Under the pieces are notes generated by a model. It did not search any database, was not told the DNA's origin, and saw only the letters and a list, made by a program, of their open reading frames with translations. A stretch of DNA of 64,000 bases from a virus. Position 1 is the stretch's first letter. Each line of letters begins with the position of its first letter. The position numbers and the translations under genes are program-made. Of the stretch, positions 1 to 64,000 are shown one piece after another. Where the stretch lies: positions 124,001 to 188,000 of IMG/VR virus record IMGVR_UViG_3300038441_001119. One strand, written 5' to 3'.

Positions 1-148
1 TGGAGCTTGGTGCGAGTTTGTAAATCTCTTCCAAGGTTTCACATGCGTCCTCAGGTTCGAATTTATAGGTCCTTGAACCTGAAAGACTGTAGAGAGTTCC
101 GATGCCTGCGTGATACAAAACTGGAATTAAAAGTGCTGACATACTCAT
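1..148 (-). CDS. Hypothetical protein, N-terminal part only
   Basis: This gene runs off the left edge of the window and about 49 codons are visible. The ATG at 148 overlaps the stop of the upstream gene as ATGA, the coupling used throughout this cluster. The visible protein begins MSMSALLIPVLYHAG and contains YKFEPEDACETLEEIYKLA. It has a loose resemblance to the two downstream-numbered neighbours: an Ile-Pro near the start followed by an E-P-x patch. It may be another member of that small family. Its C-terminus is outside the window, so whether it carries the shared C-terminal peptide cannot be seen. Function unknown. Confidence 0.65.
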   Translation of the reverse strand, partial: MSMSALLIPVLYHAGIGTLYSLSGSRTYKFEPEDACETLEEIYKLAPSS

Positions 149-564
149 ACGAAAATATATTCTTCGGTTATTGGTTCGGTTGTTGGTTCTATTGTGGTGA
201 AGTCGTTGCAGTGTCCTACGTCTTTCATCATAATGGCGAAAGCAAGGGCACCCCATGTAATACTCTGCGATCCTGCGGAATTGAGATACATCTTCTTCAT
301 GGAAGCAGGCATATGGTCCTCTTCGAACTCCTTTGCAACCGCCAGTATATTTCCGGCATGCCCCCAAATATCGTAAGACAGATCCAGAATTTTATTCACG
401 CACGCATTAATGTTCATGAGGACATCCTCTAGTGGAACAGTGTGCTTGTCAGGTTGAATGACTACTCCGTCTGGTTCTCTGGCTATGTGCGCAAATCCGG
501 GGATGTACACATCAGTCCAGTGCCTCTTGGGTCTACCTTCTTTGGGCTTATGGTACGGTATCAT
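145..564 (-). CDS. Small tagged protein, MIPYH family member A
   Basis: A 139-residue protein of unknown function. It starts MIPYH, like the next gene (561-968), and the two align through the middle: DLSYDIWGHAGNI here against DLFYAVYGTVGQI there, so they are diverged tandem duplicates. It ends in TEPITEEYIFV, one of nine copies in this window of a C-terminal Glu-Glu-aromatic-x-Phe/Trp-Val/Ile peptide. The start at 564 overlaps the previous stop as ATGA. No signal peptide, membrane segment or catalytic motif is visible. The shared tail suggests that members of this group go to the same place or bind the same partner, which is inference. Confidence 0.85.
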   Translation of the reverse strand: MIPYHKPKEGRPKRHWTDVYIPGFAHIAREPDGVVIQPDKHTVPLEDVLMNINACVNKILDLSYDIWGHAGNILAVAKEFEEDHMPASMKKMYLNSAGSQSITWGALAFAIMMKDVGHCNDFTTIEPTTEPITEEYIFV

Positions 565-968
565 ACGAATACGTATTCCTCGGTTACTGGTTCCAGAACA
601 GAGGCAGTTATCACTGAATCACCTAAGTAACCATTATAATGCCCCGTAGCTTTTTCCATTATTTCCAAGGGTAAGATTGACCAAATGGAACCTCTACTTG
701 CCTCTATGTACTCAGGTGTAAGTACGCCTGAAGAATTAAAAGCACTGGAGGCATCTACGATTTGGCCTACAGTACCGTAGACTGCGTAGAACAGGTCATG
801 CATCTGCCCTGACTGGTGGCCGAGCGCCTCTACCACCTGTTTGATGGTTCCCGGTTCGGCTGGCTCTATCCTAATACCTTCCTTTTCGTAAATTACCTTA
901 CCGTAGTAAGGAATAGAGAAAGATGGGTAAGTGCGGTAGCTAGCAGATCTGCTGTGGTACGGTATCAT
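561..968 (-). CDS. Small tagged protein, MIPYH family member B
   Basis: A 135-residue paralogue of the 145-564 product. Both share the MIPYH start, a central D-L-x-Y-x-x-x-G-x-x-G-x-I pattern and the C-terminal peptide, here LEPVTEEYVFV. The bodies are clearly related but strongly diverged, so this is an old duplication. The start at 968 overlaps the stop of 965-1531 as ATGA. The last coding bases differ between the two copies only at synonymous or conservative positions. No known domain recognised. Confidence 0.85.
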   Translation of the reverse strand: MIPYHSRSASYRTYPSFSIPYYGKVIYEKEGIRIEPAEPGTIKQVVEALGHQSGQMHDLFYAVYGTVGQIVDASSAFNSSGVLTPEYIEASRGSIWSILPLEIMEKATGHYNGYLGDSVITASVLEPVTEEYVFV

Positions 969-1531
969 ACGAATACATATTCCTCGGTTATGGGTTCGGT
1001 GGGCGCGTCAAAGAATTCATCCGCAAAGAAAACACCGCAGATGCGCTTGCGAGTGTAAGCCACCATAGAGCTATCGAAGTGAGTAAATGTTCCCGCCTTT
1101 CTACGTAGATTAATCTCAACCTGATAAGCATGATAGTATGCGGTCATGATGTTGTCATGATGCACACTGGCGGTATCAAATACCTTCCTGAACATCTTCT
1201 CCATAGCCCTTGTTTTCTTGGACATAGCGGAGATGCTGAGTGTAGACATTTCCTCTAACTTCAGGAACTCCGCCAGATAGGCTCTGTCTGGGTTCTTGGG
1301 AAGGGCCAGAAGTTCTGGAGGTGTGTAGACAGAGTCGTATTCCTCTTCCTCTTCATCCTCATCATACACGTCAAGCTCGTCATCATAATCGTCGTCTTCG
1401 TATTCCTCGGTATTGTCTTCGTCCATTGGTTCTTGGGTTGCTATTGTTGTGGTTGTCTCGCGATATGCCCAAGTGCCTTCCAACATTATCGTATCTTCTC
1501 TTCTGGTTAGGATTTCTAGCTCCATGGGCAT
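965..1531 (-). CDS. Tagged protein with a strongly acidic segment
   Basis: A 188-residue protein of unknown function. Residues about 33-66 are almost entirely Glu, Asp and Tyr, a low-complexity acidic stretch that is probably disordered. A predicted helical region follows at about 85-130. The C-terminus is TEPITEEYVFV, the tail shared with the neighbours on both sides. Acidic linkers can mimic DNA or bind basic proteins, but nothing here shows which. An alternative start lies at the internal Met at residue 16. The gene sits 15 bp downstream of the 1547-2458 gene and is coupled to 561-968 by ATGA. Confidence 0.8.
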   Translation of the reverse strand: MPMELEILTRREDTIMLEGTWAYRETTTTIATQEPMDEDNTEEYEDDDYDDELDVYDEDEEEEEYDSVYTPPELLALPKNPDRAYLAEFLKLEEMSTLSISAMSKKTRAMEKMFRKVFDTASVHHDNIMTAYYHAYQVEINLRRKAGTFTHFDSSMVAYTRKRICGVFFADEFFDAPTEPITEEYVFV

Positions 1532-1546
1532 ATTTGTTGTGGTTGT

Positions 1547-2458
1547 TTAGATGAAGGTCATTTCCTCATCGATAGGTTCGAGACACTTCGGATCTACCGA
1601 GGTGTCTACTGCTGCCTTTGCCTTTTTACCGAATACTTGGCCGTACAGATTCCTGTTACCTTCGCCGATGAGTGCGTCTCGTAGCACTGAATTCATCATC
1701 TCGTCTAAATTTCGCATGTAAGCCTCGCGGTCGCGATTGGCTTGTGCGAGTTCTTCATCGGTTGGTGCACGAACTTCACGAACCTGCACTCCAACCGGTC
1801 TACCGAAGCGATCCAGTTGGTACGTAGGAGCATAAGTGTGGTCGGTAGGTAATACTGTGTTAGCATTAACCGTAGCGCCCTCATTGTTCAAAGCTTCCGC
1901 AGCAGCTACGCCCGCATCGTACGCTTCTCGTGCTATACGATCTGCAGGAACAGCTACGAACGTAGGGGGTTCTGCAAACGTTGCTGGAGGGTAAGCATAG
2001 TGGTTAGTAGGTCGAATCCAGCCTCGTCCTTGCGTGGGAGGTGCAGGGACTGCAGGGGCACCCTCAGGTTCGTCCATAGCGCGTGCTGTCTGCTCTAATA
2101 ACTCCTGCACCTCGTTCGTAACCCGCATAGCTTCCACATGTTGTCGCGCAATGCCTGCCCAGTTGACCGTTGTATGTCCCACGGTTTCCGTCGTGACGGT
2201 TCCTCCGTTATTCACCGATACATTGTTACCATGGGCATCGTTGATATGGACGGCACCGCCCGCTGGGTATGTTACCCGCAGTGTATCGGTGTTACTCATC
2301 CACTCGACGGGCATCTGTGTTGTTGTCATGTAACGCTGATACAAGGCATCGTCCGTAGGGCTTGCATATACTTGGTACCCGGTTGCTGTGTTGTAATCAG
2401 CTGCAGTATGGGTATGGGCACGGAGTGCGCGACCTACCATTTGAATATCTTCATTCAT
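1547..2458 (-). CDS. Tagged protein with Pro/Ala-rich middle
   Basis: A 303-residue protein if started at the ATG at 2458, within an ATGAATGA overlap with the upstream stop. An in-frame ATG at 2533 would add 25 residues but would run 83 bp into the upstream gene, so it is less likely. The N-terminal half has a beta-rich look (repeated Thr/Val with HINDAHGNNVSVNNGG). The middle is Pro/Ala-rich (APAVPAPP) and the last 80 residues look helical and charged. It ends LEPIDEEMTFI, a diverged version of the shared C-terminal peptide. Function unknown. Structural or virion-associated is the best guess. Confidence 0.8.
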   Translation of the reverse strand: MNEDIQMVGRALRAHTHTAADYNTATGYQVYASPTDDALYQRYMTTTQMPVEWMSNTDTLRVTYPAGGAVHINDAHGNNVSVNNGGTVTTETVGHTTVNWAGIARQHVEAMRVTNEVQELLEQTARAMDEPEGAPAVPAPPTQGRGWIRPTNHYAYPPATFAEPPTFVAVPADRIAREAYDAGVAAAEALNNEGATVNANTVLPTDHTYAPTYQLDRFGRPVGVQVREVRAPTDEELAQANRDREAYMRNLDEMMNSVLRDALIGEGNRNLYGQVFGKKAKAAVDTSVDPKCLEPIDEEMTFI

Positions 2459-2969
2459 ATAACGTGTATACGTATTTTCTAAGTGCTTCCTGCGTATCAG
2501 TTTCTCCAGTGATGTCTTGCAGGAATTTGACATTCACGTTTTTCCGGTCCTCCATGCTGACCACGCGGGCATCAGGGAAGAACAGATTGGTTAAGTTGCA
2601 TATGCGTATGTTTGTAGGCACGTAGAAGCTCTTGGTTCCGCTGACTATGTTGGCATGTTCCATAATCAAGCGTAAGACCTTCTCAGGATGTGCTGTACAA
2701 ACTACCGCACTTTTGGATTCATCTGCTATCTGCTGTAACCATCCGGTTAGCTGACCTGCAATTAGAATCGAAAAGTCGAAGTAGTTGGTTTTCTTTACCA
2801 CTTCGACCGTCTTGGGAACATAGGGTATCAAGGTCTTCACTCCTTCATACGACATGTCCATCACTTTGGCTAATGTAAGTCCATTACCCTCCCTGTACGC
2901 TTCGTACGCACAGAGAGGATAGAATGGTTCACCGCCAAGTGTGATTTCAGCGGTGTATATGGGGATCAT
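2451..2969 (-). CDS. Hypothetical protein
   Basis: 172 residues, soluble-looking, no recognised domain. It begins MIPIYTAEITLGGE, faintly like the MIPYH starts downstream, but it lacks the C-terminal tag (it ends KYVYTLYE). It is the first untagged gene upstream of a run of four tagged ones and overlaps the next gene by 8 bp, so it is probably co-translated with them. A mixed alpha/beta protein is suggested by alternating hydrophobic stretches around residues 60-120. It could be a partner or chaperone for the tagged proteins, based on position only. Confidence 0.75.
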   Translation of the reverse strand: MIPIYTAEITLGGEPFYPLCAYEAYREGNGLTLAKVMDMSYEGVKTLIPYVPKTVEVVKKTNYFDFSILIAGQLTGWLQQIADESKSAVVCTAHPEKVLRLIMEHANIVSGTKSFYVPTNIRICNLTNLFFPDARVVSMEDRKNVNVKFLQDITGETDTQEALRKYVYTLYE

Positions 2970-3208
2970 TATACTTCCTCGTCGGCAAGCAAGCCGCGAT
3001 TGATCATCTCCTTTTGTAGGGCGAACATCCGGTGAAGCCTACGGGATTCAATCCTATAGGCGCTCTTCAGGTGATCATCCTCCATCTTGGAGACTTGTAT
3101 GGTTCTTTCATCCTTGGTGCTCCATAGAACATCATCGGGATCACATCGCTTACAAGCTAGTCTTGCCAAACACATGGCAAATCTGAATACAAAATTTTGA
3201 CTTTTCAT
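2969..3208 (-). CDS. Small basic hypothetical protein
   Basis: 79 residues from the ATG at 3208. A longer form from an ATG at 3250 is possible, but its first 14 codons would lie inside a terminator-like hairpin (3222-3246), so the shorter form is preferred. The protein starts MKSQNFVFRFAMCLARLACK, contains a C-x2-C pair (CKRC) and then a charged helical region. The stop overlaps the next start as TAATG. No family recognised. Confidence 0.65.
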   Translation of the reverse strand: MKSQNFVFRFAMCLARLACKRCDPDDVLWSTKDERTIQVSKMEDDHLKSAYRIESRRLHRMFALQKEMINRGLLADEEV

Positions 3209-3221
3209 TTTTAACAGCAGA

Positions 3222-3246
3222 AAGGCCCCGGGGTTACCGGAGCCTT
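3222..3246 (-). terminator. Terminator-like hairpin
   Basis: On the minus strand AAGGCTCCGG pairs with CCGGGGCCTT over 10 bp (one G-U pair) with a 5-base loop. It lies 38 bp after the stop of 3285-3755. The following T-rich stretch is weak and interrupted. The hairpin ends 13 nt before the preferred start at 3208. Confidence 0.6.
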
Positions 3247-3284
3247 CCATCAGATCGTTAGATCCGTATATTTATCTTCCTTGT

Positions 3285-3755
3285 TTATAGCATCGCCAAC
3301 CCGATACGACTCTTCTCATGAACGGAGTACCCTCTCGCAAGATTGGGATACTTCTTTCTGAGAACCTTGATCGTATCTCGGGTAACTAGAACGAGAGTGT
3401 AGGGGTTACGAATCTCGTAATGTACGTCTTTGTTATCATACGCATAACGCATGACCGGGTGCATAATAATGACGTCACCTTCTTTGAGACCTCTATTGGA
3501 TACATTACCTATTACTGCCCGACCATGCTCCTCACCGAAGTGCATGTACAGGTCCAGACCTCGTGACATTTCGAGATCGAATTCAGCAAGCGGTACTTTG
3601 GATGGAATATGGAAGTAGTCTTTGTCAGCACGACGTTCCGCAGGCGTCGACTTAGAAGTTACTTCGGTCAGTTTCTTGTTATCCCAAGCTATGTCTGGCG
3701 ATAAAGTCAGAAAATTAGCATAGCCTGTGAATGTCTCTTTAATCAGCTTTCGCAT
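3285..3755 (-). CDS. Hypothetical protein between UvsX-like and tagged cluster
   Basis: 156 residues. Only the ATG at 3755 gives a sensible start, overlapping the upstream gene by 13 bp. The C-terminal half (about 85-140) alternates beta-like stretches with charged turns (GLKEGDVIIMHPVMRYAY, then TLVLVTRDTIKVL), somewhat like the mobile-loop and barrel region of GroES-type co-chaperonins. That resemblance is weak and no N-terminal GroES features are visible, so I leave the function open. It is the last gene of the recombinase transcript before a hairpin terminator. Confidence 0.7.
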   Translation of the reverse strand: MRKLIKETFTGYANFLTLSPDIAWDNKKLTEVTSKSTPAERRADKDYFHIPSKVPLAEFDLEMSRGLDLYMHFGEEHGRAVIGNVSNRGLKEGDVIIMHPVMRYAYDNKDVHYEIRNPYTLVLVTRDTIKVLRKKYPNLARGYSVHEKSRIGLAML

Positions 3756-4198
3756 ATAACATCGGCGGATGACGCCGTTCTATTCAAAAATGCATGTAGT
3801 GGATAAATATAGTATACCCCGTTTGTCGAGGGGTACGCTATCGAAGAGCAACCTTGTTTCAGGTCGATGTTCTCTCCGTCATGTTCCTGTGGAACCAATA
3901 TGAAGCCCGAGTGTCGAGGATGCATAAGAGGATCGAAGGCGATCAATGTTCGGTCTTCGTAAATCTCATGCCACTCATCGATTACCTTGGAAGGTTTCGG
4001 ACTCATCAACTCCTGAAACAGAGGAATCTTCTCCTCTACAAGAACCTTAACACTCAAGGCGGTGCTGAGAGGGTTGTCTTCCCTGTCATCAATTTCCTTG
4101 AATGCGTCATACAGATTATCCGAATAGATTTTGCCAACATACGGTTTGAGTCTTTGGATGATCTCCTTAGCCTCCCAAATCCGAATCTGCTTCGCCAT
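3743..4198 (-). CDS. Hypothetical protein downstream of RecA-like gene
   Basis: 151 residues, soluble, unrecognised. The first 60 residues are helical and charged. The C-terminal half is beta-rich, with YPSTNGVYYIYPLHAFLN near the end. The start ATG at 4198 lies 32 bp inside the 3' end of the recombinase gene, and the stop overlaps the next gene by 13 bp. It therefore probably belongs to the recombination operon. It could be a mediator of the recombinase, as UvsY is in T4, but there is no sequence support for that. Confidence 0.7.
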   Translation of the reverse strand: MAKQIRIWEAKEIIQRLKPYVGKIYSDNLYDAFKEIDDREDNPLSTALSVKVLVEEKIPLFQELMSPKPSKVIDEWHEIYEDRTLIAFDPLMHPRHSGFILVPQEHDGENIDLKQGCSSIAYPSTNGVYYIYPLHAFLNRTASSADVICES

Positions 4199-5609
4199 TA
4201 CTTACCTCCTGTGTTCCCCACTCATCTTCTTCTCCCCAGTCGTTGCCGTCCTGAAGAGATTCGCCAATGGAACCCTCAATAGTCTCAAGTGGATCATGGT
4301 AGCCTTGAATCTTGAGATTCTTGGCTGTCTGGTCCAGTATATCCGTGTCGGCGTGCAGCGCCCTGTAGAACTCCGTGTAGGTTGCCCCTGTGAGTTCCAG
4401 TACTGGTGCGCTGATACGTCTCAACTTGATACTGCAGTCTATTGCCTTGTTTTCCGCCAACCATTCAGCGTTGTACCGATCAAAGCGAATCACCCGGTCA
4501 AGGTAACCTTCGCTCTTATCAGATGCCGGAATATCGACGTACTTGTCGTTATGTAGGTCGTACTCGATCACACGGGACTCGGCGCCCCATGAGTTCTTAT
4601 GCATACGTGCCCTGATTGTCTTACCAACGGTGTCTCCGCCAGAGTTCTTAACCAGACCCTTACGGGACAGTAGAATCTGCATGGAGTCCAGCTGGTTGAA
4701 TGCCTTACCACCCACCTTGGTGACGTTGAACAGGGCAGCAGCATCGGCGGCAAGCTGAGGACCGCCCTTACCAGACATGTCCACCTTGTCGTTTTGGTGC
4801 TGAATCAGAAACAACGTAACATTGTTTTCACCCAGAATGTACGGAAGTCGACGTACCATACGGTGGGCCGCTTTAGCGTGACCCATGTTGGAGTGGTCGA
4901 TGATGTCTTTCTGTTTGTCGCTCATGTTGTCTCCGAAGTCGTAGAAGCCCTGTGCCTCGTCTTGAGACATCAGCTTACCCCACGGGTCGATGACAGCGAT
5001 GAGCGGGACATGCATAGGGATGGAAACCGAAGCCTTCCGACCTCCGGTTTGCTTACCTCGCATGACCTCAATCCAGTCGATCAGCTTCTGATAACTCTCC
5101 ACAACCGACCGTGCCGTGTCATAGTGAAGGGCCTTTACCAGTCGCTTGGCCATTGCTGGATTTGAATGCATGATACGAGCCACATGGTTTTTACGCAGGG
5201 GCTTGTTCTCACATTCTTGGTGATAAACAGGTGAACCGTTAAGAAGGGCTACGCCTTCCAGATAGTGCACCAAGGAACTTTTACCAGTACCTTCCGCACC
5301 GATAATCTCAATCAGACCGCCACTGGGGAAGCCCGGATTATCGAACAGGTACTTGAGAGGGAGGTCGTGGACAGGAATCATTTCCCGTTCGACATCTCCG
5401 AATGATTTGAATTGTGTCGGTTTGTTCTTTCGGCGTGCGCTCAAGGTGTGAATCGTTTCCTGCACCTTTTCGCTAACCTCATCCGCATGATCTAGGAAGC
5501 TGTATCCGTAAATAGATTCCGCTTTCTGAGCCGGTTTCTTTACAGCCTTGACTTCTTTAACTTCTTGAATTTCATCAGTTTGTGTGTCTTCTTTCTTCTT
5601 TCTTGCCAT
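4167..5609 (-). CDS. recA: RecA/UvsX-like recombinase
   Basis: 480 residues. It forms ATP-dependent filaments on single-stranded DNA and catalyses strand exchange for recombination-dependent replication and repair. Visible motifs: Walker A GAEGTGKSS at about 104-112, Walker B LIAVIDPWG at about 203-211, and FLIQHQN at about 267-273, which fits the family's L2/Gln switch region. The first 70 residues are a Lys/Glu-rich extension. The last 40 are acidic (WGEEDEWG), as in RecA, where the acidic tail modulates DNA binding. It is longer than E. coli RecA (about 350) or T4 UvsX (about 390). Its neighbours are an ssDNA-binding protein candidate and the DNA polymerase. The ATG at 5609 follows a hairpin by 14 nt and has no Shine-Dalgarno sequence. 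Confidence 0.9.
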   Translation of the reverse strand: MARKKKEDTQTDEIQEVKEVKAVKKPAQKAESIYGYSFLDHADEVSEKVQETIHTLSARRKNKPTQFKSFGDVEREMIPVHDLPLKYLFDNPGFPSGGLIEIIGAEGTGKSSLVHYLEGVALLNGSPVYHQECENKPLRKNHVARIMHSNPAMAKRLVKALHYDTARSVVESYQKLIDWIEVMRGKQTGGRKASVSIPMHVPLIAVIDPWGKLMSQDEAQGFYDFGDNMSDKQKDIIDHSNMGHAKAAHRMVRRLPYILGENNVTLFLIQHQNDKVDMSGKGGPQLAADAAALFNVTKVGGKAFNQLDSMQILLSRKGLVKNSGGDTVGKTIRARMHKNSWGAESRVIEYDLHNDKYVDIPASDKSEGYLDRVIRFDRYNAEWLAENKAIDCSIKLRRISAPVLELTGATYTEFYRALHADTDILDQTAKNLKIQGYHDPLETIEGSIGESLQDGNDWGEEDEWGTQEVSNGEADSDLGG

Positions 5610-5623
5610 ATTATACAGTTGTA

Positions 5624-5654
5624 GAGGAGGGGCAGTATAACACCGCCCCTCCTC
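5624..5654 (-). terminator. Strong GC hairpin between SSB-like and recA-like genes
   Basis: GAGGAGGGGC pairs perfectly with GCCCCTCCTC (10 bp) around an 11-base loop. It starts 7 bp after the stop of 5662-6960 and ends 14 nt before the recA-like ATG. There is no clear U tract on either strand, so it may act as an attenuator, an RNA-processing site or an mRNA-stabilising stem rather than a simple terminator. Confidence 0.6.
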
Positions 5655-5661
5655 CGGTCAA

Positions 5662-6960
5662 TTATTCAACCGCTGCTTCTTTCTTCTTTTTGGCAAGGGT
5701 GAAGTACTGGACCATGGCTTGTGCGCCGAGATCACTGATTCGCCCATTGTCAAAAGCGTCCTGAAGTTCGGCAAAGGTTGCCTCTTCTTCATCCGTAAGT
5801 CCGGAGATAGTGGCTGCAACTTTGGTTGCCGTTTCCTTGGGTCCCTTGTCCGTTGCGTGGGACATAGGGATGTCGTCATCATCATCCACAGGGGCGGAAC
5901 TCTTGAATTGCGTTGGGGGTCTACGCGCCTCAGAGGCTTCCTGTACCGGTGGTTGTCGCTTGGTGGTGTCTTTGTATTGTGCCGTACGCTCTGGTACCTG
6001 CACATAGTCACCGCAAGCTTCTTTAATCAGTTCCACAGGTAGATCGGTTTCCTCAATGAGGTAAGTGACGATCTCATGTGCGGAAGGAATATACATGGTG
6101 TTCTCGAAGTCGAGGAACCGAGTACGGTTTACAAGTGCTTCAGGGGGAACCGCGATAGCTTCATGACCTTTGAGGAAGTCCTCTTGGGTACTGAAGATCA
6201 TGGTGTTGGCTGGCTTGCCTGCGCCTTTGGCCGCGCCTACTGCTTTCTGCGTGGACCAAGCATTGAGACCAGTCTTTGGATCAGTAACATCACCAAGGAG
6301 ATAGTCAGGCCAGTTCGCGTCGTGGTATGCTGGGTTACCGCGAGGCCCTTTGTTAAGAGCATCTTGGATCAGCGAGAATCCACCTTGCGACAAACCAAGC
6401 AGGAAGTTCTGCGCGACTTGTTCTTCATCATCTTTCACCGTGTAGGTACCGAAGAAGTTACACAGACCGATCTTCTGAGGCATCGTCAGCAGACGTTTCT
6501 CACTTGAGTTGAAGACGGTGTGATAAGAGAGGTGTTTCCACTTCTCATCATTTCGGACCATATAGTTCATTCTATCCAGAGGATCGAAAGAGTCTGCTCG
6601 GGTTTCCGCGATACCAAGTGCTCGCTTGGTACGCGGCGAGAAGAAGCTCCGGTTCTCTGGACCCCAGAATCGATAAACTTCGAATTCTGCATAGTACCAC
6701 CAGTTGAAATGCGGATGTCCCGAAGAGGAAATCGCTTCTGCATCTCGATACGGGAGGTACGAGGTTTGGAACGCTTCATCAGTAAGTGGTAGAGTGTGAT
6801 CAAAGGCAGGAAGAATCCGACCTTCGACTTTGTTTTTCTCTGACGGGAAAACGATCTTCACATTCTCTTTCTTCGAGAAGATTACTCTTCCTCCGAAAGT
6901 GGGATCGTTTTTGTTCACTTGCTTTTCAGGTTCTTCGCCGGGACGTGTACGAGGAGTCAT
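5662..6960 (-). CDS. Candidate single-stranded DNA-binding protein
   Basis: 432 residues. It lies between the DNA polymerase and the recombinase, where many phages encode their ssDNA-binding protein. The N-terminal 280 residues are rich in aromatic and basic residues (FNWWYYAEF, VYRFWGPENR), consistent with base stacking. The C-terminal third is a low-complexity linker with VDDDDDIP and an acidic helix ending in a short lysine run. Acidic C-terminal regions in SSB and T4 gp32 recruit replication partners. No zinc-binding cysteine set like that of gp32 is obvious. The assignment rests on context and composition, and another replication accessory role is possible. Confidence 0.55.
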   Translation of the reverse strand: MTPRTRPGEEPEKQVNKNDPTFGGRVIFSKKENVKIVFPSEKNKVEGRILPAFDHTLPLTDEAFQTSYLPYRDAEAISSSGHPHFNWWYYAEFEVYRFWGPENRSFFSPRTKRALGIAETRADSFDPLDRMNYMVRNDEKWKHLSYHTVFNSSEKRLLTMPQKIGLCNFFGTYTVKDDEEQVAQNFLLGLSQGGFSLIQDALNKGPRGNPAYHDANWPDYLLGDVTDPKTGLNAWSTQKAVGAAKGAGKPANTMIFSTQEDFLKGHEAIAVPPEALVNRTRFLDFENTMYIPSAHEIVTYLIEETDLPVELIKEACGDYVQVPERTAQYKDTTKRQPPVQEASEARRPPTQFKSSAPVDDDDDIPMSHATDKGPKETATKVAATISGLTDEEEATFAELQDAFDNGRISDLGAQAMVQYFTLAKKKKEAAVE

Positions 6961-6974
6961 ATTTGCTTTATTAC

Positions 6975-9900
6975 TTACGTGGAGACAGTTGTCTCTTTTC
7001 TTGTTTTCTTGTTGATCACGGCTTCCGCCATGTTCTTCTTGTAATAACCGATCATCGCTTCCAGTTCGTCTTCAAGATGTTCAAGCTCCTTGGGAGTTGT
7101 TATCTCCTTCAAAGCCTCATCATCAAGCTTCCCTGACGACCATGAGCGGTTAATTTCAGTTTCAATAGGGTAATTGAGGTATCTACCGTCGTAGTCCCAA
7201 ACCACCTTCCTGAACATGAAAAGTTCATGTGCCTTCTGCCAAATGTTGACCTCCGCAATAGGACAGAGGGTCACAACAGCATCATACAGTAGCACCATTG
7301 GTCGGCCTATCAAGCCTCTTGTGATGCCAAAATGCAAAAGATTCTGAGCAGCGATTGCAGACGTGGAGGCGACACTTTCCTGTAGAGGGGTGTTACGACA
7401 TTCACGTCCCTGTGCGCTCATCAGGGCATCCCATACACGAGGGTCCATCGTTTTTCTGGAATGGGTCCCCAACCAGTGTCGAATACGACCTGAGGCAAGC
7501 CTGAGGTGGTCTTCTGACTTAGGCAGCTCCTGTTGCTCTTCCAGATACGCCGTTGCGACGGGCTGGCGTTCCTGTAGAGCATCAAGGATACCCTGCCCGT
7601 CTCCGGGGTTGGGTTTGGCCCCTGTATCCGCTTCAATTTTGCGTTCAAGACTATTACCCGAGGCCCCGTATGCAGATGAGAAATTCCCCACCTTACCTGA
7701 GCCGTCACGGTCTTTCTTCTTATCCAACGCTTCCCGTGGTAACTTCTTGAACATCTCAGCGAGCGACCAGTGCAGGTCCTCCTTTCCGGGATGAACGATG
7801 TTACCGTTTTCATCACGAAGCAGATCGTCTTCAGTGATTTTCACCCATACAGTCGGTTCCTTTTCCTTACCTTTCTCTTTGGCTTCAGGGTAGGCTAGGA
7901 TGTACTTATCAAATTGGTTTTCTTCGGGAATACCGCAATCCTTCTTATAGTTCAGACGGACCGGGTTCTTTTTCTTTTTGTCCGACTTAAGGAAGCCGAA
8001 CTGTTTATCCGGGAGAGTGACCAGATCAATCAAGTTCTGATCTCCTGAGATGAATGCAAGTCCACGAATCTCAGCGGTCTCATAGTCTGATTCCACCATG
8101 AGCATACCCTCTGGAGCAGTGACTACCGAACGGATGGACGGCAGTGCTTTCTCCAGATAGATGTGCCAACGCTCAGGAAGTTCACCTTCCTTGTGCAGAG
8201 ATTTGAACAGGGCTGCTACCCCTTCCTCGATACGCTTGTTCACGTACGACGGCCAGTTGAGGATGTTTGGTTTCCAACAACGGTTACGGGCGGTTTCGGT
8301 TACAGAGGAGTTATAGTGCACCCTACCGTCTTTTGCGATCCAGTAGTGCAAACCATTCTCTTTAACCAACTCACCATCGTCATCATACTCTGCGGGTTTG
8401 AGGAACGCCTTTGCGGCGTTACCGACAGCATTGAAGTCCAACAGGAGGTTCAGAACCGGGTCCTTGTAGGTCACGGAGAACATCTGCAGGGACTGTTTGT
8501 CCACGGAAGGTGCGTAGTTTTGTCTTACATCTTTGGGCAGGTTCTTGACCTTGCTCCAATCCATTGACGGGAACCCTTGTTCCTTTTTATTAGTACTTTT
8601 TACTGGTTCGTACTGCTTAATATCGAACAGCCACCGTCGCATCTGTTCCGGGGCGCGAATATTAAATTCAGGTGCGTTCAGGTAATGACCGTGAATGGCG
8701 ATAGCATCGGATACATGATCCGTACCGAATGCTGCTTTGAGTTTGTCCAAACTAGGACCCTCAGGGTCGCTCATGTAATCACACGCGAGCGCCAACCCTT
8801 CTTCTTCATCTCCGACTACCCGCTGGCAAACTTGTACAACCAAATGAGTGGCTTCTCTGGTCATGGTGACTTGGAATCTCTTCTCAAGTTCAACCTTGGC
8901 GAATTGGTACAAGTCACGCAGCTCATTGAGCTTCTCCATGTCCACAGGCAAACCTTCATAAGAGAAGTTGGTGAACACGTCGGTCGTGAAGGGATTAAAG
9001 ATAGTTTCGTAGTACTGCGTCAGCTGTTGTCGCTCCATCTCTTGTACGAGGTATGGATAAGCTCGCATTACCACGTCAACGTCCGCCATTGCATACGGTA
9101 GCAACAGATCGTCAGGGATGTCGGCATATCCATCGGAGTGACCCAGAGGATGTGTCTTCAACCATATGACGAGAGGCAGGTCATACCGACCCAAGTCCGT
9201 ATACTTCAGAGCAAGATTGTCCAAACCGAGATCTGCGTGTTCGTTACAGCATTGCTGCGCGAACTCAGTGTCCAGAAGACACTTCTTATAGATCTCAAGG
9301 TTCAGCCACTTCTTCATCCATACGGCGTCCGCAGAATAATGGTGACCCAGATACTTTACCTCTTTTCTGTTCAACCAAGCACCCAGCACCTGACCCACCT
9401 TTTCATAGGAAGCATCAAATACATAGTTACGTTGGTCGTCCATGAATCGAATGGCACATGCATGCCCTTCTTTCCAACAGAACTGGATGGTACGTAGGTT
9501 ACCGTCGATAAAGTTGTTCCCACCCCACTCGCAGTCCACCGAGATGAGGGTGTGATTTTCTTGTGCCCACATAGTCACCAGATCCACAACTTGTTCAAGG
9601 TTGTTGATCACGTGATACGAGGTCTTCATGCGTTTGGTTTCGAAGCCACGTATGGAGTCATACATGTTTCGAATTTCAAATAGATTGATCCTGAATTTCT
9701 CCACGTAGTCTGGACGTGAAGCAAGCAGGTGAACTGGGTCAAGGAGGATGAAGCGACAGTCATACTCCTTGTTATAGAACCACCCCGCTTTGATGTCATC
9801 AGCTCGGTATTTGACCGGGCTGAAGAAATCAAATACCGCCTTACCGAGACATACGACTATCTTCGGTTTTACTTCCCTCACTTCACTGTCGAAGGAGGGG

Positions 9901-10322
9901 GAGGCAAAGCGTAGCGAGGTGGCGTCTGGCTTCAAACGTTTAGCCTTTGGTAGAAGCCACTTACACATCGCAGTGAAGTAGCAGTCATCTAGGCTTATTC
10001 CCGATTGCTGGATGAGGTCCTTGAGGACGCTACCAGCGAGACACTTCATGTATTCCGGAGTTTCCTTGATCGGCTTCTCATATCGTTCACCCTGCCGGTA
10101 TTCAACCGCGTCCTCAGACAGTAGGGAGGGCATCACGAACATGATATCTGCAGGGCTTTTACCGTTCCCTGCTACATACAAAACTTCGTCTTTCCTGCGG
10201 GTCGTAGTAATCTTGGCAGGTGGTTCTTCCTCGAAGTTAGGTTGTGTCGGATTGTCAGGGACGTCTGTGCGTGGTCCCTGCTTCTTTTTTTGCTTTCTCT
10301 CAAAGTACTCGTTGAAATCCAT
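6975..10322 (-). CDS. polA: Family A DNA polymerase with N-terminal uracil-glycosylase-like domain and 3'-5' exonuclease
   Basis: 1115 residues, the replicative polymerase candidate. Residues about 45-225 resemble a family 4/5 uracil-DNA-glycosylase fold (VLYVAGNGKSPADIMFVMPS, later KIVVCLGKAVFDFF), as in SPO1-type phage polymerases. Residues about 258-425 form a DEDD exonuclease: SVDCEWGG supplies Asp263 and Glu265, and YAMADVD at 410-416 supplies the last acidic site. Polymerase motif A is ESDYETAEIRGLA (Asp746, Glu751). Motif B runs from Lys877 to YG at 885-886. Motif C is LLYDAVV with Asp1014, but Ala replaces the usual Glu and Tyr the usual His. A lysine-rich insertion lies at about 780-870. 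It follows 10337-10618 in the same operon. Confidence 0.93.
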   Translation of the reverse strand: MDFNEYFERKQKKKQGPRTDVPDNPTQPNFEEEPPAKITTTRRKDEVLYVAGNGKSPADIMFVMPSLLSEDAVEYRQGERYEKPIKETPEYMKCLAGSVLKDLIQQSGISLDDCYFTAMCKWLLPKAKRLKPDATSLRFASPSFDSEVREVKPKIVVCLGKAVFDFFSPVKYRADDIKAGWFYNKEYDCRFILLDPVHLLASRPDYVEKFRINLFEIRNMYDSIRGFETKRMKTSYHVINNLEQVVDLVTMWAQENHTLISVDCEWGGNNFIDGNLRTIQFCWKEGHACAIRFMDDQRNYVFDASYEKVGQVLGAWLNRKEVKYLGHHYSADAVWMKKWLNLEIYKKCLLDTEFAQQCCNEHADLGLDNLALKYTDLGRYDLPLVIWLKTHPLGHSDGYADIPDDLLLPYAMADVDVVMRAYPYLVQEMERQQLTQYYETIFNPFTTDVFTNFSYEGLPVDMEKLNELRDLYQFAKVELEKRFQVTMTREATHLVVQVCQRVVGDEEEGLALACDYMSDPEGPSLDKLKAAFGTDHVSDAIAIHGHYLNAPEFNIRAPEQMRRWLFDIKQYEPVKSTNKKEQGFPSMDWSKVKNLPKDVRQNYAPSVDKQSLQMFSVTYKDPVLNLLLDFNAVGNAAKAFLKPAEYDDDGELVKENGLHYWIAKDGRVHYNSSVTETARNRCWKPNILNWPSYVNKRIEEGVAALFKSLHKEGELPERWHIYLEKALPSIRSVVTAPEGMLMVESDYETAEIRGLAFISGDQNLIDLVTLPDKQFGFLKSDKKKKNPVRLNYKKDCGIPEENQFDKYILAYPEAKEKGKEKEPTVWVKITEDDLLRDENGNIVHPGKEDLHWSLAEMFKKLPREALDKKKDRDGSGKVGNFSSAYGASGNSLERKIEADTGAKPNPGDGQGILDALQERQPVATAYLEEQQELPKSEDHLRLASGRIRHWLGTHSRKTMDPRVWDALMSAQGRECRNTPLQESVASTSAIAAQNLLHFGITRGLIGRPMVLLYDAVVTLCPIAEVNIWQKAHELFMFRKVVWDYDGRYLNYPIETEINRSWSSGKLDDEALKEITTPKELEHLEDELEAMIGYYKKNMAEAVINKKTRKETTVST

Positions 10323-10336
10323 ATGTGTCTATTTAA

Positions 10337-10618
10337 TCAAGAAGCTGACAAGTTAGGCGCCGGTGGTTGCTCTGACTTGTAGATAGGCTTACGTGAAATG
10401 GTCAGCCAGTCAATTACCGATTCCCATTTCCACGCTGTCTCATCGTCATCATAAACCTGTCGTTGAAATTTCTGGTATTTCTGAACCCTCTCAAATCGCT
10501 CCAACCACACTATGACGAGCCTACCGTCATCGTCATACAACCATCTGGGAAACAGAGCGAAGACATGCTGTGTGCGTGTGTCACCCAGTTTCGGGGGCTT
10601 CTTCAGGTGGAACTTCAT
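10337..10618 (-). CDS. Small hypothetical protein upstream of polymerase
   Basis: 93 residues from the ATG at 10618 (MKFHLKKPPKLGD). A start at 10657 would overlap the preceding gene by 77 bp. The protein is basic and aromatic-rich (FALFPRWLYDDDGRLVIVWL) with an RxKYQKFQRQVYDDDE segment. It overlaps the previous gene by 38 bp and ends 14 bp before the polymerase start. No family recognised. Co-transcription with the polymerase suggests a replication accessory role. Confidence 0.65.
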   Translation of the reverse strand: MKFHLKKPPKLGDTRTQHVFALFPRWLYDDDGRLVIVWLERFERVQKYQKFQRQVYDDDETAWKWESVIDWLTISRKPIYKSEQPPAPNLSAS

Positions 10619-10769
10619 CTTGTAAGGTGCGTGGCGCTTTGCGCTCGTGTACAACACCTTCTAGGAAGGCATAGTTGAATGCGCTGATGACGATCTCACT
10701 AGGGATAGCGATACCGGCATCTTTCTTCCACTTTTCTAGGGCAGCTTCTGCTGCATGTTTAATCATCAT
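10581..10769 (-). CDS. Small hypothetical protein
   Basis: 62 residues from ATG ATG ATT AAA at 10769 (or 10766 using the second ATG), overlapping the stop of the 10759-10941 gene. The reading frame is open further upstream, but that part lies wholly over the preceding gene. The product begins MMIKHAAEAALEKWKKDAGI and ends in an acidic, proline-rich tail (DEVPPEEAPETG). It is probably a single helical hairpin. Function unknown. Confidence 0.6.
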   Translation of the reverse strand: MMIKHAAEAALEKWKKDAGIAIPSEIVISAFNYAFLEGVVHERKAPRTLQDEVPPEEAPETG

Positions 10770-10941
10770 CGTCTTCGTCGCCAAACTGTTCTGCATAGTC
10801 TTCTTTCGCGTAGTCGTACCCTTCCCAGTTATCAACTCCTGCGCCTTGTAGACAGAGCAGGAAATTTGAGTCACTGAGGAGAGACTTGTACTCTTCTTCA
10901 CTAATAGTAACAGTTGCCGAGCTTAGTTTTTCTTTTGCCAT
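10759..10941 (-). CDS. Very small acidic protein
   Basis: 60 residues ending in a run of acidic residues (GDEDDDD). The first half (ATVTISEEEYKSLLSDSNFL) looks like a short coiled helix. It sits two bp after the stop of 10944-11327 and overlaps the next small gene. Acidic micro-proteins in this position in phages often bind basic partners, but nothing here identifies one. Confidence 0.65.
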   Translation of the reverse strand: MAKEKLSSATVTISEEEYKSLLSDSNFLLCLQGAGVDNWEGYDYAKEDYAEQFGDEDDDD

Positions 10942-10943
10942 AA

Positions 10944-11327
10944 TTAGAGTTTCATAACGCGGTGGCAGCGGAGGCCGTCGTCGCTCTTACGGAAAGAGAA
11001 CTTGGTATCCGGATTGCGTTTGCTGAAGTATTGAGCTGCTGCCACACAGGCACGTCCTTCTGTAGTAGTGTAGTCTTCTCCTTCCATGAAGAAGCTGTCG
11101 CCAACTTGCATGTTGAGGAAAGGATACTGGTCCATCGAGGCGCGTTTGCGACGAGGGAAGGGGATACCTTTCTCGATCACATATTTCGAAGACGCCAACA
11201 GCACTCCGGTGTCTGCTTCGATTTTGCTGACACTGGTGGTGATCTTCGGATTCCGAACACCGCTGACGGTAGTGGTTTTGATGGAAGTGAAGATTTCCGA
11301 GCTGGTTTTGATATTACGGGTACTCAT
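10944..11327 (-). CDS. Hypothetical protein, DUF7303-like
   Basis: 127 residues. The second half carries the pattern IPFPRRKRASMDQYPFLNM followed by VGDSFFMEG and then AAQYFSKRNPDTKFSFRK. This resembles a small family of phage proteins of unknown function in which a Tyr-Pro-x-x-x-M-x-V-G-D-S-F-F core precedes a helix and a basic strand. Such proteins can look like DNA-binding regulators. The start overlaps nothing upstream, and the gene is coupled to the primase by an ATGA at 11324-11327. Family assignment is from memory of the motif. Confidence 0.6.
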   Translation of the reverse strand: MSTRNIKTSSEIFTSIKTTTVSGVRNPKITTSVSKIEADTGVLLASSKYVIEKGIPFPRRKRASMDQYPFLNMQVGDSFFMEGEDYTTTEGRACVAAAQYFSKRNPDTKFSFRKSDDGLRCHRVMKL

Positions 11328-12526
11328 TTAGATTTAGGCCAATTATTTTTGATAATACTTTCACACTTTTTGTCGCTCATTTCCCCGAAGTCTTTGTATT
11401 TGTCCGGTGGTGCAATGAGGACAACTTGTAGTCCAACACTAGACAGCATTTCAACTGCCTTGGTTACGCTGGCTTTACCAGTATCATCGTTATCCCGTGC
11501 ATAGAACACGAGATCAGTCGACTCTTTGATCTTGGATGCTTGTACATAGGACACTGTGGGACCGCACATAGGGAGACCCTCAAAGCCGAATCTAGCGGCG
11601 TCTAGGGGTCCTTCTGTGAGTACTGCGTGCCTGTCTTTCCGTGGGATATCCTTAATATGTTCTATGTAAGGATCGTAGCCCATCCATATTCCAGACTTAC
11701 TCTGCCCAGTACCATTTTTGTACTTGGATGGAGGCCATTTGAATTTGGCTGGTGTAAGTTCTGGTATGAAGTGAGGTTTTCCCGATTTACCTTTTCCAGT
11801 GGCTACCTTCACCATCTCGTGTTTGTACGGATGGTAATAGTAGATATTTCCTTCATCATCTTCCGCTTCGATCAACCTTGCCTGCCACCCTTTACGGATG
11901 CCATTCATGTAACCGAAGAAAACAACCCGACCCTGTGGAGTATCTTTCCAGTCCTTGATAAGGTATGGATAGTAGACTCCGTTTTCTGTTGTCGGCGTCA
12001 GTTCTGTTTTACAGAACGATGTACGAAACTTGTCGTACAGGAAACCAACATCGTATCCACGGTTTTCCAGATACCACCGGGCCATGTGGTCTGGTTTTAG
12101 ATCCTTGAGAGGTATACACTCGCCGGGTCCAAACGGAAATTTGTTCCCATGCTCGTCCTCTTCAAGGATGTGTTCTTTAGACGTGGAATTTAGAACGAAC
12201 AAGGTGGTGCTAACCTTCTGTTTGAGTCGTGTAGACACGGGCGGCATACCTAGTAGGGTCTTACCCTTGTATCCGGTCCCTTCTTTCATACAGGTTGCAA
12301 CCCATCCCTCTTCTTTCTCGCCGTCCATCTGAGACAACCATTCATCCAAACGGATGGCGAGGTGACGGCTGTTGAGTTCCTTGGACCCATCTTTGCGCAA
12401 GCACTCAGGGCATGGTATGTACAGGACACTACCGGAGCGTTCCTGTTTCATGTGACCATTACCATGAAGTCTGCACAGCGTGGATGCTAGGATCTTCAGC
12501 CGCTGTTGTCTCATGTTCTCGCTCAT
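11324..12526 (-). CDS. DNA primase with zinc-binding N-terminus and TOPRIM domain
   Basis: 400 residues. It makes RNA primers for lagging-strand synthesis together with the DnaB-type helicase. Near the N-terminus, Cys18 and His residues precede CPEC (39-42), forming a plausible zinc site, with a further Cys at about 79. The catalytic TOPRIM core is clear: LTEGPLDAARFG with Glu305, and YARDNDDTGK with Asp345/Asp348. The length is close to that of T4 gp61 and T7-type primase segments, and no helicase domain is fused. It starts at a TAATG overlap with the small coiled-coil gene 12526-12726. The wording 'primase' is well supported; which subfamily is not. Confidence 0.88.
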   Translation of the reverse strand: MSENMRQQRLKILASTLCRLHGNGHMKQERSGSVLYIPCPECLRKDGSKELNSRHLAIRLDEWLSQMDGEKEEGWVATCMKEGTGYKGKTLLGMPPVSTRLKQKVSTTLFVLNSTSKEHILEEDEHGNKFPFGPGECIPLKDLKPDHMARWYLENRGYDVGFLYDKFRTSFCKTELTPTTENGVYYPYLIKDWKDTPQGRVVFFGYMNGIRKGWQARLIEAEDDEGNIYYYHPYKHEMVKVATGKGKSGKPHFIPELTPAKFKWPPSKYKNGTGQSKSGIWMGYDPYIEHIKDIPRKDRHAVLTEGPLDAARFGFEGLPMCGPTVSYVQASKIKESTDLVFYARDNDDTGKASVTKAVEMLSSVGLQVVLIAPPDKYKDFGEMSDKKCESIIKNNWPKSK

Positions 12527-12726
12527 TAACTTCCGTTGTAAGAAATGCTGAAGCTATCAGGCGATCCCATCGAAGAGCTGTAGATGAAATTGTCACCTAG
12601 GGTGATTTCAGACAACTGCTGCTTGAGTTCTCGAATGGTTTCAGCCTGTTCATCAATGACGACCTGCATCCGCAAGATCGCGGACGTCTCGGTCTGTTCT
12701 GCTGTTTTAGGAGTAGTTTGGAACAT
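12526..12726 (-). CDS. Small coiled-coil protein upstream of primase
   Basis: 66 residues. Residues about 18-42 form a heptad-like helix (MQVVIDEQAETIRELKQQL), followed by a Ser-rich tail. Coupled to the primase by TAATG. It may be a small oligomerisation factor or an adaptor in the primosome, based on position only. Confidence 0.65.
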   Translation of the reverse strand: MFQTTPKTAEQTETSAILRMQVVIDEQAETIRELKQQLSEITLGDNFIYSSSMGSPDSFSISYNGS

Positions 12727-12781
12727 GTATTTGTTGTGCTAGATAAAAACAATGACCACGGGTTTTGCCGACAGAGGGTTA

Positions 12782-12812
12782 GCCAACCCGGAGTATGCCT
12801 CTCCGGGTTGGC
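12782..12812 (-). terminator. Hairpin after the basic protein gene
   Basis: GCCAACCCGGA pairs perfectly with TCCGGGTTGGC (11 bp) around a 9-base loop. It begins 8 bp downstream of the 12820-13245 stop on the minus strand. No U tract follows, so termination efficiency is uncertain. The 55 bp between it and the next gene show no clear promoter. Confidence 0.6.
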
Positions 12813-12819
12813 GTTGGCC

Positions 12820-13245
12820 TCACGCTCCCGCTTTGGAAGCGTTGAGGTATCTTGCGTGCTGGTTGGCAGCGTAAGCACCGGTTCTGTCGATTCTCCAAGC
12901 AGCGATCCCGTGTTTGCGGAGCTGCTTGTAGACTTCGTAAACGGTCTTTCCGGTGATTTCCATCGGGGCGCCGTTCACGTCTTGCGCCATATACTTCCCG
13001 GAGAAACGTTGCGATCCCACCTTTTTACCGCCACGAGTCACGTCAACAACACGGACGGCTGCGGTACGAAGGACGCTGTATTTCGGCGTGGCCTCGCGAT
13101 GGGCTGCTCGTGAAGCTGGGGCCGTTGCGGACCGCAGTTTCCGACGCTTCTCATGGCGAAGTTTGTTGCTGTTGGTGCGTGCCTTCTGGGTGGAATGGCT
13201 GGTGCTTCTCAGGTAACGCTTATGGCGTTTGCTTGCTTGGGGCAT
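12820..13245 (-). CDS. Highly basic protein, possible DNA-binding or virion DNA-condensing protein
   Basis: 141 residues. The first 60 contain about 20 Arg, Lys or His residues in patterns like SKRHKRYLRSTSHSTQK and KLRHEKRRKLR, with no acidic residue except isolated Glu. Residues about 60-141 form a small alpha/beta domain (VRVVDVTRGGKKVGSQRFSG, then EVYKQLRKHGIAAWRI). The first part may be a disordered nucleic-acid-binding tail. The gene appears monocistronic: it has its own promoter candidate and leader hairpin upstream and a hairpin directly after the stop. The coding sequence looks more GC-rich than its neighbours. A histone-like or ribosome-associated role is equally possible. Confidence 0.6.
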   Translation of the reverse strand: MPQASKRHKRYLRSTSHSTQKARTNSNKLRHEKRRKLRSATAPASRAAHREATPKYSVLRTAAVRVVDVTRGGKKVGSQRFSGKYMAQDVNGAPMEITGKTVYEVYKQLRKHGIAAWRIDRTGAYAANQHARYLNASKAGA

Positions 13246-13351
13246 TGTGTGCTATAGGTGTATGGTTACATAAAACCAAGTCCCCCGTCACCACCCGCAA
13301 CGAACAGCGACGGACATTGCAGGTGGATAGGGACTTTTCGAACTTGTAGGA

Positions 13352-13374
13352 TATTAGGTTTTTGAGACCTAATA
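13352..13374 (-). other. Inverted repeat in 5' leader, hairpin or operator
   Basis: TATTAGGT and ACCTAATA form a perfect 8-bp inverted repeat with a 7-base spacer. It begins about six bases after the predicted transcription start from the extended -10 at 13387-13396. The same promoter-then-inverted-repeat order occurs at 39363-39403. It may be an operator or a 5' UTR stem. Confidence 0.55.
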
Positions 13375-13386
13375 CACTATCATGGT

Positions 13387-13396
13387 TATATAGCAC
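13387..13396 (-). promoter_or_regulatory. Extended -10 promoter candidate for 12820-13245
   Basis: The minus strand reads GTGCTATATAACCATG, with TG-n-TATATA typical of an extended -10 element. An identical GTGCTATATA core occurs at 39394-39403 ahead of another gene. No good -35 box is seen at the right distance. A second, weaker TATGTAACCAT copy lies nearer the start codon, near 13270. Confidence 0.5.
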
Positions 13397-13423
13397 GAAA
13401 CCCCAAGTAGATGCCGACAAAAA

Positions 13424-13450
13424 GGGGCTGTAGTGAATTACCGCAGCCCC
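13424..13450 (-). terminator. Rho-independent terminator
   Basis: GGGGCTG and CAGCCCC pair over 7 bp, followed on the minus strand by TTTTTGTC. It ends the transcript coming from the DnaB-type helicase side and lies 20 bp after the stop of a possible 31-residue peptide gene. Confidence 0.65.
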
Positions 13451-13470
13451 AACATCTTTACGTCTTTCTA

Positions 13471-13566
13471 TTAGTAGGTGAAGTTGAACTCCAGTTGAGC
13501 GTTATCAGAGGTGGAGGTCTCGTTCGTGTCGTTTTTAATTTCCATAGGAGCTGATAGTTTTGCCAC
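13471..13566 (-). CDS. Possible micro-protein, 31 residues
   Basis: A short frame starts with GTG at 13566 (or ATG at 13545, giving 24 residues, MEIKNDTNETSTSDNAQLEF and four more). It stops at 13471, 20 bp before a terminator. The composition (Asn, Thr, Asp) is protein-like and the frame fits between two structured regions, but it is too short to be certain. No match to any known peptide recognised. Confidence 0.35.
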   Translation of the reverse strand: MAKLSAPMEIKNDTNETSTSDNAQLEFNFTY

Positions 13567-13701
13567 ATTTTGAGGGTATAGTCAAACAGAGTAGTTTCTC
13601 TAGGTTCCGGCTAAAGTGTTGACTCTGGTTGCATACACTCGGTAGTGACTGATACATATGGACTACTAAGTCCTGTTATGGAGTGTAAAGATGGAAAATT
13701 T
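13567..13701. other. Non-coding region with several small hairpins
   Basis: No credible gene lies in this stretch after the helicase stop. On the minus strand it can fold as a series of small stems: GGACT/AGTCC at 13660-13673, then CACT/AGTG, then AGAG/CTCT. This could be a processed small RNA, a regulatory leader, or part of a replication origin. I see no tRNA cloverleaf. Confidence 0.4.
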
Positions 13702-15195
13702 TTATTTCCTCTCCTCCATTCTCTGCATTCCGAAATTCCGACGGAAGGGGACTGCACCGCCCTTGCCGTATCGACACTTTCCCACGAACAAGATCTGTTC
13801 AGGTAGATACAGCTCAGCCGTACCTCCGGACTCAGAAATGTTCTTATTCTGCATAGCTGACATGCCGATAACGGCAGCTACACCTTTTGCAGGAGCAAAG
13901 GATTCACCCAGATGCTCCTGACTGACGAAGGGTGTGTTGACCCCCTTCCTGTTTGTCTGTGCCAGATAGAGCACACAGATACTATGCTTACGAGCTGCTT
14001 GCAGCAACTGGGAAGCGGCATCTGCATAAACGTGACGGAGCTTGTCTCCTTCATCACTGGTACCCTTGGTGCCGGTCATGGTGTCTAGAGCGCCACCAAG
14101 CCAGTCAAGGATAATGAAGTCAGGAGCTTGCCCCTTGGCCTCCTTGAATTTGGCGATGATGTCCTCGAAAGACTCGTCGACATTGTCTGGAATAGTCCAG
14201 TCAATCATCCACAGGTTTTCGGTCATCTTCTCTTTCATCTCCTTATACTGAGCCTGCTTCTTCGGATCAGGCATGTCTTTCTTCGGATCGAAGTGACCCG
14301 CTATGTTGGACAAGTGCTCCCAGTCATAATGACAACAGTGGGAGATCAGACGTAGCTTGATGGAGGAAGGCGTTTCCTCAGTGGAGATAACTATACCCTT
14401 CAGGTTTTGAAGGATACAAAAGTTGGCGAGCATCTGGATAGTGAACGTGGTTTTACCCACACCAGTGTACGCCAGAACGAGATAGGTATTGGCTTTTCGA
14501 TAACCGCCTCCAAGAGCGCGGTCAAGCGCCTTCATACCAGTAGAAAGGCGCTCAAGGTCGTCCTTGGTTGCAAGCTCGACTTCATCGAATGAGAAAATAG
14601 TCTTCCCTTTTGGAGTATCACTAACATCCAAATCAGAAGCCTGTTTGAGAAGGCGTTTAAGGAGTGCGTTTGGGTTACGCTTGATTTCTCCAGAGTTCTC
14701 AGCTCTGGACATCTCCTTCTCGTACCGTACAGCCGTAAGCCACAGCTTGTACATCCCCGGAATAAGCATCACCGCTCGTTCCGATTTGGAGATCTTGATG
14801 ATCTCCTTCCATTCATTCTCCAGATCAGGAAGATCTCCCGCATTACCCATGTCCGGGTACTTCGAGAAGAAAATCTCACAGATCTGCGCCATGATCTTCC
14901 AATCAGGCGTTGTTACCGCTTTCTTTGATCCATCGACACCGACCAGTACCATGTACATGCGGAATGCCACAAACAGGATGTTCCGCGCCCGGGAATTGAA
15001 GTCCAGATGGAATCGACCATTTGGTTTATCCTGACAGACAAGATCAAGCCACTTCTTATGCTGTCCATAGTCCAAGACCACGGCAGCCATTGCGTTACGT
15101 TCAAACTCGTCCGGGTTGTCGTTGTAAAGTTTCTCGAAGAACGTGGCCGTGATGTCTATGGTCGGAGCAGCTTGCTTCGTATTAATGTGCGTCAT
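13702..15195 (-). CDS. dnaB: DnaB-type replicative DNA helicase
   Basis: 497 residues. A hexameric 5'-3' helicase that unwinds the fork and works with the primase at 11324-12526. The RecA-like motor domain begins around residue 215 (LSTGMKALDRALGGGYRK). Walker A is YTGVGKTT at about 243-250 and Walker B is FIILDWLGG at about 360-368, followed by YLAQTNRKG as the Gln/sensor segment. The N-terminal 200 residues are helical, as in T4 gp41 and DnaB, but show no close match. The start ATG lies 14 bp inside the end of the previous gene. A long non-coding region follows. Confidence 0.88.
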   Translation of the reverse strand: MTHINTKQAAPTIDITATFFEKLYNDNPDEFERNAMAAVVLDYGQHKKWLDLVCQDKPNGRFHLDFNSRARNILFVAFRMYMVLVGVDGSKKAVTTPDWKIMAQICEIFFSKYPDMGNAGDLPDLENEWKEIIKISKSERAVMLIPGMYKLWLTAVRYEKEMSRAENSGEIKRNPNALLKRLLKQASDLDVSDTPKGKTIFSFDEVELATKDDLERLSTGMKALDRALGGGYRKANTYLVLAYTGVGKTTFTIQMLANFCILQNLKGIVISTEETPSSIKLRLISHCCHYDWEHLSNIAGHFDPKKDMPDPKKQAQYKEMKEKMTENLWMIDWTIPDNVDESFEDIIAKFKEAKGQAPDFIILDWLGGALDTMTGTKGTSDEGDKLRHVYADAASQLLQAARKHSICVLYLAQTNRKGVNTPFVSQEHLGESFAPAKGVAAVIGMSAMQNKNISESGGTAELYLPEQILFVGKCRYGKGGAVPFRRNFGMQRMEERK

Positions 15196-15871
15196 CTTCT
15201 TCTGCCTTCTTCGTCAAATTGTTATAGCTTTTACGGACATCCTCGACGGTTATTCCGGCGATTTCTTCCAAAGCGATGGGACGATAGTTTGATGCATCCA
15301 GCCAGTCAAGTGCCTCCTTACCATACTCTCTCATAATCCTTGCGGACTGAGGTAGAACAGCTACACGAGTCACTGCCATACAATCAAGTAGAACAGATCC
15401 GACCACCTTCTCTTTTTCTTCCATGTGGGAAGCCGAGAAAGGGTCCAGCTTACGAGCTTGCATACAGCTGAAGACTGTCTGTATATCAAATGCCAATTCA
15501 AGACTGTCCGGATTGGCGCAGTCTGCGATACTCAATTCAAAGATATCCAAGGCTTTAACATACTCGTCCCAACAGTTGTTGACGAACGATGCAGATTTCA
15601 GCTGGTTCTTGAATAGCTTCCTAGCCGCGTAGGGGTTTGAGTGTTGTCGTAATACCGATTGCTTGAAAACAGCACGAGTTACAAATGACGGGGGTGCTCC
15701 GATCTCCTTGCAGATAGCAGCAAATGTAGCCCACTCTGAGGGCACTTCACCACACTGACGACCCGGATCACCGTCGCGTTTTACTTCGTTAGCCCATGCG
15801 GCTTCGCAAGCCTCCCAAGCAGGATTTTTCTTCTTGGGTCTATCCTCTTCATAAAAGAATTCTTCACTCAT
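15182..15871 (-). CDS. Hypothetical protein between two helicases; helicase-loader candidate
   Basis: 229 residues from the ATG at 15871, which overlaps the stop of the zinc-ribbon gene as ATGAGTGA. An in-frame start 12 codons upstream exists but would run through that gene. The protein is largely helical with many Cys and aromatic residues (EACEAAWANEV, VTRAVFKQSVL). It lies between the UvsW-like and DnaB-type helicases and overlaps the latter by 14 bp. In T4 the loader gp59 is a similar size and all-helical, but I see no specific gp59 motif, so this is a positional guess. Confidence 0.6.
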   Translation of the reverse strand: MSEEFFYEEDRPKKKNPAWEACEAAWANEVKRDGDPGRQCGEVPSEWATFAAICKEIGAPPSFVTRAVFKQSVLRQHSNPYAARKLFKNQLKSASFVNNCWDEYVKALDIFELSIADCANPDSLELAFDIQTVFSCMQARKLDPFSASHMEEKEKVVGSVLLDCMAVTRVAVLPQSARIMREYGKEALDWLDASNYRPIALEEIAGITVEDVRKSYNNLTKKAEEDDAH

Positions 15872-16043
15872 CTTCTTGAAACTCCTTACCACAGGAACGA
15901 CACACATCGTTTGGCTTCGCTGTTACAACTTTATGAACCCATAAACACGGATCGTGGTCCGGCATATTTGGGTCTGAAGTTTCCTCGTAACAATGAGGAC
16001 ATATGAACGTGTCATCCTCGGTAAGATAAAGTGTCTTATTCAT
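15864..16043 (-). CDS. Small zinc-ribbon protein
   Basis: 59 residues. Two Cys pairs, CPHC at about 15-18 and CRSC at about 48-51, frame a 29-residue loop rich in Asp, Pro and aromatics. This is a classic zinc-ribbon arrangement. The start overlaps the stop of the UvsW-like helicase gene as ATGA (16040-16043), and the end overlaps the next gene by 8 bp, so the reading frame is fixed on both sides by coupling. It probably binds nucleic acid or a replication protein. It is short enough to be missed by length cut-offs. Confidence 0.75.
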   Translation of the reverse strand: MNKTLYLTEDDTFICPHCYEETSDPNMPDHDPCLWVHKVVTAKPNDVCRSCGKEFQEDE

Positions 16044-17524
16044 TTTGCTGTGTTCTTTTTGACCAGCTCTTGCATTTTGACAATAAGCTCGTCTCTAGTG
16101 TTCACCCAGTGAATGTTGTACCCTTTTTCCTTGTAGATAGCATAGCGATTATTTGAATCCCTCGCGAGATTGTTGTAGGCACTTTGCGGTCTTGAGTCAT
16201 CAAATGGGAACATGAAATCCACCATGATTCCGGTGACTTTACCTGTGCCCGGCCGGATCTCCGCGAGACGACCGGGTTTCTGGACTGCGTTGGTGTAGGG
16301 GCCGCCTCCTGAGAGGTTGACCACAACACGAACATCGCTGAAGGTGACTCCCTGTGAATAGATGTCAGACGCAAGACAACGTTTGAGCACATTGTCTTTC
16401 ATCATCTCAGTCAACTCATAGCGTTCGTCGCCTTTGAGGAGCTTGTCCATCGCGATAAGCGGGTTGCCTCTCGTGATGAAATCCTTCTGGTACTTGGCCT
16501 GCTTCTCATTCTTGATGAACATCAGCGTCTGCCAGTCCTGCGGGATAAGCTCGTCGCAAATATGCCCTGTTATTCCACCCACGACGGGGTTTTGGAACAG
16601 GTACTTGCGTATGGCAGCATCTCTGTTGGCAGGACACTGCCCCTTGTCTGCCGGATCAACTACGACCAGCACGACATCCAACTGACAAATCGCCCCCTCC
16701 TTAACCGCCTCTTGATAAGTGCGGTTAACAAGAACGGGTCCGAGCAGTCCCTCGATCAATGGGTCCTTCCCATCGAATCTACCTGTAAGGGACGCGCCGT
16801 ACCCGTAACGCAATGCACGACTGAAGGCCCTCATATAGGGAATGCGGGAGTCTGTTACGCATGCGTGTGGTTCGTCTACAAGCAGTAGTTTGGTCTTGGA
16901 GAAGCTACACTTATCCAAGCTATCCATACTGCAAACAGTGACATCATCGGACTGGAAGCGAGTCTTTGAACCCGCTCCAATCAGTTTGACTTCCCGATCA
17001 GGAAGCCATTGGAGTGCAGCTTCATACATCTGGATCACTAGATCCTTGCCGGGAGCCGTCATCACCGTAGTGGTGTGCGGCATTGCCCGGACTGTGTTGT
17101 ATATGAGAGCACTCTTTCCATAGCGTGTCGGTGCTCCGATGAGACCACTCTGACGTCGCTTCAGTGCTTTCGTCAGAAGGTCACCTTGGGAGAATCTGAA
17201 GCCGTACATTTTAGAAAGGTCCAGCGCCGGTAGAGCCTCGCGCTGATCATGTACTTCAATCATAACCTCGTTTTCCACGGCCCACATCATTACCCGCTCA
17301 ATGAAGCCTTGGTCTGTCTGGATGGTTCTATAAGGTTTTTCCTTAAGAACCTCAAACAGCTCGTGCTTGACCCTACGGGTAATGCGTTTCCATGGACACT
17401 TGGGGTCCTGTACCAGCTCTTTCACATAGATCGTGAGAGCTTCCTTTTCCAGCTTCTTGGCACTATTGACAACAGTAAGAGTGTCAGTAGTCCATATCAA
17501 ATGCATCTTTCCTTTTTTATCCAT
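16040..17524 (-). CDS. uvsW: UvsW-like superfamily 2 DNA/RNA helicase
   Basis: 494 residues. In T4, UvsW unwinds R-loops and branched DNA, moving replication from origin to recombination mode. Here motif I is APTRYGKSAL (131-140) and motif II is DEPH (217-220), a variant of DExH. A motif III-like SLTG follows, and motif VI appears as QKPGRLAE near residue 425, with the first Arg in place but the final Arg of QxxGRxxR replaced by Glu. The N-terminal 110 residues correspond to the substrate-binding part. The end is coupled to the zinc-ribbon gene and the start lies 16 bp after the tagged 699-residue gene. Confidence 0.82.
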   Translation of the reverse strand: MDKKGKMHLIWTTDTLTVVNSAKKLEKEALTIYVKELVQDPKCPWKRITRRVKHELFEVLKEKPYRTIQTDQGFIERVMMWAVENEVMIEVHDQREALPALDLSKMYGFRFSQGDLLTKALKRRQSGLIGAPTRYGKSALIYNTVRAMPHTTTVMTAPGKDLVIQMYEAALQWLPDREVKLIGAGSKTRFQSDDVTVCSMDSLDKCSFSKTKLLLVDEPHACVTDSRIPYMRAFSRALRYGYGASLTGRFDGKDPLIEGLLGPVLVNRTYQEAVKEGAICQLDVVLVVVDPADKGQCPANRDAAIRKYLFQNPVVGGITGHICDELIPQDWQTLMFIKNEKQAKYQKDFITRGNPLIAMDKLLKGDERYELTEMMKDNVLKRCLASDIYSQGVTFSDVRVVVNLSGGGPYTNAVQKPGRLAEIRPGTGKVTGIMVDFMFPFDDSRPQSAYNNLARDSNNRYAIYKEKGYNIHWVNTRDELIVKMQELVKKNTAK

Positions 17525-17540
17525 TCAACAAAGGTTCTTC

Positions 17541-19640
17541 TTAGATGAAGACCATTTCTTCTTCAAATTCAGAAAACATTCCCGGAGCAGTTACGCTGAC
17601 AGGAATTGCGTCTTCAAGTTGTCTGTCGAAGAATTCCCAAGATGATCGCGGACTGGGACCACAGCCAAACCGATGCATCAGGGACGTGGTCTTTTCTGGA
17701 ATAGTCGCATCACTGAAATTAGTGAGAACCATTTCCTGTGAGATGTAGTTACCATCGAACAGACGACCAGTACCGTTTACAAGGGGTACATTGAGAAGAG
17801 TCTCTGTATCTTCGCAGTTGGCAATCTGATCTCTGGCAAAGGCCAACAGTTTCCTGTAGTCGTACTCTCCAGAGGTAACAAATTGTTCAACAAAGCCAAT
17901 AACAGGGTACAGCTCTTTTGCTATGTCTTCCAGTTGTTTCCACTGTGCGACAGTGGCTGCATGTTGGTTCGGAGCGACAAGATGGGCGTGGTGGCTGGCG
18001 GCGCTCAGGGAAAGAGTCATGTTGATGCTGGCCAACCACGGCAGCCCTGTTCTAGACAGACCTCCGGGGACAGCTTTGACCATGGCGGGCATGACGAAAT
18101 CCTCATCTTCCAGTCTTCCCCACTCGTTCTCAGTAGTAGGAATCCAACTTGGTCCCATGTGGTTGTTGCAGACGTCCGCAGGAGACATCCACAGAGTGGT
18201 CAGATAAGTGCAATACAGCGTATCAACTTGAACGTGGTTACCGCGCATGAGCATGTCTGCAGACTGTCCCGCAGCATACATCTGGGGATGCTGCATAGAA
18301 ATACCATAGCTGTAAGGGTCGTTTCTGGCGTAGACGCCCCAGCCTTCCGCAGTATTAGCTTCAGCCCTAAAAGACGTCGTCCAGCGCGTGGTTCCCCGAG
18401 GATTATCACCCGGACCAAGCTGTGGTAGCCACCAAGTGTTCCGCTTATCTTCCTCCGCAACGGCGGTATAACCTCCTTTACGGATGTCGACGGTCATCTT
18501 GGTGTCAGTGCAACTTCCATTTTCCACCTCACGAATAGTGCGGTTACGATGAAAGACCTTCATCTTGTGATTGGTCTGAAACGCCCGGAACATGTGTTCC
18601 GTTCTCCGAAGACGCAGCAGGTTCACACGAATGTTACCCTCTCCTTCGACGTCGGTGGTAAGGCCGCTCACGTAGAGATTACAGAAGCCAACATCTACGG
18701 GCATCTCACGGAAAGGCGCTTTGACTTTGTACGCCAAGGTGAGTTTGCGGTTCTTGAGTCTAGCCATACCTTTGGCGTAATTCTCCACCTCAACCGTACC
18801 TGTATTTTTGTACAGAGAGAAAGTAGACTCCATGAACCGGTCACCGTTGGATGCCATCTCCATCGTGTGATGTGCTTGCTGCACTCGGTCACTGATGTAA
18901 TGAACAATGGTACTCTCGATCCGAATGTTACCGTTATCCATCATCTTGATAAACAAGCTGACAGGACGCTGGTCACCTGAAGGATCATGGACCATACATT
19001 GATGCCCCTTTACCCGAACCAGTTCCCCGTCCTTGGTTCCCCACAGTTGCTTGCCTTCCGCATTGGTGTGCGTAAAGACTTCGATGGACGAGGTTACCCG
19101 TGTGTCCGTACTGGGGATATACCTTGCGAAGTGATGCGCATTGCTCTCACTGTAAGTACGTGAGACAACACCTCCTCTAGAAAGAGGAGCAACTGCCAAA
19201 GAAGTCCCTCCTCCATTGATGGCGGCGAAAAGCGGAGTGTCAATGGACATAGATGAATCTATACCGTTGGTCCTCATAATCGTGAACGAATCGCTTCCCG
19301 AAACCAGCTGCAGTCGCTCCGAAGAGGTGTTGAGGTTGATGTTCATGGCTGCTGCTAGAAAATCCTCCATCGTAGACAGAGTCATTCCAGTTGCCTCACC
19401 TATCGTGACATCTACTGGAGAGCCAATCGTCTTGGAAAGAACATCGCGGTCAAAGCCAGTAGCAAAACGCATGAAAAAATGAACAGGGGAGAGGGTTGCA
19501 CCTTCTCCGTCTGGTCGATGGTAGTCCTCACGTTGCTGAGGACCGTACCGAACGGCGCCGATGACGCTGTTCGGGTGCGTTGGGCTGATGTAACGTTGAT
19601 ACGTGTCCCCTCCGCGTACGAAATAGTTGATTACTCTCAT
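17541..19640 (-). CDS. Large tagged protein of unknown function
   Basis: 699 residues, beta-rich, with no enzyme motif recognised and no membrane segment. The C-terminus is SEFEEEMVFI, a member of the shared tail family, 15 kb from the other tagged clusters. The middle has repeated beta-type stretches (NIRIESTIVHYISDRV, VEVENYAKG) and the last 200 residues look helical. It resembles a structural or virion protein more than a replication enzyme, yet it lies inside the replication block. It is coupled by ATGA (19637-19640) to the upstream gene. If the tail is a virion or compartment address, this would be the largest cargo. Confidence 0.75.
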   Translation of the reverse strand: MRVINYFVRGGDTYQRYISPTHPNSVIGAVRYGPQQREDYHRPDGEGATLSPVHFFMRFATGFDRDVLSKTIGSPVDVTIGEATGMTLSTMEDFLAAAMNINLNTSSERLQLVSGSDSFTIMRTNGIDSSMSIDTPLFAAINGGGTSLAVAPLSRGGVVSRTYSESNAHHFARYIPSTDTRVTSSIEVFTHTNAEGKQLWGTKDGELVRVKGHQCMVHDPSGDQRPVSLFIKMMDNGNIRIESTIVHYISDRVQQAHHTMEMASNGDRFMESTFSLYKNTGTVEVENYAKGMARLKNRKLTLAYKVKAPFREMPVDVGFCNLYVSGLTTDVEGEGNIRVNLLRLRRTEHMFRAFQTNHKMKVFHRNRTIREVENGSCTDTKMTVDIRKGGYTAVAEEDKRNTWWLPQLGPGDNPRGTTRWTTSFRAEANTAEGWGVYARNDPYSYGISMQHPQMYAAGQSADMLMRGNHVQVDTLYCTYLTTLWMSPADVCNNHMGPSWIPTTENEWGRLEDEDFVMPAMVKAVPGGLSRTGLPWLASINMTLSLSAASHHAHLVAPNQHAATVAQWKQLEDIAKELYPVIGFVEQFVTSGEYDYRKLLAFARDQIANCEDTETLLNVPLVNGTGRLFDGNYISQEMVLTNFSDATIPEKTTSLMHRFGCGPSPRSSWEFFDRQLEDAIPVSVTAPGMFSEFEEEMVFI

Positions 19641-20200
19641 TCTTTTTTGGTGTCAGTCTTAACAGCAGTACTCGGTAGTCCGAGTATGCTGGCGATTTCG
19701 GCTGGAGTAGCCCGCTCTAGTTCGAGCAGGCTAAACCTTCCGTATTGATATTTGTTTCCCCATTGCGAGATCCCATAGAACTTCCCGATGCAATGCAGAA
19801 TGTCTGCCACATCTTTTTCATCGGGAGGCATGAGTCTCGTAGAGGATTGCTTTTGTCGTTCTTTGGGTACAGCCGTTGAAGCGAGAACATTCACTGTAAG
19901 CACAGCGCCTGCTCTGACAGCTTCGAATACTTCCTGTTTTGGAGCACCACCAACCTTGAAGTTGCGTCGATGCTCCACGGTGGTTGGAGCCGCAAACGGA
20001 AGGATCTCCCGTAAGCACTCCGAGTCCAAGTCTCCTTCCCTGTTCATAGTCGAGAGGGATTCAGTTACAGCCCACTGCCAGTGATCCAGAGGAACCACGA
20101 CATTGAAGTCACGGTCACGTAAGAGTGTCCGTATCTGGTTCTTTCCTCTGACCACACCAAGCAAGGCTGATGTCATTTTCAATTTGGCAGTGTAAAACAT
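19637..20200 (-). CDS. Hypothetical protein upstream of the large tagged gene
   Basis: 187 residues. It begins MFYTAKLKMTSALLG (a second Met at residue 9 is possible). The C-terminal half contains ATPAEIASILGLPSTAV, which looks like a small helix-turn-helix-like or structural helical motif, after a glycine-poor hydrophilic middle. There is no tag. It is coupled to the 699-residue tagged gene by ATGA, so it may be its chaperone or partner. No family recognised. Confidence 0.7.
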   Translation of the reverse strand: MFYTAKLKMTSALLGVVRGKNQIRTLLRDRDFNVVVPLDHWQWAVTESLSTMNREGDLDSECLREILPFAAPTTVEHRRNFKVGGAPKQEVFEAVRAGAVLTVNVLASTAVPKERQKQSSTRLMPPDEKDVADILHCIGKFYGISQWGNKYQYGRFSLLELERATPAEIASILGLPSTAVKTDTKKE

Positions 20201-20203
20201 ATT

Positions 20204-20662
20204 TTATGCTATTGCTAAAGCTGGCTTGTTATAAGCCGCTTTCAGTTCAGTGACTACTTCCTTTCCCTGCGCAGACAGGGAACGTGTCCGAGACCATGGT
20301 CCTTCCTCCTTCCAACAGTCGTCACGGTCATGTAGGGCCTGTATGTCATTCCAGAATCCCTTAAGAGGGTAATACGGAGCTTGTGGCGGAATATAGTGCC
20401 CCCGGAATTCAGGTTTCAGAATATCCTCACCTCCTCCACAACCTCCGATACTTTGGAGGTTTTCGATAGCGGAGATATTTTCTATTAGTTTCTTCCTGCC
20501 TTCATCGGTACAACAAAGAGAGAAGGCACATACAACACCGTTCCCGCCGTCGTAACGGCAGGAAGTCGTGATTCCTTCATCTCCATCATCCATATCGACT
20601 ACCGATCTGGGATTGTTTTCGTAGTGTTTGACTACGTAATCAATGATTTCTATTTTGGTCAT
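20204..20662 (-). CDS. Hypothetical Cys-containing protein
   Basis: 152 residues. The N-terminal half has a beta-type core with CRYDGGNGVVCAFSLCC, and a glycine-rich GGCGGG follows at about 73-78. The C-terminal half is helical, with a Trp-rich GPWSRTRSL segment. The cysteines do not form a clean zinc-finger pattern. It is coupled to the SbcC-like gene by ATGA and is followed 3 bp later by the next gene. Function unknown. Confidence 0.7.
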   Translation of the reverse strand: MTKIEIIDYVVKHYENNPRSVVDMDDGDEGITTSCRYDGGNGVVCAFSLCCTDEGRKKLIENISAIENLQSIGGCGGGEDILKPEFRGHYIPPQAPYYPLKGFWNDIQALHDRDDCWKEEGPWSRTRSLSAQGKEVVTELKAAYNKPALAIA

Positions 20663-23115
20663 TTGCTTTCAATGTGTAGGATGTTGCCGCAGTTCTCCAA
20701 GACCTTCTTATCGTGGTCACACACGATGATCTGGGAGTTACCTGCGAACAGCGTCTCACTCAATTTACCCAATAGCTCGGACAACTGCCGCTTGCTCTCG
20801 TCATCCAAGTGGAGCGAGGGTTCGTCCAAGACAAGCAACCCGATATTCGGGAGCAGTGTCCTCTGAACAGCGATAAGGAACGCCAAGGAAAGTCGAACCT
20901 TCTGACCACCCGACAGATAATCCTGCGGAAGCCAGACGGAGTTCGGTTTCATCATACGGAAGTCGAAGGTAAGAGGAACCGTGGCGGACGGGCGGATCTC
21001 ATAAGTGGTGTCCAGCGAAGCGAGGATATCCGAGACTGCGTCCGTGATATACTCGAATTGCCGTCTGATATACAGTTTGGGTATCTCATCCAGCTTAGCT
21101 GACAACCTCTCCAGACCGGCGATGAAACTAATCTTCTTCTCTCCTTTACGAACCTTATCCTCGTAGTCCGCAACCTCTTTTGCAAGGGCTACGAGACGTG
21201 CGGTTAGTGCGCGTTTTGAGGCTTGAAGCTCTTGGTATTCCGCTTTTCGGTCGGAAAAATCCAGAGCAATATCTGAGACACGATCAAGACTAAAGTCAGG
21301 AAGGTCAAGCTCAGCAATTTTAGCGTCAAGCTTTTCAGAGTCGCCCTTTCGCTCATGTTCAAGATTTTGGATCTCACGTGTGTTGCGTTCTATTGTGGTT
21401 AATGTGGTGTGGCGCACTTTTTGTGCATTGGTGAGTTGCTGAAGCTCCTCATCAATCTTAGCAATACCTTTGTCCAGTTCCTCCACGGAAGTACCCTCGG
21501 CCTTGATGTCGGGGATCTCGCGTAGGGCTTTGTTAGTCCACTCCAGTTTCTCAGTCAGAGACTTGATCTTCTTGTCATAGAAGTCACGGGCACCTTTCAT
21601 TGCTGAATACTGTGCTGCCTCTTTTCGTGCTACCGCGATAGGGTTGTCACTCTTGAGTTCCTCGAAGTCGTCAATGTTCACGAATCGCTTGAACAGTTTC
21701 ACACCGGGGTAGTTGGAGATACGTTCCAGATCCGTACGTTTTTTGAACCACTTCTCAGTGAGAGTCTTCAGTGCCTGACTGTGTTCCGCTATAGCGCCCT
21801 TGTAGACCGCTGCAGCGTTGGTTAACTCAGTCAAGTTAGCTTCCTGCTTGTCGGTCCACTGAAGTCGCTCAGAATCCACCTGAGACTCACAGAAGGGGCA
21901 GTCACAACCAGCCTTATTTGACAGCCGGAAGGCTCTGACTTCTTTGAGTAGGGCAATCCTGTCGACCAGCCTTTCCAGCTCCTCTTCCACCTTGGAGATC
22001 TTTCCCGCATCATCTTTCAGGTCATCCACCGATTTCTTCAGTCGGTCAACTTCCTTACTGGTGACACAGTACTCATGGAGGTTACCATCCCAGTTTACAG
22101 TAGCCGCAAGTCCTGCTTTATCCCATTCCGCTACAATAACTTCACCTATGGGGCAAAGAGTCTGCAGGTCAGGTAGAGCGAACAAGTCAGTGTGCGCTTG
22201 TACGATACCATCAGTGTATTCCTTTTGTTCAGCCTTAAGCTTGGCAGCCGTAGCTGCAAGCGAATGCGAAAGTTTAGCGGAAGTCAGTTGTGCCTTCTGA
22301 CCGTCCAGTTCCTTTCTTTTACTATTGTCAGCATCAATATCTGGTCCAAGGGTAGATCCTAGTATGGAATTTTCCTGCGAAAGAGCTGCACGTCGCTTCG
22401 AGAAATAGATCATTCCCGTCGCAAGCGTTTCGATCTCTGTAAGCAGAGTGTGCTTTGCTACGACCCCTTCTTCATCCAGAACTTTGAGCTTATCATTGGT
22501 TTCTTCTAATTGGGTCTGCGTTTGGGTGTACGCCGCTACAGAGGATTCCAATAGCGGCATATAGTTGATCGCTCCTGCTTTGAGGAGCTGTACTCGGCTC
22601 TTTACGTGTCCAGACGCTGCGCGCATGTAGTCTGCGTCCAGCACCCGCATAAAGAGCTTCTCACGTTCAGAACCTATGCTACCGAGCAGGTGTGCTAGTG
22701 TCCCCTGTGAGATAAAAACAAGACGCCCGAGTGTGGAAGGGTCGGCACCAAACATGGAGGCCAACCGTTCGTCCACTTTCTTCGCTGCGGTAATGATTGG
22801 TTCATCACCTATCCGAAGAGTGCGCTCAGTGCTTGAGTGTTTGATCGTTTTAACAATCTCCACCAGTTCTCCTTGCGGGGATTCGAGAACGGTTTCGATT
22901 ACTGCCTTACCTTTTGGGTCGAGGTCTTTGATGTAGGAAGATGCTTTACGCGAAGCTTCCGAGAATTCATTGGCTACCACATACCTGAGGGTATTGAGTA
23001 GCACCGATTTACCGGAACCGTTTGCACCGATGACACCGAAGAGGTTACTCCCCAAGTCGACATCAAGTTTCGCATGAGGTCCTACATTCGTTAGCTTATG
23101 CGAAAGAATTTTCAT
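20659..23115 (-). CDS. sbcC: SbcC/Rad50-like ATPase subunit (T4 gp46 type)
   Basis: 818 residues. With the SbcD-like nuclease it forms the complex that processes DNA ends for recombination and degrades hairpins or host DNA. Walker A is GANGSGKS at 30-37. Two long coiled-coil arms flank a zinc hook, CPFC at 406-409. The ABC signature LSGGQ is at 734-738 and Walker B LLVLDEP at about 760-766, with an H-loop CDHD near 790. All key motifs are intact. The start lies 20 bp inside the end of the SbcD gene, so the two are translationally coupled. Confidence 0.94.
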   Translation of the reverse strand: MKILSHKLTNVGPHAKLDVDLGSNLFGVIGANGSGKSVLLNTLRYVVANEFSEASRKASSYIKDLDPKGKAVIETVLESPQGELVEIVKTIKHSSTERTLRIGDEPIITAAKKVDERLASMFGADPSTLGRLVFISQGTLAHLLGSIGSEREKLFMRVLDADYMRAASGHVKSRVQLLKAGAINYMPLLESSVAAYTQTQTQLEETNDKLKVLDEEGVVAKHTLLTEIETLATGMIYFSKRRAALSQENSILGSTLGPDIDADNSKRKELDGQKAQLTSAKLSHSLAATAAKLKAEQKEYTDGIVQAHTDLFALPDLQTLCPIGEVIVAEWDKAGLAATVNWDGNLHEYCVTSKEVDRLKKSVDDLKDDAGKISKVEEELERLVDRIALLKEVRAFRLSNKAGCDCPFCESQVDSERLQWTDKQEANLTELTNAAAVYKGAIAEHSQALKTLTEKWFKKRTDLERISNYPGVKLFKRFVNIDDFEELKSDNPIAVARKEAAQYSAMKGARDFYDKKIKSLTEKLEWTNKALREIPDIKAEGTSVEELDKGIAKIDEELQQLTNAQKVRHTTLTTIERNTREIQNLEHERKGDSEKLDAKIAELDLPDFSLDRVSDIALDFSDRKAEYQELQASKRALTARLVALAKEVADYEDKVRKGEKKISFIAGLERLSAKLDEIPKLYIRRQFEYITDAVSDILASLDTTYEIRPSATVPLTFDFRMMKPNSVWLPQDYLSGGQKVRLSLAFLIAVQRTLLPNIGLLVLDEPSLHLDDESKRQLSELLGKLSETLFAGNSQIIVCDHDKKVLENCGNILHIESK

Positions 23116-24196
23116 GTTTCGTAATATACTGCTCCAACACTGCGTGCGGGCTATTGTCCTTTTTGACGATATTGAAGGCGAGTGCCTGCAGATCGTCGTC
23201 TTCTCCTTCCATCAGTTCCTGAGCCACATCAATGATAGACACGGACACAACGTCTCCGGTCATAACCTCGTGAACGGCTTTCGCTGTTCTTGGGGTGATG
23301 TTCTTCTTTCGTACAATGTCAAATGGACCAGTGTGGATGTGCAGAGCATTGACCACGTCCTCGTACTCATTGGTGTAGTGAAACCAAACAAACCTAGGAA
23401 CACCGCCTGTAGAATGTAGTAACTTTTCAGCAGGTTCCACATCTTCAGGAGCAGCCACTTTAACAATCACTACGGGTGTGGTTGGAATCTTGTGCTGCTT
23501 GAATCCTTCAAACTTACCGGTCTCGACGTTAAACTCATGGACCACGATGTACTTGCTGGGGTCCTCATCAACGTCCGTCATTTCCACAGGACCGGGATAT
23601 CCGATCACGGAGTCTTCCGTCGTAATGTACGAGCATACGTGGATATCTCCAAGCATCCAGTTCCGTGTGTAGGATCTGTCAAAGAATTCCTGCGCTGCCG
23701 GATATTTACCTCCACCAGTGAACTCAATAACGCCTCCATGCCATAGAGCGATATCGGTAGGTTCTCCGGGGTTCTCCTTCAATCGTTCAAACAGTTCGTT
23801 AGGGGTTTTGGTTTTGTACCCCACTATATGCAGTTTCGTACCACGGATGTTGATCCGTTTGTTATCCACACTGACAATGCCAACGCCGTCAGGATGGTTG
23901 TACTTCTCAATCCACGGGGGTTCATCCCAGTCATGGTTACCCGTCAGGGTGAACATTGTCATGCTGCGTTTCACAAGCTCTTCGTGGAGCCTGTCCAGTA
24001 GTGACACTGGATACGAGCCATTACGACTCGCATCCAGAATGTCACCCGAATTCACGATGTACCTGACGTCGTTATCGAAGAATGCTTTGATGCCCTCTAG
24101 GCAAGCATTGTAGATAGCGTCAGCGCGAAATTTCTTACCGTACTGAGTAGCACACAAGTGCCAGTCAGATGTATGTCCAATTTTTATCTTTGCCAT
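23096..24196 (-). CDS. sbcD: SbcD/Mre11-like nuclease subunit (T4 gp47 type)
   Basis: 366 residues, a metallophosphoesterase acting as the endo- and exonuclease of the SbcCD complex. Metal-binding motifs are in order: DWH (Asp11, His13), GDILD (Asp52), GNHDW (86-90), WHGG (His153) and GDIH (Asp184, His186). The C-terminal 120 residues form the capping and SbcC-binding part. It overlaps sbcC by 20 bp. The ATG at 24196 lacks a Shine-Dalgarno sequence. Confidence 0.94.
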   Translation of the reverse strand: MAKIKIGHTSDWHLCATQYGKKFRADAIYNACLEGIKAFFDNDVRYIVNSGDILDASRNGSYPVSLLDRLHEELVKRSMTMFTLTGNHDWDEPPWIEKYNHPDGVGIVSVDNKRINIRGTKLHIVGYKTKTPNELFERLKENPGEPTDIALWHGGVIEFTGGGKYPAAQEFFDRSYTRNWMLGDIHVCSYITTEDSVIGYPGPVEMTDVDEDPSKYIVVHEFNVETGKFEGFKQHKIPTTPVVIVKVAAPEDVEPAEKLLHSTGGVPRFVWFHYTNEYEDVVNALHIHTGPFDIVRKKNITPRTAKAVHEVMTGDVVSVSIIDVAQELMEGEDDDLQALAFNIVKKDNSPHAVLEQYITKHENSFA

Positions 24197-24211
24197 TAAA
24201 TCTGGTCTATC

Positions 24212-24361
24212 TTAGCAGCCGCCGTAATACTGACCGCTCCAAGGTCCCAAGCTATTGGGATCGTATTTCTTTCTCTTGATCAGAGCCTTCTTTCGCCTTG
24301 CGCGAATCGCATCTGCTTTCTCCTGCCTCTCCGGATTTGGTTTTGGCTTTTTGTCTGGCAT
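24212..24361 (-). CDS. Small Lys/Arg-rich protein overlapping another frame
   Basis: 49 residues, starting MPDKKPKPNPERQEKADAIR and ending SLGPWSGQYYGGC. It is very basic in the middle (ARRKKALIKRKKYDP). It overlaps the neighbouring small frame (24252-24428) by 110 bp in a different frame. Both look protein-like. Either both are made, or a frameshift joins the start of one to the end of the other. It ends 15 bp before the sbcD start. Confidence 0.5.
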   Translation of the reverse strand: MPDKKPKPNPERQEKADAIRARRKKALIKRKKYDPNSLGPWSGQYYGGC

Positions 24362-24428
24362 TGCGTTCTTTCTTTTGCTGATCCTTGTTATACTTGAACC
24401 ACTTAGCGTCGTCTCGGTGACTTGCCAT
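24252..24428 (-). CDS. Small basic protein, overlaps 24212-24361
   Basis: 58 residues, starting MASHRDDAKWFKYNKDQQKK. The ATG lies 26 bp inside the end of the 24403-24723 gene, matching the overlap style of this phage. The first 30 residues look convincing; the rest, which overlaps the other frame, is low in hydrophobics (GEAGESRCDSRKAKEGSD). This makes a frame switch near the A-rich CAAAAAGCCAAAACC stretch attractive, but there is no proof. Confidence 0.45.
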   Translation of the reverse strand: MASHRDDAKWFKYNKDQQKKERNARQKAKTKSGEAGESRCDSRKAKEGSDQEKEIRSQ

Positions 24429-24723
24429 TGCGTTTCACTTTCATCTTGGGGCGCAGCTTCGACTTCAGACGTATGGTCGAGGCGAGGAACTTGCGTGCCT
24501 CTCGATCAATGGTCCGTGATTTCCTTTCGTCGTACTGCAGGGTTGCCTCCTTGATGACCAGTCCATCAATGGAGGTGATGGTCCAAGCATTGTAGAGGTA
24601 TTTCAGTTCAGGGTCGTTGTCAGGTGTCTCGAAAACAAGAATGGCGCCAAGTTCCGGCTTGTTACCATGCTCGTCCTTGATGTCACTAGTCAGTTCAATC
24701 TTTTTTGTCAGGGGTTCCGTCAT
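24403..24723 (-). CDS. Small hypothetical protein
   Basis: 106 residues. The first 60 look like a small beta domain (LGAILVFETPDNDPELKY, then WTITSIDGLVIKEATLQY). The C-terminus is very basic (KSKLRPKMKVKRNGKSPRRR), which suggests nucleic-acid contact. It overlaps the upstream gene by 29 bp and the downstream small gene by 26 bp. No family recognised. Confidence 0.65.
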   Translation of the reverse strand: MTEPLTKKIELTSDIKDEHGNKPELGAILVFETPDNDPELKYLYNAWTITSIDGLVIKEATLQYDERKSRTIDREARKFLASTIRLKSKLRPKMKVKRNGKSPRRR

Positions 24724-25252
24724 CTTTTACTTTCAGTAGGAGGATGTCAGTCAAACCGGGATGGATAAACACATCGAACATTGCTGTTTCCTGTGGTTTC
24801 ATCTGTACGATCCCGGTATTGACTACGTGTCGTACAGTATAGATTCTGTGTTCGTTGCCAAGATAAACCCACGCAATGCTGTCACGTCTTTCTTTGAGGG
24901 TTACCTTAAGTCGCTTCGGCTTAATGTTGTTCGCACGGAAGATTTTATCAATCTTTTGCTCCATGGTTGCATTAGCCTCCACTCCCCGTGCACCTTGCCC
25001 AAGCACTTCACATGCACGGAAGTACATGCGGTCAATGCCTACGGTGTCCCAGCGTTCAATGAACTCTACGAGGGCTTCAGCTTTCTTGTAAGCCGTCTCC
25101 CTTCCTTTGAGTTCATTGTGATAAATCATGTGAGAGTGCATCCGAGCAAGGATGTCTGTAGTTGTGACATCGAGGGTAGCTTCCGGGTCTACCGTAACAC
25201 CCAACTGTTCAGCCATTCTCTTGACGAACTCTTCAAACTGATTCTCCGACAT
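24695..25252 (-). CDS. Hypothetical protein
   Basis: 185 residues from the ATG at 25252 (MSENQFEEFVKRMAEQL). The open frame extends 75 codons further upstream, but that part lies over the 25233-25511 gene and is Ser/Arg-rich as expected of a shadow. The N-terminal half is helical (LARMHSHMIYHNELKGRETA). The C-terminal half is a beta domain (DSIAWVYLGNEHRIYTVRHV, MFDVFIHPG). Function unknown. Overlaps on both sides place it in a run of small genes between SbcCD and terL. Confidence 0.7.
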   Translation of the reverse strand: MSENQFEEFVKRMAEQLGVTVDPEATLDVTTTDILARMHSHMIYHNELKGRETAYKKAEALVEFIERWDTVGIDRMYFRACEVLGQGARGVEANATMEQKIDKIFRANNIKPKRLKVTLKERRDSIAWVYLGNEHRIYTVRHVVNTGIVQMKPQETAMFDVFIHPGLTDILLLKVKDDGTPDKKD

Positions 25253-25511
25253 TTCCTTGTTCCTCTGAAGCTGGGTGAAGGCATTTGTACATTCCCTCCG
25301 CATCTTCTTTGGTAAGAACGTGTAGATAGAGATTTTCCCTTTCGTCGAGGCGAAGGGCAACGAAACAGGGGAACTGCCTCGGAACCTCGACTTGCTTTTG
25401 TCGGAAGAAGGGGAGTCCGCTACGGTGTTTGACCCACCTTGCAAACGCGGCGGCGTCTTGCTGGAAACAGAAATCATTTGAGTAGTGATTGTTTATTTTT
25501 GTCAGATCCAT
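25233..25511 (-). CDS. Small hypothetical protein, paralogue of 25474-25779
   Basis: 92 residues. The stretch VPRQFPCFVALRLDERENLY aligns with YPESYPCFVDYSIDDDLMDY in the adjacent upstream gene, so the two are tandem duplicates. It overlaps the next gene by 20 bp and the previous one by 38 bp. It is basic and aromatic near its N-terminus (FARWVKHRSGLPFF). No domain assigned. Confidence 0.65.
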   Translation of the reverse strand: MDLTKINNHYSNDFCFQQDAAAFARWVKHRSGLPFFRQKQVEVPRQFPCFVALRLDERENLYLHVLTKEDAEGMYKCLHPASEEQGNVGESV

Positions 25512-25779
25512 CGAACTTCATGGGAGAGTATGTGATCCCGATGACGGCCTCGTTCATCTTCTTCAGGTAGGGAATCTCTAGAAAGGTGAACCGGTAGTCC
25601 ATCAGATCGTCGTCTATACTGTAATCAACAAAGCAGGGGTAGCTTTCCGGATAATGCACAGGAGGGGCAGAGAAGCCAGTCTCTCGCAGATACGACTCAT
25701 AGTGTTCCTTGTTTCGTATCAGGCGGAAGTCTGGGCGTCGTGCTGTCTGTAGTGGGAATTGATCGTCAAACTGGCTCAT
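25474..25779 (-). CDS. Small hypothetical protein, paralogue of 25233-25511
   Basis: 101 residues. It shares with its downstream neighbour the core [FY]-P-C-F-V followed by an acidic patch and an aromatic strand (YRFTFLEIPYLKKM). It overlaps both neighbours (14-38 bp). Probably a small beta-sandwich-type domain duplicated in tandem. Role unknown. Confidence 0.65.
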   Translation of the reverse strand: MSQFDDQFPLQTARRPDFRLIRNKEHYESYLRETGFSAPPVHYPESYPCFVDYSIDDDLMDYRFTFLEIPYLKKMNEAVIGITYSPMKFDGSDKNKQSLLK

Positions 25780-26236
25780 CGGGGTGATTTTCTTTGAATA
25801 GTGTGTGGTATTTAGCGAACAGGTATCGTTGTCTCTTGGGTACTCTGAGTTTGACCCGCCATTTATACAGCTCTACCATGTAGGCCAGTTGTTTCGCAGG
25901 AATGTACCTATCGAGAATAGATAGGACACTCCTGCGCTCGTCCTCCGTAACAAAGGGAAGCATCGTAATAATCCACAAGGCGTAGTCCACCCTGTCGTAC
26001 GCGAGGTTCGGATTTTCGTCGTACGGAAAGCACGACTTCATGTCCATACGCCTCTCGATGACTTCCATGGTTACGCCCATGGAGCCAAACATATGGGTGA
26101 ATAACTGCACCCCTTTGGGACATGCACCGAAGTAGAGCAGTACGTCTGGAGAAATCTTTGTGCTACCCTGAGGTTTGAGAATTTCCTTCTCAAACAGACT
26201 CCACTTGATTCGCGTCAGTAGGCTTGGTTTCTTCAT
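25766..26236 (-). CDS. Hypothetical helical protein
   Basis: 156 residues from the ATG at 26236 (MKKPSLLTRIKWSLFEKE). A TTG four codons upstream is less likely. The protein looks all-helical, with ERRSVLSILDRYIPAKQLAY and a basic end (KLRVPKRQRYLFAKY). It overlaps the 26190-26450 gene by 47 bp, one of the longer overlaps here. Function unknown. Confidence 0.65.
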   Translation of the reverse strand: MKKPSLLTRIKWSLFEKEILKPQGSTKISPDVLLYFGACPKGVQLFTHMFGSMGVTMEVIERRMDMKSCFPYDENPNLAYDRVDYALWIITMLPFVTEDERRSVLSILDRYIPAKQLAYMVELYKWRVKLRVPKRQRYLFAKYHTLFKENHPDEPV

Positions 26237-26450
26237 GGTTGTTGACAACAGTTACGGTGATGGATGGAGATTGAGCGGAGTATTTCATACGCTCTCCTTC
26301 TTTTTTGATCTCTGCTCTGAGGGCGTCGAGAAAAGTATCAACGCCCTTTGAAAAACCGTCACGGTAACCTGCATCGCGGTCATCCATAACGATTTGTGAG
26401 TCTGCGAATGTCTCCCAGACCTGCATAGCTATTTTGTCGAAGTTGATCAT
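26190..26450 (-). CDS. Small hypothetical protein
   Basis: 86 residues, beginning MINFDKIAMQVWETFADSQI, with a helical centre and a polar tail (NNHEETKPTDANQVESV). Coupled to the upstream gene by ATGA at 26447-26450. Nothing indicates its role. Confidence 0.65.
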   Translation of the reverse strand: MINFDKIAMQVWETFADSQIVMDDRDAGYRDGFSKGVDTFLDALRAEIKKEGERMKYSAQSPSITVTVVNNHEETKPTDANQVESV

Positions 26451-26902
26451 TGTTCGGTGGCTTTGTCCCAGAGTTCGTAAACAAGGGCGAATTTAAGTGG
26501 GAGGATGTGGACGGTCTGTTTGTCTGAAGTGACGACCTCGAAACCTCCGCGTTTGAAGTCCGCCTTGTGGTGTGCATCGCCCTTGTGGCGGACGAGCTTC
26601 ACTTTCTCACAGTCTTCTTCATTGATCCTGATGGGAGCGCGGTCCCCAATGAAGTTGAATGCGATGGTCTCCAGATCGATCATTTCAATTTCAGCAAGGG
26701 CGCCGTCAATGAAGACACCTTGGGTGCTGAAAAGTGCATTGCACATATCACGCCAGTTGGAGAAGGCGACGATGTCGTGATTCTTTGGAGAAGCAACGGC
26801 TTCGATATCCTTCTTGGGTTTCGCTGGAGGAGCCGGGACCTTCGGGGTTTGATTCGACTTGTCAACGATGGTGATAGTGGGCTTGGTGGTAGTGGTGGAC
26901 AT
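26447..26902 (-). CDS. Hypothetical protein
   Basis: 151 residues. Residues 1-35 are a Thr/Pro/Lys-rich, probably disordered tail. The rest is a compact alpha/beta domain (FSNWRDMCNALFSTQGVFID, IAFNFIGDRAPIRI, HILPLKFALVYELW). It starts 18 nt after a terminator-like hairpin with no room for a conventional promoter, so its mRNA may come from read-through or from a promoter inside the upstream gene. Confidence 0.7.
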   Translation of the reverse strand: MSTTTTKPTITIVDKSNQTPKVPAPPAKPKKDIEAVASPKNHDIVAFSNWRDMCNALFSTQGVFIDGALAEIEMIDLETIAFNFIGDRAPIRINEEDCEKVKLVRHKGDAHHKADFKRGGFEVVTSDKQTVHILPLKFALVYELWDKATEQ

Positions 26903-26920
26903 TATGGGTGTATAAATAAA

Positions 26921-26948
26921 AACCCCGGCTCTTTGCAGAGACGGGGTT
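26921..26948 (-). terminator. Rho-independent terminator
   Basis: AACCCCG/CGGGGTT plus inner CTCT/AGAG form a two-part stem with a 4-base loop, followed on the minus strand by TTTTATTTATA. It starts 20 bp after the stop of 26969-27457. It lies only 18 nt ahead of the next start codon. Confidence 0.75.
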
Positions 26949-26968
26949 GGGTGTCGAGAAATCTGACT

Positions 26969-27457
26969 TTATTTAGTTAGGAACGGATCGTCAGTCAGTA
27001 CGTTCCTGTCGTCGCTATCCGGGGCGTGACCGATTCGTGGGATCGACTTGTCATCAGAGTCAATGGACTTGGACAAGTGAGCTTGGAATGCGGTAAGGAG
27101 AGGACGAATAATGACCGTTTGCAGTAGCTGATCGAAACCTTCATGCGCATACCCGATCATGCCGGGGTCCAGCGCATTGGGCATAGCGTTTTCACCGAAG
27201 ATGCGAGCGATTTCACCTTCCTTGGAGACAAGCCGGATGTCACTGATTAGCACAACGTCGGAGAGTTTCCTCTGCGCGAGTTTTGCTACGATGACATCCG
27301 TTGCGTCTCCGTAACCGGAAGCGGAAATGATTTTCTCAAACGTGGCTTGATTGGCTGCCAAAAGCAGTGCAGCTTTAGCCAAAAGCTCCGGTACATCCGC
27401 CTCAGTCGGTGTTTGGTTTGTACCTGTCTTTTCGTTCTTGTCTTTCGATACGCTCAT
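26969..27457 (-). CDS. Hypothetical protein near terL
   Basis: 162 residues. A polar N-terminal tail (about 1-22) precedes a helical domain with many small residues (LLAKAALLLAANQATFEKII), then beta-type stretches (VVLISDIRLVSKEGEIARIF). It overlaps the 27402-27620 gene by 56 bp. It could be a small terminase or packaging partner because of its closeness to terL, but TerS proteins usually show a helix-turn-helix start and I do not see one. Confidence 0.65.
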   Translation of the reverse strand: MSVSKDKNEKTGTNQTPTEADVPELLAKAALLLAANQATFEKIISASGYGDATDVIVAKLAQRKLSDVVLISDIRLVSKEGEIARIFGENAMPNALDPGMIGYAHEGFDQLLQTVIIRPLLTAFQAHLSKSIDSDDKSIPRIGHAPDSDDRNVLTDDPFLTK

Positions 27458-27620
27458 CTTCAGTTCGATCCTGCTCTATTTCCTCCTTGACTGCAAGATC
27501 TTTATCGGCTTTTATTTTATCTGTACACGCTTTAATAGCAGCCTCGTACGCAGAATTGCGTGGGCGACGGGTGTTCCAGTTGTTCCGATTGAGGAACAAA
27601 GCAGCAGTACGAGCAATCAT
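27402..27620 (-). CDS. Small charged protein, divergent from terL
   Basis: 72 residues. It begins MIARTAALFLNRNNWNTRR and becomes very charged at the end (DRTEDERIERQERKDRYK), consistent with a helix. Its ATG is immediately back to back with the terL ATG, together forming the palindrome CATATG at 27618-27623. Any terL promoter must therefore lie inside this gene. A small terminase subunit is conceivable but unsupported. Confidence 0.6.
   Translation of the reverse strand: MIARTAALFLNRNNWNTRRPRNSAYEAAIKACTDKIKADKDLAVKEEIEQDRTEDERIERQERKDRYKPNTD
27487..27515 (+). promoter_or_regulatory. Weak promoter candidate for terL, inside the divergent gene
   Basis: TTGACT, a 17-base spacer and TTTTAT read toward terL. 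The -35 is good (5 of 6) but the -10 is poor (4 of 6). It lies about 105 bp ahead of the terL ATG within the opposite-strand gene. Offered because terL has no intergenic space of its own. Confidence 0.3.
27580..27599 (+). other. Inverted repeat 21 bp ahead of terL
   Basis: TTGTTCC and GGAACAA form a perfect 7-bp inverted repeat with a 6-base loop. It could form a stem in the terL mRNA leader near its start codon, or act as an operator. It is inside the 27402-27620 coding sequence, so it could be chance. Confidence 0.4.
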
Positions 27621-29501
27621 ATGTATAAGTCTAACAAAGACCTTTATTCGCGAATTAGTAACGATACTAACTTCCGACTCAATATTAACAAACTATTTGG
27701 GAGATTTCAAATAGAAGCAGCGGAAGCAGCAAAAGGTCGTCCCGGCGCTGAGGAGAAGCGGGACAAGACGATGATGGAACTATTCCAGTATTGTGGTTGG
27801 AACGTTGGCATTTTCTTTCCCCTGTTCTTCCCCAAGATGATTGAAGGGGGTCCTCTGAATGTGATGCGTCGTCCGTTCGGATTCATGATGACCGAGCTGA
27901 ACGTCTCTGGTTACACCTGTATCAGGGGTAGTCGTCAGATCGCAAAGTCCACCAATCTTGTTGGCAGGCAGCTTGTTAAGGGATTCCTGTTTCCTCGGTT
28001 CAAGTCGATGTACATCTGTCCTCACAACAACCACAAGAAAACCTATCAGAACAGGTTTGCTGAAATGGAGGCGGCATGTCCGTTCATGGACTTCGTGTAC
28101 AAGAACCCTCGTCTCCGCACCAACCTTTCGTACAAGCAGTATCCTCTGGAAGGTGAAGTAAACATTGTGAACTGTCTGACCGACTCTTCGCAGGCGCGTT
28201 CGAAAACCACTGATGAGCTTCTGTACGACGAGTACCAGCTCTTTGACTGGACTCTTGAAGGTGATATTCGTCCCTGCCAATCGGTCTCTAAGATTCCGAT
28301 GACTGTGTATGCAGGAACCTCCACCACTGTCGACTCCCCTCTGGAGTTCCGGTACCAAGAGGGAAGCCAACATACGTGGAAGGTCAGAAGTCCGAACGGT
28401 AAGGATTGGATTGATTTCGGTGACGAGGAGTTGATGATCAAATGCATACGTCCTCGCGGTTTGGTGTGTCCTTACACTGAACGTCCCCTGAATGTCGCAC
28501 AAGGCGAGTACACTCCTACTTACAAGGATAGACATGAATATGGTTACACCAGTATCCATGTTCCTCAGCTTATTATCAAAGACAAGGTGGAGCACCGTAT
28601 CGACTGGGCTAAGATCTACGAAGCTTTTGAGGAGTTCGATAGACCGAAGTTCATGGAAGAGTTCCTTGGTATCCCCTCGGAACTGGGTGCTCGGGAAATT
28701 ACTGAGGCAGACCTTAAGGCGATCTGCACTCTTGGGAGCAAAGACGAGGTCTTTGAAAGGGTCAAACGCGGTGACTACAGTATTATTGTCTCTGGCTTTG
28801 ACTGGGGTGGTTCTGACCACATTCCACACATCAAAGCTTCCCGCGTTAGTTTCACTGCCAATGCTGTTCTTGGTCTATCTGCTGATGGATACGTTGATAT
28901 CCTTCATATGAGGCAGCACCATGGTATGAACTATGACTTCATTACCGGGCAGATTGCTGAGGACTACAGGAAGTACCAGTGTAACGCACTAGCTTGTGAC
29001 GCTGCTGGTGGTCAAGTCTACCTCAACAATCTTGATAAGCTTCTGAATCATAAGACTAACTTCCGGTTCGGTTACCACGCGCATGTCTTCCAACTGATGG
29101 GAGTTCCTTCGCATGGAGCGCCGAACCATTACACGTTGAACAAGCACGAGTCTATCGCCCAGCTGTTCCAAGCCATCAAGCACAAGAAGATTCGCTGCTA
29201 CAAGTGGGAGGAGTCCGGGCCGCGTCTTAGCGAGATCCTGAATGTACAACGTGTTCTTATCGAACCGCAGTCGGGACCTCCGAAGTATCACTATCACATG
29301 ACACCTCGGAATCCCGACGATACGGTTCATGCTTTGAACTACTCATATATTCTGATGCGCTTGCTTGCTGGTGAAAACGTTGTTCACGACGAACGCTTGA
29401 TGCGTACTATTCAACAGGCTGTGCGGGGCGAGAATACTTTCTCCCCATTCCAGACATTCGGTGGTGTACCGAATCTGTTCGGGGAAATCGTTTCCGGTTA
29501 A
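27621..29501 (+). CDS. terL: Terminase large subunit
   Basis: 626 residues. The motor and nuclease that packages DNA into proheads. The ATPase domain has a T4-type Walker A variant SRQIAKST at 104-111, Walker B LLYDEYQ at 200-206 with catalytic Glu, and a coupling motif AGTSTT at 231-236. The RNase H-like nuclease has GFDWGG (Asp393), ACDAAG (Asp460) and NPDDTVH (566-567). The ATG at 27621 is chosen because the frame further upstream is antisense to the 27402-27620 gene. It is one of only two genes on the plus strand. The stop shares the palindrome TTAA with the stop of the convergent gene. Confidence 0.95.
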   Translation: MYKSNKDLYSRISNDTNFRLNINKLFGRFQIEAAEAAKGRPGAEEKRDKTMMELFQYCGWNVGIFFPLFFPKMIEGGPLNVMRRPFGFMMTELNVSGYTCIRGSRQIAKSTNLVGRQLVKGFLFPRFKSMYICPHNNHKKTYQNRFAEMEAACPFMDFVYKNPRLRTNLSYKQYPLEGEVNIVNCLTDSSQARSKTTDELLYDEYQLFDWTLEGDIRPCQSVSKIPMTVYAGTSTTVDSPLEFRYQEGSQHTWKVRSPNGKDWIDFGDEELMIKCIRPRGLVCPYTERPLNVAQGEYTPTYKDRHEYGYTSIHVPQLIIKDKVEHRIDWAKIYEAFEEFDRPKFMEEFLGIPSELGAREITEADLKAICTLGSKDEVFERVKRGDYSIIVSGFDWGGSDHIPHIKASRVSFTANAVLGLSADGYVDILHMRQHHGMNYDFITGQIAEDYRKYQCNALACDAAGGQVYLNNLDKLLNHKTNFRFGYHAHVFQLMGVPSHGAPNHYTLNKHESIAQLFQAIKHKKIRCYKWEESGPRLSEILNVQRVLIEPQSGPPKYHYHMTPRNPDDTVHALNYSYILMRLLAGENVVHDERLMRTIQQAVRGENTFSPFQTFGGVPNLFGEIVSG

Positions 29502-30298
29502 ACCCAGACAAATTCCTCGGTCACCTCATCGCGGGTCTCAGCGAACTTGTGTTCGAGGTACTTGGGTGCGAGTTCGTTCCACTTAGCTTCGGCTAACAGT
29601 TTCACCTCCGTACTGTCGGGGTTATGTAGGGCGTACTTTGCCATATTGACCGCGTGTACGGTTACACCTTGCATCACACGGGGGAATATGTGCAAGTTTT
29701 TGGTGAATACGTCTACGTGCCTCGTGGTCTCGCTTCCATAGTTGAATAAGTTCAACGTACCGATCACCACCTTCTCCGGTGACACTTCATACATCGAATG
29801 GACATCGAGCTGAGAGTGCCCAAATAGAGCCGACCTTGTTTGTAGCGATTTACCAATCAATACTTCTCCACTAACGAACTGCACTTCTGCTCCAGAAGAA
29901 ACGTGACCCCTCACGTTGACGCTTTCTCTGAACTCTATCTTGGTACCAGAAGGACGAGCGTGGATACTATCGAGGGATTCCACGCTTGATCGGAACACAA
30001 GATCCCCGTCCGATTCGATACGACCATGCGCGTGAACACTTTCTAGGAAAATTGTCGTTCCAGTTCTCCGACGAGTAAAGTCCATGTTCTTGAACATTAC
30101 TACCGTACCAACTCCCACAGTCAATCCTTCATAAGTATGGCCTGCTGGTAGATGTACGATACCAAGTCCGGATTCTAGGACAAGTCTCGACTCTCTTGAA
30201 AGAGTGAGCAGCGTTGACTGTAGAGCTGGAAGAAGGATCTTCTCTTTGGAGAACCTATGCGCAGTCGTCAGGTCTTCTTTAGATATATGAAAGTCCAT
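29498..30298 (-). CDS. Tagged beta-solenoid-like protein 1
   Basis: 266 residues. Short beta-strand repeats run through the middle (RRTGTTIFLESVHAHGRIES, GDLVFRSSVES, GTKIEFRESVNVRGHVSSGA), spaced roughly 18-22 residues apart. This is the look of a right-handed beta-helix or bactofilin-like solenoid. The end is DEVTEEFVWV, the shared C-terminal peptide with Trp in place of Phe. Four such genes are adjacent (29498-32621), all tagged. The stop is convergent with terL, sharing TTAA. Solenoids in phages usually serve in fibres, spikes or surface layers, but there is no trimerisation or enzyme domain here. Confidence 0.75.
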   Translation of the reverse strand: MDFHISKEDLTTAHRFSKEKILLPALQSTLLTLSRESRLVLESGLGIVHLPAGHTYEGLTVGVGTVVMFKNMDFTRRRTGTTIFLESVHAHGRIESDGDLVFRSSVESLDSIHARPSGTKIEFRESVNVRGHVSSGAEVQFVSGEVLIGKSLQTRSALFGHSQLDVHSMYEVSPEKVVIGTLNLFNYGSETTRHVDVFTKNLHIFPRVMQGVTVHAVNMAKYALHNPDSTEVKLLAEAKWNELAPKYLEHKFAETRDEVTEEFVWV

Positions 30299-31098
30299 TA
30301 TATGAATACGTACTCTTCTTCGAGGACAGAGGTTGGCAGCTGAGGTCCATTGATGATGACTTTGGACTCCAGCTGTTTGGCGTAGGTCGGATGTCCCTTG
30401 AACAGGAACTCGTCACACCTGACAGGGTACTGCACATCGTTGGAATCGACGTTGTGGTGCCACAGTCCTTCCACGGTAACTGTGGGTAACGTTTTTTGTG
30501 CTGGGATGTCGGCGGGCCAGAGCTGGATCATACCTGTAGTCTCCAGTTTGGGGCATTTGACATTGCACTGTGCCATATGTATCTTGACAACCTTCACGGG
30601 ACTATCGAAGACGATATTGGCGAACTTCTCAGAATCGTTCTCAGCCATCGTGACAGGAACGACAATGATATAGTCGGCCTCGGCAGGACCCTTGATGTGA
30701 ATGAACATGTCACTCAATGCTACACCAGATGGACGTAACGACAGATTCAGTACAAGATCAGCTCCGGATGACCCTTTGTAGCTACCAGCAACAACAAGTT
30801 TATGCTTAACGATAATCTGCCGATTGTGCTCAAGGTTACCTCCTAAGTTTCCTGTAGTTAAAGTAAATTGGCAGGAATTAATCCTGATATTCGTTCCGCT
30901 ACCTACTTCGAGATGCCCTACGACACAGGTGGAACTAATATCGTATGCACCGAGGTCAGGAGCGATGGCAACATTGGGTAGACGGGATGGTTGTCCTTGC
31001 CTGCCTTGCTCTCGTCCCCATGCTGTAATAGCTGCGCTAAGGTTCGTAGTACGGGAGGTGATATTGATGTCGATTGTTGGTATTTCAGGTGGTTTCAT
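30298..31098 (-). CDS. Tagged beta-solenoid-like protein 2
   Basis: 266 residues, the same length as its downstream neighbour. Repeated strands such as GSGTNIRINSCQFTLTTG and NRQIIVKHKLVVAGSYKG suggest a solenoid. A segment ANIVFDSPVKVVKIHMAQ recalls TNIAFKKVAI in the next member. It ends SVLEEEYVFI. A 1-bp TAATG overlap couples it to 29498-30298. Paralogous to the flanking genes but strongly diverged. Function unknown; display or scaffold roles are inference. Confidence 0.75.
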   Translation of the reverse strand: MKPPEIPTIDINITSRTTNLSAAITAWGREQGRQGQPSRLPNVAIAPDLGAYDISSTCVVGHLEVGSGTNIRINSCQFTLTTGNLGGNLEHNRQIIVKHKLVVAGSYKGSSGADLVLNLSLRPSGVALSDMFIHIKGPAEADYIIVVPVTMAENDSEKFANIVFDSPVKVVKIHMAQCNVKCPKLETTGMIQLWPADIPAQKTLPTVTVEGLWHHNVDSNDVQYPVRCDEFLFKGHPTYAKQLESKVIINGPQLPTSVLEEEYVFI

Positions 31099-31101
31099 AA
31101 T

Positions 31102-31860
31102 TTAGATCCACACGAATTCTTCTGTGATGGGTTCTGTAATGATGGCGACCTTTTTGAAGGCTATATTGGTGAACTTAAGTGACCCATGGTTAACCTTAGG
31201 TCCAAGTTCCTCCGTGCGCACCGCTACTGACAGGGTGGAATTGGTTGGCGGTACGTTGAACTCCGTACAATCTACAACAATATGCTCGGTTGAGCGTCTA
31301 CTGTTGGTAGCCGCAATACTCAACGCTGTAAGGGTACCATCTACACTCAGATGAGAGTACATACCGCGAGCCACTACCATGTGGCTGAGGGTGACATCTC
31401 CTTCTACAGTCAGGCTACCTGTTATTAGCAGCTTGTTGGTACCTGATACTTCTTTGCTGATAGGACCGCATATGGTACCTGACGACTTGGTCATACAATA
31501 CAAAGTACCGAAAGCGTGGTTGGCGAACGAGGCATTACCTGCTGGTCGACTTATCCCATTTTCAAACAGGAACTTTCCGTACAAGTCCATGGAGTACTGG
31601 TACCCCATTTTCCCCTGTACATGCACAGTACCATGTATGGAAATTCCAGATTCGAAATACAGTTCCGTACCTGCGCCGATCCGAAGGTGACGTACCACTG
31701 CCCAGAAAGCGATATAGACCACACCTAGTCCTCCGGGAACATCCCAGTCAATCGTGCGTCCCCGGTTGTTCATCGTGGACATACTGACCACTCTGTGAGT
31801 CATGCGAGGACGAAGCTCACAGTGATCCCACCCGTTTTGTGTTATGGTTGGAAATTTCAT
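31102..31860 (-). CDS. Tagged beta-solenoid-like protein 3
   Basis: 252 residues from the ATG at 31860, which overlaps the upstream stop as ATGA. The open frame reaches back to 31992, but that section covers the previous gene. The body has regular strand-turn repeats (GAGTELYFESGISIHGTVHV, NKLLITGSLTVEGDVTLSHM). It ends ITEPITEEFVWI. It shares the phrase 'G-A-G-T-x-L' before the first long strand with members 2 and 4 (GSGTN, GDGTN), supporting common descent. Confidence 0.75.
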   Translation of the reverse strand: MKFPTITQNGWDHCELRPRMTHRVVSMSTMNNRGRTIDWDVPGGLGVVYIAFWAVVRHLRIGAGTELYFESGISIHGTVHVQGKMGYQYSMDLYGKFLFENGISRPAGNASFANHAFGTLYCMTKSSGTICGPISKEVSGTNKLLITGSLTVEGDVTLSHMVVARGMYSHLSVDGTLTALSIAATNSRRSTEHIVVDCTEFNVPPTNSTLSVAVRTEELGPKVNHGSLKFTNIAFKKVAIITEPITEEFVWI

Positions 31861-32621
31861 ACAAATACGTACTCCTCTTCTATTGGACTGGTGACTGGTG
31901 CATATCCTTGCTTTGGTACATGCATAGGTTTTTCGCGAACATGGACGCTCTTGAAGTGTTCCTTGGTAGTACCATCTCCGAGACGGTCGCATATTACGTG
32001 GGTAGGCAAGGGACCACCGGCTCTGTCAGAGGACCATCCTGCCTCAAACGTACCGGCGTCAATATATGGAGGTGTGTTTCCGACAGGGAAGTCATAATGT
32101 TGTACCCAGTCGGCTAAGCTAAATGTACCACTGACAGTTACCTCCGAGCTTCCAGCAGAACCATCAGTATATTTTCCAGTGCAGGTGAGGTCTCCTTTGA
32201 CGATAAGCTGGGTTTGCTGCCCGTCCATTCTGATGGAGGTTGTTTCGCAGTTTCCGTCTACTGTAACAACGTCTTTTACAATGATGCGAACACCATACGA
32301 CGATTTGACGATAAGATCGCCTTTGACATGGCACGTTTCGTAGAACCCTAGGTCACCCTTAAGGACAGTGAGGTCGCCTCCGAAAACCGAATCGCGGTAA
32401 CAGAACGTAATCCCGTCCTGCATGGTTAGGTTAGTTCCATCGCCTACAATCGCGGTTCCGATAACAAGCGATCCATCATGGTAAATATCTCCCAAGTCTG
32501 GATCAATATGCAAGTCCATGTCACCTTTGCTGATGACTCTGTTGCTGTGTACCGGGAATGGCCAGACGATCTGACCGTCATGTGAAATGTTGTCTTTTGT
32601 GATTACTATTTTTTCTCTCAT
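31857..32621 (-). CDS. Tagged beta-solenoid-like protein 4
   Basis: 254 residues and the clearest solenoid of the four. It has at least seven consecutive strands of the form x-V-x-G-[DN]-L-x-V (DLTVLKGDLGFYETCHVKGD, KGDLTCTGKYTDGS). The pattern resembles bactofilins and polymer-forming cytoskeletal proteins. It ends VTSPIEEEYVFV. It is the first gene of the quartet, starting 15 nt after a strong terminator hairpin, so its expression must depend on read-through or on a promoter not recognised here. Confidence 0.78.
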   Translation of the reverse strand: MREKIVITKDNISHDGQIVWPFPVHSNRVISKGDMDLHIDPDLGDIYHDGSLVIGTAIVGDGTNLTMQDGITFCYRDSVFGGDLTVLKGDLGFYETCHVKGDLIVKSSYGVRIIVKDVVTVDGNCETTSIRMDGQQTQLIVKGDLTCTGKYTDGSAGSSEVTVSGTFSLADWVQHYDFPVGNTPPYIDAGTFEAGWSSDRAGGPLPTHVICDRLGDGTTKEHFKSVHVREKPMHVPKQGYAPVTSPIEEEYVFV

Positions 32622-32636
32622 TTTGGTTACACGAAA

Positions 32637-32666
32637 AAGCCCCGGAAGATTGCTCCTCCGGGGCTT
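32637..32666 (-). terminator. Strong rho-independent terminator
   Basis: AAGCCCCGGA pairs with TCCGGGGCTT (10 bp, perfect) around a 10-base loop, followed on the minus strand by TTTTTCGTG. It is 33 bp after the stop of the small 32700-32852 gene and 15 nt before the next ATG. Confidence 0.85.
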
Positions 32667-32699
32667 CGGTTTAGTTGAGTTTAGGAATTGTCTTCCATC

Positions 32700-32852
32700 T
32701 TATTGGCAGGATTCGCATGTACCATCAAGGTTGCATGCTGGTACGCCTAGTTCTGGCCAATCTTCATCTTCAACTTGGGACGGACCTTTCTGACCGATAA
32801 GTTCGTCTTCCTGTTCCTTACTCAACCGTTGCGTTTCGTTCTCCTTGCTCAT
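32700..32852 (-). CDS. Small Cys-tailed protein
   Basis: 50 residues starting MSKENETQRLSKEQEDELIG, acidic, ending VPACNLDGTCESCQ. The three cysteines (C-x5-C-x2-C) in the last 12 residues could bind a metal or form disulfides. The ATG at 32852 lies 35 bp inside the 3' end of the AAA ATPase gene, matching the local overlap style, and a terminator follows the stop. A shorter start (TTG at 32825) is possible. No family recognised. Confidence 0.6.
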   Translation of the reverse strand: MSKENETQRLSKEQEDELIGQKGPSQVEDEDWPELGVPACNLDGTCESCQ

Positions 32853-34203
32853 CTTCTTTTACAGAATCTTTAAGGTGGTGCTGCCAGTACCACTTGAAAG
32901 CCGCCTGAATACATTCGTTCTCCCAATTGGCGGCAGGCTGATCCTTCGAACTTTCGACCATAGCATCAATCTCGGCTTGAGGCAAACCATTCATGATACG
33001 ATTGGCGAGGGAGGTGCGTCCTTCCTTGCTCAAATAGGGAACTTCCACCTTACGATCCACGCGTCCCGGTCTGAGCAGCGCCGGGTCCAGTTTCTCGATG
33101 TGATTGGTTGTCATGATGACCATACCCAACAGTGGGTCGACACCTGACAGCATGTTCAGCAGCGTTTCGAACGACAGCTTGGGACCATCGTGTTTCACTT
33201 GGTTTTCACGTCCAACAAAGATGGCATCAATGTCTTCCAGAAGGATGATCTTCGGTTCCCCCGCAGTCACCTTCTTATATAGTTTCTCCACGTCCGCATC
33301 ACAGAAGGTAGCCAAGTGAACCTTCAGGATCGGAATACCGTACTCTTCGGCGAGCACGCGTACAAGGGCGCTCTTACCGGTACCGGGGGCACCATAGAGC
33401 ATCAAACCACGTTTGCAGGGGATACCTCGTTCACGCATCCATGTCTTTGCTTTGATGAAGGTTTCAAATTCATCACGAAGGACCTGCATGCTTGGGTCCA
33501 GATAGTACCGGGAGAATGGCTTGATCTTCTTGGAAGTACCGAACTCATCAACCACACGGTTATACATTGGGTATACGTCCACAGCCCGTTTACCGGCTCC
33601 ACGAACAATTCTGAGAACCGAGTCCATGGAACCTGCTCCGGGAGAGTCGTGGGCCATTTTAGCTCCGCCTCCACCATGGGGAGCTGGGTCGGCATTACCG
33701 AACATACTGTCCACCGCATTCTTGTTGTTGGTAGTGATGGAGCCGTAGACGTTCTCCACGTAGAAGTTATCAGACCTTAGGGAGGCCAGACTCTCATTCT
33801 CGTGCCCATACCAGCTTTGTCCTGCCTTTTCGATCAGCTTTTTGCCATTCACCCAGCCACGTATGTAAGTGAGCGTACCTTGACTCTCACTTTCCACAGT
33901 CCAGATTACCAGCTTGCCTTTCAACCAGAAGATAGCAGGCTTTGTATCCACTTCGATCATGACCGGGGCTAGGTCATTGATCTCTCGGTGTCGTTCAAAG
34001 ACGCCTACAAATTGAGTGGGACCAAACTTGATATGCTTCCACTCTTTCCATAGTTGGCAGTGTAAGTGAGAAGCAGGTCTCCCTGTGATCTTCACCCTTA
34101 CCACCAGAATTGTACTAAGGCGCAACAAGAAGGACTTGATCTGCCCATACAGCATGATGATAGGAGCCAGCCATGCCAGTCCTGCGATATTGCTTAAATT
34201 CAT
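32818..34203 (-). CDS. BCS1-like AAA ATPase with N-terminal membrane segment
   Basis: 461 residues. A hydrophobic helix at about 8-36 probably anchors it in the membrane. Residues 60-250 resemble the BCS1 N-terminal region. The AAA module has Walker A YGAPGTGKSA (270-279), Walker B IILLEDID (319-326), sensor TTNH and the arginine finger RPGRVDR (378-384), all typical of the BCS1 clade, which translocates folded proteins or remodels complexes. In bacteria BCS1-like ATPases occur in conflict systems. Here it heads an island with MBL-fold and macro-domain proteins. It is coupled to the MBL gene by ATGA. Confidence 0.85.
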   Translation of the reverse strand: MNLSNIAGLAWLAPIIMLYGQIKSFLLRLSTILVVRVKITGRPASHLHCQLWKEWKHIKFGPTQFVGVFERHREINDLAPVMIEVDTKPAIFWLKGKLVIWTVESESQGTLTYIRGWVNGKKLIEKAGQSWYGHENESLASLRSDNFYVENVYGSITTNNKNAVDSMFGNADPAPHGGGGAKMAHDSPGAGSMDSVLRIVRGAGKRAVDVYPMYNRVVDEFGTSKKIKPFSRYYLDPSMQVLRDEFETFIKAKTWMRERGIPCKRGLMLYGAPGTGKSALVRVLAEEYGIPILKVHLATFCDADVEKLYKKVTAGEPKIILLEDIDAIFVGRENQVKHDGPKLSFETLLNMLSGVDPLLGMVIMTTNHIEKLDPALLRPGRVDRKVEVPYLSKEGRTSLANRIMNGLPQAEIDAMVESSKDQPAANWENECIQAAFKWYWQHHLKDSVKEDEQGERNATVE

Positions 34204-35018
34204 ACGATAAGGTTAAGGGTCTTTGCGAAAAACTTGATGTCGACATCTGGGTCGATTCCTTCAAGCCCAGTTTCAAGGGACCATGGTTTGCCATAGTGCG
34301 TTAGGAACAGATCGGTCTTCAACTTCTTATTGCGCCAATGTTTGGTCAGCTCAGAGAAGTGACAGTGGTTACCTCCCACCACTTTACCGTGATTCTTGGC
34401 ATCATGTATGACGATGTCAGATTGCTCACACAGGTCATGAGGCTCCATACAGTCGGACGTGAAAAGAACACGGTTACCGTTGTCACTGACGAACCAGAGA
34501 CCATAGTTGGACTTGAACTGGTCATCGTACATGCTGCCCGCTTGCTGCTTGAAGAGAGGCATGTGCCGTGAGAACTGATACTGGAACCGAATACCTTGCC
34601 AGACGAATGACTTGTAGTTGGGCATAGCATCGCGATCAAAGTAATCGTCAACAGTGATACCCCTTCCATCGTAGAACGCTTCCAGACCATGCATCAGTGC
34701 GGTGTCCAGTTCGTCCATAACGTCAGGGTGTCCGAACAACTTGGGACGTATCCTCTTTCCGTTCTCGTCAGTCTTGGGGATGTAGTACCTCGAATGGGCC
34801 AGCATCTCCAGACCTCCCATATGGTCACCGTGAATGTGGGAGATATAGACGGCATCAATATCCGTGAAGGGAATCTTGAACTCGTCCCTAAGGATGTAGG
34901 GAGTCGTGGTACCGCAGTCGAAAAGTAGTTTCTTGTTGTTGTGTTCAATAAGGAAGGAAGAGTTGCCTTCGTCCATAGTCGCGAAGGCTCCACCGTTTCC
35001 GAGGGAAGTGATTTTCAT
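34200..35018 (-). CDS. Metallo-beta-lactamase-fold hydrolase, possible cyclic-nucleotide phosphodiesterase
   Basis: 272 residues from MKITSLGNGGAF at 35018. Further upstream the frame runs through a hairpin. The metal site is complete: HIHGDH at 61-66, His152, Asp189 (FTSDC) and His241 (LTHYG). The overall pattern, with a short N-terminal beta segment GNGGAFATMDEGNSSFLI, is that of RNase Z-like phosphodiesterases. The phage anti-Pycsar protein Apyc1 belongs to this group and has about this length, so cleavage of signalling cyclic nucleotides is an attractive but unproven role. tRNA processing or cyclic-phosphate hydrolysis are alternatives. Confidence 0.85.
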   Translation of the reverse strand: MKITSLGNGGAFATMDEGNSSFLIEHNNKKLLFDCGTTTPYILRDEFKIPFTDIDAVYISHIHGDHMGGLEMLAHSRYYIPKTDENGKRIRPKLFGHPDVMDELDTALMHGLEAFYDGRGITVDDYFDRDAMPNYKSFVWQGIRFQYQFSRHMPLFKQQAGSMYDDQFKSNYGLWFVSDNGNRVLFTSDCMEPHDLCEQSDIVIHDAKNHGKVVGGNHCHFSELTKHWRNKKLKTDLFLTHYGKPWSLETGLEGIDPDVDIKFFAKTLNLIV

Positions 35019-35060
35019 GTATTGGGTGCTAGTGGTAGGTAAAAAGAGGGAACGACGAAA

Positions 35061-35101
35061 TCCTAGCCCACTCGCCTCGTGAAAGGACAGGTGGGCTAGG
35101 A
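35061..35101 (-). terminator. Hairpin between macro-domain and MBL genes
   Basis: TCCTAGCCCAC pairs perfectly with GTGGGCTAGGA (11 bp) with a 19-base apical part that can add a short inner CCT/AGG stem. It starts 4 bp after the macro gene stop; T-rich sequence follows only later (CCCTCTTTTTACC). It may be a terminator or an mRNA end-protecting stem. Confidence 0.65.
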
Positions 35102-35104
35102 CGG

Positions 35105-35620
35105 TCATTTAAAGCTCGGATGGCACGCTATCACACGTACATTCCGAGACTTAAGGCATTCCGCCAAAGTTTCTATGAAGCTGACCATATGATCAAAGTC
35201 CGGTGGTGGGCCTAGAGGGTTAGCTAAGCCCTCTTTCCCTGCGCCTACACCCGGAATGGGTAAGGCAACCGTGTATTCGTTTTTAGCCAGCTCCCAAGGT
35301 GGTAGATGTTTCTGCACCAGCCGTGTCGCGTCGATAATGGCGGTTTCACACCATTCAGCACACGTCTGCACTGAGTACAGATCCTTAACTATGAGGTCGC
35401 CTATTGCGAGGTTATCGAGGGTAAATACAGCAGGATAAATATAGGCGTTCCCCGCTTCCGGGTACTCTTTCGCTTCTATCTTCCTACGGTATAACTGGAA
35501 GTACAACGGGAACCGCTGCTTGAACTCCAGCGCCAATCCTTTACCCATAGCACCAGCCCTGTTGGTGGTATTGAATATCAGATTGGCTCCACAATTGAAG
35601 AGGTCAGGAGCTTTTTCCAT
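35105..35620 (-). CDS. Macro-domain protein, DarG/Poa1p-like
   Basis: 171 residues, essentially one macro domain. The ADP-ribose-binding loop FNTTNRAGAMGKGLALEF (about 16-33) closely resembles DarG-type antitoxins (N-x-x-N-x-x-G-x-M-G-K-G-x-A-L-x-F). The second loop is ALPIPGVGAGKEGLANP. DarG reverses ADP-ribosylation of DNA by DarT, and phages are targets of DarTG. Poa1p-like members instead process ADP-ribose-1''-phosphate. A counter-defence role is therefore plausible. It overlaps the 35604-35807 gene by 17 bp and ends in front of a hairpin. Confidence 0.85.
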   Translation of the reverse strand: MEKAPDLFNCGANLIFNTTNRAGAMGKGLALEFKQRFPLYFQLYRRKIEAKEYPEAGNAYIYPAVFTLDNLAIGDLIVKDLYSVQTCAEWCETAIIDATRLVQKHLPPWELAKNEYTVALPIPGVGAGKEGLANPLGPPPDFDHMVSFIETLAECLKSRNVRVIACHPSFK

Positions 35621-35807
35621 CGAAGAATTCTCGTAGTTGTTTGACTACTTTAAATGCTGCAAATGGTTTGGCGAACCAGAAGGTGAAGGTGTAAGACATC
35701 AAGACACAGAACACGAAGTACCTCTGTCTCGCTGCTTCTTCTTTCACTTTTTCCAGTTCTCCTTTCAGCTGAGTAATCTCGGCTTCAAGTTCCAGCACCG
35801 ACCTCAA
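35604..35807 (-). CDS. Small membrane protein with coiled coil
   Basis: 67 residues. A charged coiled-coil helix (LELEAEITQLKGELEKVKEE) is followed by a hydrophobic segment (FVFCVLMSYTFTFWFA) and a basic amphipathic tail. The start is TTG at 35807 or GTG at 35798; both overlap the end of the upstream gene. The topology is a single-pass anchor. It could tether a partner to the membrane or act in lysis (spanin-like), but the orientation and length do not fit a typical spanin well. Confidence 0.6.
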   Translation of the reverse strand: MRSVLELEAEITQLKGELEKVKEEAARQRYFVFCVLMSYTFTFWFAKPFAAFKVVKQLREFFDGKSS

Positions 35808-37092
35808 GGGTGTACCCTCCCGTCTTTTTGCTGAGGTCCCAGTTGCGTTCGACGAACTTGATGAGTTTGTCAGGGGCGGTAGTGCGCTTGAAGACTATGT
35901 TTGGACCATGTTGCTCCAGCATCACCGCTTTGATGTCATCTTCGAAGGTTTCAAGACCATCACTCGTGTTTTGCCCACACTGGTGGGAACCGCATTCCAC
36001 GTTGCGCTGTGACCTGACGGGGATCTTGTCCGGAGCGTCTGGTCTCATTGGTGAGTGGAAGTGCAGGATACAGTCGTAACCGGGATGATCCCTGAATACC
36101 ATACGCTGACTTTGACCCCCTACGGACGGTTTGGCGCCGTAGGCAAGTACTGTATCAGGTCCGTCCGTCCTGACATAAACCATCCCGATCTCAGGCAGTT
36201 TATTGAAGTCAGACTTTCGGATTGAAGTGACGAATTCCGTATCGGACATCTTGAACGCGAAATGTCCTACGGTTGCTCCATTGAACGGCTTGTAGGCGTT
36301 ACCGGCGATACAGTGCTCGACGGCTGCTTTCAGTGGAGCTGGGATACGTTCATCCCAAGGGACCAAGTCGCTTGCGATCACTGTCGACTGGGTGAAGGTC
36401 AACTGTGATCTGTAGAACGACATGTCCACCAAGTTGGCAAGTACCTCGTCACGGTTAGCCGTTTCGTGATACGCCGCTTCCTCTGGTGTTACAATCATGT
36501 TCCAATGCCTTGCAGCATCATTGACCAGCACAAGGTTGCAGGATGCTTCCTTGCACAGTCTCAGGCCAGCCTCGAACATCTCCTGATTGCTCTTGCCCAC
36601 AGTGGTCTTGAATCCTACAAGGAAGATGTCTTTACGACCATTCCTGATAGATTGAATGACTTTGTTGGCAGGAGCGAAACTGAGGTGAATGTGTGGGTTT
36701 TCCCGAGTTTCCAGACGACGGGTGTACTTGCCGAACTCCTTGATCATTTCCTTCTCCCCAGCGAGTTGCAAGGTGTCTGGAATCCAATCAAGAAGTGCAC
36801 AAGAGAAGAACACGATCTTTGAATCGGCTCTGCTCTTGATCATGTCTACCCTTGCCTGAATGTCATTATTGGTTGCCAAGGTTTTGTAACCGCCATCGAC
36901 CTGATACGTGAGGTGCGGTGCAAGTCCCATGTTTGGGAACTTTGCTTTGCACAACTTGTACAATGCTTTGGCGGTAGTACCCTTGGCCTCCGCTTCGACT
37001 TTGAAGTGGTGCGCTACATCGAAACGTGTTCCTCCTCCAAAGATGTGGATGTATTTTCGGTCAGTTTTTGAAGAGTCCTGTTTTTGGCTCAT
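35785..37092 (-). CDS. CoaB-like (phosphopantothenoylcysteine synthase-type) domain fused to class II aldolase-like domain
   Basis: 435 residues from the ATG at 37092, overlapping the lipoprotein gene by 32 bp. The first 250 residues match the CoaB/PPCS pattern: HIFGGGTRFDVAHHF at the start, then FLVGFKTTVGKSNQEMF and CNLVLVNDAARHWN. Residues about 260-420 resemble class II aldolase/adducin domains: DCILHFHSPMRP supplies His residues, then CGSHQCG and MLEQHGPNIVFKR. The combination suggests a nucleotide-dependent ligase joined to a metal-dependent aldolase or epimerase fold. In a phage it could alter cofactor pools or modify a small molecule. The substrate is unknown. Confidence 0.72.
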   Translation of the reverse strand: MSQKQDSSKTDRKYIHIFGGGTRFDVAHHFKVEAEAKGTTAKALYKLCKAKFPNMGLAPHLTYQVDGGYKTLATNNDIQARVDMIKSRADSKIVFFSCALLDWIPDTLQLAGEKEMIKEFGKYTRRLETRENPHIHLSFAPANKVIQSIRNGRKDIFLVGFKTTVGKSNQEMFEAGLRLCKEASCNLVLVNDAARHWNMIVTPEEAAYHETANRDEVLANLVDMSFYRSQLTFTQSTVIASDLVPWDERIPAPLKAAVEHCIAGNAYKPFNGATVGHFAFKMSDTEFVTSIRKSDFNKLPEIGMVYVRTDGPDTVLAYGAKPSVGGQSQRMVFRDHPGYDCILHFHSPMRPDAPDKIPVRSQRNVECGSHQCGQNTSDGLETFEDDIKAVMLEQHGPNIVFKRTTAPDKLIKFVERNWDLSKKTGGYTLEVGAGT

Positions 37093-37408
37093 TTCTTTCT
37101 GCGCTGAATGGTTGGAAGTATTTGCCTGTGTCGTACTCCCGGGCACGAGTGTTGAAGCCTCCCGTTGTAGTGATGACTTCCCAGTAGGTGACTGGAAACA
37201 ACCTTCGACACATCTCCTGCCGAATCCGCGTCACTTCCTCCGTTGAGAGAAGTTTTTGCTTCTCTCCAAACACAATATCCATTTCCCGCTGCAGCAGCTG
37301 TTGGTCAGCTTCCGTAATGGGTACGTTTCTCCGTTCGTACGTGGTGTACGTTTTCGAACACGCAGACAGTGCTGCTGCGAGTACGAGCATGAATAGACAT
37401 CTTTTCAT
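37061..37408 (-). CDS. Phage lipoprotein
   Basis: 115 residues. A basic N-terminus, a hydrophobic stretch and the lipobox LSAC (Cys17) make a type II signal peptide (MKRCLFMLVLAAALSACSK). The mature part is hydrophilic, with a helix around QQLLQREMDIVFGEKQK. Lipidation implies export and anchoring in a cell envelope membrane. Candidate roles: outer-membrane spanin component or superinfection exclusion. It is coupled by ATGA to the short membrane protein 37405-37593, a pairing that would suit a lysis or exclusion pair. Confidence 0.8.
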   Translation of the reverse strand: MKRCLFMLVLAAALSACSKTYTTYERRNVPITEADQQLLQREMDIVFGEKQKLLSTEEVTRIRQEMCRRLFPVTYWEVITTTGGFNTRAREYDTGKYFQPFSAERNEPKTGLFKN

Positions 37409-37593
37409 CGGTTGGTTGCGAGGGGTTGGTATTGTATTAACGAGGGGGCGGGGCCTGCAAATGTCGCTTTGACTTTCACAGGCTGTACCGGACTACACGA
37501 TACGGACAGCCACATCAATACGGTGATCAATATGGCAAGTCCTAACGTGTTAATCAGGCATACGGATTCGGGGTCTGGGTCTTTAAACATCAT
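37405..37593 (-). CDS. Small membrane or lipoprotein peptide
   Basis: 62 residues with one hydrophobic segment (TLGLAILITVLMWLSVSC) ending in a cysteine. SVSC is a poor lipobox (Ser at -3), so it may be a membrane anchor rather than a lipoprotein. A proline-rich periplasmic tail follows (GPAPSLIQYQPLATNR). Start ATG at 37593 or 37590. It sits between a 259-residue unknown protein and the lipoprotein gene and overlaps both. Confidence 0.6.
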   Translation of the reverse strand: MMFKDPDPESVCLINTLGLAILITVLMWLSVSCSPVQPVKVKATFAGPAPSLIQYQPLATNR

Positions 37594-38362
37594 TTCCTAC
37601 ATTGGCATATTCACTATGCCCTGTAGCTGCTTTACGACGCATTTCGTTGAAGTCGACAATAGCCCGTGCGGCGATAACAGCTTCAGGGATGAATCTGACA
37701 ATCTTACGATCAGTCGAATTGCTGTCCATGAGGACGTAATCCGCTTTATTCGTAAGGGTCAGACGGCTAGCTTCGGGGAGGTTCTCCCAGTTGAAGATGA
37801 TGCGTTGGGTTACGATTTCGAGTGCTCGCTCGTAACGACGATCATACTCGTCATGGAAGTGCAGAAGATATGTCAGCAGGTGATAAAAATAAACAGCCTC
37901 CTTACCGCCGCAAGCGGTCAGGAATCCAATTGTGGAGAAATCGAGATCACAGGCACCTTCCCGGATAGTTTCGAGCTTTTCCTGGTCGGGGTATGTGCTC
38001 TCGTCGTAACAGATGACAGCTTCAAATACTGCCAGTTCTTCTGCGATTCGCTCTTCCTCAGACTCTGGCTCATCACGTAATTCCAGCGGTTCACCATCCA
38101 GAATCACAGAAGAGCCACCTGTTGCCACAGCGCCATGGACACTTGGAATCCAATCATCAGCGCGGACACGTCCAGCTGGAGACTTGGGTTCTTCATGCGA
38201 TACCGTGATGACAGGTTTTGTTTTGTTAACAAGAGAAACCACCGGCAGCGGAGCCACCGGTGGTTTACCTGAAACTTGTTCCTGTGACAGCTTTGCAGCT
38301 GCAACAGAAGAGGGAGAGGGAGAAGGAATAAATAACGCTTTTTTAGGTAATTGTTCGGACAT
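37583..38362 (-). CDS. Hypothetical protein with Pro/Ser-rich N-terminal tail
   Basis: 259 residues. Residues 1-75 are low-complexity (PSPSPSSVAAAK, then VAPLPVVSLV). Residues about 95-230 form a helical domain starting with a strongly acidic stretch (RDEPESEEERIAEELAVFEA). There is a hydrophobic patch (YFYHLLTYLLHFHDEYDRRY) but no clear membrane helix. The first 20 bp overlap the end of the MYG1-like gene. Unrecognised. Confidence 0.7.
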   Translation of the reverse strand: MSEQLPKKALFIPSPSPSSVAAAKLSQEQVSGKPPVAPLPVVSLVNKTKPVITVSHEEPKSPAGRVRADDWIPSVHGAVATGGSSVILDGEPLELRDEPESEEERIAEELAVFEAVICYDESTYPDQEKLETIREGACDLDFSTIGFLTACGGKEAVYFYHLLTYLLHFHDEYDRRYERALEIVTQRIIFNWENLPEASRLTLTNKADYVLMDSNSTDRKIVRFIPEAVIAARAIVDFNEMRRKAATGHSEYANVGNDV

Positions 38363-39284
38363 AGTGTGGCGACTGGTGTTGCAGACAACTGAGGGCGGCC
38401 TCGACTGTATCGAAGGTCGCCTGAGTTTTTGATTTGGACAAATGCCTCATAGACTTGTGGTGTTTAAGATGAAAACCCTTAATCTGAAGCACGTACTGAT
38501 CACGCCTGCTTTCCAGTAGAGAAGGTGAAATGACTGCTGACAGCGGCCTGTTCACCTGCTTTTCCGCCCACATAATGGACGAAATATTTATCACATCCGA
38601 AATAAGTATGCTGCCTCCGTGATCGTCTGTCTCGTAGGAAGTATACTTGGAGTTGCTAATCAGATTACCACGGATGGTTCGTATTGCTACTGACCAGATA
38701 GTGGCTCGGAGCGACGTATCGAGGAAGTCTTTGGCTTTCTCGAACGGCACACCTACATCGGACATTGAGGCTATCACAGCCGATAGACTACAGTTCCGCC
38801 CTATTGGGTATTTACCGTAGTCCCACATGTCGATGGGAATGATGAATTTTTCATTCACTTGTTCCGCAATGGATGTCAGGACCTGCCGATCATTAGCACA
38901 ATCGAGCAAGTCTCGCTCCACACGTTCGTCGGTGAAGTCGAAGGGGATATCTTTGTTTCTCAGTTGGGTTTTTATTACACGGGAGACAACGGTGTCTCCC
39001 ATAAAGTCCCACACAAGACCCGCTGAGGCCATGAGTGGACTATCTTCCGAATTGTGCATCTTCGAGAACCCTTTTTGGTGGTGATCGAATCTGCGCAAGT
39101 TTCTGTTGTACTCTTGACCACAGTCGACCACGTAATCCGCAATACGAATTTGGTCAAGGTAGTCTGTATCCCTGTAGATTCTGGCACCGGGGTTTTCGAT
39201 GAGGATGATCGCCACGGCTGTGAGATCATCTGCATGGTACGACCCTGAATGTGTCACAATCAGTGGACCGAGTTCAGTAGACAT
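38343..39284 (-). CDS. MYG1/UPF0160-like DHH-superfamily hydrolase
   Basis: 313 residues from the ATG at 39284. A GTG at 39317 would start inside a small inverted repeat and is less likely. The N-terminal metal-site pattern matches the MYG1 family: THSGSYHADD (His18, Asp20), YVVDCG (Asp54) and RRFDHHQKGF (the DHH triad, 67-69). These proteins relate to DHH phosphoesterases and act as nucleases in eukaryotic MYG1. In a phage it could degrade small RNA or nucleotides, or signalling dinucleotides. It has its own promoter candidate with a leader inverted repeat. Confidence 0.82.
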   Translation of the reverse strand: MSTELGPLIVTHSGSYHADDLTAVAIILIENPGARIYRDTDYLDQIRIADYVVDCGQEYNRNLRRFDHHQKGFSKMHNSEDSPLMASAGLVWDFMGDTVVSRVIKTQLRNKDIPFDFTDERVERDLLDCANDRQVLTSIAEQVNEKFIIPIDMWDYGKYPIGRNCSLSAVIASMSDVGVPFEKAKDFLDTSLRATIWSVAIRTIRGNLISNSKYTSYETDDHGGSILISDVINISSIMWAEKQVNRPLSAVISPSLLESRRDQYVLQIKGFHLKHHKSMRHLSKSKTQATFDTVEAALSCLQHQSPHYVRTIT

Positions 39285-39362
39285 GTTATGGCTGGTTGTA
39301 CACGGATGGTTAGACACCGTGTTGGTTTATGTCAGAACCTCACTAAAAAATGAAGACTGACT

Positions 39363-39384
39363 GCCTAATGTCAGTGACATAGGC
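39363..39384 (-). other. Inverted repeat at the predicted transcription start, operator or leader hairpin
   Basis: GCCTA-ATGTCA and TGACAT-AGGC surround a single central base: ATGTCA-G-TGACAT is a perfect 6-bp inverted repeat, extended by GCCT/AGGC with one bulge. It begins about three bases after the predicted start of the promoter at 39394-39403, the same arrangement as at 13352-13396. The near absence of a loop favours a protein-binding operator over an RNA hairpin. Confidence 0.6.
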
Positions 39385-39393
39385 GTTCACATG

Positions 39394-39403
39394 TATATAG
39401 CAC
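39394..39403 (-). promoter_or_regulatory. Extended -10 promoter candidate for the MYG1-like gene
   Basis: Minus strand GTGCTATATACATG, sharing GTGCTATATA exactly with 13387-13396. No convincing -35 box. It lies about 110 bp ahead of the ATG at 39284, in one of the few real intergenic gaps. Confidence 0.5.
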
Positions 39404-39424
39404 TAGGGGGTCCCTTTTTGCCCC

Positions 39425-40015
39425 TTAAGCAAGCAACTGTTCTGCCTGTGCAATGAACTCATCTGGTACGCCGACAGCCTTCAACTCAGCGAACAGTTCG
39501 GCTTTGATTCTAGCCTCGTCATCGTTGAGTTCAGGGTCTTCCAGAGTGTCAATGGACTCCTTGTTCAGGATGTCCTTAATGAATTCCTCCATGGTAGGAG
39601 TGAATTCGGTTTCAGCATCATGGTTAAGCTGGACTTCCATGATGCCAAGAAGCATTTCGGGCACTGTAGGCTCGTCGAAAGCTCCGTTTACAATGTCTCC
39701 AAGGTCTCCGGAGGCGATTGCTATACAAATAGACGAGAACGCCATTGGATTCTCGAAAAATACCTCCGTAGCGGTCGCAAGGAGGATAGCGTTGAGCTTG
39801 TTTTCGACTTCCAGAGGGATTTTGACCGAAAAGTCCTCCTCTAGGTTCGCAAAAAGCTCCAACGGGTCCATTGGCTCATCGTCGTTAAGAGGATCGCCGT
39901 AAATAGCCTCTATTCCGTACTGTTTGAGTACGATAGCATGTAAAGTGGAGGCGAAGGACTCGGTGTTACCCAGTACTTCCCTCGCCGCGTCCTTATTAAG
40001 CTCCCAGTTATTCAT
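39425..40015 (-). CDS. Acidic hypothetical protein
   Basis: 196 residues, strongly acidic and probably all-helical (GDPLNDDEPMDPLELF, LEDPELNDDEARIKAELFAE). It follows the 40008-41090 gene with an 8-bp overlap and ends before a promoter region. It could be a partner of that protein, for instance a scaffold or chaperone, but there is no direct evidence. No family recognised. Confidence 0.7.
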   Translation of the reverse strand: MNNWELNKDAAREVLGNTESFASTLHAIVLKQYGIEAIYGDPLNDDEPMDPLELFANLEEDFSVKIPLEVENKLNAILLATATEVFFENPMAFSSICIAIASGDLGDIVNGAFDEPTVPEMLLGIMEVQLNHDAETEFTPTMEEFIKDILNKESIDTLEDPELNDDEARIKAELFAELKAVGVPDEFIAQAEQLLA

Positions 40016-41090
40016 TTGCAGCCAGCGTTACCCGTACAATATCCTTACGAATGTCTGCGTCAAGGCCATTTACGAGTGCGGTGGCTTCAAAAGCGTCGTT
40101 TTTGGTCGCTTCAAAGAATTCTTGGACTTTCCCAGAGTTAGGACCAGCAAAAACATGGTCAATGGTCTTGGAAGCCACTTTTGTGAAGGCTTCTGCAGGG
40201 ATAAGGACGTTCTCTTCGTGGAAATAGACCTGCGTGGAGGCATATTTCTCAATGACTTCGTCTTCAGCACCTGCGTGGAGGCAGTCATAGGCCGATTGCA
40301 GTCTGTGTTCGATTGCAAAGGCATCTTTCACAAGGAAAGTCTCGTCCAGTTCTTCCCACATAGAGGTAAGTTCAAAGAGATACTCTTCATCAGCACCTGC
40401 AGCACTCTTAACGATGTCGTTGTAGAGTTCCAGAGTGTCAGCTTCGACGAAGTTGGAGCGAAGGCGTACCTGACGTTCAGCATTGCCTGCTTCGAAGATA
40501 CGTGGAGTACCCATGGTAATCACATCTTGATGGATGTAGTTAAGGTTACCATACTCCTTGGCGGACTTGACGATCTCACGAGCGACGGAGATCGCGATGT
40601 CTGCTGGCATACTGTCTTTCTGAGAGAGGAATGCCTTGGCGGACTCTTCGACTTGGAAATCGTTGTTCAGTGGAAAGTAACCAAGGGTGTTGCCGTTTTC
40701 GTCTTCCATTGAGAAGGCGTACTTAACAAGAGGCTTCTCTTGTGCAGCAGCCTGTTTAACAACTGCTTCGGCAAAGATATCCTCGACCTTCGTGTAGAAG
40801 TCAGACATACCGAAGTTGGCACATGCCTTCTTGATGCGCTGACCAACAACGACGTCTCCTTCAGCTTTGCCAAGGAAGTCCATCGCGGAGTAAGCGGTCG
40901 TAGTCTGGTCGTAAACAGGATACTGACGATTCAGAGGATCAGCGAAACCTGTATTCGAAATGGATGCCAGTTTGGTGATATCAGGCAGATTAGCCTCAGC
41001 GACATATGCTGGAAGCTCGCCCTTATCGGTCAGCGTGTCAATCACGTGGAAGACAGCGGTAGGGTTATTGGAGTGCAAATAATCTGCCAT
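40008..41090 (-). CDS. Hypothetical protein, possibly structural
   Basis: 360 residues. It starts MADYLHSNNPTAVFHVID. The sequence is mostly helical with regular Ala/Glu/Lys content and an aromatic-poor core. No transmembrane segment, catalytic motif or tag. It is the first gene leftward from the divergent intergenic region shared with the 41193 gene. Phages encode similar-sized, Ala-rich, soluble proteins as minor head or core components, but this cannot be shown here. Confidence 0.7.
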   Translation of the reverse strand: MADYLHSNNPTAVFHVIDTLTDKGELPAYVAEANLPDITKLASISNTGFADPLNRQYPVYDQTTTAYSAMDFLGKAEGDVVVGQRIKKACANFGMSDFYTKVEDIFAEAVVKQAAAQEKPLVKYAFSMEDENGNTLGYFPLNNDFQVEESAKAFLSQKDSMPADIAISVAREIVKSAKEYGNLNYIHQDVITMGTPRIFEAGNAERQVRLRSNFVEADTLELYNDIVKSAAGADEEYLFELTSMWEELDETFLVKDAFAIEHRLQSAYDCLHAGAEDEVIEKYASTQVYFHEENVLIPAEAFTKVASKTIDHVFAGPNSGKVQEFFEATKNDAFEATALVNGLDADIRKDIVRVTLAANE

Positions 41091-41139
41091 GACTTTCGCT
41101 TAGCTTACCATGCAAAGACCGTCAACTCAATAGTTTCTT

Positions 41140-41168
41140 TTGTTGTGTAGGACAAAGTGTTATTATAC
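41140..41168 (+). promoter_or_regulatory. Promoter candidate for 41193-43631
   Basis: TTGTTG, 17 bases, TTATAC. The same stretch also fits a Bacteroidota-type promoter: TTG, 20 bases, then TACATTTC, close to TAnnTTTG. It lies 25 bp ahead of the ATG in the 102-bp divergent gap. No Shine-Dalgarno sequence follows. Confidence 0.5.
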
Positions 41169-41192
41169 ATTTCCTTGATAAACAAGTAATTC

Positions 41193-43631
41193 ATGGGTCC
41201 CTATAGCAATCAGTTCCTGTCGACTGTCTCCCCCTTCTCGATCATCTCCGAGACTGGAGTTGATACCGAGTTCACATCTCGTGGAGAAGTCAAAACGACC
41301 TGCCCGTGCTGCGGTTCCGATATGTATGTTCTTAAGAATGACTTCTTGTGTACCAACAAGTCATGCTCTTTGAAAGCAGGTAACATTGTAGACTACGTTG
41401 CAGCCAGCGAAGGTCACTACAGTTACAAGAAAGCTATTGAGTCCATTAACCTGATTGTTAATGCGGAGAAACAGATCGGCGACCTCAGACAGGTTGAAGA
41501 AGATTTGAAGTTGGGTAGGCAGGTGTTTTCGTTCTTCAGAAACACTGCCCAACTCTACGCAAAGAACCGCACACAGCAACGCGTGTTGTCTGAGGCTTGG
41601 CTGCGTAAACTAGGACACAACGTTGAGGATGTCGCCAACACAGCTGTTCTGTGGACGTCTAAGGAGATTGCGGAGTTCAATAAGATCCTGCTTAAGATGC
41701 AGATCACCCCTATCACTCCTCCCTCCGCTGGCTACCTGCTCGCCATTCCTTATTTCAGTTCGTACAGTATGATTGGAGCGGTTCTGATCGTTAAGCCCAA
41801 TACGAACAATCCGCAGCTGATACGCTTCAGCGGTGAGAAATTCCTTTGGTCCGGTCTGATGGATGCTGTCAGACCCGTCTACGATTATCGGGTTACTCAG
41901 AATTTTGCATTGAACATGCGCATTCTCGGTCACTCAAAGTTTAACACTCCGGGATTTCCGGTACTTGGTTTGTTATACAATGGCAAAGGTTCTTCGAGTG
42001 GTTTTGTTCCTCCTCATCCTGTTTACCTTCATTATCCTGACTTGGAGCCTAACATGGCTGCTGTCTCTGCTCTTGCAGATGCTGCCAAGGAAATGGTGAT
42101 CCAACCATACTTGAAGCCTATTGCACAGGAGCATCAGAAGACGTGGAGCAGTTACATTGTCGACTTCTTGGCGGATCGTATAAGTCCCGGGACTTTGAGC
42201 GAGCAGATGCTCCATTTCATCGACTCCTGCAGGCTTACTCTGACTCAGCGGCACAGCCTTGTACGTAAGATTCAGTACACCGGCAAGTTCGTCACTGGAG
42301 AGCAGCTCAAGAAGCACTTCGATACGCACATCATTCTGGTCAATGACAAGCATCAGATTAGAAGCTCGCCGGAAGGTTACTTTGCACAGGAAATTAAGAA
42401 CGGACTGCGCACTGACATCGCCAATTTCACTCTTGAGGTCAAAAGGAACGTAATTTTCCCCTCCAAGAAGGAAATTTTGACCGAATGTATCGCTACGTTC
42501 GGTTCTACGAGTGCAAAAGTGTCAATTCCGACCAATTCCCTCGATAATAACGGAAAAGTGGAGGATGCAGTGCGTATGGCGTGGATTTCCACCGCTGGAG
42601 AGTCAGAAACGGCCCTTCCTATCATCAAAGACAAGAATTTGTTCAGAAAGTACATTTCGCCGCACCTCAAGGAAGAAGCAAGCCGTGTACCGTCTCTGGA
42701 GGGTATCTCGATGCTCGGCTGGAGCCATGATAAGTCCAAATTCCAAGGTCCGGGCTGGATTTTCACTAAAGATGGCTATAAAGCCACAAATTCCACCTTA
42801 CACAGTGAAATTCCCTTCCTTGAGTGCTTCAGCGTACGAAATATGCTGTCTTCCATCCTCGTTAAGGAGCTTCCTATCGAGGTACGGGATTGTATTGCCA
42901 TTTTGGTAGCCAATATGGTCCGTGGCTCTCTTTCTCTGAAGAACCACACTGTTGCATACGATTCTACGCCTGAGTCTAGGAGCCTTCTCTCTGCCGTTTT
43001 CTCTGCTTTGGGACAGGAAACCCCTTTCCAGCTCCCACAGAGCAAGATCGCAGACATCGAGGGGTGTCGGGACTTCCCCTTCTACGCCGGTGAGTCTCGT
43101 TTCAGCACTTCTAGGCTGTTCATGCCTATGTTCTACCTTGATAAGGATGGACGTGAGGAAGGTATCTATCTGGATGACAAGGAAGTCGCTGCTATCCGCA
43201 ATACGGTAAGCTACATCGTTCATCAGGTGCTCGATTGGATCTTCTCTGAAGAACACAAGAGCTTTGAGCCTATTCACAGTCTGTATACTGGAAATTCCCT
43301 TAAACTAGAGGGAGCCAACATCATTAAGCAGGCTTGTGGCTTTAATTGGGAGGTTTCCGAGGGCCGGTGGCAGGAAATGGACAAATTCCTCGCTTCAATC
43401 GACAAGGATAACCTTGGGAAGGTGTTCGCTCTCGATATTTCCACCCAGAATGTCGTTATCAACAGAAATGCCGCTAAAATCAGTGATGCAGCTATCACGG
43501 AGCTTAGCGGCTTGGTAACTGTTGACGAGGTTAATGACCGATGCTTGAAAGTAAGCATGGTGGGGATGGCAGACGTACTGCAGACCTACTATCAGGTAGG
43601 TACGATCAACTATGGTCGTTGGACCGATTAA
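41193..43631 (+). CDS. Large protein with primase-type zinc finger
   Basis: 812 residues on the plus strand. Residues 37-58 hold a four-Cys zinc motif, C-x2-C (CPCC) and C-x4-C (CTNKSC), followed by SLKAGNIVDYV. This matches the layout of CHC2-type primase zinc ribbons, whose last Cys is followed by Gly and Ile-Asp-Phe-Val. The remaining 750 residues have no Walker or TOPRIM motif that I can see. There is therefore no obvious primase or helicase core. It may be a DNA- or RNA-binding virion or early protein. A canonical primase is encoded at 11324-12526. The stop shares the palindrome TTAA with the convergent gene. Confidence 0.6.
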   Translation: MGPYSNQFLSTVSPFSIISETGVDTEFTSRGEVKTTCPCCGSDMYVLKNDFLCTNKSCSLKAGNIVDYVAASEGHYSYKKAIESINLIVNAEKQIGDLRQVEEDLKLGRQVFSFFRNTAQLYAKNRTQQRVLSEAWLRKLGHNVEDVANTAVLWTSKEIAEFNKILLKMQITPITPPSAGYLLAIPYFSSYSMIGAVLIVKPNTNNPQLIRFSGEKFLWSGLMDAVRPVYDYRVTQNFALNMRILGHSKFNTPGFPVLGLLYNGKGSSSGFVPPHPVYLHYPDLEPNMAAVSALADAAKEMVIQPYLKPIAQEHQKTWSSYIVDFLADRISPGTLSEQMLHFIDSCRLTLTQRHSLVRKIQYTGKFVTGEQLKKHFDTHIILVNDKHQIRSSPEGYFAQEIKNGLRTDIANFTLEVKRNVIFPSKKEILTECIATFGSTSAKVSIPTNSLDNNGKVEDAVRMAWISTAGESETALPIIKDKNLFRKYISPHLKEEASRVPSLEGISMLGWSHDKSKFQGPGWIFTKDGYKATNSTLHSEIPFLECFSVRNMLSSILVKELPIEVRDCIAILVANMVRGSLSLKNHTVAYDSTPESRSLLSAVFSALGQETPFQLPQSKIADIEGCRDFPFYAGESRFSTSRLFMPMFYLDKDGREEGIYLDDKEVAAIRNTVSYIVHQVLDWIFSEEHKSFEPIHSLYTGNSLKLEGANIIKQACGFNWEVSEGRWQEMDKFLASIDKDNLGKVFALDISTQNVVINRNAAKISDAAITELSGLVTVDEVNDRCLKVSMVGMADVLQTYYQVGTINYGRWTD

Positions 43632-44329
43632 GGATCGTAATGGTAAGGACCAACTTCAGGATCAACCCCCAGAATAACAAGCGGGGTTGACTTGGTCCAA
43701 ACTACCCACTCCAGACGGTAAGTACCTTCCTCTGGAACAGCCGGGTCAAAGTCCACATGGAACGAAACGTCCGTGACCTGTTTGACGATAGTGCTGATTG
43801 GCTGTGAAAGGCCCTCTTTGGTGACATTGACCAGAACAAGACCGGGCGTAGTGGAGAACTGCCGTGGGAATTGTACCATCGTTGTCTCTACTCCTGCGTC
43901 AAGAGTGACATTACCACGAATAACGAACACGTAGTTGTTCGCCAGTGGAAGCCTGAAGGACGAGTTTGCTCCCTTATTGAAGGGGTTGTCCTTATGTTGG
44001 ATGTAAAACGTCTTCAGCACGCCGTTACCGAGCACGTCAAGCCTGCTGGTACCTACTGGAAGGAACTCGTCTTCACTATCCAGAACAAAGTAATACGAGG
44101 TCTTGCCGTCTTCTCCTTCTTCGGGAAATATATAGGCGCCTCCATTGTCCATAAGAAGGACCTTGTTGTCAGGAGTGGTTACCGAAGCTTGGAAAAGGAT
44201 TTCTTCTTCCGAGTCAGCCTCCCATACCTTCACAACAACAGACCCGTCCGGGTTTGCGAAGATTTGCGCTTCAGAAAGCGGGGACTTCGTGGGGAAAAGC
44301 CCGGGGATGGAGAAGGGAGCAACGTTCAT
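43628..44329 (-). CDS. Tail or baseplate protein, last gene of the tail operon
   Basis: 233 residues, beta-rich throughout (GSVVVKVWEADSEEEILFQA, FRLPLANNYVFVIRGNVTL), with no enzyme motif. It is at the end of the tail gene run and coupled by TAATG to the previous gene, which favours a baseplate or fibre-attachment role. It resembles small beta-sandwich fibre connectors in composition only. Confidence 0.6.
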   Translation of the reverse strand: MNVAPFSIPGLFPTKSPLSEAQIFANPDGSVVVKVWEADSEEEILFQASVTTPDNKVLLMDNGGAYIFPEEGEDGKTSYYFVLDSEDEFLPVGTSRLDVLGNGVLKTFYIQHKDNPFNKGANSSFRLPLANNYVFVIRGNVTLDAGVETTMVQFPRQFSTTPGLVLVNVTKEGLSQPISTIVKQVTDVSFHVDFDPAVPEEGTYRLEWVVWTKSTPLVILGVDPEVGPYHYDP

Positions 44330-44736
44330 TACGGATCAATGTTGACGGTTAAAGAATCTTCCAATTCCGCCGCCAAACGATGAGACCGTACGAGAGCCGT
44401 AGTGTCTTGCACAATGATGTTCCAAGCGTCTTCCAATTCTTCAGGATTTGTAAAGAATGCTTCAAACACCGCTAGGCGGTAGAAGGGGTTTAAATCCTCA
44501 GGATCATCAGATGGCTCATCTTCTGGTATATCCTGCATTTGTTTGATCGACGCGACGCAGGTGAAGATATCTCCCGGATATGAACCGGAGAAATCATCCG
44601 AGTATGCGTGATATACAAAGATCTTCGAGGTCAGCCCTTCTTCCGAAGATTCGGCAGTAACTTTCAGGTACCAGACGTGATCAGGATTGATCTCTTCTGG
44701 GTCGAGTGCTTCTCTGGTTAGTGCAATACCTGCCAT
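44329..44736 (-). CDS. Small tail-operon protein
   Basis: 135 residues. It has a beta-type first half (HVWYLKVTAESSEEGLTSKI) and a second half rich in Asp/Glu and aromatics (YRLAVFEAFFTNPEELEDAW). TAATG couplings join it to both neighbours. No family recognised. Baseplate accessory or fibre chaperone by context. Confidence 0.6.
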   Translation of the reverse strand: MAGIALTREALDPEEINPDHVWYLKVTAESSEEGLTSKIFVYHAYSDDFSGSYPGDIFTCVASIKQMQDIPEDEPSDDPEDLNPFYRLAVFEAFFTNPEELEDAWNIIVQDTTALVRSHRLAAELEDSLTVNIDP

Positions 44737-46097
44737 TAGTTAATAATGGTTACTACGTTTATCGGGCGGTTGTTCTCTATGAAATTGAGAATGGATGCGT
44801 AGCTGTCAGGGTACAACGCATCTTGGTTGATTGTAACAACTAGTCCGTTCCATTTAAAGAAGTTTTCCATGAAGAAGTCCAAGCCATTCACATAGATGGA
44901 ATCGCCGGGAGAAAGTGAGTGCTCGTCGATGAGGGTCTGCGACAAGTTATAGTCCGCTTGGTTCTCATAATACCATCTGACTTCGTTCCAAGCATCGACC
45001 TGCTCCTTCGTACCGGACAGGTAGAAGTATAGCTGGTCAGTTTCATTGGCCTGCAGTCGAATAGTGGCGTTTGGTACTTCTACTTCAAGGAAGCCGAACA
45101 TACCTTTCAGGGCTGCTCCGGGCTTCCACTGAACTCCCTGCCACCATCTGTCCCCATGGGTGGACCAAGATCTACATTCAATTGCCTTACCGGGGATGAA
45201 ACCTTTGGGATATGTCTTACCCACTTCCAACCGCTGGTGGAACTGGGGAACAACCATACGACCAAGATCATCGTTATAGAGGGTGAAGTCCTGATACAGG
45301 TCATAACCTGAAATAGGACTGAAGTCTCTGTCGAACACCGTCAGCCCGCCAAGCTCATTGAGAGCAGCTTCAAAGACAGGGAGAGATTGTTTACCACGGA
45401 TGTATCTGGAAGTCCACAAGCCTGTACCCGGAGTGGGGTCTACAGACTGAACGTAGGAACTAGGATTGAGGTTAACAACGTCAGCCCGAAGAATCCTCAT
45501 GTATCCCGAGGGGAACAGTATGTTTGGGTCTTCTTTGAAGAAGAGAAGGTTGCCTGCGTTGTGGAAATCAATACCACTGACAAGAGGTCCATCATCAGAA
45601 AGGATCGCTGAAGGGTTTATCTCAGTAGTAACCAGATCAACGTAGAATACCGGTTCGCGAGGTATAAACTCATACCAAGCAGTGTGTCCAAACCCCTCCG
45701 AAATAGGGAAGAGAAGGAACCTGTTGTCTTCATATAGGATGTTAAGTTGTCCATCCTCGATATAGGTGACTCTGGAGGTCTGTGAGAGAGGATCAACGAT
45801 ATGCTTCGGAAGGATACCCACCCGTGAACCGTTCTCCAAACCATGCGCGTCCCAGTCAACTTCAAGCGAACCGATCTGACCTGCTATATCCAAGGTAAAG
45901 TTCGTCCTTACCCGCATGAAATCCTTGTTACCGTAGATTGCCTGTGGATAGTCAGGAAAATTCCAAGCAGGAGTCATGTCCGTCAGCCTTGCGATGCCAC
46001 GGATTAGATTAAGGTCCTTCTTTTCTCTTAACTGAGACGACCAGAAGGAGCCAGCCTTTGACAGCTGGTCTACCTTTGTTTCGGTAATAGGGTTCAC
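44736..46097 (-). CDS. Baseplate protein candidate
   Basis: 453 residues. It follows the gp6-like wedge gene with an ATGA overlap, the position of the next wedge component in myovirus operons (gp7/gp8 in T4, gpI in P2). The N-terminus contains the gpI-like phrase LNLIRGIARLTDMTPAWNFP. The rest is beta-rich with many aromatics, and near residue 300 there is an RWWQGVQWKPG stretch that could be a carbohydrate- or protein-binding surface. Exact wedge role uncertain. Confidence 0.65.
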   Translation of the reverse strand: MNPITETKVDQLSKAGSFWSSQLREKKDLNLIRGIARLTDMTPAWNFPDYPQAIYGNKDFMRVRTNFTLDIAGQIGSLEVDWDAHGLENGSRVGILPKHIVDPLSQTSRVTYIEDGQLNILYEDNRFLLFPISEGFGHTAWYEFIPREPVFYVDLVTTEINPSAILSDDGPLVSGIDFHNAGNLLFFKEDPNILFPSGYMRILRADVVNLNPSSYVQSVDPTPGTGLWTSRYIRGKQSLPVFEAALNELGGLTVFDRDFSPISGYDLYQDFTLYNDDLGRMVVPQFHQRLEVGKTYPKGFIPGKAIECRSWSTHGDRWWQGVQWKPGAALKGMFGFLEVEVPNATIRLQANETDQLYFYLSGTKEQVDAWNEVRWYYENQADYNLSQTLIDEHSLSPGDSIYVNGLDFFMENFFKWNGLVVTINQDALYPDSYASILNFIENNRPINVVTIIN

Positions 46098-47797
46098 TGT
46101 TCGCTGAACTTGATGTTAGCAGGGTCGAGGATGAAAGCTGCGTTGCGAGGCCCGTAGGCGTATCTAAGGTTCTCCTCGAAGTCAGGATTGTTGTCCTTGA
46201 ATGGGCTGAGGAAGTAGGTTGACGATGCGATGAACGGAGCATCGACCAGAACACTCAGGTCATCCAGATCATCAGGCTCTCCAATGGAACCTTCAAGAAC
46301 ATAATAGTCTGCAGGCGCCACGCAGGCATTGGCACTAGACTGAATGGAAGTCACGGTAGTCGCGCCAGAGTAGAACATGGAATCGATCACCTTGGAGTCG
46401 CTATAGGACTCTGTAGGAGAGAACCTAGCAAACAATTCACCAATCTCAGTCACAGCCTTGGACTTGTTGAAGATAGTTCCTTTCTTACGGGTGTACCCAA
46501 TCAGGAGCTGGGTGAAAATAAGCGGATCTGGGAGTCTCACATTGATGGAAACACCCATTGGACGGTTATCATCCGACATGATGAAGTCTTTGACGCCTTC
46601 ATACACAGGATCGCTCATGTAGGACACCTCAAAGTACTGATAGCCTTCCCCGTCATCGGTGAAAGCAGGTGGGACGAGCGGATTGTTGGTCAGAGCATCC
46701 CGTGGCATCGGCACCTTGATCCAGTACTCCATATTGTCACTGAACGCGGCAGACAGCATCGGGAACTCCGTGCTGGTGGAGCGGCAGTATGACGAGAAGG
46801 TGAGAGGGGAATCAGGGTTACCTGTGTATTCCACCTGAGTGAACTTCAGAGGAACGTGCGCAGGACTGAACGCAGCCATGTAAACGTCATCAGCTTCGAA
46901 GTAAACCAAACGAACAACCTCTTTGAAGACCGACCCGTACAGCGAAGAGCGGACGTAGATGTCAGCTGTCGGAGGATTGATACCGAAGATGTTCTCAACC
47001 CCGCGCATCATTTCGTAGTCACCTGCGAGAACAGGACTGACATATTCAACATCGGGGAACTCACGACTGACAGCCCGAACAACTCCTGCCCGAGTGTTGA
47101 GGGAGATGGCATGGAAAGCAGTCGTTGCCTTCTTTGCTTTGTTCACCAAACCAACCGAAGAAGGCGGCAGATAAAAGTCAGCAATAGCAGTAACGGACAC
47201 AAGGTTGGGCACATCGTCCGACGTAGCGAACGTAGATCCTTTCGGAACTGCGATGACCGCAGAACCGTAAACAGGGATATCCACAAAGTACCGTGTGATG
47301 GAGGTCTGTCTGAGAATGAAGCTGTTCGTGTTGGGTTCAGCAACGTTGTTAACAGGAAGAATCTTGATCGGACCGGTATTATAGACACGAACAGCGAACT
47401 CTTCGTCACTTGGAGAAATAAACGTCATACCCTTGTCGAGTTCGATGTCTACCTCAGCATCGAACACCAGTCGGAGGTACCCGGATGCTACGTTTGCTTC
47501 GACGTCGTCTGGTACAAAGTTACGGAGGTACTGTGCGACGAACGGGCAGTTGTATATGGTTCCAGCTGCGACGTTCTCCAGAGCAAAGTCCGACAGTACA
47601 TTCTCCAGTCCTTGTTCAATGGAAGCCAGCATAGCTGCACTAGGCTGGACCATGAGGTCGCCGAAGACAGAGCCGGGACGTGTATCCAGTGTTGGATCTT
47701 GTTTGGCAAGCCATGCCGCCACGCGTGCACGCATCGAAACCAGACGGTCAAGTTGCACGTCCGATGGTTCCGGGAAGTAGGTGTCAATAATATCCAT
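46094..47797 (-). CDS. Baseplate wedge protein, gp6/gpJ-like
   Basis: 567 residues. The N-terminal signature DTRPGSVFGDLMVQPSAAML is typical of the gpJ/T4 gp6 family, which forms the continuous ring of the inner baseplate. Beta domains follow (VDIELDKGMTFISPSDEEFA). The C-terminal part contains an RLPDPLIFTQLLIGYTRK strand region, as in the family's connector domain. It is next to the gp25-like gene, exactly as expected. Confidence 0.82.
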   Translation of the reverse strand: MDIIDTYFPEPSDVQLDRLVSMRARVAAWLAKQDPTLDTRPGSVFGDLMVQPSAAMLASIEQGLENVLSDFALENVAAGTIYNCPFVAQYLRNFVPDDVEANVASGYLRLVFDAEVDIELDKGMTFISPSDEEFAVRVYNTGPIKILPVNNVAEPNTNSFILRQTSITRYFVDIPVYGSAVIAVPKGSTFATSDDVPNLVSVTAIADFYLPPSSVGLVNKAKKATTAFHAISLNTRAGVVRAVSREFPDVEYVSPVLAGDYEMMRGVENIFGINPPTADIYVRSSLYGSVFKEVVRLVYFEADDVYMAAFSPAHVPLKFTQVEYTGNPDSPLTFSSYCRSTSTEFPMLSAAFSDNMEYWIKVPMPRDALTNNPLVPPAFTDDGEGYQYFEVSYMSDPVYEGVKDFIMSDDNRPMGVSINVRLPDPLIFTQLLIGYTRKKGTIFNKSKAVTEIGELFARFSPTESYSDSKVIDSMFYSGATTVTSIQSSANACVAPADYYVLEGSIGEPDDLDDLSVLVDAPFIASSTYFLSPFKDNNPDFEENLRYAYGPRNAAFILDPANIKFSEQ

Positions 47798-48195
47798 TAC
47801 ACTACAATTTCAGTGAGAATCTCGTCGCTATTACCAAAGCCAAGAGTGACACCCATTCTAAGGGAGTCAATACTTACAGGTGTTACCTTAAAAGACACTG
47901 TGTTCAAAGCAGTATCTTCCGTTGATTTCACCCTATTATAATGGGTTTTGATATCCAATGCAGCAAAGTTAGCTTTATGTTGAGCCGCATTAACAGAAAC
48001 AAACCCGGATTGCGCGAAGAACTTGAGCAGGTTAGTACCTCTGATAGCGTCGAACTCATCAGTCCCTTGTTGGGTTCCAATGTTAACCCCAATGTTCTGC
48101 ACAGTACATTTGTCTCCAAGTGTACTTGTATTTGGACTCAGCGTAGGCCCTGTGTCCTTTGAGAAGTCAATTGCTAGTCCACGCCAGTTACTCAT
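47797..48195 (-). CDS. gp25-like baseplate wedge protein
   Basis: 132 residues. It has the family pattern of a short N-terminal strand and then a helix with KCTVQNIGVNIGTQQGTDEF leading to a loop and 'F-x-x-x-G'. T4 gp25 and its relatives (gpW, TssE) contact gp6 and the sheath. The stop overlaps the gp6-like start, and the start overlaps the next gene as ATGA. The size matches the family (about 130 residues). Confidence 0.72.
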   Translation of the reverse strand: MSNWRGLAIDFSKDTGPTLSPNTSTLGDKCTVQNIGVNIGTQQGTDEFDAIRGTNLLKFFAQSGFVSVNAAQHKANFAALDIKTHYNRVKSTEDTALNTVSFKVTPVSIDSLRMGVTLGFGNSDEILTEIVV

Positions 48196-48542
48196 AGTCC
48201 AACGTCTGCTGCCAGTTTACCGCCTCCGTAGTTCTCTTGGTACAGATTGTCCAAGCCGACCTGTTCAACCCATCCACGACCTCTGTAGGCGTACTGGGCA
48301 TCGCGAAAGAGGGATGCCATGAAGAGCCACTTCTGACGCTTGCGCAAGTCCTTTGGACTGGCTTTGAATGCCTCAGCTGCCGACTCAAGCTCACCTTTGA
48401 TCTCCTCGAAGTCTAGGCTCTCGAACAGCTCGCTGAAAGACAGCACAGAAGTGCCTTTGATGTAGTCATCAATAGCCTTGGCGCCTTCCCCTGTGCGGGT
48501 CTTGGTGTCGAAGTGTTGTCTGAATTTAGCTGCGTTAGGCAC
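48192..48542 (-). CDS. Small tail-operon protein
   Basis: 116 residues, mostly helical (IKGELESAAEAFKASPKDLR, KRQKWLFMASLFRDAQYAY) with a Gly-rich C-terminus (YQENYGGGKLAADVGL). It sits between the sigma factor gene and the gp25-like gene and overlaps both (8 and 4 bp). It could be a small baseplate component or a chaperone. No family recognised. Confidence 0.6.
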   Translation of the reverse strand: MPNAAKFRQHFDTKTRTGEGAKAIDDYIKGTSVLSFSELFESLDFEEIKGELESAAEAFKASPKDLRKRQKWLFMASLFRDAQYAYRGRGWVEQVGLDNLYQENYGGGKLAADVGL

Positions 48543-49311
48543 CGTGAGATTGGTTTAGAAGTGAGTGAACACGCTCAAGCTGCGTACCGAGACGTTTACT
48601 GCGTTTGCTGATAACGTCAGGACGGGTGTTCAGTTTTGCGGCGAGTTCCGATGTGGAAAGGATAGGAGAACCGCCGTAACCGGTACGATGTTCTAGGATC
48701 TTCTTGTTGATGTAGTCCGAGTCGTCGTAGATGTAGGCGACTGCTTCGTGCATGAAATCCACTTCGCTGTTGGAAGTAGCGTCATCTGAAATAGCACCGG
48801 AACCGGGAACCTTGAAGAACTGCTCGCGGACCTTAGCGATACGTTTGACAGGCATCTTCGCTTTGTCAGCCAGTTCGTGTACGTCAGGGTCACGTCCGTA
48901 CTCCTCAACGAAGTCCTTGGTAACTTTGTCCAGATGATATGCGTCGATCTGGATACGCTCCGGAACTTTGATAGGAGAGTTCGAGGTACGGCGGGCACGG
49001 CGAAGCTGCATCAGCTGATTGGTCACCCACGTATGAATCTGGGCACCGTGCGATGGGTCAAACTTCTTAACTGCCTTAGCTGCATAGAGTCGTGCCTGAT
49101 TTCTGAGAAGCGGATTATCGGCTTCACCGATGCCAACCAGAGTCTTGTTAATGACAGGCTCAAGACTTTTAACCACCATGCCAAGATTGTCAGGCGTGGG
49201 GTCATTGCTATATGCATTAAAGTAGTCCAAGGGTCCCATCTTCGGCTTCAATGCCGGGGTAGACGGGGCTTGGACTACTTCTTCTTGATGATCTTCAGCA
49301 GGCAGCTCCAC
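48535..49311 (-). CDS. RNA polymerase sigma factor-like protein
   Basis: 258 residues. Region 2 resembles sigma-70 factors: ARLYAAKAVKKFDPSHGAQI followed by HTWVTNQLMQLRRARR. This corresponds to the -10-binding helices with the typical 'KFDPSxG' phrase. Region 3 is VEEYGRDPDVHELADKAKM, matching the sigma 'E-x-G-R-x-P-x-x-x-E-L-A' motif. Region 4 may be the final helices (STSELAAKLNTRPDVISKRS). It would redirect host RNA polymerase to late phage promoters. Its position inside the tail operon and the 8-bp overlap with the next gene suit a late regulator. Confidence 0.85.
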   Translation of the reverse strand: MELPAEDHQEEVVQAPSTPALKPKMGPLDYFNAYSNDPTPDNLGMVVKSLEPVINKTLVGIGEADNPLLRNQARLYAAKAVKKFDPSHGAQIHTWVTNQLMQLRRARRTSNSPIKVPERIQIDAYHLDKVTKDFVEEYGRDPDVHELADKAKMPVKRIAKVREQFFKVPGSGAISDDATSNSEVDFMHEAVAYIYDDSDYINKKILEHRTGYGGSPILSTSELAAKLNTRPDVISKRSKRLGTQLERVHSLLNQSHGA

Positions 49312-49346
49312 GACTTGTATTGTATCGTTTTACTACCCTATTACAA

Positions 49347-49523
49347 CTACTTTGATCTGAAGGATGCGTCTCTCTTACGAGCAATATCCAGATACTTTTC
49401 GATGATCGCTCCCTCGTTGCAACTTTTCTTACAAGTACGGGAGTTGGCTGTACGTATGATCTCTATCCTCGCTCTCATTACAAGATCGGGATATTTGGCA
49501 AGCACTGGAGGGAAATGCGGCAT
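49347..49523 (-). CDS. Small Cys-containing protein upstream of sigma factor
   Basis: 58 residues, beginning MPHFPPVLAKYPDLVMRARI, basic, with C-x3-C (CKKSC) and then AIIEKYLDIARKR. The same short arrangement (C-x2-C, then A-I-x-x-K-Y) ends the adjacent 49528-50406 protein, suggesting a duplicated mini-domain. The ATG at 49523 is 5 bp from the previous stop. A gap of 35 bp separates it from the sigma factor gene. Confidence 0.6.
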   Translation of the reverse strand: MPHFPPVLAKYPDLVMRARIEIIRTANSRTCKKSCNEGAIIEKYLDIARKRDASFRSK

Positions 49524-49527
49524 GGGG

Positions 49528-50406
49528 TTAAATGTAGAGAGCCTTAACTTGATCGTAGTATTTAGTACGAATAGCGTTCAGCTCACACTGTGTACATTGT
49601 CGCTTATTCTTACTCTTTGTAGCAGCTAATTCTTCGTTGTACTGTTCTTTTACACGCTTTTCCTCTGGGTTAGTGGGAACGTATGTATCGGAGAAGAAGG
49701 CGAACACTTTCTTCCTATATTTATCACTTTTCAGAAGTCGCATTGGACGGTGGTCGGCAACTTCCCAGATACCTCCATTACGCTCCTTGGTACGAAATCC
49801 CGGAAGATCGGCGTACTTAGGTTCACTGACCAATTCGTAACCATCGTCATCCACAATAGGTTTGAATGGATCCTTGTACTCTCCCACCAAATCAATGTAC
49901 TCACCATGTGGATCTGGTGATTGGTTTTCCGGAGATATCATCCCTACCACATCGTGTATAACCTTCTGATGTGCTCTATTGATACGCTCCAGTTCTTCTT
50001 CTGAAACTTTATATTCATCCTCTACAGTTGCTTCTATAGCGACAGGTGGTGCGGCTTGTTTGTATCTGATCAGCTCCGTGATCCCCAAGGCGGAAAACCA
50101 TATAGGGAAGAGCAAGGAAAAGTTACCTGTAGTAGTACTGAGAGCAACACTGGAGATTGCACCTGTCCAAAAAGACACGCAGAGAGGACATTGGAACAGC
50201 TTGTATAGCATGTACGGAAAGTTATCCGATGCGTAGAAGTCCCAGTCTTCTTTGGTGTATAGTTTGTTTGTCCCTTTCAGCTTCTTGAAAAAGGTTGTCC
50301 AAGTGGCCAGAGCAGGAGTGTTAAACAGTACGTTCTCCATGTAATGAATAAACATCACAGAAGAGAAAGTACAAACAACGTAGGCGAGTAGGTGGTGTAG
50401 TGTCAT
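49528..50406 (-). CDS. Membrane protein with Cys motifs
   Basis: 292 residues. Hydrophobic segments at about 5-25 and 85-110, with the motif FQCPLCVSFWTGAI (C-P-x-C before a helix), resemble the DUF1360 family of small membrane proteins. From about residue 120 the chain is hydrophilic and cytoplasmic. It ends with C-x2-C (CTQC) and NAIRTKYYDQVKALY, echoed in 49347-49523. The odd mix of membrane anchor and metal-site-like ends suggests a late or lysis-related or exclusion protein. Function unknown. Confidence 0.65.
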   Translation of the reverse strand: MTLHHLLAYVVCTFSSVMFIHYMENVLFNTPALATWTTFFKKLKGTNKLYTKEDWDFYASDNFPYMLYKLFQCPLCVSFWTGAISSVALSTTTGNFSLLFPIWFSALGITELIRYKQAAPPVAIEATVEDEYKVSEEELERINRAHQKVIHDVVGMISPENQSPDPHGEYIDLVGEYKDPFKPIVDDDGYELVSEPKYADLPGFRTKERNGGIWEVADHRPMRLLKSDKYRKKVFAFFSDTYVPTNPEEKRVKEQYNEELAATKSKNKRQCTQCELNAIRTKYYDQVKALYI

Positions 50407-50411
50407 AATTA

Positions 50412-52181
50412 TTAGTCCTCCGTGGAAACACAGTAAAACTGCGTGCCCCCTCCGCCGCCTTCATATGTGGTGAAAGCGCCATCCTCAAATCCGATTGAAA
50501 CGGTCGAGGTGGAAAGCGTACAGTTATCAGATCCCCAGATATTGATCATCAACTCCGGCGATCTGTAATTTGGAATAGGTTTTTGTACTTCGTAGTACCC
50601 TTCCGGGTAAATTTCACAACGAAGATTGATATCGACTCCGTTGCCTCCTTCACCGGGTTGATCTGGGTTCAAGCCATCAGGAATTGCTTCCAGCGAAAAT
50701 GCAACTGGTTGCGACACGATACCAATGACGCCAGCTCTTACTTCTTCGAATCCGTGGATGTGCGCCGCGCATGTTCCCCCTGCTCCGACATCTGGTGGTG
50801 GAGGTTCTGGTGGATCAGGATCTCCATCTCCCCCATCTCCGATATCACCGCATCGCGTACGGTCCATCGCCATTTCCATAGCGATCTGGTTGGCATCGGC
50901 TTTACTGTCACAACTGATGACTTCGCGTGCAGCAGCTACGCCGGGTTCAGCTACATAGCCGCTCGGGCAAGTGCCGTCAACCTGTCTGTCATTGAAGAAA
51001 CAGCATTTAAGATTCTCTTGGCAAAGCTCGTTGGCTTGTTGCTGCGCGTCTTCCTGAGACTCTCCCGTCACACTTCCTGATGGGATGGTGACACTCCAAG
51101 AATCCGATGCGTCGGGATGCGACCCTGCTACGTCTTGGCAATCGCACACGACCTCAATGTTAGGCCAGATACAAAGTGGCTCCAGATTGATAAGTTCGTC
51201 TAGGAATGCTCTGATGGACTCGTAGTCAGGGAAACACCGAGACAGCGGAGGGATAACAATAGGATTACCCACCGCACCGGGAGGACACTCAATACGGATC
51301 TCGTTCTCGTTGCAGAAGCTACAAGGAGGAGAAAAGCTCTTATAAAGCTCTATAGCGTCAGCGAGTTCTTCCGGGGTACTACGGCAGAGGAATCCTGCCG
51401 GATAAGTCTTACCGCCAGTTACGACGATACCCGTCATGTCAGCTCCCTCTGGAATTACGCAGGGAACAGAAAATGGCTCATTACAGTAAACGCATCGGAT
51501 CTCCCGGTCTGCGTCACGCTGGGCTTTGCGGTCTGCGTCCTCCTGTGAAACGTAGGAAATCGCATAACCTTCTTCCTTGGTTACTGAGTCTCCAAGTGCT
51601 CCTTCAGGACAGGAAACAGTATATGGTGCGCTTTTCCAGTAACAGGTTAGGAGACTAAGCGCATACTGATTGGCAGACTCGTCCAGAATGGCTTGCGTAC
51701 TGGATATTGCTTCTGCTAGCTGTGCTGCTTGGTTCAGAGTAAGCAGAAGGGCACCGGCGATCTCACTGATCGTCATAGTACCGGACGCAAGCAGTGCGCG
51801 AAGATCGTCCGTCAGAACCCGTCCAATGTACATCTCCTGAGATGTAGTCAGGTTATTGATGTTATAAAAGGAGATTTCCGCCGTCTCATAACCTGCTGTC
51901 ACGGTAACGCTGTCTCCATGAGGAGCCGGGTGGTCAGTACCGCAAACCTTTGTAATCTCTGCGCTAAGCAAGCGCAGTGGGTTAATATTGGGGATCTCAG
52001 GTGGGGGAGAAGGATTACCTTCCTCCGGGACATACGTCCGCTTCGGTACAGTACCTTCCTGAGGATCACATGGCGGAGTTGGCTTCTTCTTAAGAGGCAG
52101 CCAACTGAATATAGACGGGGCAGAAACGTTCTCGCAAGAAGGTTGATCCCGCCTGCGATTTCTTTCTTCGTCGCTAGGCAT
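50412..52181 (-). CDS. Cys-rich repeat protein of the tail module, DUF5977-like repeats
   Basis: 589 residues from the ATG at 52181 (TAATG with the hub gene). After a Pro-rich N-terminal 90 residues and a helical part, at least four Cys-rich repeats run from about 200 to 450. Each has an aromatic/Asn start, a strand, C-P-x-G, and then S-x-x-D-A-x-x-x-A ending in Cys (for example SVTKEEGYAISYVSQEDADR and SQEDAQQQANELCQENL). They resemble DUF5977 repeats common in Bacteroidota. A proline-rich linker (DPDPPEPPPP) precedes a C-terminal beta domain. Probably a tail-tip or fibre-type protein. Confidence 0.7.
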   Translation of the reverse strand: MPSDEERNRRRDQPSCENVSAPSIFSWLPLKKKPTPPCDPQEGTVPKRTYVPEEGNPSPPPEIPNINPLRLLSAEITKVCGTDHPAPHGDSVTVTAGYETAEISFYNINNLTTSQEMYIGRVLTDDLRALLASGTMTISEIAGALLLTLNQAAQLAEAISSTQAILDESANQYALSLLTCYWKSAPYTVSCPEGALGDSVTKEEGYAISYVSQEDADRKAQRDADREIRCVYCNEPFSVPCVIPEGADMTGIVVTGGKTYPAGFLCRSTPEELADAIELYKSFSPPCSFCNENEIRIECPPGAVGNPIVIPPLSRCFPDYESIRAFLDELINLEPLCIWPNIEVVCDCQDVAGSHPDASDSWSVTIPSGSVTGESQEDAQQQANELCQENLKCCFFNDRQVDGTCPSGYVAEPGVAAAREVISCDSKADANQIAMEMAMDRTRCGDIGDGGDGDPDPPEPPPPDVGAGGTCAAHIHGFEEVRAGVIGIVSQPVAFSLEAIPDGLNPDQPGEGGNGVDINLRCEIYPEGYYEVQKPIPNYRSPELMINIWGSDNCTLSTSTVSIGFEDGAFTTYEGGGGGTQFYCVSTED

Positions 52182-53704
52182 TATGTTAATCTGACGTGAG
52201 TAAACGAAAGCATGGTACTGCATTCCCCTGCTTGCTTGTCGACTTTAACAGTGTGCACCACTCTGTCAAGGAAACCTTTGAAAGTAGTAGCTTCTGTGTC
52301 CTCACGCTCGATCTTGATCTCGTACTGATACCCAGCCTTCCAAGAAAAGTCCAAAAGGGTCTTGGCGACCATAGAGTACGGCGAGTACTGCGCGTCAGCC
52401 AGTACGTTCTCGGAATATTCCTCAAGGATCTTGTGGAAGTTATCCGTATAGGTTCTGGTGACCTTGCTGACGATCTCGCTTTTCTTGGCTTTGTACTGGC
52501 TGATATCCACCACGTTCTCACTGGTATCCTCTTCTCCCGTGATCACATGAATCAGGCTGCTGAAAGGAATCCATTGGGGAAGAGGAATGTTGACCATGTT
52601 GCCTGCGTCGACTCCATTGGTAACAGCGAAATACGTAGGATAATTGATGAGAGGAAGAATGGTAGCCTCTGCCTTGTTATCAAGATCGCTCACCTCTGGA
52701 GTCACAGGAGCACCGGAGATGACCACACCGGTCGTTACATCCAGTTTCATCTCCGAGCAGGACATACCAACATAGGATGGAGACAGAGTGGCTTGTTCCG
52801 ACTCTGCTTCATCCGATGCCATTTGCTTGAATGGACGCATGAACCCAGCTGTTGACCCATCGTCGTTCCTATTGGAAACAGAAGGAGGAACATAGAACAT
52901 CTGCGAACCATTGGCAAACGTCATAATATTCGAGAAGAAGTCATCTTTCGAACCAGACACGAACTCCCCGATGTAGGCGTTGATACGTCGATTGAAGGCT
53001 GTGGCGATAGCTTGTTCACCCAGAGCACCTGAAAGGGATTCATAGGTGTCTTCAGTGGAGTCATCACACAGAGCTTCAAGTAACGCAAAGTGGTTCTTGT
53101 TCCTAGTGTGCACTGTAGCGATCTGTGACAACGTAGAGCCGTCGATCCACTGGTTGGTACGCTCACTATCAAAATTATCCATCCGTGCCTTCACGACAGC
53201 CTTGAGGCGTTCCATGAAGTTACCAGTGGAAGGAATGTCAGCATTGTCTGCTTGAACCTGCTCTTGATAAGGATCATCGAGGTCCGCATTGGGAACACCC
53301 GGAACGACTGCATAGATGTAAGGCTGAAAGGTATTCAGAGTTGCACAGGGGTGCAGCAACCTAATTGAGTTGGCATAGTAAGAAGTACTGCACTGTATCT
53401 CCGGACCGAGAGGATATCCTTGGAAAACAGCAGTCTGTGCGTCGTCACCTTCCAAATTGATTGTAACAGTGATCTTGTTTCCCTGCTGTCCGCTTACACG
53501 TGTCTGCTGTAGCAGACCATAGGCATCCATGGTCTTCTGATCCATAGGAGGCTTCACTGAAATATCCTCAGCCTCGTGCAAGCTGATAGTTGCCGTGGGA
53601 ATCTGATTAATCTGCTCCGTAATAGTAACCGAGTCAACTGAATTACCCAGTCCGCCCAGACCCTCTACAGTTACCTTCGGAAAAATGACTTTCGTCTTAC
53701 TCAT
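52181..53704 (-). CDS. Baseplate hub protein candidate
   Basis: 507 residues. The N-terminus is beta-rich (KVTVEGLGGLGNSVDSVTIT, PTATISLHEAED), similar in layout to phage gpD/gp27-type hubs. The order in this operon (tape measure, two small tail proteins, hub, tip) agrees with that role. The C-terminal 100 residues contain DFSWKAGYQYEIKIEREDTE and a beta end. No enzyme motif seen. It overlaps both neighbours by a few bases. Confidence 0.62.
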   Translation of the reverse strand: MSKTKVIFPKVTVEGLGGLGNSVDSVTITEQINQIPTATISLHEAEDISVKPPMDQKTMDAYGLLQQTRVSGQQGNKITVTINLEGDDAQTAVFQGYPLGPEIQCSTSYYANSIRLLHPCATLNTFQPYIYAVVPGVPNADLDDPYQEQVQADNADIPSTGNFMERLKAVVKARMDNFDSERTNQWIDGSTLSQIATVHTRNKNHFALLEALCDDSTEDTYESLSGALGEQAIATAFNRRINAYIGEFVSGSKDDFFSNIMTFANGSQMFYVPPSVSNRNDDGSTAGFMRPFKQMASDEAESEQATLSPSYVGMSCSEMKLDVTTGVVISGAPVTPEVSDLDNKAEATILPLINYPTYFAVTNGVDAGNMVNIPLPQWIPFSSLIHVITGEEDTSENVVDISQYKAKKSEIVSKVTRTYTDNFHKILEEYSENVLADAQYSPYSMVAKTLLDFSWKAGYQYEIKIEREDTEATTFKGFLDRVVHTVKVDKQAGECSTMLSFTHVRLT

Positions 53705-54432
53705 TTACGCAGTTTTATATCAGAAAGAACAATAGCACAAGCAACGACTGCCACTTTGTAGAATGGATCAGGGGAAGCATGGAAAGAGTCCAGAAGCCCA
53801 TGGGAGTTGATCAAGGACATCGTGGGAGCATGCGACAGCAGACGGTCCGCTACAGCCTTGTATGGGTATCTAGATGGGTGTATATTCAGCCGTATGATCG
53901 TACCTTCTTCCCACATGGTAGGAATGATACCGAAGTTGCAACCTGCCAGCACATCTTGGAAACCCTTACCGAAGAACATAGCCCTGTCATCGAACCATTG
54001 GATAGGGACGATCTTACTGGTAAACGAGGTTGATATGGCGGCTGCGTTGTCTGCTACATACTGGAAAGTCACCTGAATGCTATCCGGTAGATCCTGCGGT
54101 TTCCAGCAGAGGGAAAGCTTGTCGTTTGTAGTCGTAAAGACCCCGCCTTCCAGTGTTGCGCTGTTCATCTTCACCATGGAAGGGTAGAACCAATCCACAC
54201 CTTGGTCTGGGATCATATTTACTAGCTCAGGGTATGAGTATAGTGCTTGGAGGGGTCCAACAGTGTAAAAATCGCTGTCTTTACTATTTAGTCGAAGAGC
54301 TTCCCGGGTTTTAACCAAGGCGTCATCCCTTGTACGGTACGAGGGAAGGTTTACGCTATTGTTCCATGGCGCAAAGGAAAAGCCTCCACGCTCTGGAGAC
54401 AGATGGTGAACAATGGCGTTATTAATTTTCAT
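53701..54432 (-). CDS. Tail or baseplate protein
   Basis: 243 residues. It has mixed alpha/beta character with DQGVDWFYPSMVKMNSATLE and a Thr/Ser-rich centre. It is coupled by ATGA to the hub gene and by TAATG to the previous gene. Comparable positions in myoviruses hold gp53- or gp48-type proteins, but no specific motif is recognised. Confidence 0.6.
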   Translation of the reverse strand: MKINNAIVHHLSPERGGFSFAPWNNSVNLPSYRTRDDALVKTREALRLNSKDSDFYTVGPLQALYSYPELVNMIPDQGVDWFYPSMVKMNSATLEGGVFTTTNDKLSLCWKPQDLPDSIQVTFQYVADNAAAISTSFTSKIVPIQWFDDRAMFFGKGFQDVLAGCNFGIIPTMWEEGTIIRLNIHPSRYPYKAVADRLLSHAPTMSLINSHGLLDSFHASPDPFYKVAVVACAIVLSDIKLRK

Positions 54433-54905
54433 TAGGCAGCAGTAGAGTCAGCAATGATAGCACCGAATGCAAAGTCGTGCATATTAAGTTCAGCGTCAGC
54501 TTGGGAAATGACGATGGACTTAAGGTAAATACTGTAAGAAACATTACCGGGAATTGAGAACTTCACAGGTGCGGTCGACTCTCCTCGTGCTACAGCCTTC
54601 TTATTGAAGTAACTAACGACAGGTCCTAGTCCCGAAGTACTCTCTCCTGCTGGACCAAGGAACACTGACCCTGAAATCTGGATGGAACCAAAGTCCTCGC
54701 CGAATACGTAGAGCACCTTCTTCTTGTCCAAAGTAGATACAGGAAGAACAATATCTTCATCGTTAAGTGAAATGTTACGCAGTATGATGGGATGCTCTTT
54801 ATCAGAGAAATCGAAACCCTCCAGCTCAAATCCTGCGTTGTTTCCTCCGCCTTTGGAGTGCTTGACCACACACCCACGCGGGCTATTGTAAAAGTCCGTT
54901 GCCAT
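54432..54905 (-). CDS. Small tail protein after the tape measure
   Basis: 157 residues from the ATG at 54905 (MATDFYNSPRGCVVKHSKGG). Codons before it overlap the tape-measure gene. Beta-rich (IQISGSVFLGPAGES, FSIPGNVSYSIYLKSIV), reminiscent of a tail-tube-like or tube-initiator domain. The gene begins 1 bp after the tape-measure stop. Tube initiator, completion protein or hub cap are possible roles. Confidence 0.6.
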   Translation of the reverse strand: MATDFYNSPRGCVVKHSKGGGNNAGFELEGFDFSDKEHPIILRNISLNDEDIVLPVSTLDKKKVLYVFGEDFGSIQISGSVFLGPAGESTSGLGPVVSYFNKKAVARGESTAPVKFSIPGNVSYSIYLKSIVISQADAELNMHDFAFGAIIADSTAA

Positions 54906-54906
54906 A

Positions 54907-57768
54907 TTATTTACGTGCGTCGTGAACCACTTCCAGACGATCAACTTTCATGGTCCCCACAGAGGTGATACCTCCTGCTTTTTCTTTCGCTTCTTCTTCT
55001 TTGGTTTTCTTATCCAGCCACTGACGAATCGCATCAATACCTCCTTTATCGGCTCCCTTGATCATGTCGTCAGTAATCTTGATGCCAGTTTCTTTCTCCA
55101 GCATCGTCTTGTTGTCCTTCATGAAGTTCTGCTCCCAATGCCATCTGGCGTCCGAGTTCATCTGGACACCTTCTTCACCTCGGTAAGCACGACGGAGGGC
55201 GAGCTTGGCAGACTCGTCACCACGTACGGCAAGTCTACCGAGCTTGGACATCATTCTGTCGCCGCCTTCTTCGTTGTAGCCGAACGTAGTTTTACCGCCG
55301 AACTTCCACATCTGTTTGGTACGCACCAGCATCTCCTCACGCAGCTTAGCCGACTTCTCCGGGTCACCGAAAGCTAGGGTGTTACGTTCGGAGTCCGTAA
55401 GGTTCTTGCCAGTGATGTAGGAATAGTAGTCACCAAGAGATTGTTTACGGAGATCCCCCTCGTACTGCTCGTACTGTGACTCTGACATTAGTGTCATACG
55501 GTTGGTGTCGCCTTCCAGCATTTTAGTCCTGAAGCCCGCAGCTCCAAGTGCCTTCATGATCTCGGTAGCATTACCGGTTCCATTAAGGATACCATTCAGA
55601 CCTTTCATGTCCCCTACAGAGAGACCGAGAGCGCCCATGAATTTAGCATCTTTGCCGAACAGATCTCTTTGGTTGTCGGAGAATCTCAGGCTACCTACTT
55701 TCTCATCAAGAGCAATACCACCCATAGCCGCACCTTTGGCTGCCGCATACCGGAAGACTTCGTTCTCCGACAGAGAAGCCGTGCCTCCCGATACGAGGTT
55801 ATCGAAGATTGTCTGCTGAATACTGGCTTTGCCTGCGGCTGCATCGCCGCCGATCTTAGCTCTCTGAATGGAATTGAAGGCGGCATCCTTCTGTCCCTGC
55901 AGTAGTGCCTCTTGCGTAATAAAATTCTCTCCATTACCATGCGCAGCCCATTGGGCTTCACCCATGGTAAGAGCAGAAGACAGTTTACCCAGACCTCCCA
56001 TATCACCGGCGACAAGGGCAATCTGACCCATCACGTCGTCAATGGATGAACCACTTCGGGCAAGAACTTCAGCGCCGTCACCTGTAGCTAGGATCTCACG
56101 GACACGAGCCATATCACCTGCAGCAATGGCACCACGGATGGTATCCATCTTCTCTCCGCCGAAAGAGCCGAGGAGTGTTTCCAATAACCTGCCACCGTTT
56201 TTCTGGAAGCCTGCGAGAGTCTTGTCGCCTGCTACGTTTTTGGCAAGATGCTGGAAGCTGAGACCTTTCTGGAAGCGCGTCTGCTTGATGATACCTTTGG
56301 CGTAGGCTTCTCCGTGGACACTGTTGGAGATACCTGCGATAAGTTTCTCCGATGAAATGTCCAAGCGACCATGTGGTGCCATTAGACGTGAGGCATTGGC
56401 AAACGCCTGCGCACGCTCACGTGGATTCTTGGCGTTCTCCATAGCTTCCACAGCTTGCCTCATTTCAGGCGTATCGAAGCGACCGGGATCCTCAGTCATT
56501 CTCCATCGCATTTCCAGACCAAGTCGAGTCTCCTTCTGCATAGCGATTTGACCACCTTCCTCAGCCGACCGTTGAGTGAAAGTTTCTGGAGTTACGGTAG
56601 GGCGATATAGACCCTGCCTTGTAGCATTACCCGCCCAGCCTAAAGTAGACTTGTTCTGAATAGTCGCCAAGATGGCAGTCTGCATCGCAAAATGACTGCT
56701 ACCGACACCAAACCCTGCTTGCTGATAAGCTACCTGCGCTCCAGCAGCTCTTTCGAACATTACCTGAGAGTCAACCCCAGACGCAGCAGCGTGGTCCTTC
56801 AGCGCCTGTACTTTGGCGGTCATAGCTCGAATACTGCCTGCAGAGCTGCCTCCAGTGATACGACGGCTGATATCCAGAGTCTCGAACTCGGAGATCTTGC
56901 CATACACATCAGCCAGTGCATCTGTGAGTTTGAAGAAGTCAGTGATCTTCTCGCCTGTCTTCTCAATATTGTCCTTGATGGCTGTGAACCCCATGTTGGT
57001 GTTCTTAACGTTGTCCAAGGACTTCACAAGACCACTAAGACCAGCTTTACCAGCTCGGTTACTCAGCGAGTCAATACCAGCTGATAGTTCCGCGTCAGAC
57101 CCACCTCTGCGAAGGAGGTCGTTGACCATGTTGGACTCAGAGATACGGTTATTGTGTCTGAGATCCGAAGATGCATCCGAAAGGCGGTCTCTGAGCGACT
57201 TGGAACCAAAGGTGAACATTCGCTCACCGGCAAAGGCTCCATCAGCCGAGAGAGCCTGCATTGCGCGGGAAATCTGTGTAGGGTCGCGACCTTGGGTTCG
57301 AGTCGAAATACCGAAGCCATTCTGGTTGTAGAAATGGTCCGTCATCCGGTCGTAGAACATCTTAGCCATGGCGTCATTGGCGGCACCACCTCCGGAGATC
57401 ATCCGAGTAGTGTTACCCATGCCCATGTACATACCTGCATTCGGCAAGGATTGCTGAACGCCATATGCAAGGTCCACAAATGAACCTGATCCCATCATGC
57501 CCTGCAAAAGGGAGGAACCAAACCTGACATTAGCTCCACCAGAGGAGTAATGCAAATAGTCATACATCCGGTTGGCATTTTTAGCGCCAATACGGGCTAG
57601 TGCGGCCTGTCTCTCCATAGCTCGTACACGCGGATTGTTCATCTGCGCGTACTCCATCAGGTTCATCGACGAGTTCTTGCGAACATCCGCTTCCCATTGC
57701 CCGAAGGGATCGGGATTGAACCCACCCCCGGCATACCCACCTGAGCCACTGGCGTTATATTCGAACAC
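54907..57768 (-). CDS. Tape measure protein candidate
   Basis: 953 residues, the longest chain between chaperone-like and hub genes, where the tape measure is expected. It starts with GTG (57768). It is rich in Ala, Gly, Met and helical segments, with Gly-rich patches near both ends (NASGSGGYAGGGFN, MMGSGSFVDLAYG). It has no long hydrophobic membrane helices, and only the last 60 residues are strongly charged (TKEEEAKEKAGG). Length sets tail length in such proteins: at roughly 0.15 nm per residue this would give a tail near 140 nm, which is an estimate. A different internal virion role cannot be excluded. Confidence 0.68.
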   Translation of the reverse strand: MFEYNASGSGGYAGGGFNPDPFGQWEADVRKNSSMNLMEYAQMNNPRVRAMERQAALARIGAKNANRMYDYLHYSSGGANVRFGSSLLQGMMGSGSFVDLAYGVQQSLPNAGMYMGMGNTTRMISGGGAANDAMAKMFYDRMTDHFYNQNGFGISTRTQGRDPTQISRAMQALSADGAFAGERMFTFGSKSLRDRLSDASSDLRHNNRISESNMVNDLLRRGGSDAELSAGIDSLSNRAGKAGLSGLVKSLDNVKNTNMGFTAIKDNIEKTGEKITDFFKLTDALADVYGKISEFETLDISRRITGGSSAGSIRAMTAKVQALKDHAAASGVDSQVMFERAAGAQVAYQQAGFGVGSSHFAMQTAILATIQNKSTLGWAGNATRQGLYRPTVTPETFTQRSAEEGGQIAMQKETRLGLEMRWRMTEDPGRFDTPEMRQAVEAMENAKNPRERAQAFANASRLMAPHGRLDISSEKLIAGISNSVHGEAYAKGIIKQTRFQKGLSFQHLAKNVAGDKTLAGFQKNGGRLLETLLGSFGGEKMDTIRGAIAAGDMARVREILATGDGAEVLARSGSSIDDVMGQIALVAGDMGGLGKLSSALTMGEAQWAAHGNGENFITQEALLQGQKDAAFNSIQRAKIGGDAAAGKASIQQTIFDNLVSGGTASLSENEVFRYAAAKGAAMGGIALDEKVGSLRFSDNQRDLFGKDAKFMGALGLSVGDMKGLNGILNGTGNATEIMKALGAAGFRTKMLEGDTNRMTLMSESQYEQYEGDLRKQSLGDYYSYITGKNLTDSERNTLAFGDPEKSAKLREEMLVRTKQMWKFGGKTTFGYNEEGGDRMMSKLGRLAVRGDESAKLALRRAYRGEEGVQMNSDARWHWEQNFMKDNKTMLEKETGIKITDDMIKGADKGGIDAIRQWLDKKTKEEEAKEKAGGITSVGTMKVDRLEVVHDARK

Positions 57769-57774
57769 GGTCTA

Positions 57775-58230
57775 TTAACTGGTCACGGATTTCTTGGCAT
57801 CCTCTTTGGCTTTGGCTTCCTCGGCTTTAGCTTCTTTGAGATCTTGCATGATACTACGAATATCGTCTTCAGTAAAGGATTCGGAGTCGTCGCCCACAAT
57901 GTTGTGTTTCGAGAGAACCTTGTGCAGGTTAATCATCTTACCACTACGAGACATTGGGTTGAGGGCCTCCAGACCTTTGAAGTTAAATGCCTTGGCTGCA
58001 GAGATGTAGGAAGCCGCCTCCACAACTTGATGCATCAATTCAGCGCGACCCTGCGCATCATTGGAAGCAGAGACTAGACGCGACGTTAGGTCGAACCGTA
58101 ACTGATGGGTCCGTGCAACATCTTCAGCAGCCATTACGCCAAGAACTAGTTCCTGACGTACGATGGACCGAAAACCTTGAGGGTAGTCTGGAGGTATTAG
58201 TGAGTTATCCCGCAGATAGGCTGCCAGCAT
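57775..58230 (-). CDS. Tail assembly chaperone candidate (second of two)
   Basis: 151 residues. The ATG at 58230 overlaps the stop of the upstream gene as TGATG; a TTG one codon earlier also exists. Helical, ending in an Ala/Glu/Lys-rich tail (LKEAKAEEAKAKEDAKK). It lies directly before the tape measure, where tail assembly chaperones are encoded in most tailed phages, often as two overlapping frames. No frameshift slippery site was identified with confidence. Confidence 0.62.
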   Translation of the reverse strand: MLAAYLRDNSLIPPDYPQGFRSIVRQELVLGVMAAEDVARTHQLRFDLTSRLVSASNDAQGRAELMHQVVEAASYISAAKAFNFKGLEALNPMSRSGKMINLHKVLSKHNIVGDDSESFTEDDIRSIMQDLKEAKAEEAKAKEDAKKSVTS

Positions 58231-58955
58231 CAACTGATACCTGCGGTCGGCCAGAAATTTTGCTTTCGCAGGTTGTCGTTACAGATCTTCTCTTTGGCAT
58301 CAAACATACGGACAGCCATGGTGATAGCATTCCACTTAACACGGTGAACGTTACCGTAGGTGTCATCCACATGCTTCTTGAGTGCCTTGTGCTGTGCCGT
58401 GAAGTTACCTGTTGGACGTTGGAACAGCATTGAGGTATTGCCGAACTTCTCGACTTGGAAAGAGGCGATGTAGTATTGCAGGCGGGTGTAGTACCCCTCG
58501 ATACCTATGATCTCTCCTTTCTCACGCTCTGTTTTCAAACATTGATAGATGAAGTCCTCTTCTCCCATGGTACGAGAGCGAACTGTAATCTTCACCGTGT
58601 CAAAAGGTTCAACCGTGAGCCGGAAGGTCGTGTCATTCAGGAGCGCCTTGATATACAAATCCTTCTCCAGATCCGTAACGTCAATAGTTCCCAGATCAGG
58701 GAGCTTCTCCTCGAAAGTGATATGGTTACTTACCGTGGGAACATCCTTATCAAAATCATGATGTGTAGGGGACTCGATAAACTCGGCTTCTTTGGCTGCC
58801 TCTGGGGACGAGGTGATTGCCTCCAAGTCCTCTTTATCCAGTTGACTGTTATCGATAAGAACCTCGTTATCCGAAAAGAAGCCTCCTTTTTTAGCTGAAC
58901 CGCGCACGAAATTAACAACGTCGTCGCTGGTTACGTCTTGTAATTCTTCACTCAT
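58230..58955 (-). CDS. Tail assembly chaperone candidate (first of two)
   Basis: 241 residues. The N-terminal 90 residues are acidic and probably flexible (NVEIDD-like segments such as DNSQLDKEDLEAITSS). The rest is alpha/beta (RLTVEPFDTVKITVRSRTM, YYTRLQYYIASFQVEKFG). The position between the spike and tape-measure genes and the TGATG join to the next gene fit the G/GT-type chaperone pair. Sequence similarity to known chaperones is not evident by eye. Confidence 0.6.
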   Translation of the reverse strand: MSEELQDVTSDDVVNFVRGSAKKGGFFSDNEVLIDNSQLDKEDLEAITSSPEAAKEAEFIESPTHHDFDKDVPTVSNHITFEEKLPDLGTIDVTDLEKDLYIKALLNDTTFRLTVEPFDTVKITVRSRTMGEEDFIYQCLKTEREKGEIIGIEGYYTRLQYYIASFQVEKFGNTSMLFQRPTGNFTAQHKALKKHVDDTYGNVHRVKWNAITMAVRMFDAKEKICNDNLRKQNFWPTAGIS

Positions 58956-61330
58956 TAAGGTCTCACTTTCCGCTTTGTAGGTCTAGATGTCAAGTCAGTT
59001 TGATTCCAAGTATCTTCTGTCGATGGTTTATCCAGAACCTCACCTGCGTCGAACGGATGTATCTTCTCTTCGGTGTTGTTCTTACCGGGCCACGGAAGGG
59101 AGCTGGCATCAGTTCTGATCTGATTCTGAAGGTGGTCGTCCGAGAATTCCCATTCTTCATACTCACTATAGTCACTATCCTCATCCGAGTGCGTCTCGAT
59201 ATAGTCTTGGGCGTGTGGAAGATGCAAGGCATCCTCGGAGTCCTGCTCATACTGATGGTGGGCATCATCGTTGTACTTCCACTCGTAACCAGCCGCAACC
59301 TCCTGAACTGTCTGCTTGAGACGTTCATTGATGTCATTCTGGATGTTCTCAGAGTTGCCGTCTCCGTTGATGGAGATGTTACCCGGTCCCCCGACACGGA
59401 TGTGGTTAGTGTGAGCCGGGTCACCTTTCGAGATAGCAGGTCCGAAGATGTTACCGCCAACACGCAGGGTGTCTGCGACAGCCACCTTCTTAGCAAATGA
59501 AGCGTTACCGGAACTATTGATCTTGAACTTGTCACTTACGATGAAGTCACCTGATGGACGGAAGAAGGCGTCATTACCGTTGAACTGGAAGTCTCTGGTG
59601 GCGACACAGGTAATGTTACGCTTACTGTCCAATTTGATCAGTTTCTTACCATCCAAGATGATCTTCTCTCTGGTAGCCGTCAGACCAATGTCACCCTTCT
59701 CGGATTCCGCCAAGATGTCCTTGTTAGCGAGTATGGTGAGGCTGTGTTTAGGGACGTCAATGAAGACACCTGTCTTGACACTGTTCTCGCCTCCTTCTCC
59801 AGACTCACTGGTAGACTCAGTGTCTTCCTCAGCGTCGGACTTGATATACACAGTTCCCTCTTCCGAGAGTATGTTCATACCTTTCCGGGCTTTCAGGAAC
59901 ATATCCTCTTCTACAGAGGTGATCTCAACGGTCTTACGGGCTTTCTGGAAGATGTTATTGGCTACAACCACGAAGTCGCCGCCACAGTCAACGTGGACAT
60001 CCCTAGGAGCCGAAATCTGCACGAACCCGCGTCCCATGTAGACGGAAGAGCCGTATCCATCCATCAGAACAATAGAACCGTCACGGAAGATACGGATAGT
60101 GCTGTAGGTCTCAATGTACACCAGACCTGAATTGGTCTTGCGTTTGTCCTCTTCCCAGTTGTTTGGATCTGGTGCCGGGGTATCCTCTTCTGTAGCAATC
60201 TCGAAGTCTTTCTTGAGCTGACGGAAACGCTCCAGTGATTTGAAGTTCGACAGGTAACGTGCATACTCCCTCATCTGGTAAGCCATGTCCTGCGGAGTAT
60301 CTCCTTCTTTCCAAGTGCGGATAGGTTCAGTGTCCAAATCTTCAAAGTCTTCCGCCTTGTCACCCTCTGGGTCGTAGTGGCGCTTGAGTCGTTTGGGTAC
60401 GAGCTGACGACAGACGCGTTCGAGGACGATCTCCCCGGTAGTGCGCTGCAGGAAGGAGCCGTCGGCATTTACGTGGTGACTACCTTTGCCCGTCAATATA
60501 GCTGATGCCGAGCGTGCTGGCTCTTTGATGAACTCATGGATGAAGTCGCCAAGCCATCCTTCATACTGCCTGTAACGATCTTGGAAGTTATCCACGATGT
60601 CTTTCTCGTGGTTGTACTTCACCTGATTCTTTTTGGTAGCAGCTTTTGGCGTCTTTGCGGACAAACGGTTACCGGTCTCGTGTTCGTAGCTATTAAGTGA
60701 ACGCTCCACATTAACCCTACCGTCATTATAGATGTCCTCTGAACCAGCAGAGTGGAAGTGCTCAAAGTTCTCGCTGATGACGCGCACCATGTCGCGCAGC
60801 AGATGCGTCTCAATCTTGGCCTTGTCGCCAGATTTCATCATCATTAGGTTATTCAGGAATAGAAGACCCACGCCGAATGCGTTGGATAGGTCGAACTCAC
60901 CTTCCAAAATGTCACCAGTAGTCAGAGCATGGAAAGTACCTGCGGTTTTACCATAAACTTTACTCTCTTTACGGGTGTAAGAGCCGGTAGAGGTCTTAGC
61001 ACCCCCTGCGACCATATCGCCGGGTTCAGTGGGGAGAGCCTGAATGACAAACGACGTATTACCATATAGCACAGCCACACGCCCGCCCACTGGTGGAACT
61101 GTTTTAATCTTGAAGCCGAGTAGGGGCGCCATGATAGCTCCTGCGGCCCAGTAAACGTTCTCCAGCGTTGCAGCAGGGTTGTCTGTACGAATAACGCAGT
61201 GACCTGACGCAGCATTAACGCTAACAACGGTTCCTGTGTATATTTTACCCACATCAAAGAGGGCATTGCCGGAAGCATTCATTACTCCAGCCTGTTTGAC
61301 CGCTGCTACACCTACAAAGTCGTCTGACAT
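58955..61330 (-). CDS. Tail spike/hub protein with OB-fold, gp5/VgrG-like
   Basis: 791 residues. The N-terminal 120 residues look like the OB domain of gp5/gpV spikes (VGKIYTGTVVSVNAASGHCV, PPVGGRVAVLYG). A helical middle (about 170-390) follows. Then comes a long beta-helix with regular short strands (DVHVDCGGDFVVVANNIFQK, TVEITSVEEDMFLKARKG, GKKLIKLDSKRNITCVATRD), as in membrane-piercing needles. The C-terminal 100 residues are acidic and low-complexity (DEDSDYSEYEEWEFSD). No lysozyme domain is obvious. A promoter candidate and terminator lie just upstream. Confidence 0.75.
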   Translation of the reverse strand: MSDDFVGVAAVKQAGVMNASGNALFDVGKIYTGTVVSVNAASGHCVIRTDNPAATLENVYWAAGAIMAPLLGFKIKTVPPVGGRVAVLYGNTSFVIQALPTEPGDMVAGGAKTSTGSYTRKESKVYGKTAGTFHALTTGDILEGEFDLSNAFGVGLLFLNNLMMMKSGDKAKIETHLLRDMVRVISENFEHFHSAGSEDIYNDGRVNVERSLNSYEHETGNRLSAKTPKAATKKNQVKYNHEKDIVDNFQDRYRQYEGWLGDFIHEFIKEPARSASAILTGKGSHHVNADGSFLQRTTGEIVLERVCRQLVPKRLKRHYDPEGDKAEDFEDLDTEPIRTWKEGDTPQDMAYQMREYARYLSNFKSLERFRQLKKDFEIATEEDTPAPDPNNWEEDKRKTNSGLVYIETYSTIRIFRDGSIVLMDGYGSSVYMGRGFVQISAPRDVHVDCGGDFVVVANNIFQKARKTVEITSVEEDMFLKARKGMNILSEEGTVYIKSDAEEDTESTSESGEGGENSVKTGVFIDVPKHSLTILANKDILAESEKGDIGLTATREKIILDGKKLIKLDSKRNITCVATRDFQFNGNDAFFRPSGDFIVSDKFKINSSGNASFAKKVAVADTLRVGGNIFGPAISKGDPAHTNHIRVGGPGNISINGDGNSENIQNDINERLKQTVQEVAAGYEWKYNDDAHHQYEQDSEDALHLPHAQDYIETHSDEDSDYSEYEEWEFSDDHLQNQIRTDASSLPWPGKNNTEEKIHPFDAGEVLDKPSTEDTWNQTDLTSRPTKRKVRP

Positions 61331-61336
61331 ACAGCG

Positions 61337-61364
61337 ACAATACAGAAAATACCCCTAAAGTCAA
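61337..61364 (-). promoter_or_regulatory. Sigma-70-like promoter candidate for the spike operon
   Basis: TTGACT, 16 bases, TATTGT on the minus strand, in the gap between the tail-tube terminator and the spike gene. The -10 ends only 6 bp ahead of the ATG at 61330, so the transcript would be almost leaderless if used. Confidence 0.45.
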
Positions 61365-61374
61365 TAAATAGCAA

Positions 61375-61399
61375 ACCCCATCCCTTGTGGGGATGGGGT
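61375..61399 (-). terminator. Hairpin terminator after the tail tube gene
   Basis: ACCCCATCCC pairs with GGGATGGGGT (10 bp) around a 5-base loop, followed on the minus strand by TTTGCTATTTATT. It starts 25 bp after the stop of 61425-61862. It would let sheath and tube mRNA accumulate separately from the spike operon. Confidence 0.75.
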
Positions 61400-61424
61400 C
61401 GCACTCCTGTTATGGAGGGGTTAA

Positions 61425-61862
61425 TTATTTGGCTGCCATATCGGCAACCTTAAGATTGATTGTTTCTTGGATGGTGGTTTCACCAGCGGCGATATTGAAA
61501 CCGACCGAAGTGATAGCAGCACCAGTAAAGACCAGACCACCGCTACCGCAGACGCACTCATTTCCCTCTTTGAGGTCGATGGAGATCGTCTTGATGATTC
61601 CACACTTGGAGCCTTTCCAACCCGAGAAGAAACCATTACATCCGACATAACGTCCGATGTTTAGCGTTCCTTCCGCGTTACCGAAGCCCCAATACACACT
61701 GGCATCGCCAACCACCGCAATCGAGTCGATCCGACGACCGTACTCACCACGGATGGATTGTACAAGTTTACCGCCATCACCTTGGGTGGTGAGGATCGCA
61801 TACTCGGGAGCGGCGAATTGGGCGTCCGCCTTAACTTCCCTGTTGATACCGAAGAATCCCAT
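61425..61862 (-). CDS. Tail tube protein
   Basis: 145 residues, a compact beta protein (NREVKADAQFAAPEYAIL, TISIDLKEGNECVCGSGG, ETTIQETINLKVADM) encoded directly after the tail sheath, the usual order sheath-tube in contractile-tailed phages. The length (about 145-165) fits tube proteins such as T4 gp19. It begins 16 bp after the sheath stop and ends before a strong hairpin, giving a sheath-tube transcript for high expression. Confidence 0.78.
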   Translation of the reverse strand: MGFFGINREVKADAQFAAPEYAILTTQGDGGKLVQSIRGEYGRRIDSIAVVGDASVYWGFGNAEGTLNIGRYVGCNGFFSGWKGSKCGIIKTISIDLKEGNECVCGSGGLVFTGAAITSVGFNIAAGETTIQETINLKVADMAAK

Positions 61863-61878
61863 ATACGTGAATTATAGA

Positions 61879-64000
61879 TTAGAGAGTGAGACCTGTCACG
61901 GCTTCAAGTTCCACAGCCGTCACATTGTTCGGCACAGGGACTTCAAGTTTTGCTTTAACGAGAATCCGATCTTTGAACTTCGGATGAACTTTGACGGTGA
62001 CCGCTTCAAGTTCGCTGTTCTCGTCTGCGAAGGCGATCAGCTGAGGACCAACTTCCGAGGTAGCGTCTGCCATCGTTGCGCTCTTAAGGATTTCGAATGC
62101 CTTATTGCGAACCCATGCCAGCGTAGTTGCATTGACGTTCCGGCGTCCGATAACGGGGTCGATTTCGTCTTTGAACTGGAAGGAGATACTGTCGACGTTG
62201 GTTCCAACCGAATCTTCGTAGTAGAGGATACCGTCGGAAACATCCGTGGTCAGCTGGTGACGGATGAACACTTCACCACCTTCGAGTTCTTGGGTGATGA
62301 TGAACACACCGTTTGCAGCAGCGCGGTCAAGGTCAGCAGTCTCGTACTTGGAGTACATGAGAGGTGCTTCGACCACCGAGGTGATTTCCGTCTTCGAGAG
62401 ACCGATCCAAGGCACTTGAGCGCAACGGAGGCCAGCCACTTCACAAGCAAGGTACTTGTTTGGAATAGTGACGTATTCACCGTAGACATCGTAACCTAGA
62501 CCGTTGTCGCACCAGACGTTAACTGCGCGGCGGTTGTTGACGAACTTCGAGCGATTGATGATGTAGTCGATTTCGTTGTCGACGTTATCTTCTTTCGTGA
62601 TCACGACTGCGACTGGTTCAGCGATAGCAACCGCTGGACCGGTCGTCAGAATGATTTCCGTGTTCGAAACCACCGAACTGACTTTGTAAGTTCCACCGTC
62701 GATTGTGAGGCTGTCCCCATTAGCAACCAGAGTCGAGAGATTCTGAATTGCAGCGGTGAAGGTCACGAGGCGGTTACTACCTGCGTAGTCGGTAACGGTT
62801 GCGAGGTATGGGTTACCAGCGGAATCTTCGTCGATGATGTTGTAGGCTCCCGGATTGTCAGTACCGAAGTAGCAACGGCGGAAGTTCTTATGAGTCTCAT
62901 CGGACATCACCGAGCAGTGGTCGGCAACCGCTTTGATTGCACCAATGTCAGAGGTGAGGATTGCCAGAGCGTAGACGAGGTCATTGCGCTCAATCTTCTT
63001 GAGGGCTGCGACGTAGTCTGCGCGAGAGTAACCGTTCGTGCGAAGAGCGTAGACTCGGGTGTTCTGGGAACCTTTACGAGCACTGTAGACACCGTAGGCG
63101 AGGTCGTTCTGGATGTCGATACGTCCAAGCTTATCTTCGAAATCGCTTTCGTCGATGATGACTGCTTTGTCGCTCACCGAAACCGGAACCACTGCACGCC
63201 AGCTGGCTTTCAGTTCACCAATTCCATCAAGGAGGGTGATGTACTTGTATCCAGTGCTGCGGGCGGCTTGGTAGAGAGTGAGACCAGCTGCGTATTCCAG
63301 AGTGGAGGTTTCAGAGTCAAAGGTGAACGGGTTACCGTAGGCGAGGTTCGTTGCGAGATACTCACCAGTGAAGACCCGACGGATCTGAACTTCAAACTCA
63401 GCGTCTGTTTCACCAACCGCGAACTTGACTGGACCATCGAGGATCAGACCGTTGAATTCCGTCGCGGACTTGGCAGCTGCCTTGACTTTGATATAGAACA
63501 CATCGTTACCGCGAAGACCGGAGGCTGCGAGGGTGTTGAGGCTGTCGAACCTAACCGAGATACCCGAGGAACCGAGCGGGATGACTGTAACACCCGTGGA
63601 GGCGACGTTGTGGTCAGCAGCAGGAACCGCACCGAGTTGGTCGTAGATGGTGACCACCGCAGGACTTGCAGTGCCTTTACCAGTCTTGACCTTGATGTAG
63701 AGAGTATTGTCAACTTCACCGACGTAAGCCGAACCACTGTTTGCAGTGATCTGGGTCGAGAAGTTAGCTGCGCCGTAGACAAGGTTCACTTTGACTACGA
63801 ACTGTTCACCAACCGTAGGATCAACCGCACCGTTGGTCATGTCATAGACGAGGACTGCAACGTCTGGGAGAGTGATCGTGATGATATAAGCGCCGCCACC
63901 AGAATCGGTGATTGCGTAAGTACCAGAGCCAGTCACTTGACCGTTCGAGGAAGTGAAAGTAACCGTACCAGTGTCAGAGCCGGAATCAACCGTTGCCACC
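61879..64000 (-). CDS. Tail sheath protein (partial, 5' end outside window)
   Basis: At least 706 residues are visible and the start lies beyond the right edge. The C-terminal half has sheath features: an IDEDSAGNPY-type surface loop, then RCAQVPWIGLSKTEI, YETADLDRAAANGVFIITQE, and the family's 'G-x-x-x-I-R-x-x-x-T-T-D' phrase as GGEVFIRHQLTTD. The N-terminal part has repeated beta-sandwich segments with Gly/Thr/Val (TFTSSNGQVTGSGTYAITDS, FVVKVNLVYGAANFSTQI), like Ig-type insertions on the sheath surface. Contraction of this protein drives DNA injection. Confidence 0.85.
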   Translation of the reverse strand, partial: VATVDSGSDTGTVTFTSSNGQVTGSGTYAITDSGGGAYIITITLPDVAVLVYDMTNGAVDPTVGEQFVVKVNLVYGAANFSTQITANSGSAYVGEVDNTLYIKVKTGKGTASPAVVTIYDQLGAVPAADHNVASTGVTVIPLGSSGISVRFDSLNTLAASGLRGNDVFYIKVKAAAKSATEFNGLILDGPVKFAVGETDAEFEVQIRRVFTGEYLATNLAYGNPFTFDSETSTLEYAAGLTLYQAARSTGYKYITLLDGIGELKASWRAVVPVSVSDKAVIIDESDFEDKLGRIDIQNDLAYGVYSARKGSQNTRVYALRTNGYSRADYVAALKKIERNDLVYALAILTSDIGAIKAVADHCSVMSDETHKNFRRCYFGTDNPGAYNIIDEDSAGNPYLATVTDYAGSNRLVTFTAAIQNLSTLVANGDSLTIDGGTYKVSSVVSNTEIILTTGPAVAIAEPVAVVITKEDNVDNEIDYIINRSKFVNNRRAVNVWCDNGLGYDVYGEYVTIPNKYLACEVAGLRCAQVPWIGLSKTEITSVVEAPLMYSKYETADLDRAAANGVFIITQELEGGEVFIRHQLTTDVSDGILYYEDSVGTNVDSISFQFKDEIDPVIGRRNVNATTLAWVRNKAFEILKSATMADATSEVGPQLIAFADENSELEAVTVKVHPKFKDRILVKAKLEVPVPNNVTAVELEAVTGLTL

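What the first reader, a model, noticed from the sequence alone, without database searches (positions are those of the whole stretch)
17541..19640. A 699-residue tagged protein inside the replication block
Flanked by the UvsW-like helicase and SbcCD, this large beta-rich protein carries the same C-terminal tail as the small proteins 15 kb away. That placement suggests the tag is not limited to one gene cluster and may link replication or DNA handling to the tagged set.
Basis: partly seen in the sequence, partly recalled or inferred. Interest (0 to 1): 0.6.

Follow-up and report, generated by a model that had tools for sequence, protein, structure and literature searches.

The report
Phage proteins sharing a tail tag
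In a 212-kb phage genome, eleven proteins with mostly unrelated bodies end in the same short peptide, which looks like an address label that docks accessory proteins onto one common partner; the 699-residue protein is one such cargo sitting in, but probably not working in, the replication operon.

Summary
Confirmed: the minus-strand ORF 17541-19640 (699 aa) lies between UvsW-like helicase and SbcCD genes and ends ...SEFEEEMVFI, a divergent member of a C-terminal tag E-[ED]-[YFMW]-[VIT]-[FW]-[VI]-COOH. Exactly 11 proteins in the 212-kb record carry it (21-34 bits; next tail 4.6). None of 156,424 internal 10-mers reaches this protein's score. Codons vary, so the constraint is largely on protein.

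The body matches nothing in Pfam, PHROGs, NCBIfam, PDB, phage records or 53 kin virus records, and the fold prediction failed. A colinear relative (G010; Pol 45%, UvsW 49%) keeps the operon but has three small unrelated genes in this slot; 0 of 5 testable tagged genes versus 41 of 61 untagged have orthologues there. No identified replication enzyme carries the tag. The protein is therefore a lineage-specific passenger in a replication operon.

Unexpectedly, another relative (G022) has a different tag, R-x-[LIV]-D-[TIVL]-x-COOH, on nine proteins.

Most likely mechanism: a C-terminal docking or sorting peptide loading accessory proteins onto one phage-encoded receptor, perhaps the prohead, as the T4 capsid-targeting sequence does. 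The receptor is unknown; a DNA-handling hub remains a rival.

The parts
17541..19640 (-). 699-aa protein of unknown fold with C-terminal tag (P0001)
17544..17573 (-). its tag SEFEEEMVFI (last 10 codons before TAA)
145..564 (-). tagged 139-aa protein, ...EPITEEYIFV; paralogue of 561-968 (27%)
561..968 (-). tagged 135-aa protein, ...EPVTEEYVFV
965..1531 (-). tagged 188-aa acidic protein, ...EPITEEYVFV
1547..2533 (-). tagged 328-aa protein, ...EPIDEEMTFI
29498..30298 (-). tagged 266-aa beta-solenoid-like protein, ...DEVTEEFVWV
30298..31098 (-). tagged 266-aa beta-solenoid-like protein, ...SVLEEEYVFI
31102..31992 (-). tagged 296-aa beta-solenoid-like protein, ...EPITEEFVWI
31857..32621 (-). tagged 254-aa beta-solenoid-like protein, ...SPIEEEYVFV
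13702..24196 (-). replication/recombination operon (SbcD, SbcC, 152 aa, 187 aa, P0001, UvsW, DnaB) into which P0001 is inserted; kept without P0001 in relative G010
29498..39317 (-). lineage-specific insert of about 10 kb beside TerL with four tagged genes, an AAA ATPase (32818-34203) and an Apyc1-like metallo-beta-lactamase-fold protein (34200-35108)

Best explanation
The tail is a C-terminal short linear docking (sorting) peptide. Shown: 11 proteins of this phage with mostly unrelated bodies end in [EDS]-[PVE]-[ILVF]-x-E-[ED]-[YFMW]-[VIT]-[FW]-[VI]-COOH; the constraint is largely on the protein and at the free C-terminus only; the testable carriers are lineage-specific accessory genes. Inferred: the alternating hydrophobic/aromatic strand after two acidic residues, often preceded by a Pro/Thr/Ala-rich stretch, is held in a groove of one phage-encoded receptor, so proteins with unrelated bodies are brought to one place. 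[quoted passage not shown] P0001 would then be a large cargo whose gene travels in the replication operon, not a replication factor. My confidence in a docking/sorting peptide of some kind is about 0.85; in the capsid-loading version about 0.35.
For: Bimodal tail scores and zero internal matches; clustering 29 pairs vs 0.4; invariant E at -6, E/D at -5, F/W at -2, V/I at -1 with varied synonymous codons. Bodies unrelated except one pair and the weakly related four-member solenoid set. In colinear kin G010, 0/5 tagged versus 41/61 untagged genes have orthologues (Fisher 0.006, four of the five in one insert). Insert 29498-39317 also holds an Apyc1-like predicted anti-defence protein (PF23023 52 bits, cut-off 50). 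No shared N-terminal signal exists in this genome. A second phage, G022, has its own different C-terminal tag on nine proteins. [quoted passage not shown]
Against: No receptor is identified. Tagged proteins contain none of the K-[KS]-A-[SA] motifs that recur in this phage's head proteins, so nothing marks them as head components. Their codon adaptation is low (all 12, including the variant, at or below the 29th percentile), unlike abundant virion proteins. G022's tag is on an SbcC-like ATPase and an AAA ATPase, which are odd capsid cargo. A slight excess of identical codons (153 vs 126 expected, P 0.0075) leaves room for some DNA-level copying.
Confidence: 0.45

Rival explanations
1. [quoted passage not shown]
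For: Tag is acidic plus hydrophobic at the free C-terminus; P0001 lies in a replication operon and tagged genes 145-2533 lie between UvsX and a helicase. T4 precedent PMC2988020. G022's different tag is on an SbcC-like protein.
Against: None of eight identified replication or recombination enzymes here carries it. No bacterial beta-clamp domain found (controls rang); the T4 gp45 family search was uninformative.
Confidence: 0.22
2. The tag docks surface proteins (adhesins or decorations, including the beta-solenoid set) to a shared site on the tail or capsid.
For: Four tagged proteins are predicted solenoid-like, a fold common in phage adhesins.
Against: Low codon adaptation; genes not in the virion structural modules; no significant fold match.
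Confidence: 0.12
3. The tag is a turnover or unfoldase signal read by a host protease or by the neighbouring AAA ATPase (32818-34203).
For: C-terminal position; AAA gene beside the four-gene cluster. The phage also encodes a tmRNA.
Against: The tmRNA's own tag reads ...VVALAA, unlike this tail. No phage PDZ domain found.
Confidence: 0.08
4. Chance or a DNA-level element (promoter, ribosome-binding site) at gene ends.
For: Slight excess of identical codons.
Against: Third positions vary freely, two stop codons are used, profile scores are bimodal.
Confidence: 0.02

Closest known systems
T4 capsid-targeting sequence of internal proteins and Alt
   Same: Short terminal peptide shared by otherwise unrelated, variable proteins (PMC3012670, PMC5694885)
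   Different: T4's is N-terminal and removed by the prohead protease; here C-terminal, no cleavage evidence, no shared N-terminal sequence
Encapsulin cargo-loading peptide
   Same: About 10 residues, mostly C-terminal, on unrelated cargo, bound inside an HK97-fold shell (PMC7355545)
   Different: No encapsulin here; capsid binding untested
T4 sliding-clamp-binding C-termini (gp43, gp55, gp33)
   Same: Hydrophobic and acidic C-termini shared by several proteins, with a flexible linker in gp55 (PMC2988020)
   Different: There the carriers are polymerase and late-transcription factors; here no identified replication enzyme is tagged
Phage-nucleus import
   Same: Selective recruitment of phage proteins to one place
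   Different: Uses a folded recognition surface and no N- or C-terminal signal (PMC11087766)

Membership tests
T4-type capsid-targeting sequence | N-terminal 10-20 residue propeptide | tested here: not met
   Tag is C-terminal; no N-terminal sharing
T4-type capsid-targeting sequence | Carriers share only the signal, bodies diverse | tested here: met
T4-type capsid-targeting sequence | Signal cleaved by prohead protease, carriers in mature head | not testable with these tools
   Needs virion mass spectrometry; head K-[KS]-A-[SA] motif absent from carriers
Sliding-clamp-binding C-terminal motif | Present on the phage DNA polymerase or late-transcription factors | tested here: not met
   Polymerase and the 187-aa protein with a weak, sub-threshold sigma-r4 match lack it
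Sliding-clamp-binding C-terminal motif | Phage sliding clamp present | tested here: inconclusive
   No beta-clamp; gp45 model rang nowhere
Encapsulin cargo-loading peptide | Binds the HK97-fold shell interior | not testable with these tools
   none
tmRNA/ssrA tag | Tail equals the tmRNA-encoded peptide | tested here: not met
   Phage tmRNA frame gives ...ASKEVVALAA
PDZ class II ligand | PDZ reader encoded by the phage | tested here: not met
   PF13180 and PF00595 absent, controls rang; a host reader is not excluded

The most novel reading that the evidence does not exclude
Some large phages of this group mark a set of unrelated accessory proteins with a lineage-specific C-terminal address label: E-E-Y-V-F-V type here, R-x-L-D-I-x type in G022. 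Label and receptor would have been replaced between lineages, giving each phage a private protein-sorting code.
Probability: 0.35. Interest if true: 0.8.

Novelty: new variant of a known kind. Interest (0 to 1): 0.62.

Why it matters
Short terminal targeting peptides in phages are known mainly from T4 (N-terminal). A C-terminal label shared by 11 proteins, with a different label in a related phage, gives a sequence-only way to list candidate cargo or host-takeover proteins in phages where nearly every gene is unknown, and points to a phage-encoded receptor that can be fished out with the peptide.

Tried and rejected
Homologues of the body: none by Pfam, PHROGs, NCBIfam, PADLOC, PDB, phage tblastn, IMG/VR patterns, or 53 kin records. 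Tag DNA pattern in IMG/VR: none (16, 25; one search used an over-strict pattern). GTDB scan: one hit, out of frame in a glycosyltransferase gene, chance. Tag absent from 53 kin records. Single-sequence AlphaFold of P0001 useless. Solenoid-set model pLDDT 52.7, no significant fold match. T4 prohead protease family PF03420 not found, but its control also rang nowhere. tmRNA-tag idea rejected. PDZ reader in phage rejected. Stop recoding rejected: TAG is a rare stop (3 of 194), the tagged genes end in TAA or TGA (24, 86). The idea that the tag's I-x-E is the prohead cleavage site is weakened because head proteins carry a different repeated motif.

Full report
Observation. The reported ORF is on the minus strand, 17541-19640, 699 aa. 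Its start overlaps the stop of the upstream gene (ATGA). It is part of a tight operon: SbcD, SbcC, 152 aa, 187 aa, P0001, UvsW-like helicase, two small genes, DnaB. The tail SEFEEEMVFI is a divergent member of a shared tail. The window is 124001-188000 of a 212,352-bp virus record. Over the whole record exactly eleven proteins carry the tail, all on the minus strand.

Is it more than chance? Clustering the last ten residues of 291 ORFs without prior knowledge gave 29 similar pairs against 0.4 in internal windows, and one ten-member cluster (one tagged gene was lost to the overlap filter). A profile built from the other ten scores P0001's tail at 21.4 bits. None of 156,424 internal 10-mers reaches this (best 14.1), and the next tail in the genome scores 4.6. 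That next tail, EEDVTDWEFV, belongs to the gene directly downstream of tagged L004:12220-12855 and may be a shifted twelfth member. Position -6 is always E, -5 E/D, -2 F/W, -1 V/I; synonymous codons vary, so the constraint is largely on the protein.

What are the carriers? Bodies are unrelated except the 145/561 pair and a weakly related set of four solenoid-like proteins. None has a significant family match. All have low codon adaptation relative to the structural genes. The identified replication and recombination enzymes all lack the tag.

Relatives. Head and tail genes relate this phage distantly to Salmonella phage Arash and Vibrio phage D181, which have neither the gene nor the tag. A head-protease alignment found 65 kin loci. 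The nearest, G010 (71.9 kb, locus L049), is colinear: polymerase 45%, UvsW 49%, MCP 53%, TerL 37% identity. In G010 the P0001 slot between the 187-aa orthologue and UvsW holds three unrelated small genes. The four-gene tagged cluster lies in a lineage-specific insert of about 10 kb next to TerL, together with an AAA ATPase and an Apyc1-like protein. None of five testable tagged genes has an orthologue, against 41 of 61 untagged (Fisher 0.006; four of the five share one insert, so the events are not independent). G010 is a fragment, so the tagged genes at 145-2533 and outside the window could not be compared.

A second tag. The same tail analysis on 13 relatives found one other case. In G022 (229 kb) nine proteins end R-x-[LIV]-D-[TIVL]-x, scoring 13.8-19.1 bits while the next tail scores 1.7. 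Each held-out tail is matched by 0-22 of 77,258 internal windows and by no untagged tail. The pattern was defined on the same data, so these numbers are optimistic; a pattern search with no prior choice gave log10 P of -9.0 for the tails against -6.2 for the best control position. Codons vary there too. The carriers include an SbcC-like ATPase (the weakest member) and an AAA ATPase. The remaining genomes showed nothing comparable.

Mechanism. A short hydrophobic-acidic peptide at the free C-terminus of many unrelated proteins is best read as a docking signal for one receptor. That carriers are accessory and lineage-specific, one set beside a predicted anti-defence gene, fits loading of host-interaction proteins into the prohead, by analogy with T4 internal proteins (PMC3012670, PMC5694885). 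G022's SbcC-like carrier and the T4 clamp-binding tails (PMC2988020) keep a DNA-handling hub alive. The receptor is not known, and the capsid step is inference only.

Verdict on the finding. The proposed link to replication rests only on position, and comparison with G010 weakens it. The wider result, two different private tags in two related large phages, is more interesting than the single gene.

Noticed in passing
L061/G022 record; L128:3904, L129:19695, L130:1693, L131:10358, L132:1810, L133:7074, L133:7496, L133:9501, L138:14177: A related 229-kb phage has a different C-terminal tag, R-x-[LIV]-D-[TIVL]-x-COOH, on nine proteins including SbcC-like and AAA ATPases.
   Followed up: partly
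L006:6879-7985, 8044-9495, 10535-12103, 14452-16719, 4780-5772, 6387-6860: K-[KS]-A-[SA] motifs (KSAS, KKAS) recur in head-module proteins, and similar K-x-A-S motifs in phage Arash head proteins; possibly a maturation or scaffold motif.
   Followed up: partly
L004:7396-7856 (-): Phage-encoded tmRNA (RF00023, 103 bits) with a long tag frame ending ...ASKEVVALAA.
   Followed up: partly
L004:1697-1775, 7124-7199, 7214-7291: Three tRNAs called by ARAGORN with four-base anticodons (ccta, gaaa, tttg).
   Followed up: no
window 34200-35108 (-): Metallo-beta-lactamase-fold protein matching anti-Pycsar Apyc1 just above the Pfam cut-off, next to a tagged cluster.
   Followed up: no
window 27351-29501 (+) and 41193-43631 (+): Terminase large subunit and an 812-aa ORF are among the few plus-strand genes in an almost entirely minus-strand genome.
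   Followed up: partly
L004:11450-12220 (-): 256-aa protein ending EEDVTDWEFV directly downstream of a tagged gene; possible shifted variant of the tag.
   Followed up: partly
G010 56471-57247 (L116:16471-17247): In the P0001 slot of the relative, two tandem small paralogues share both ends (QEEKNI... and ...EAIGKTLKLW) but have divergent middles.
   Followed up: no
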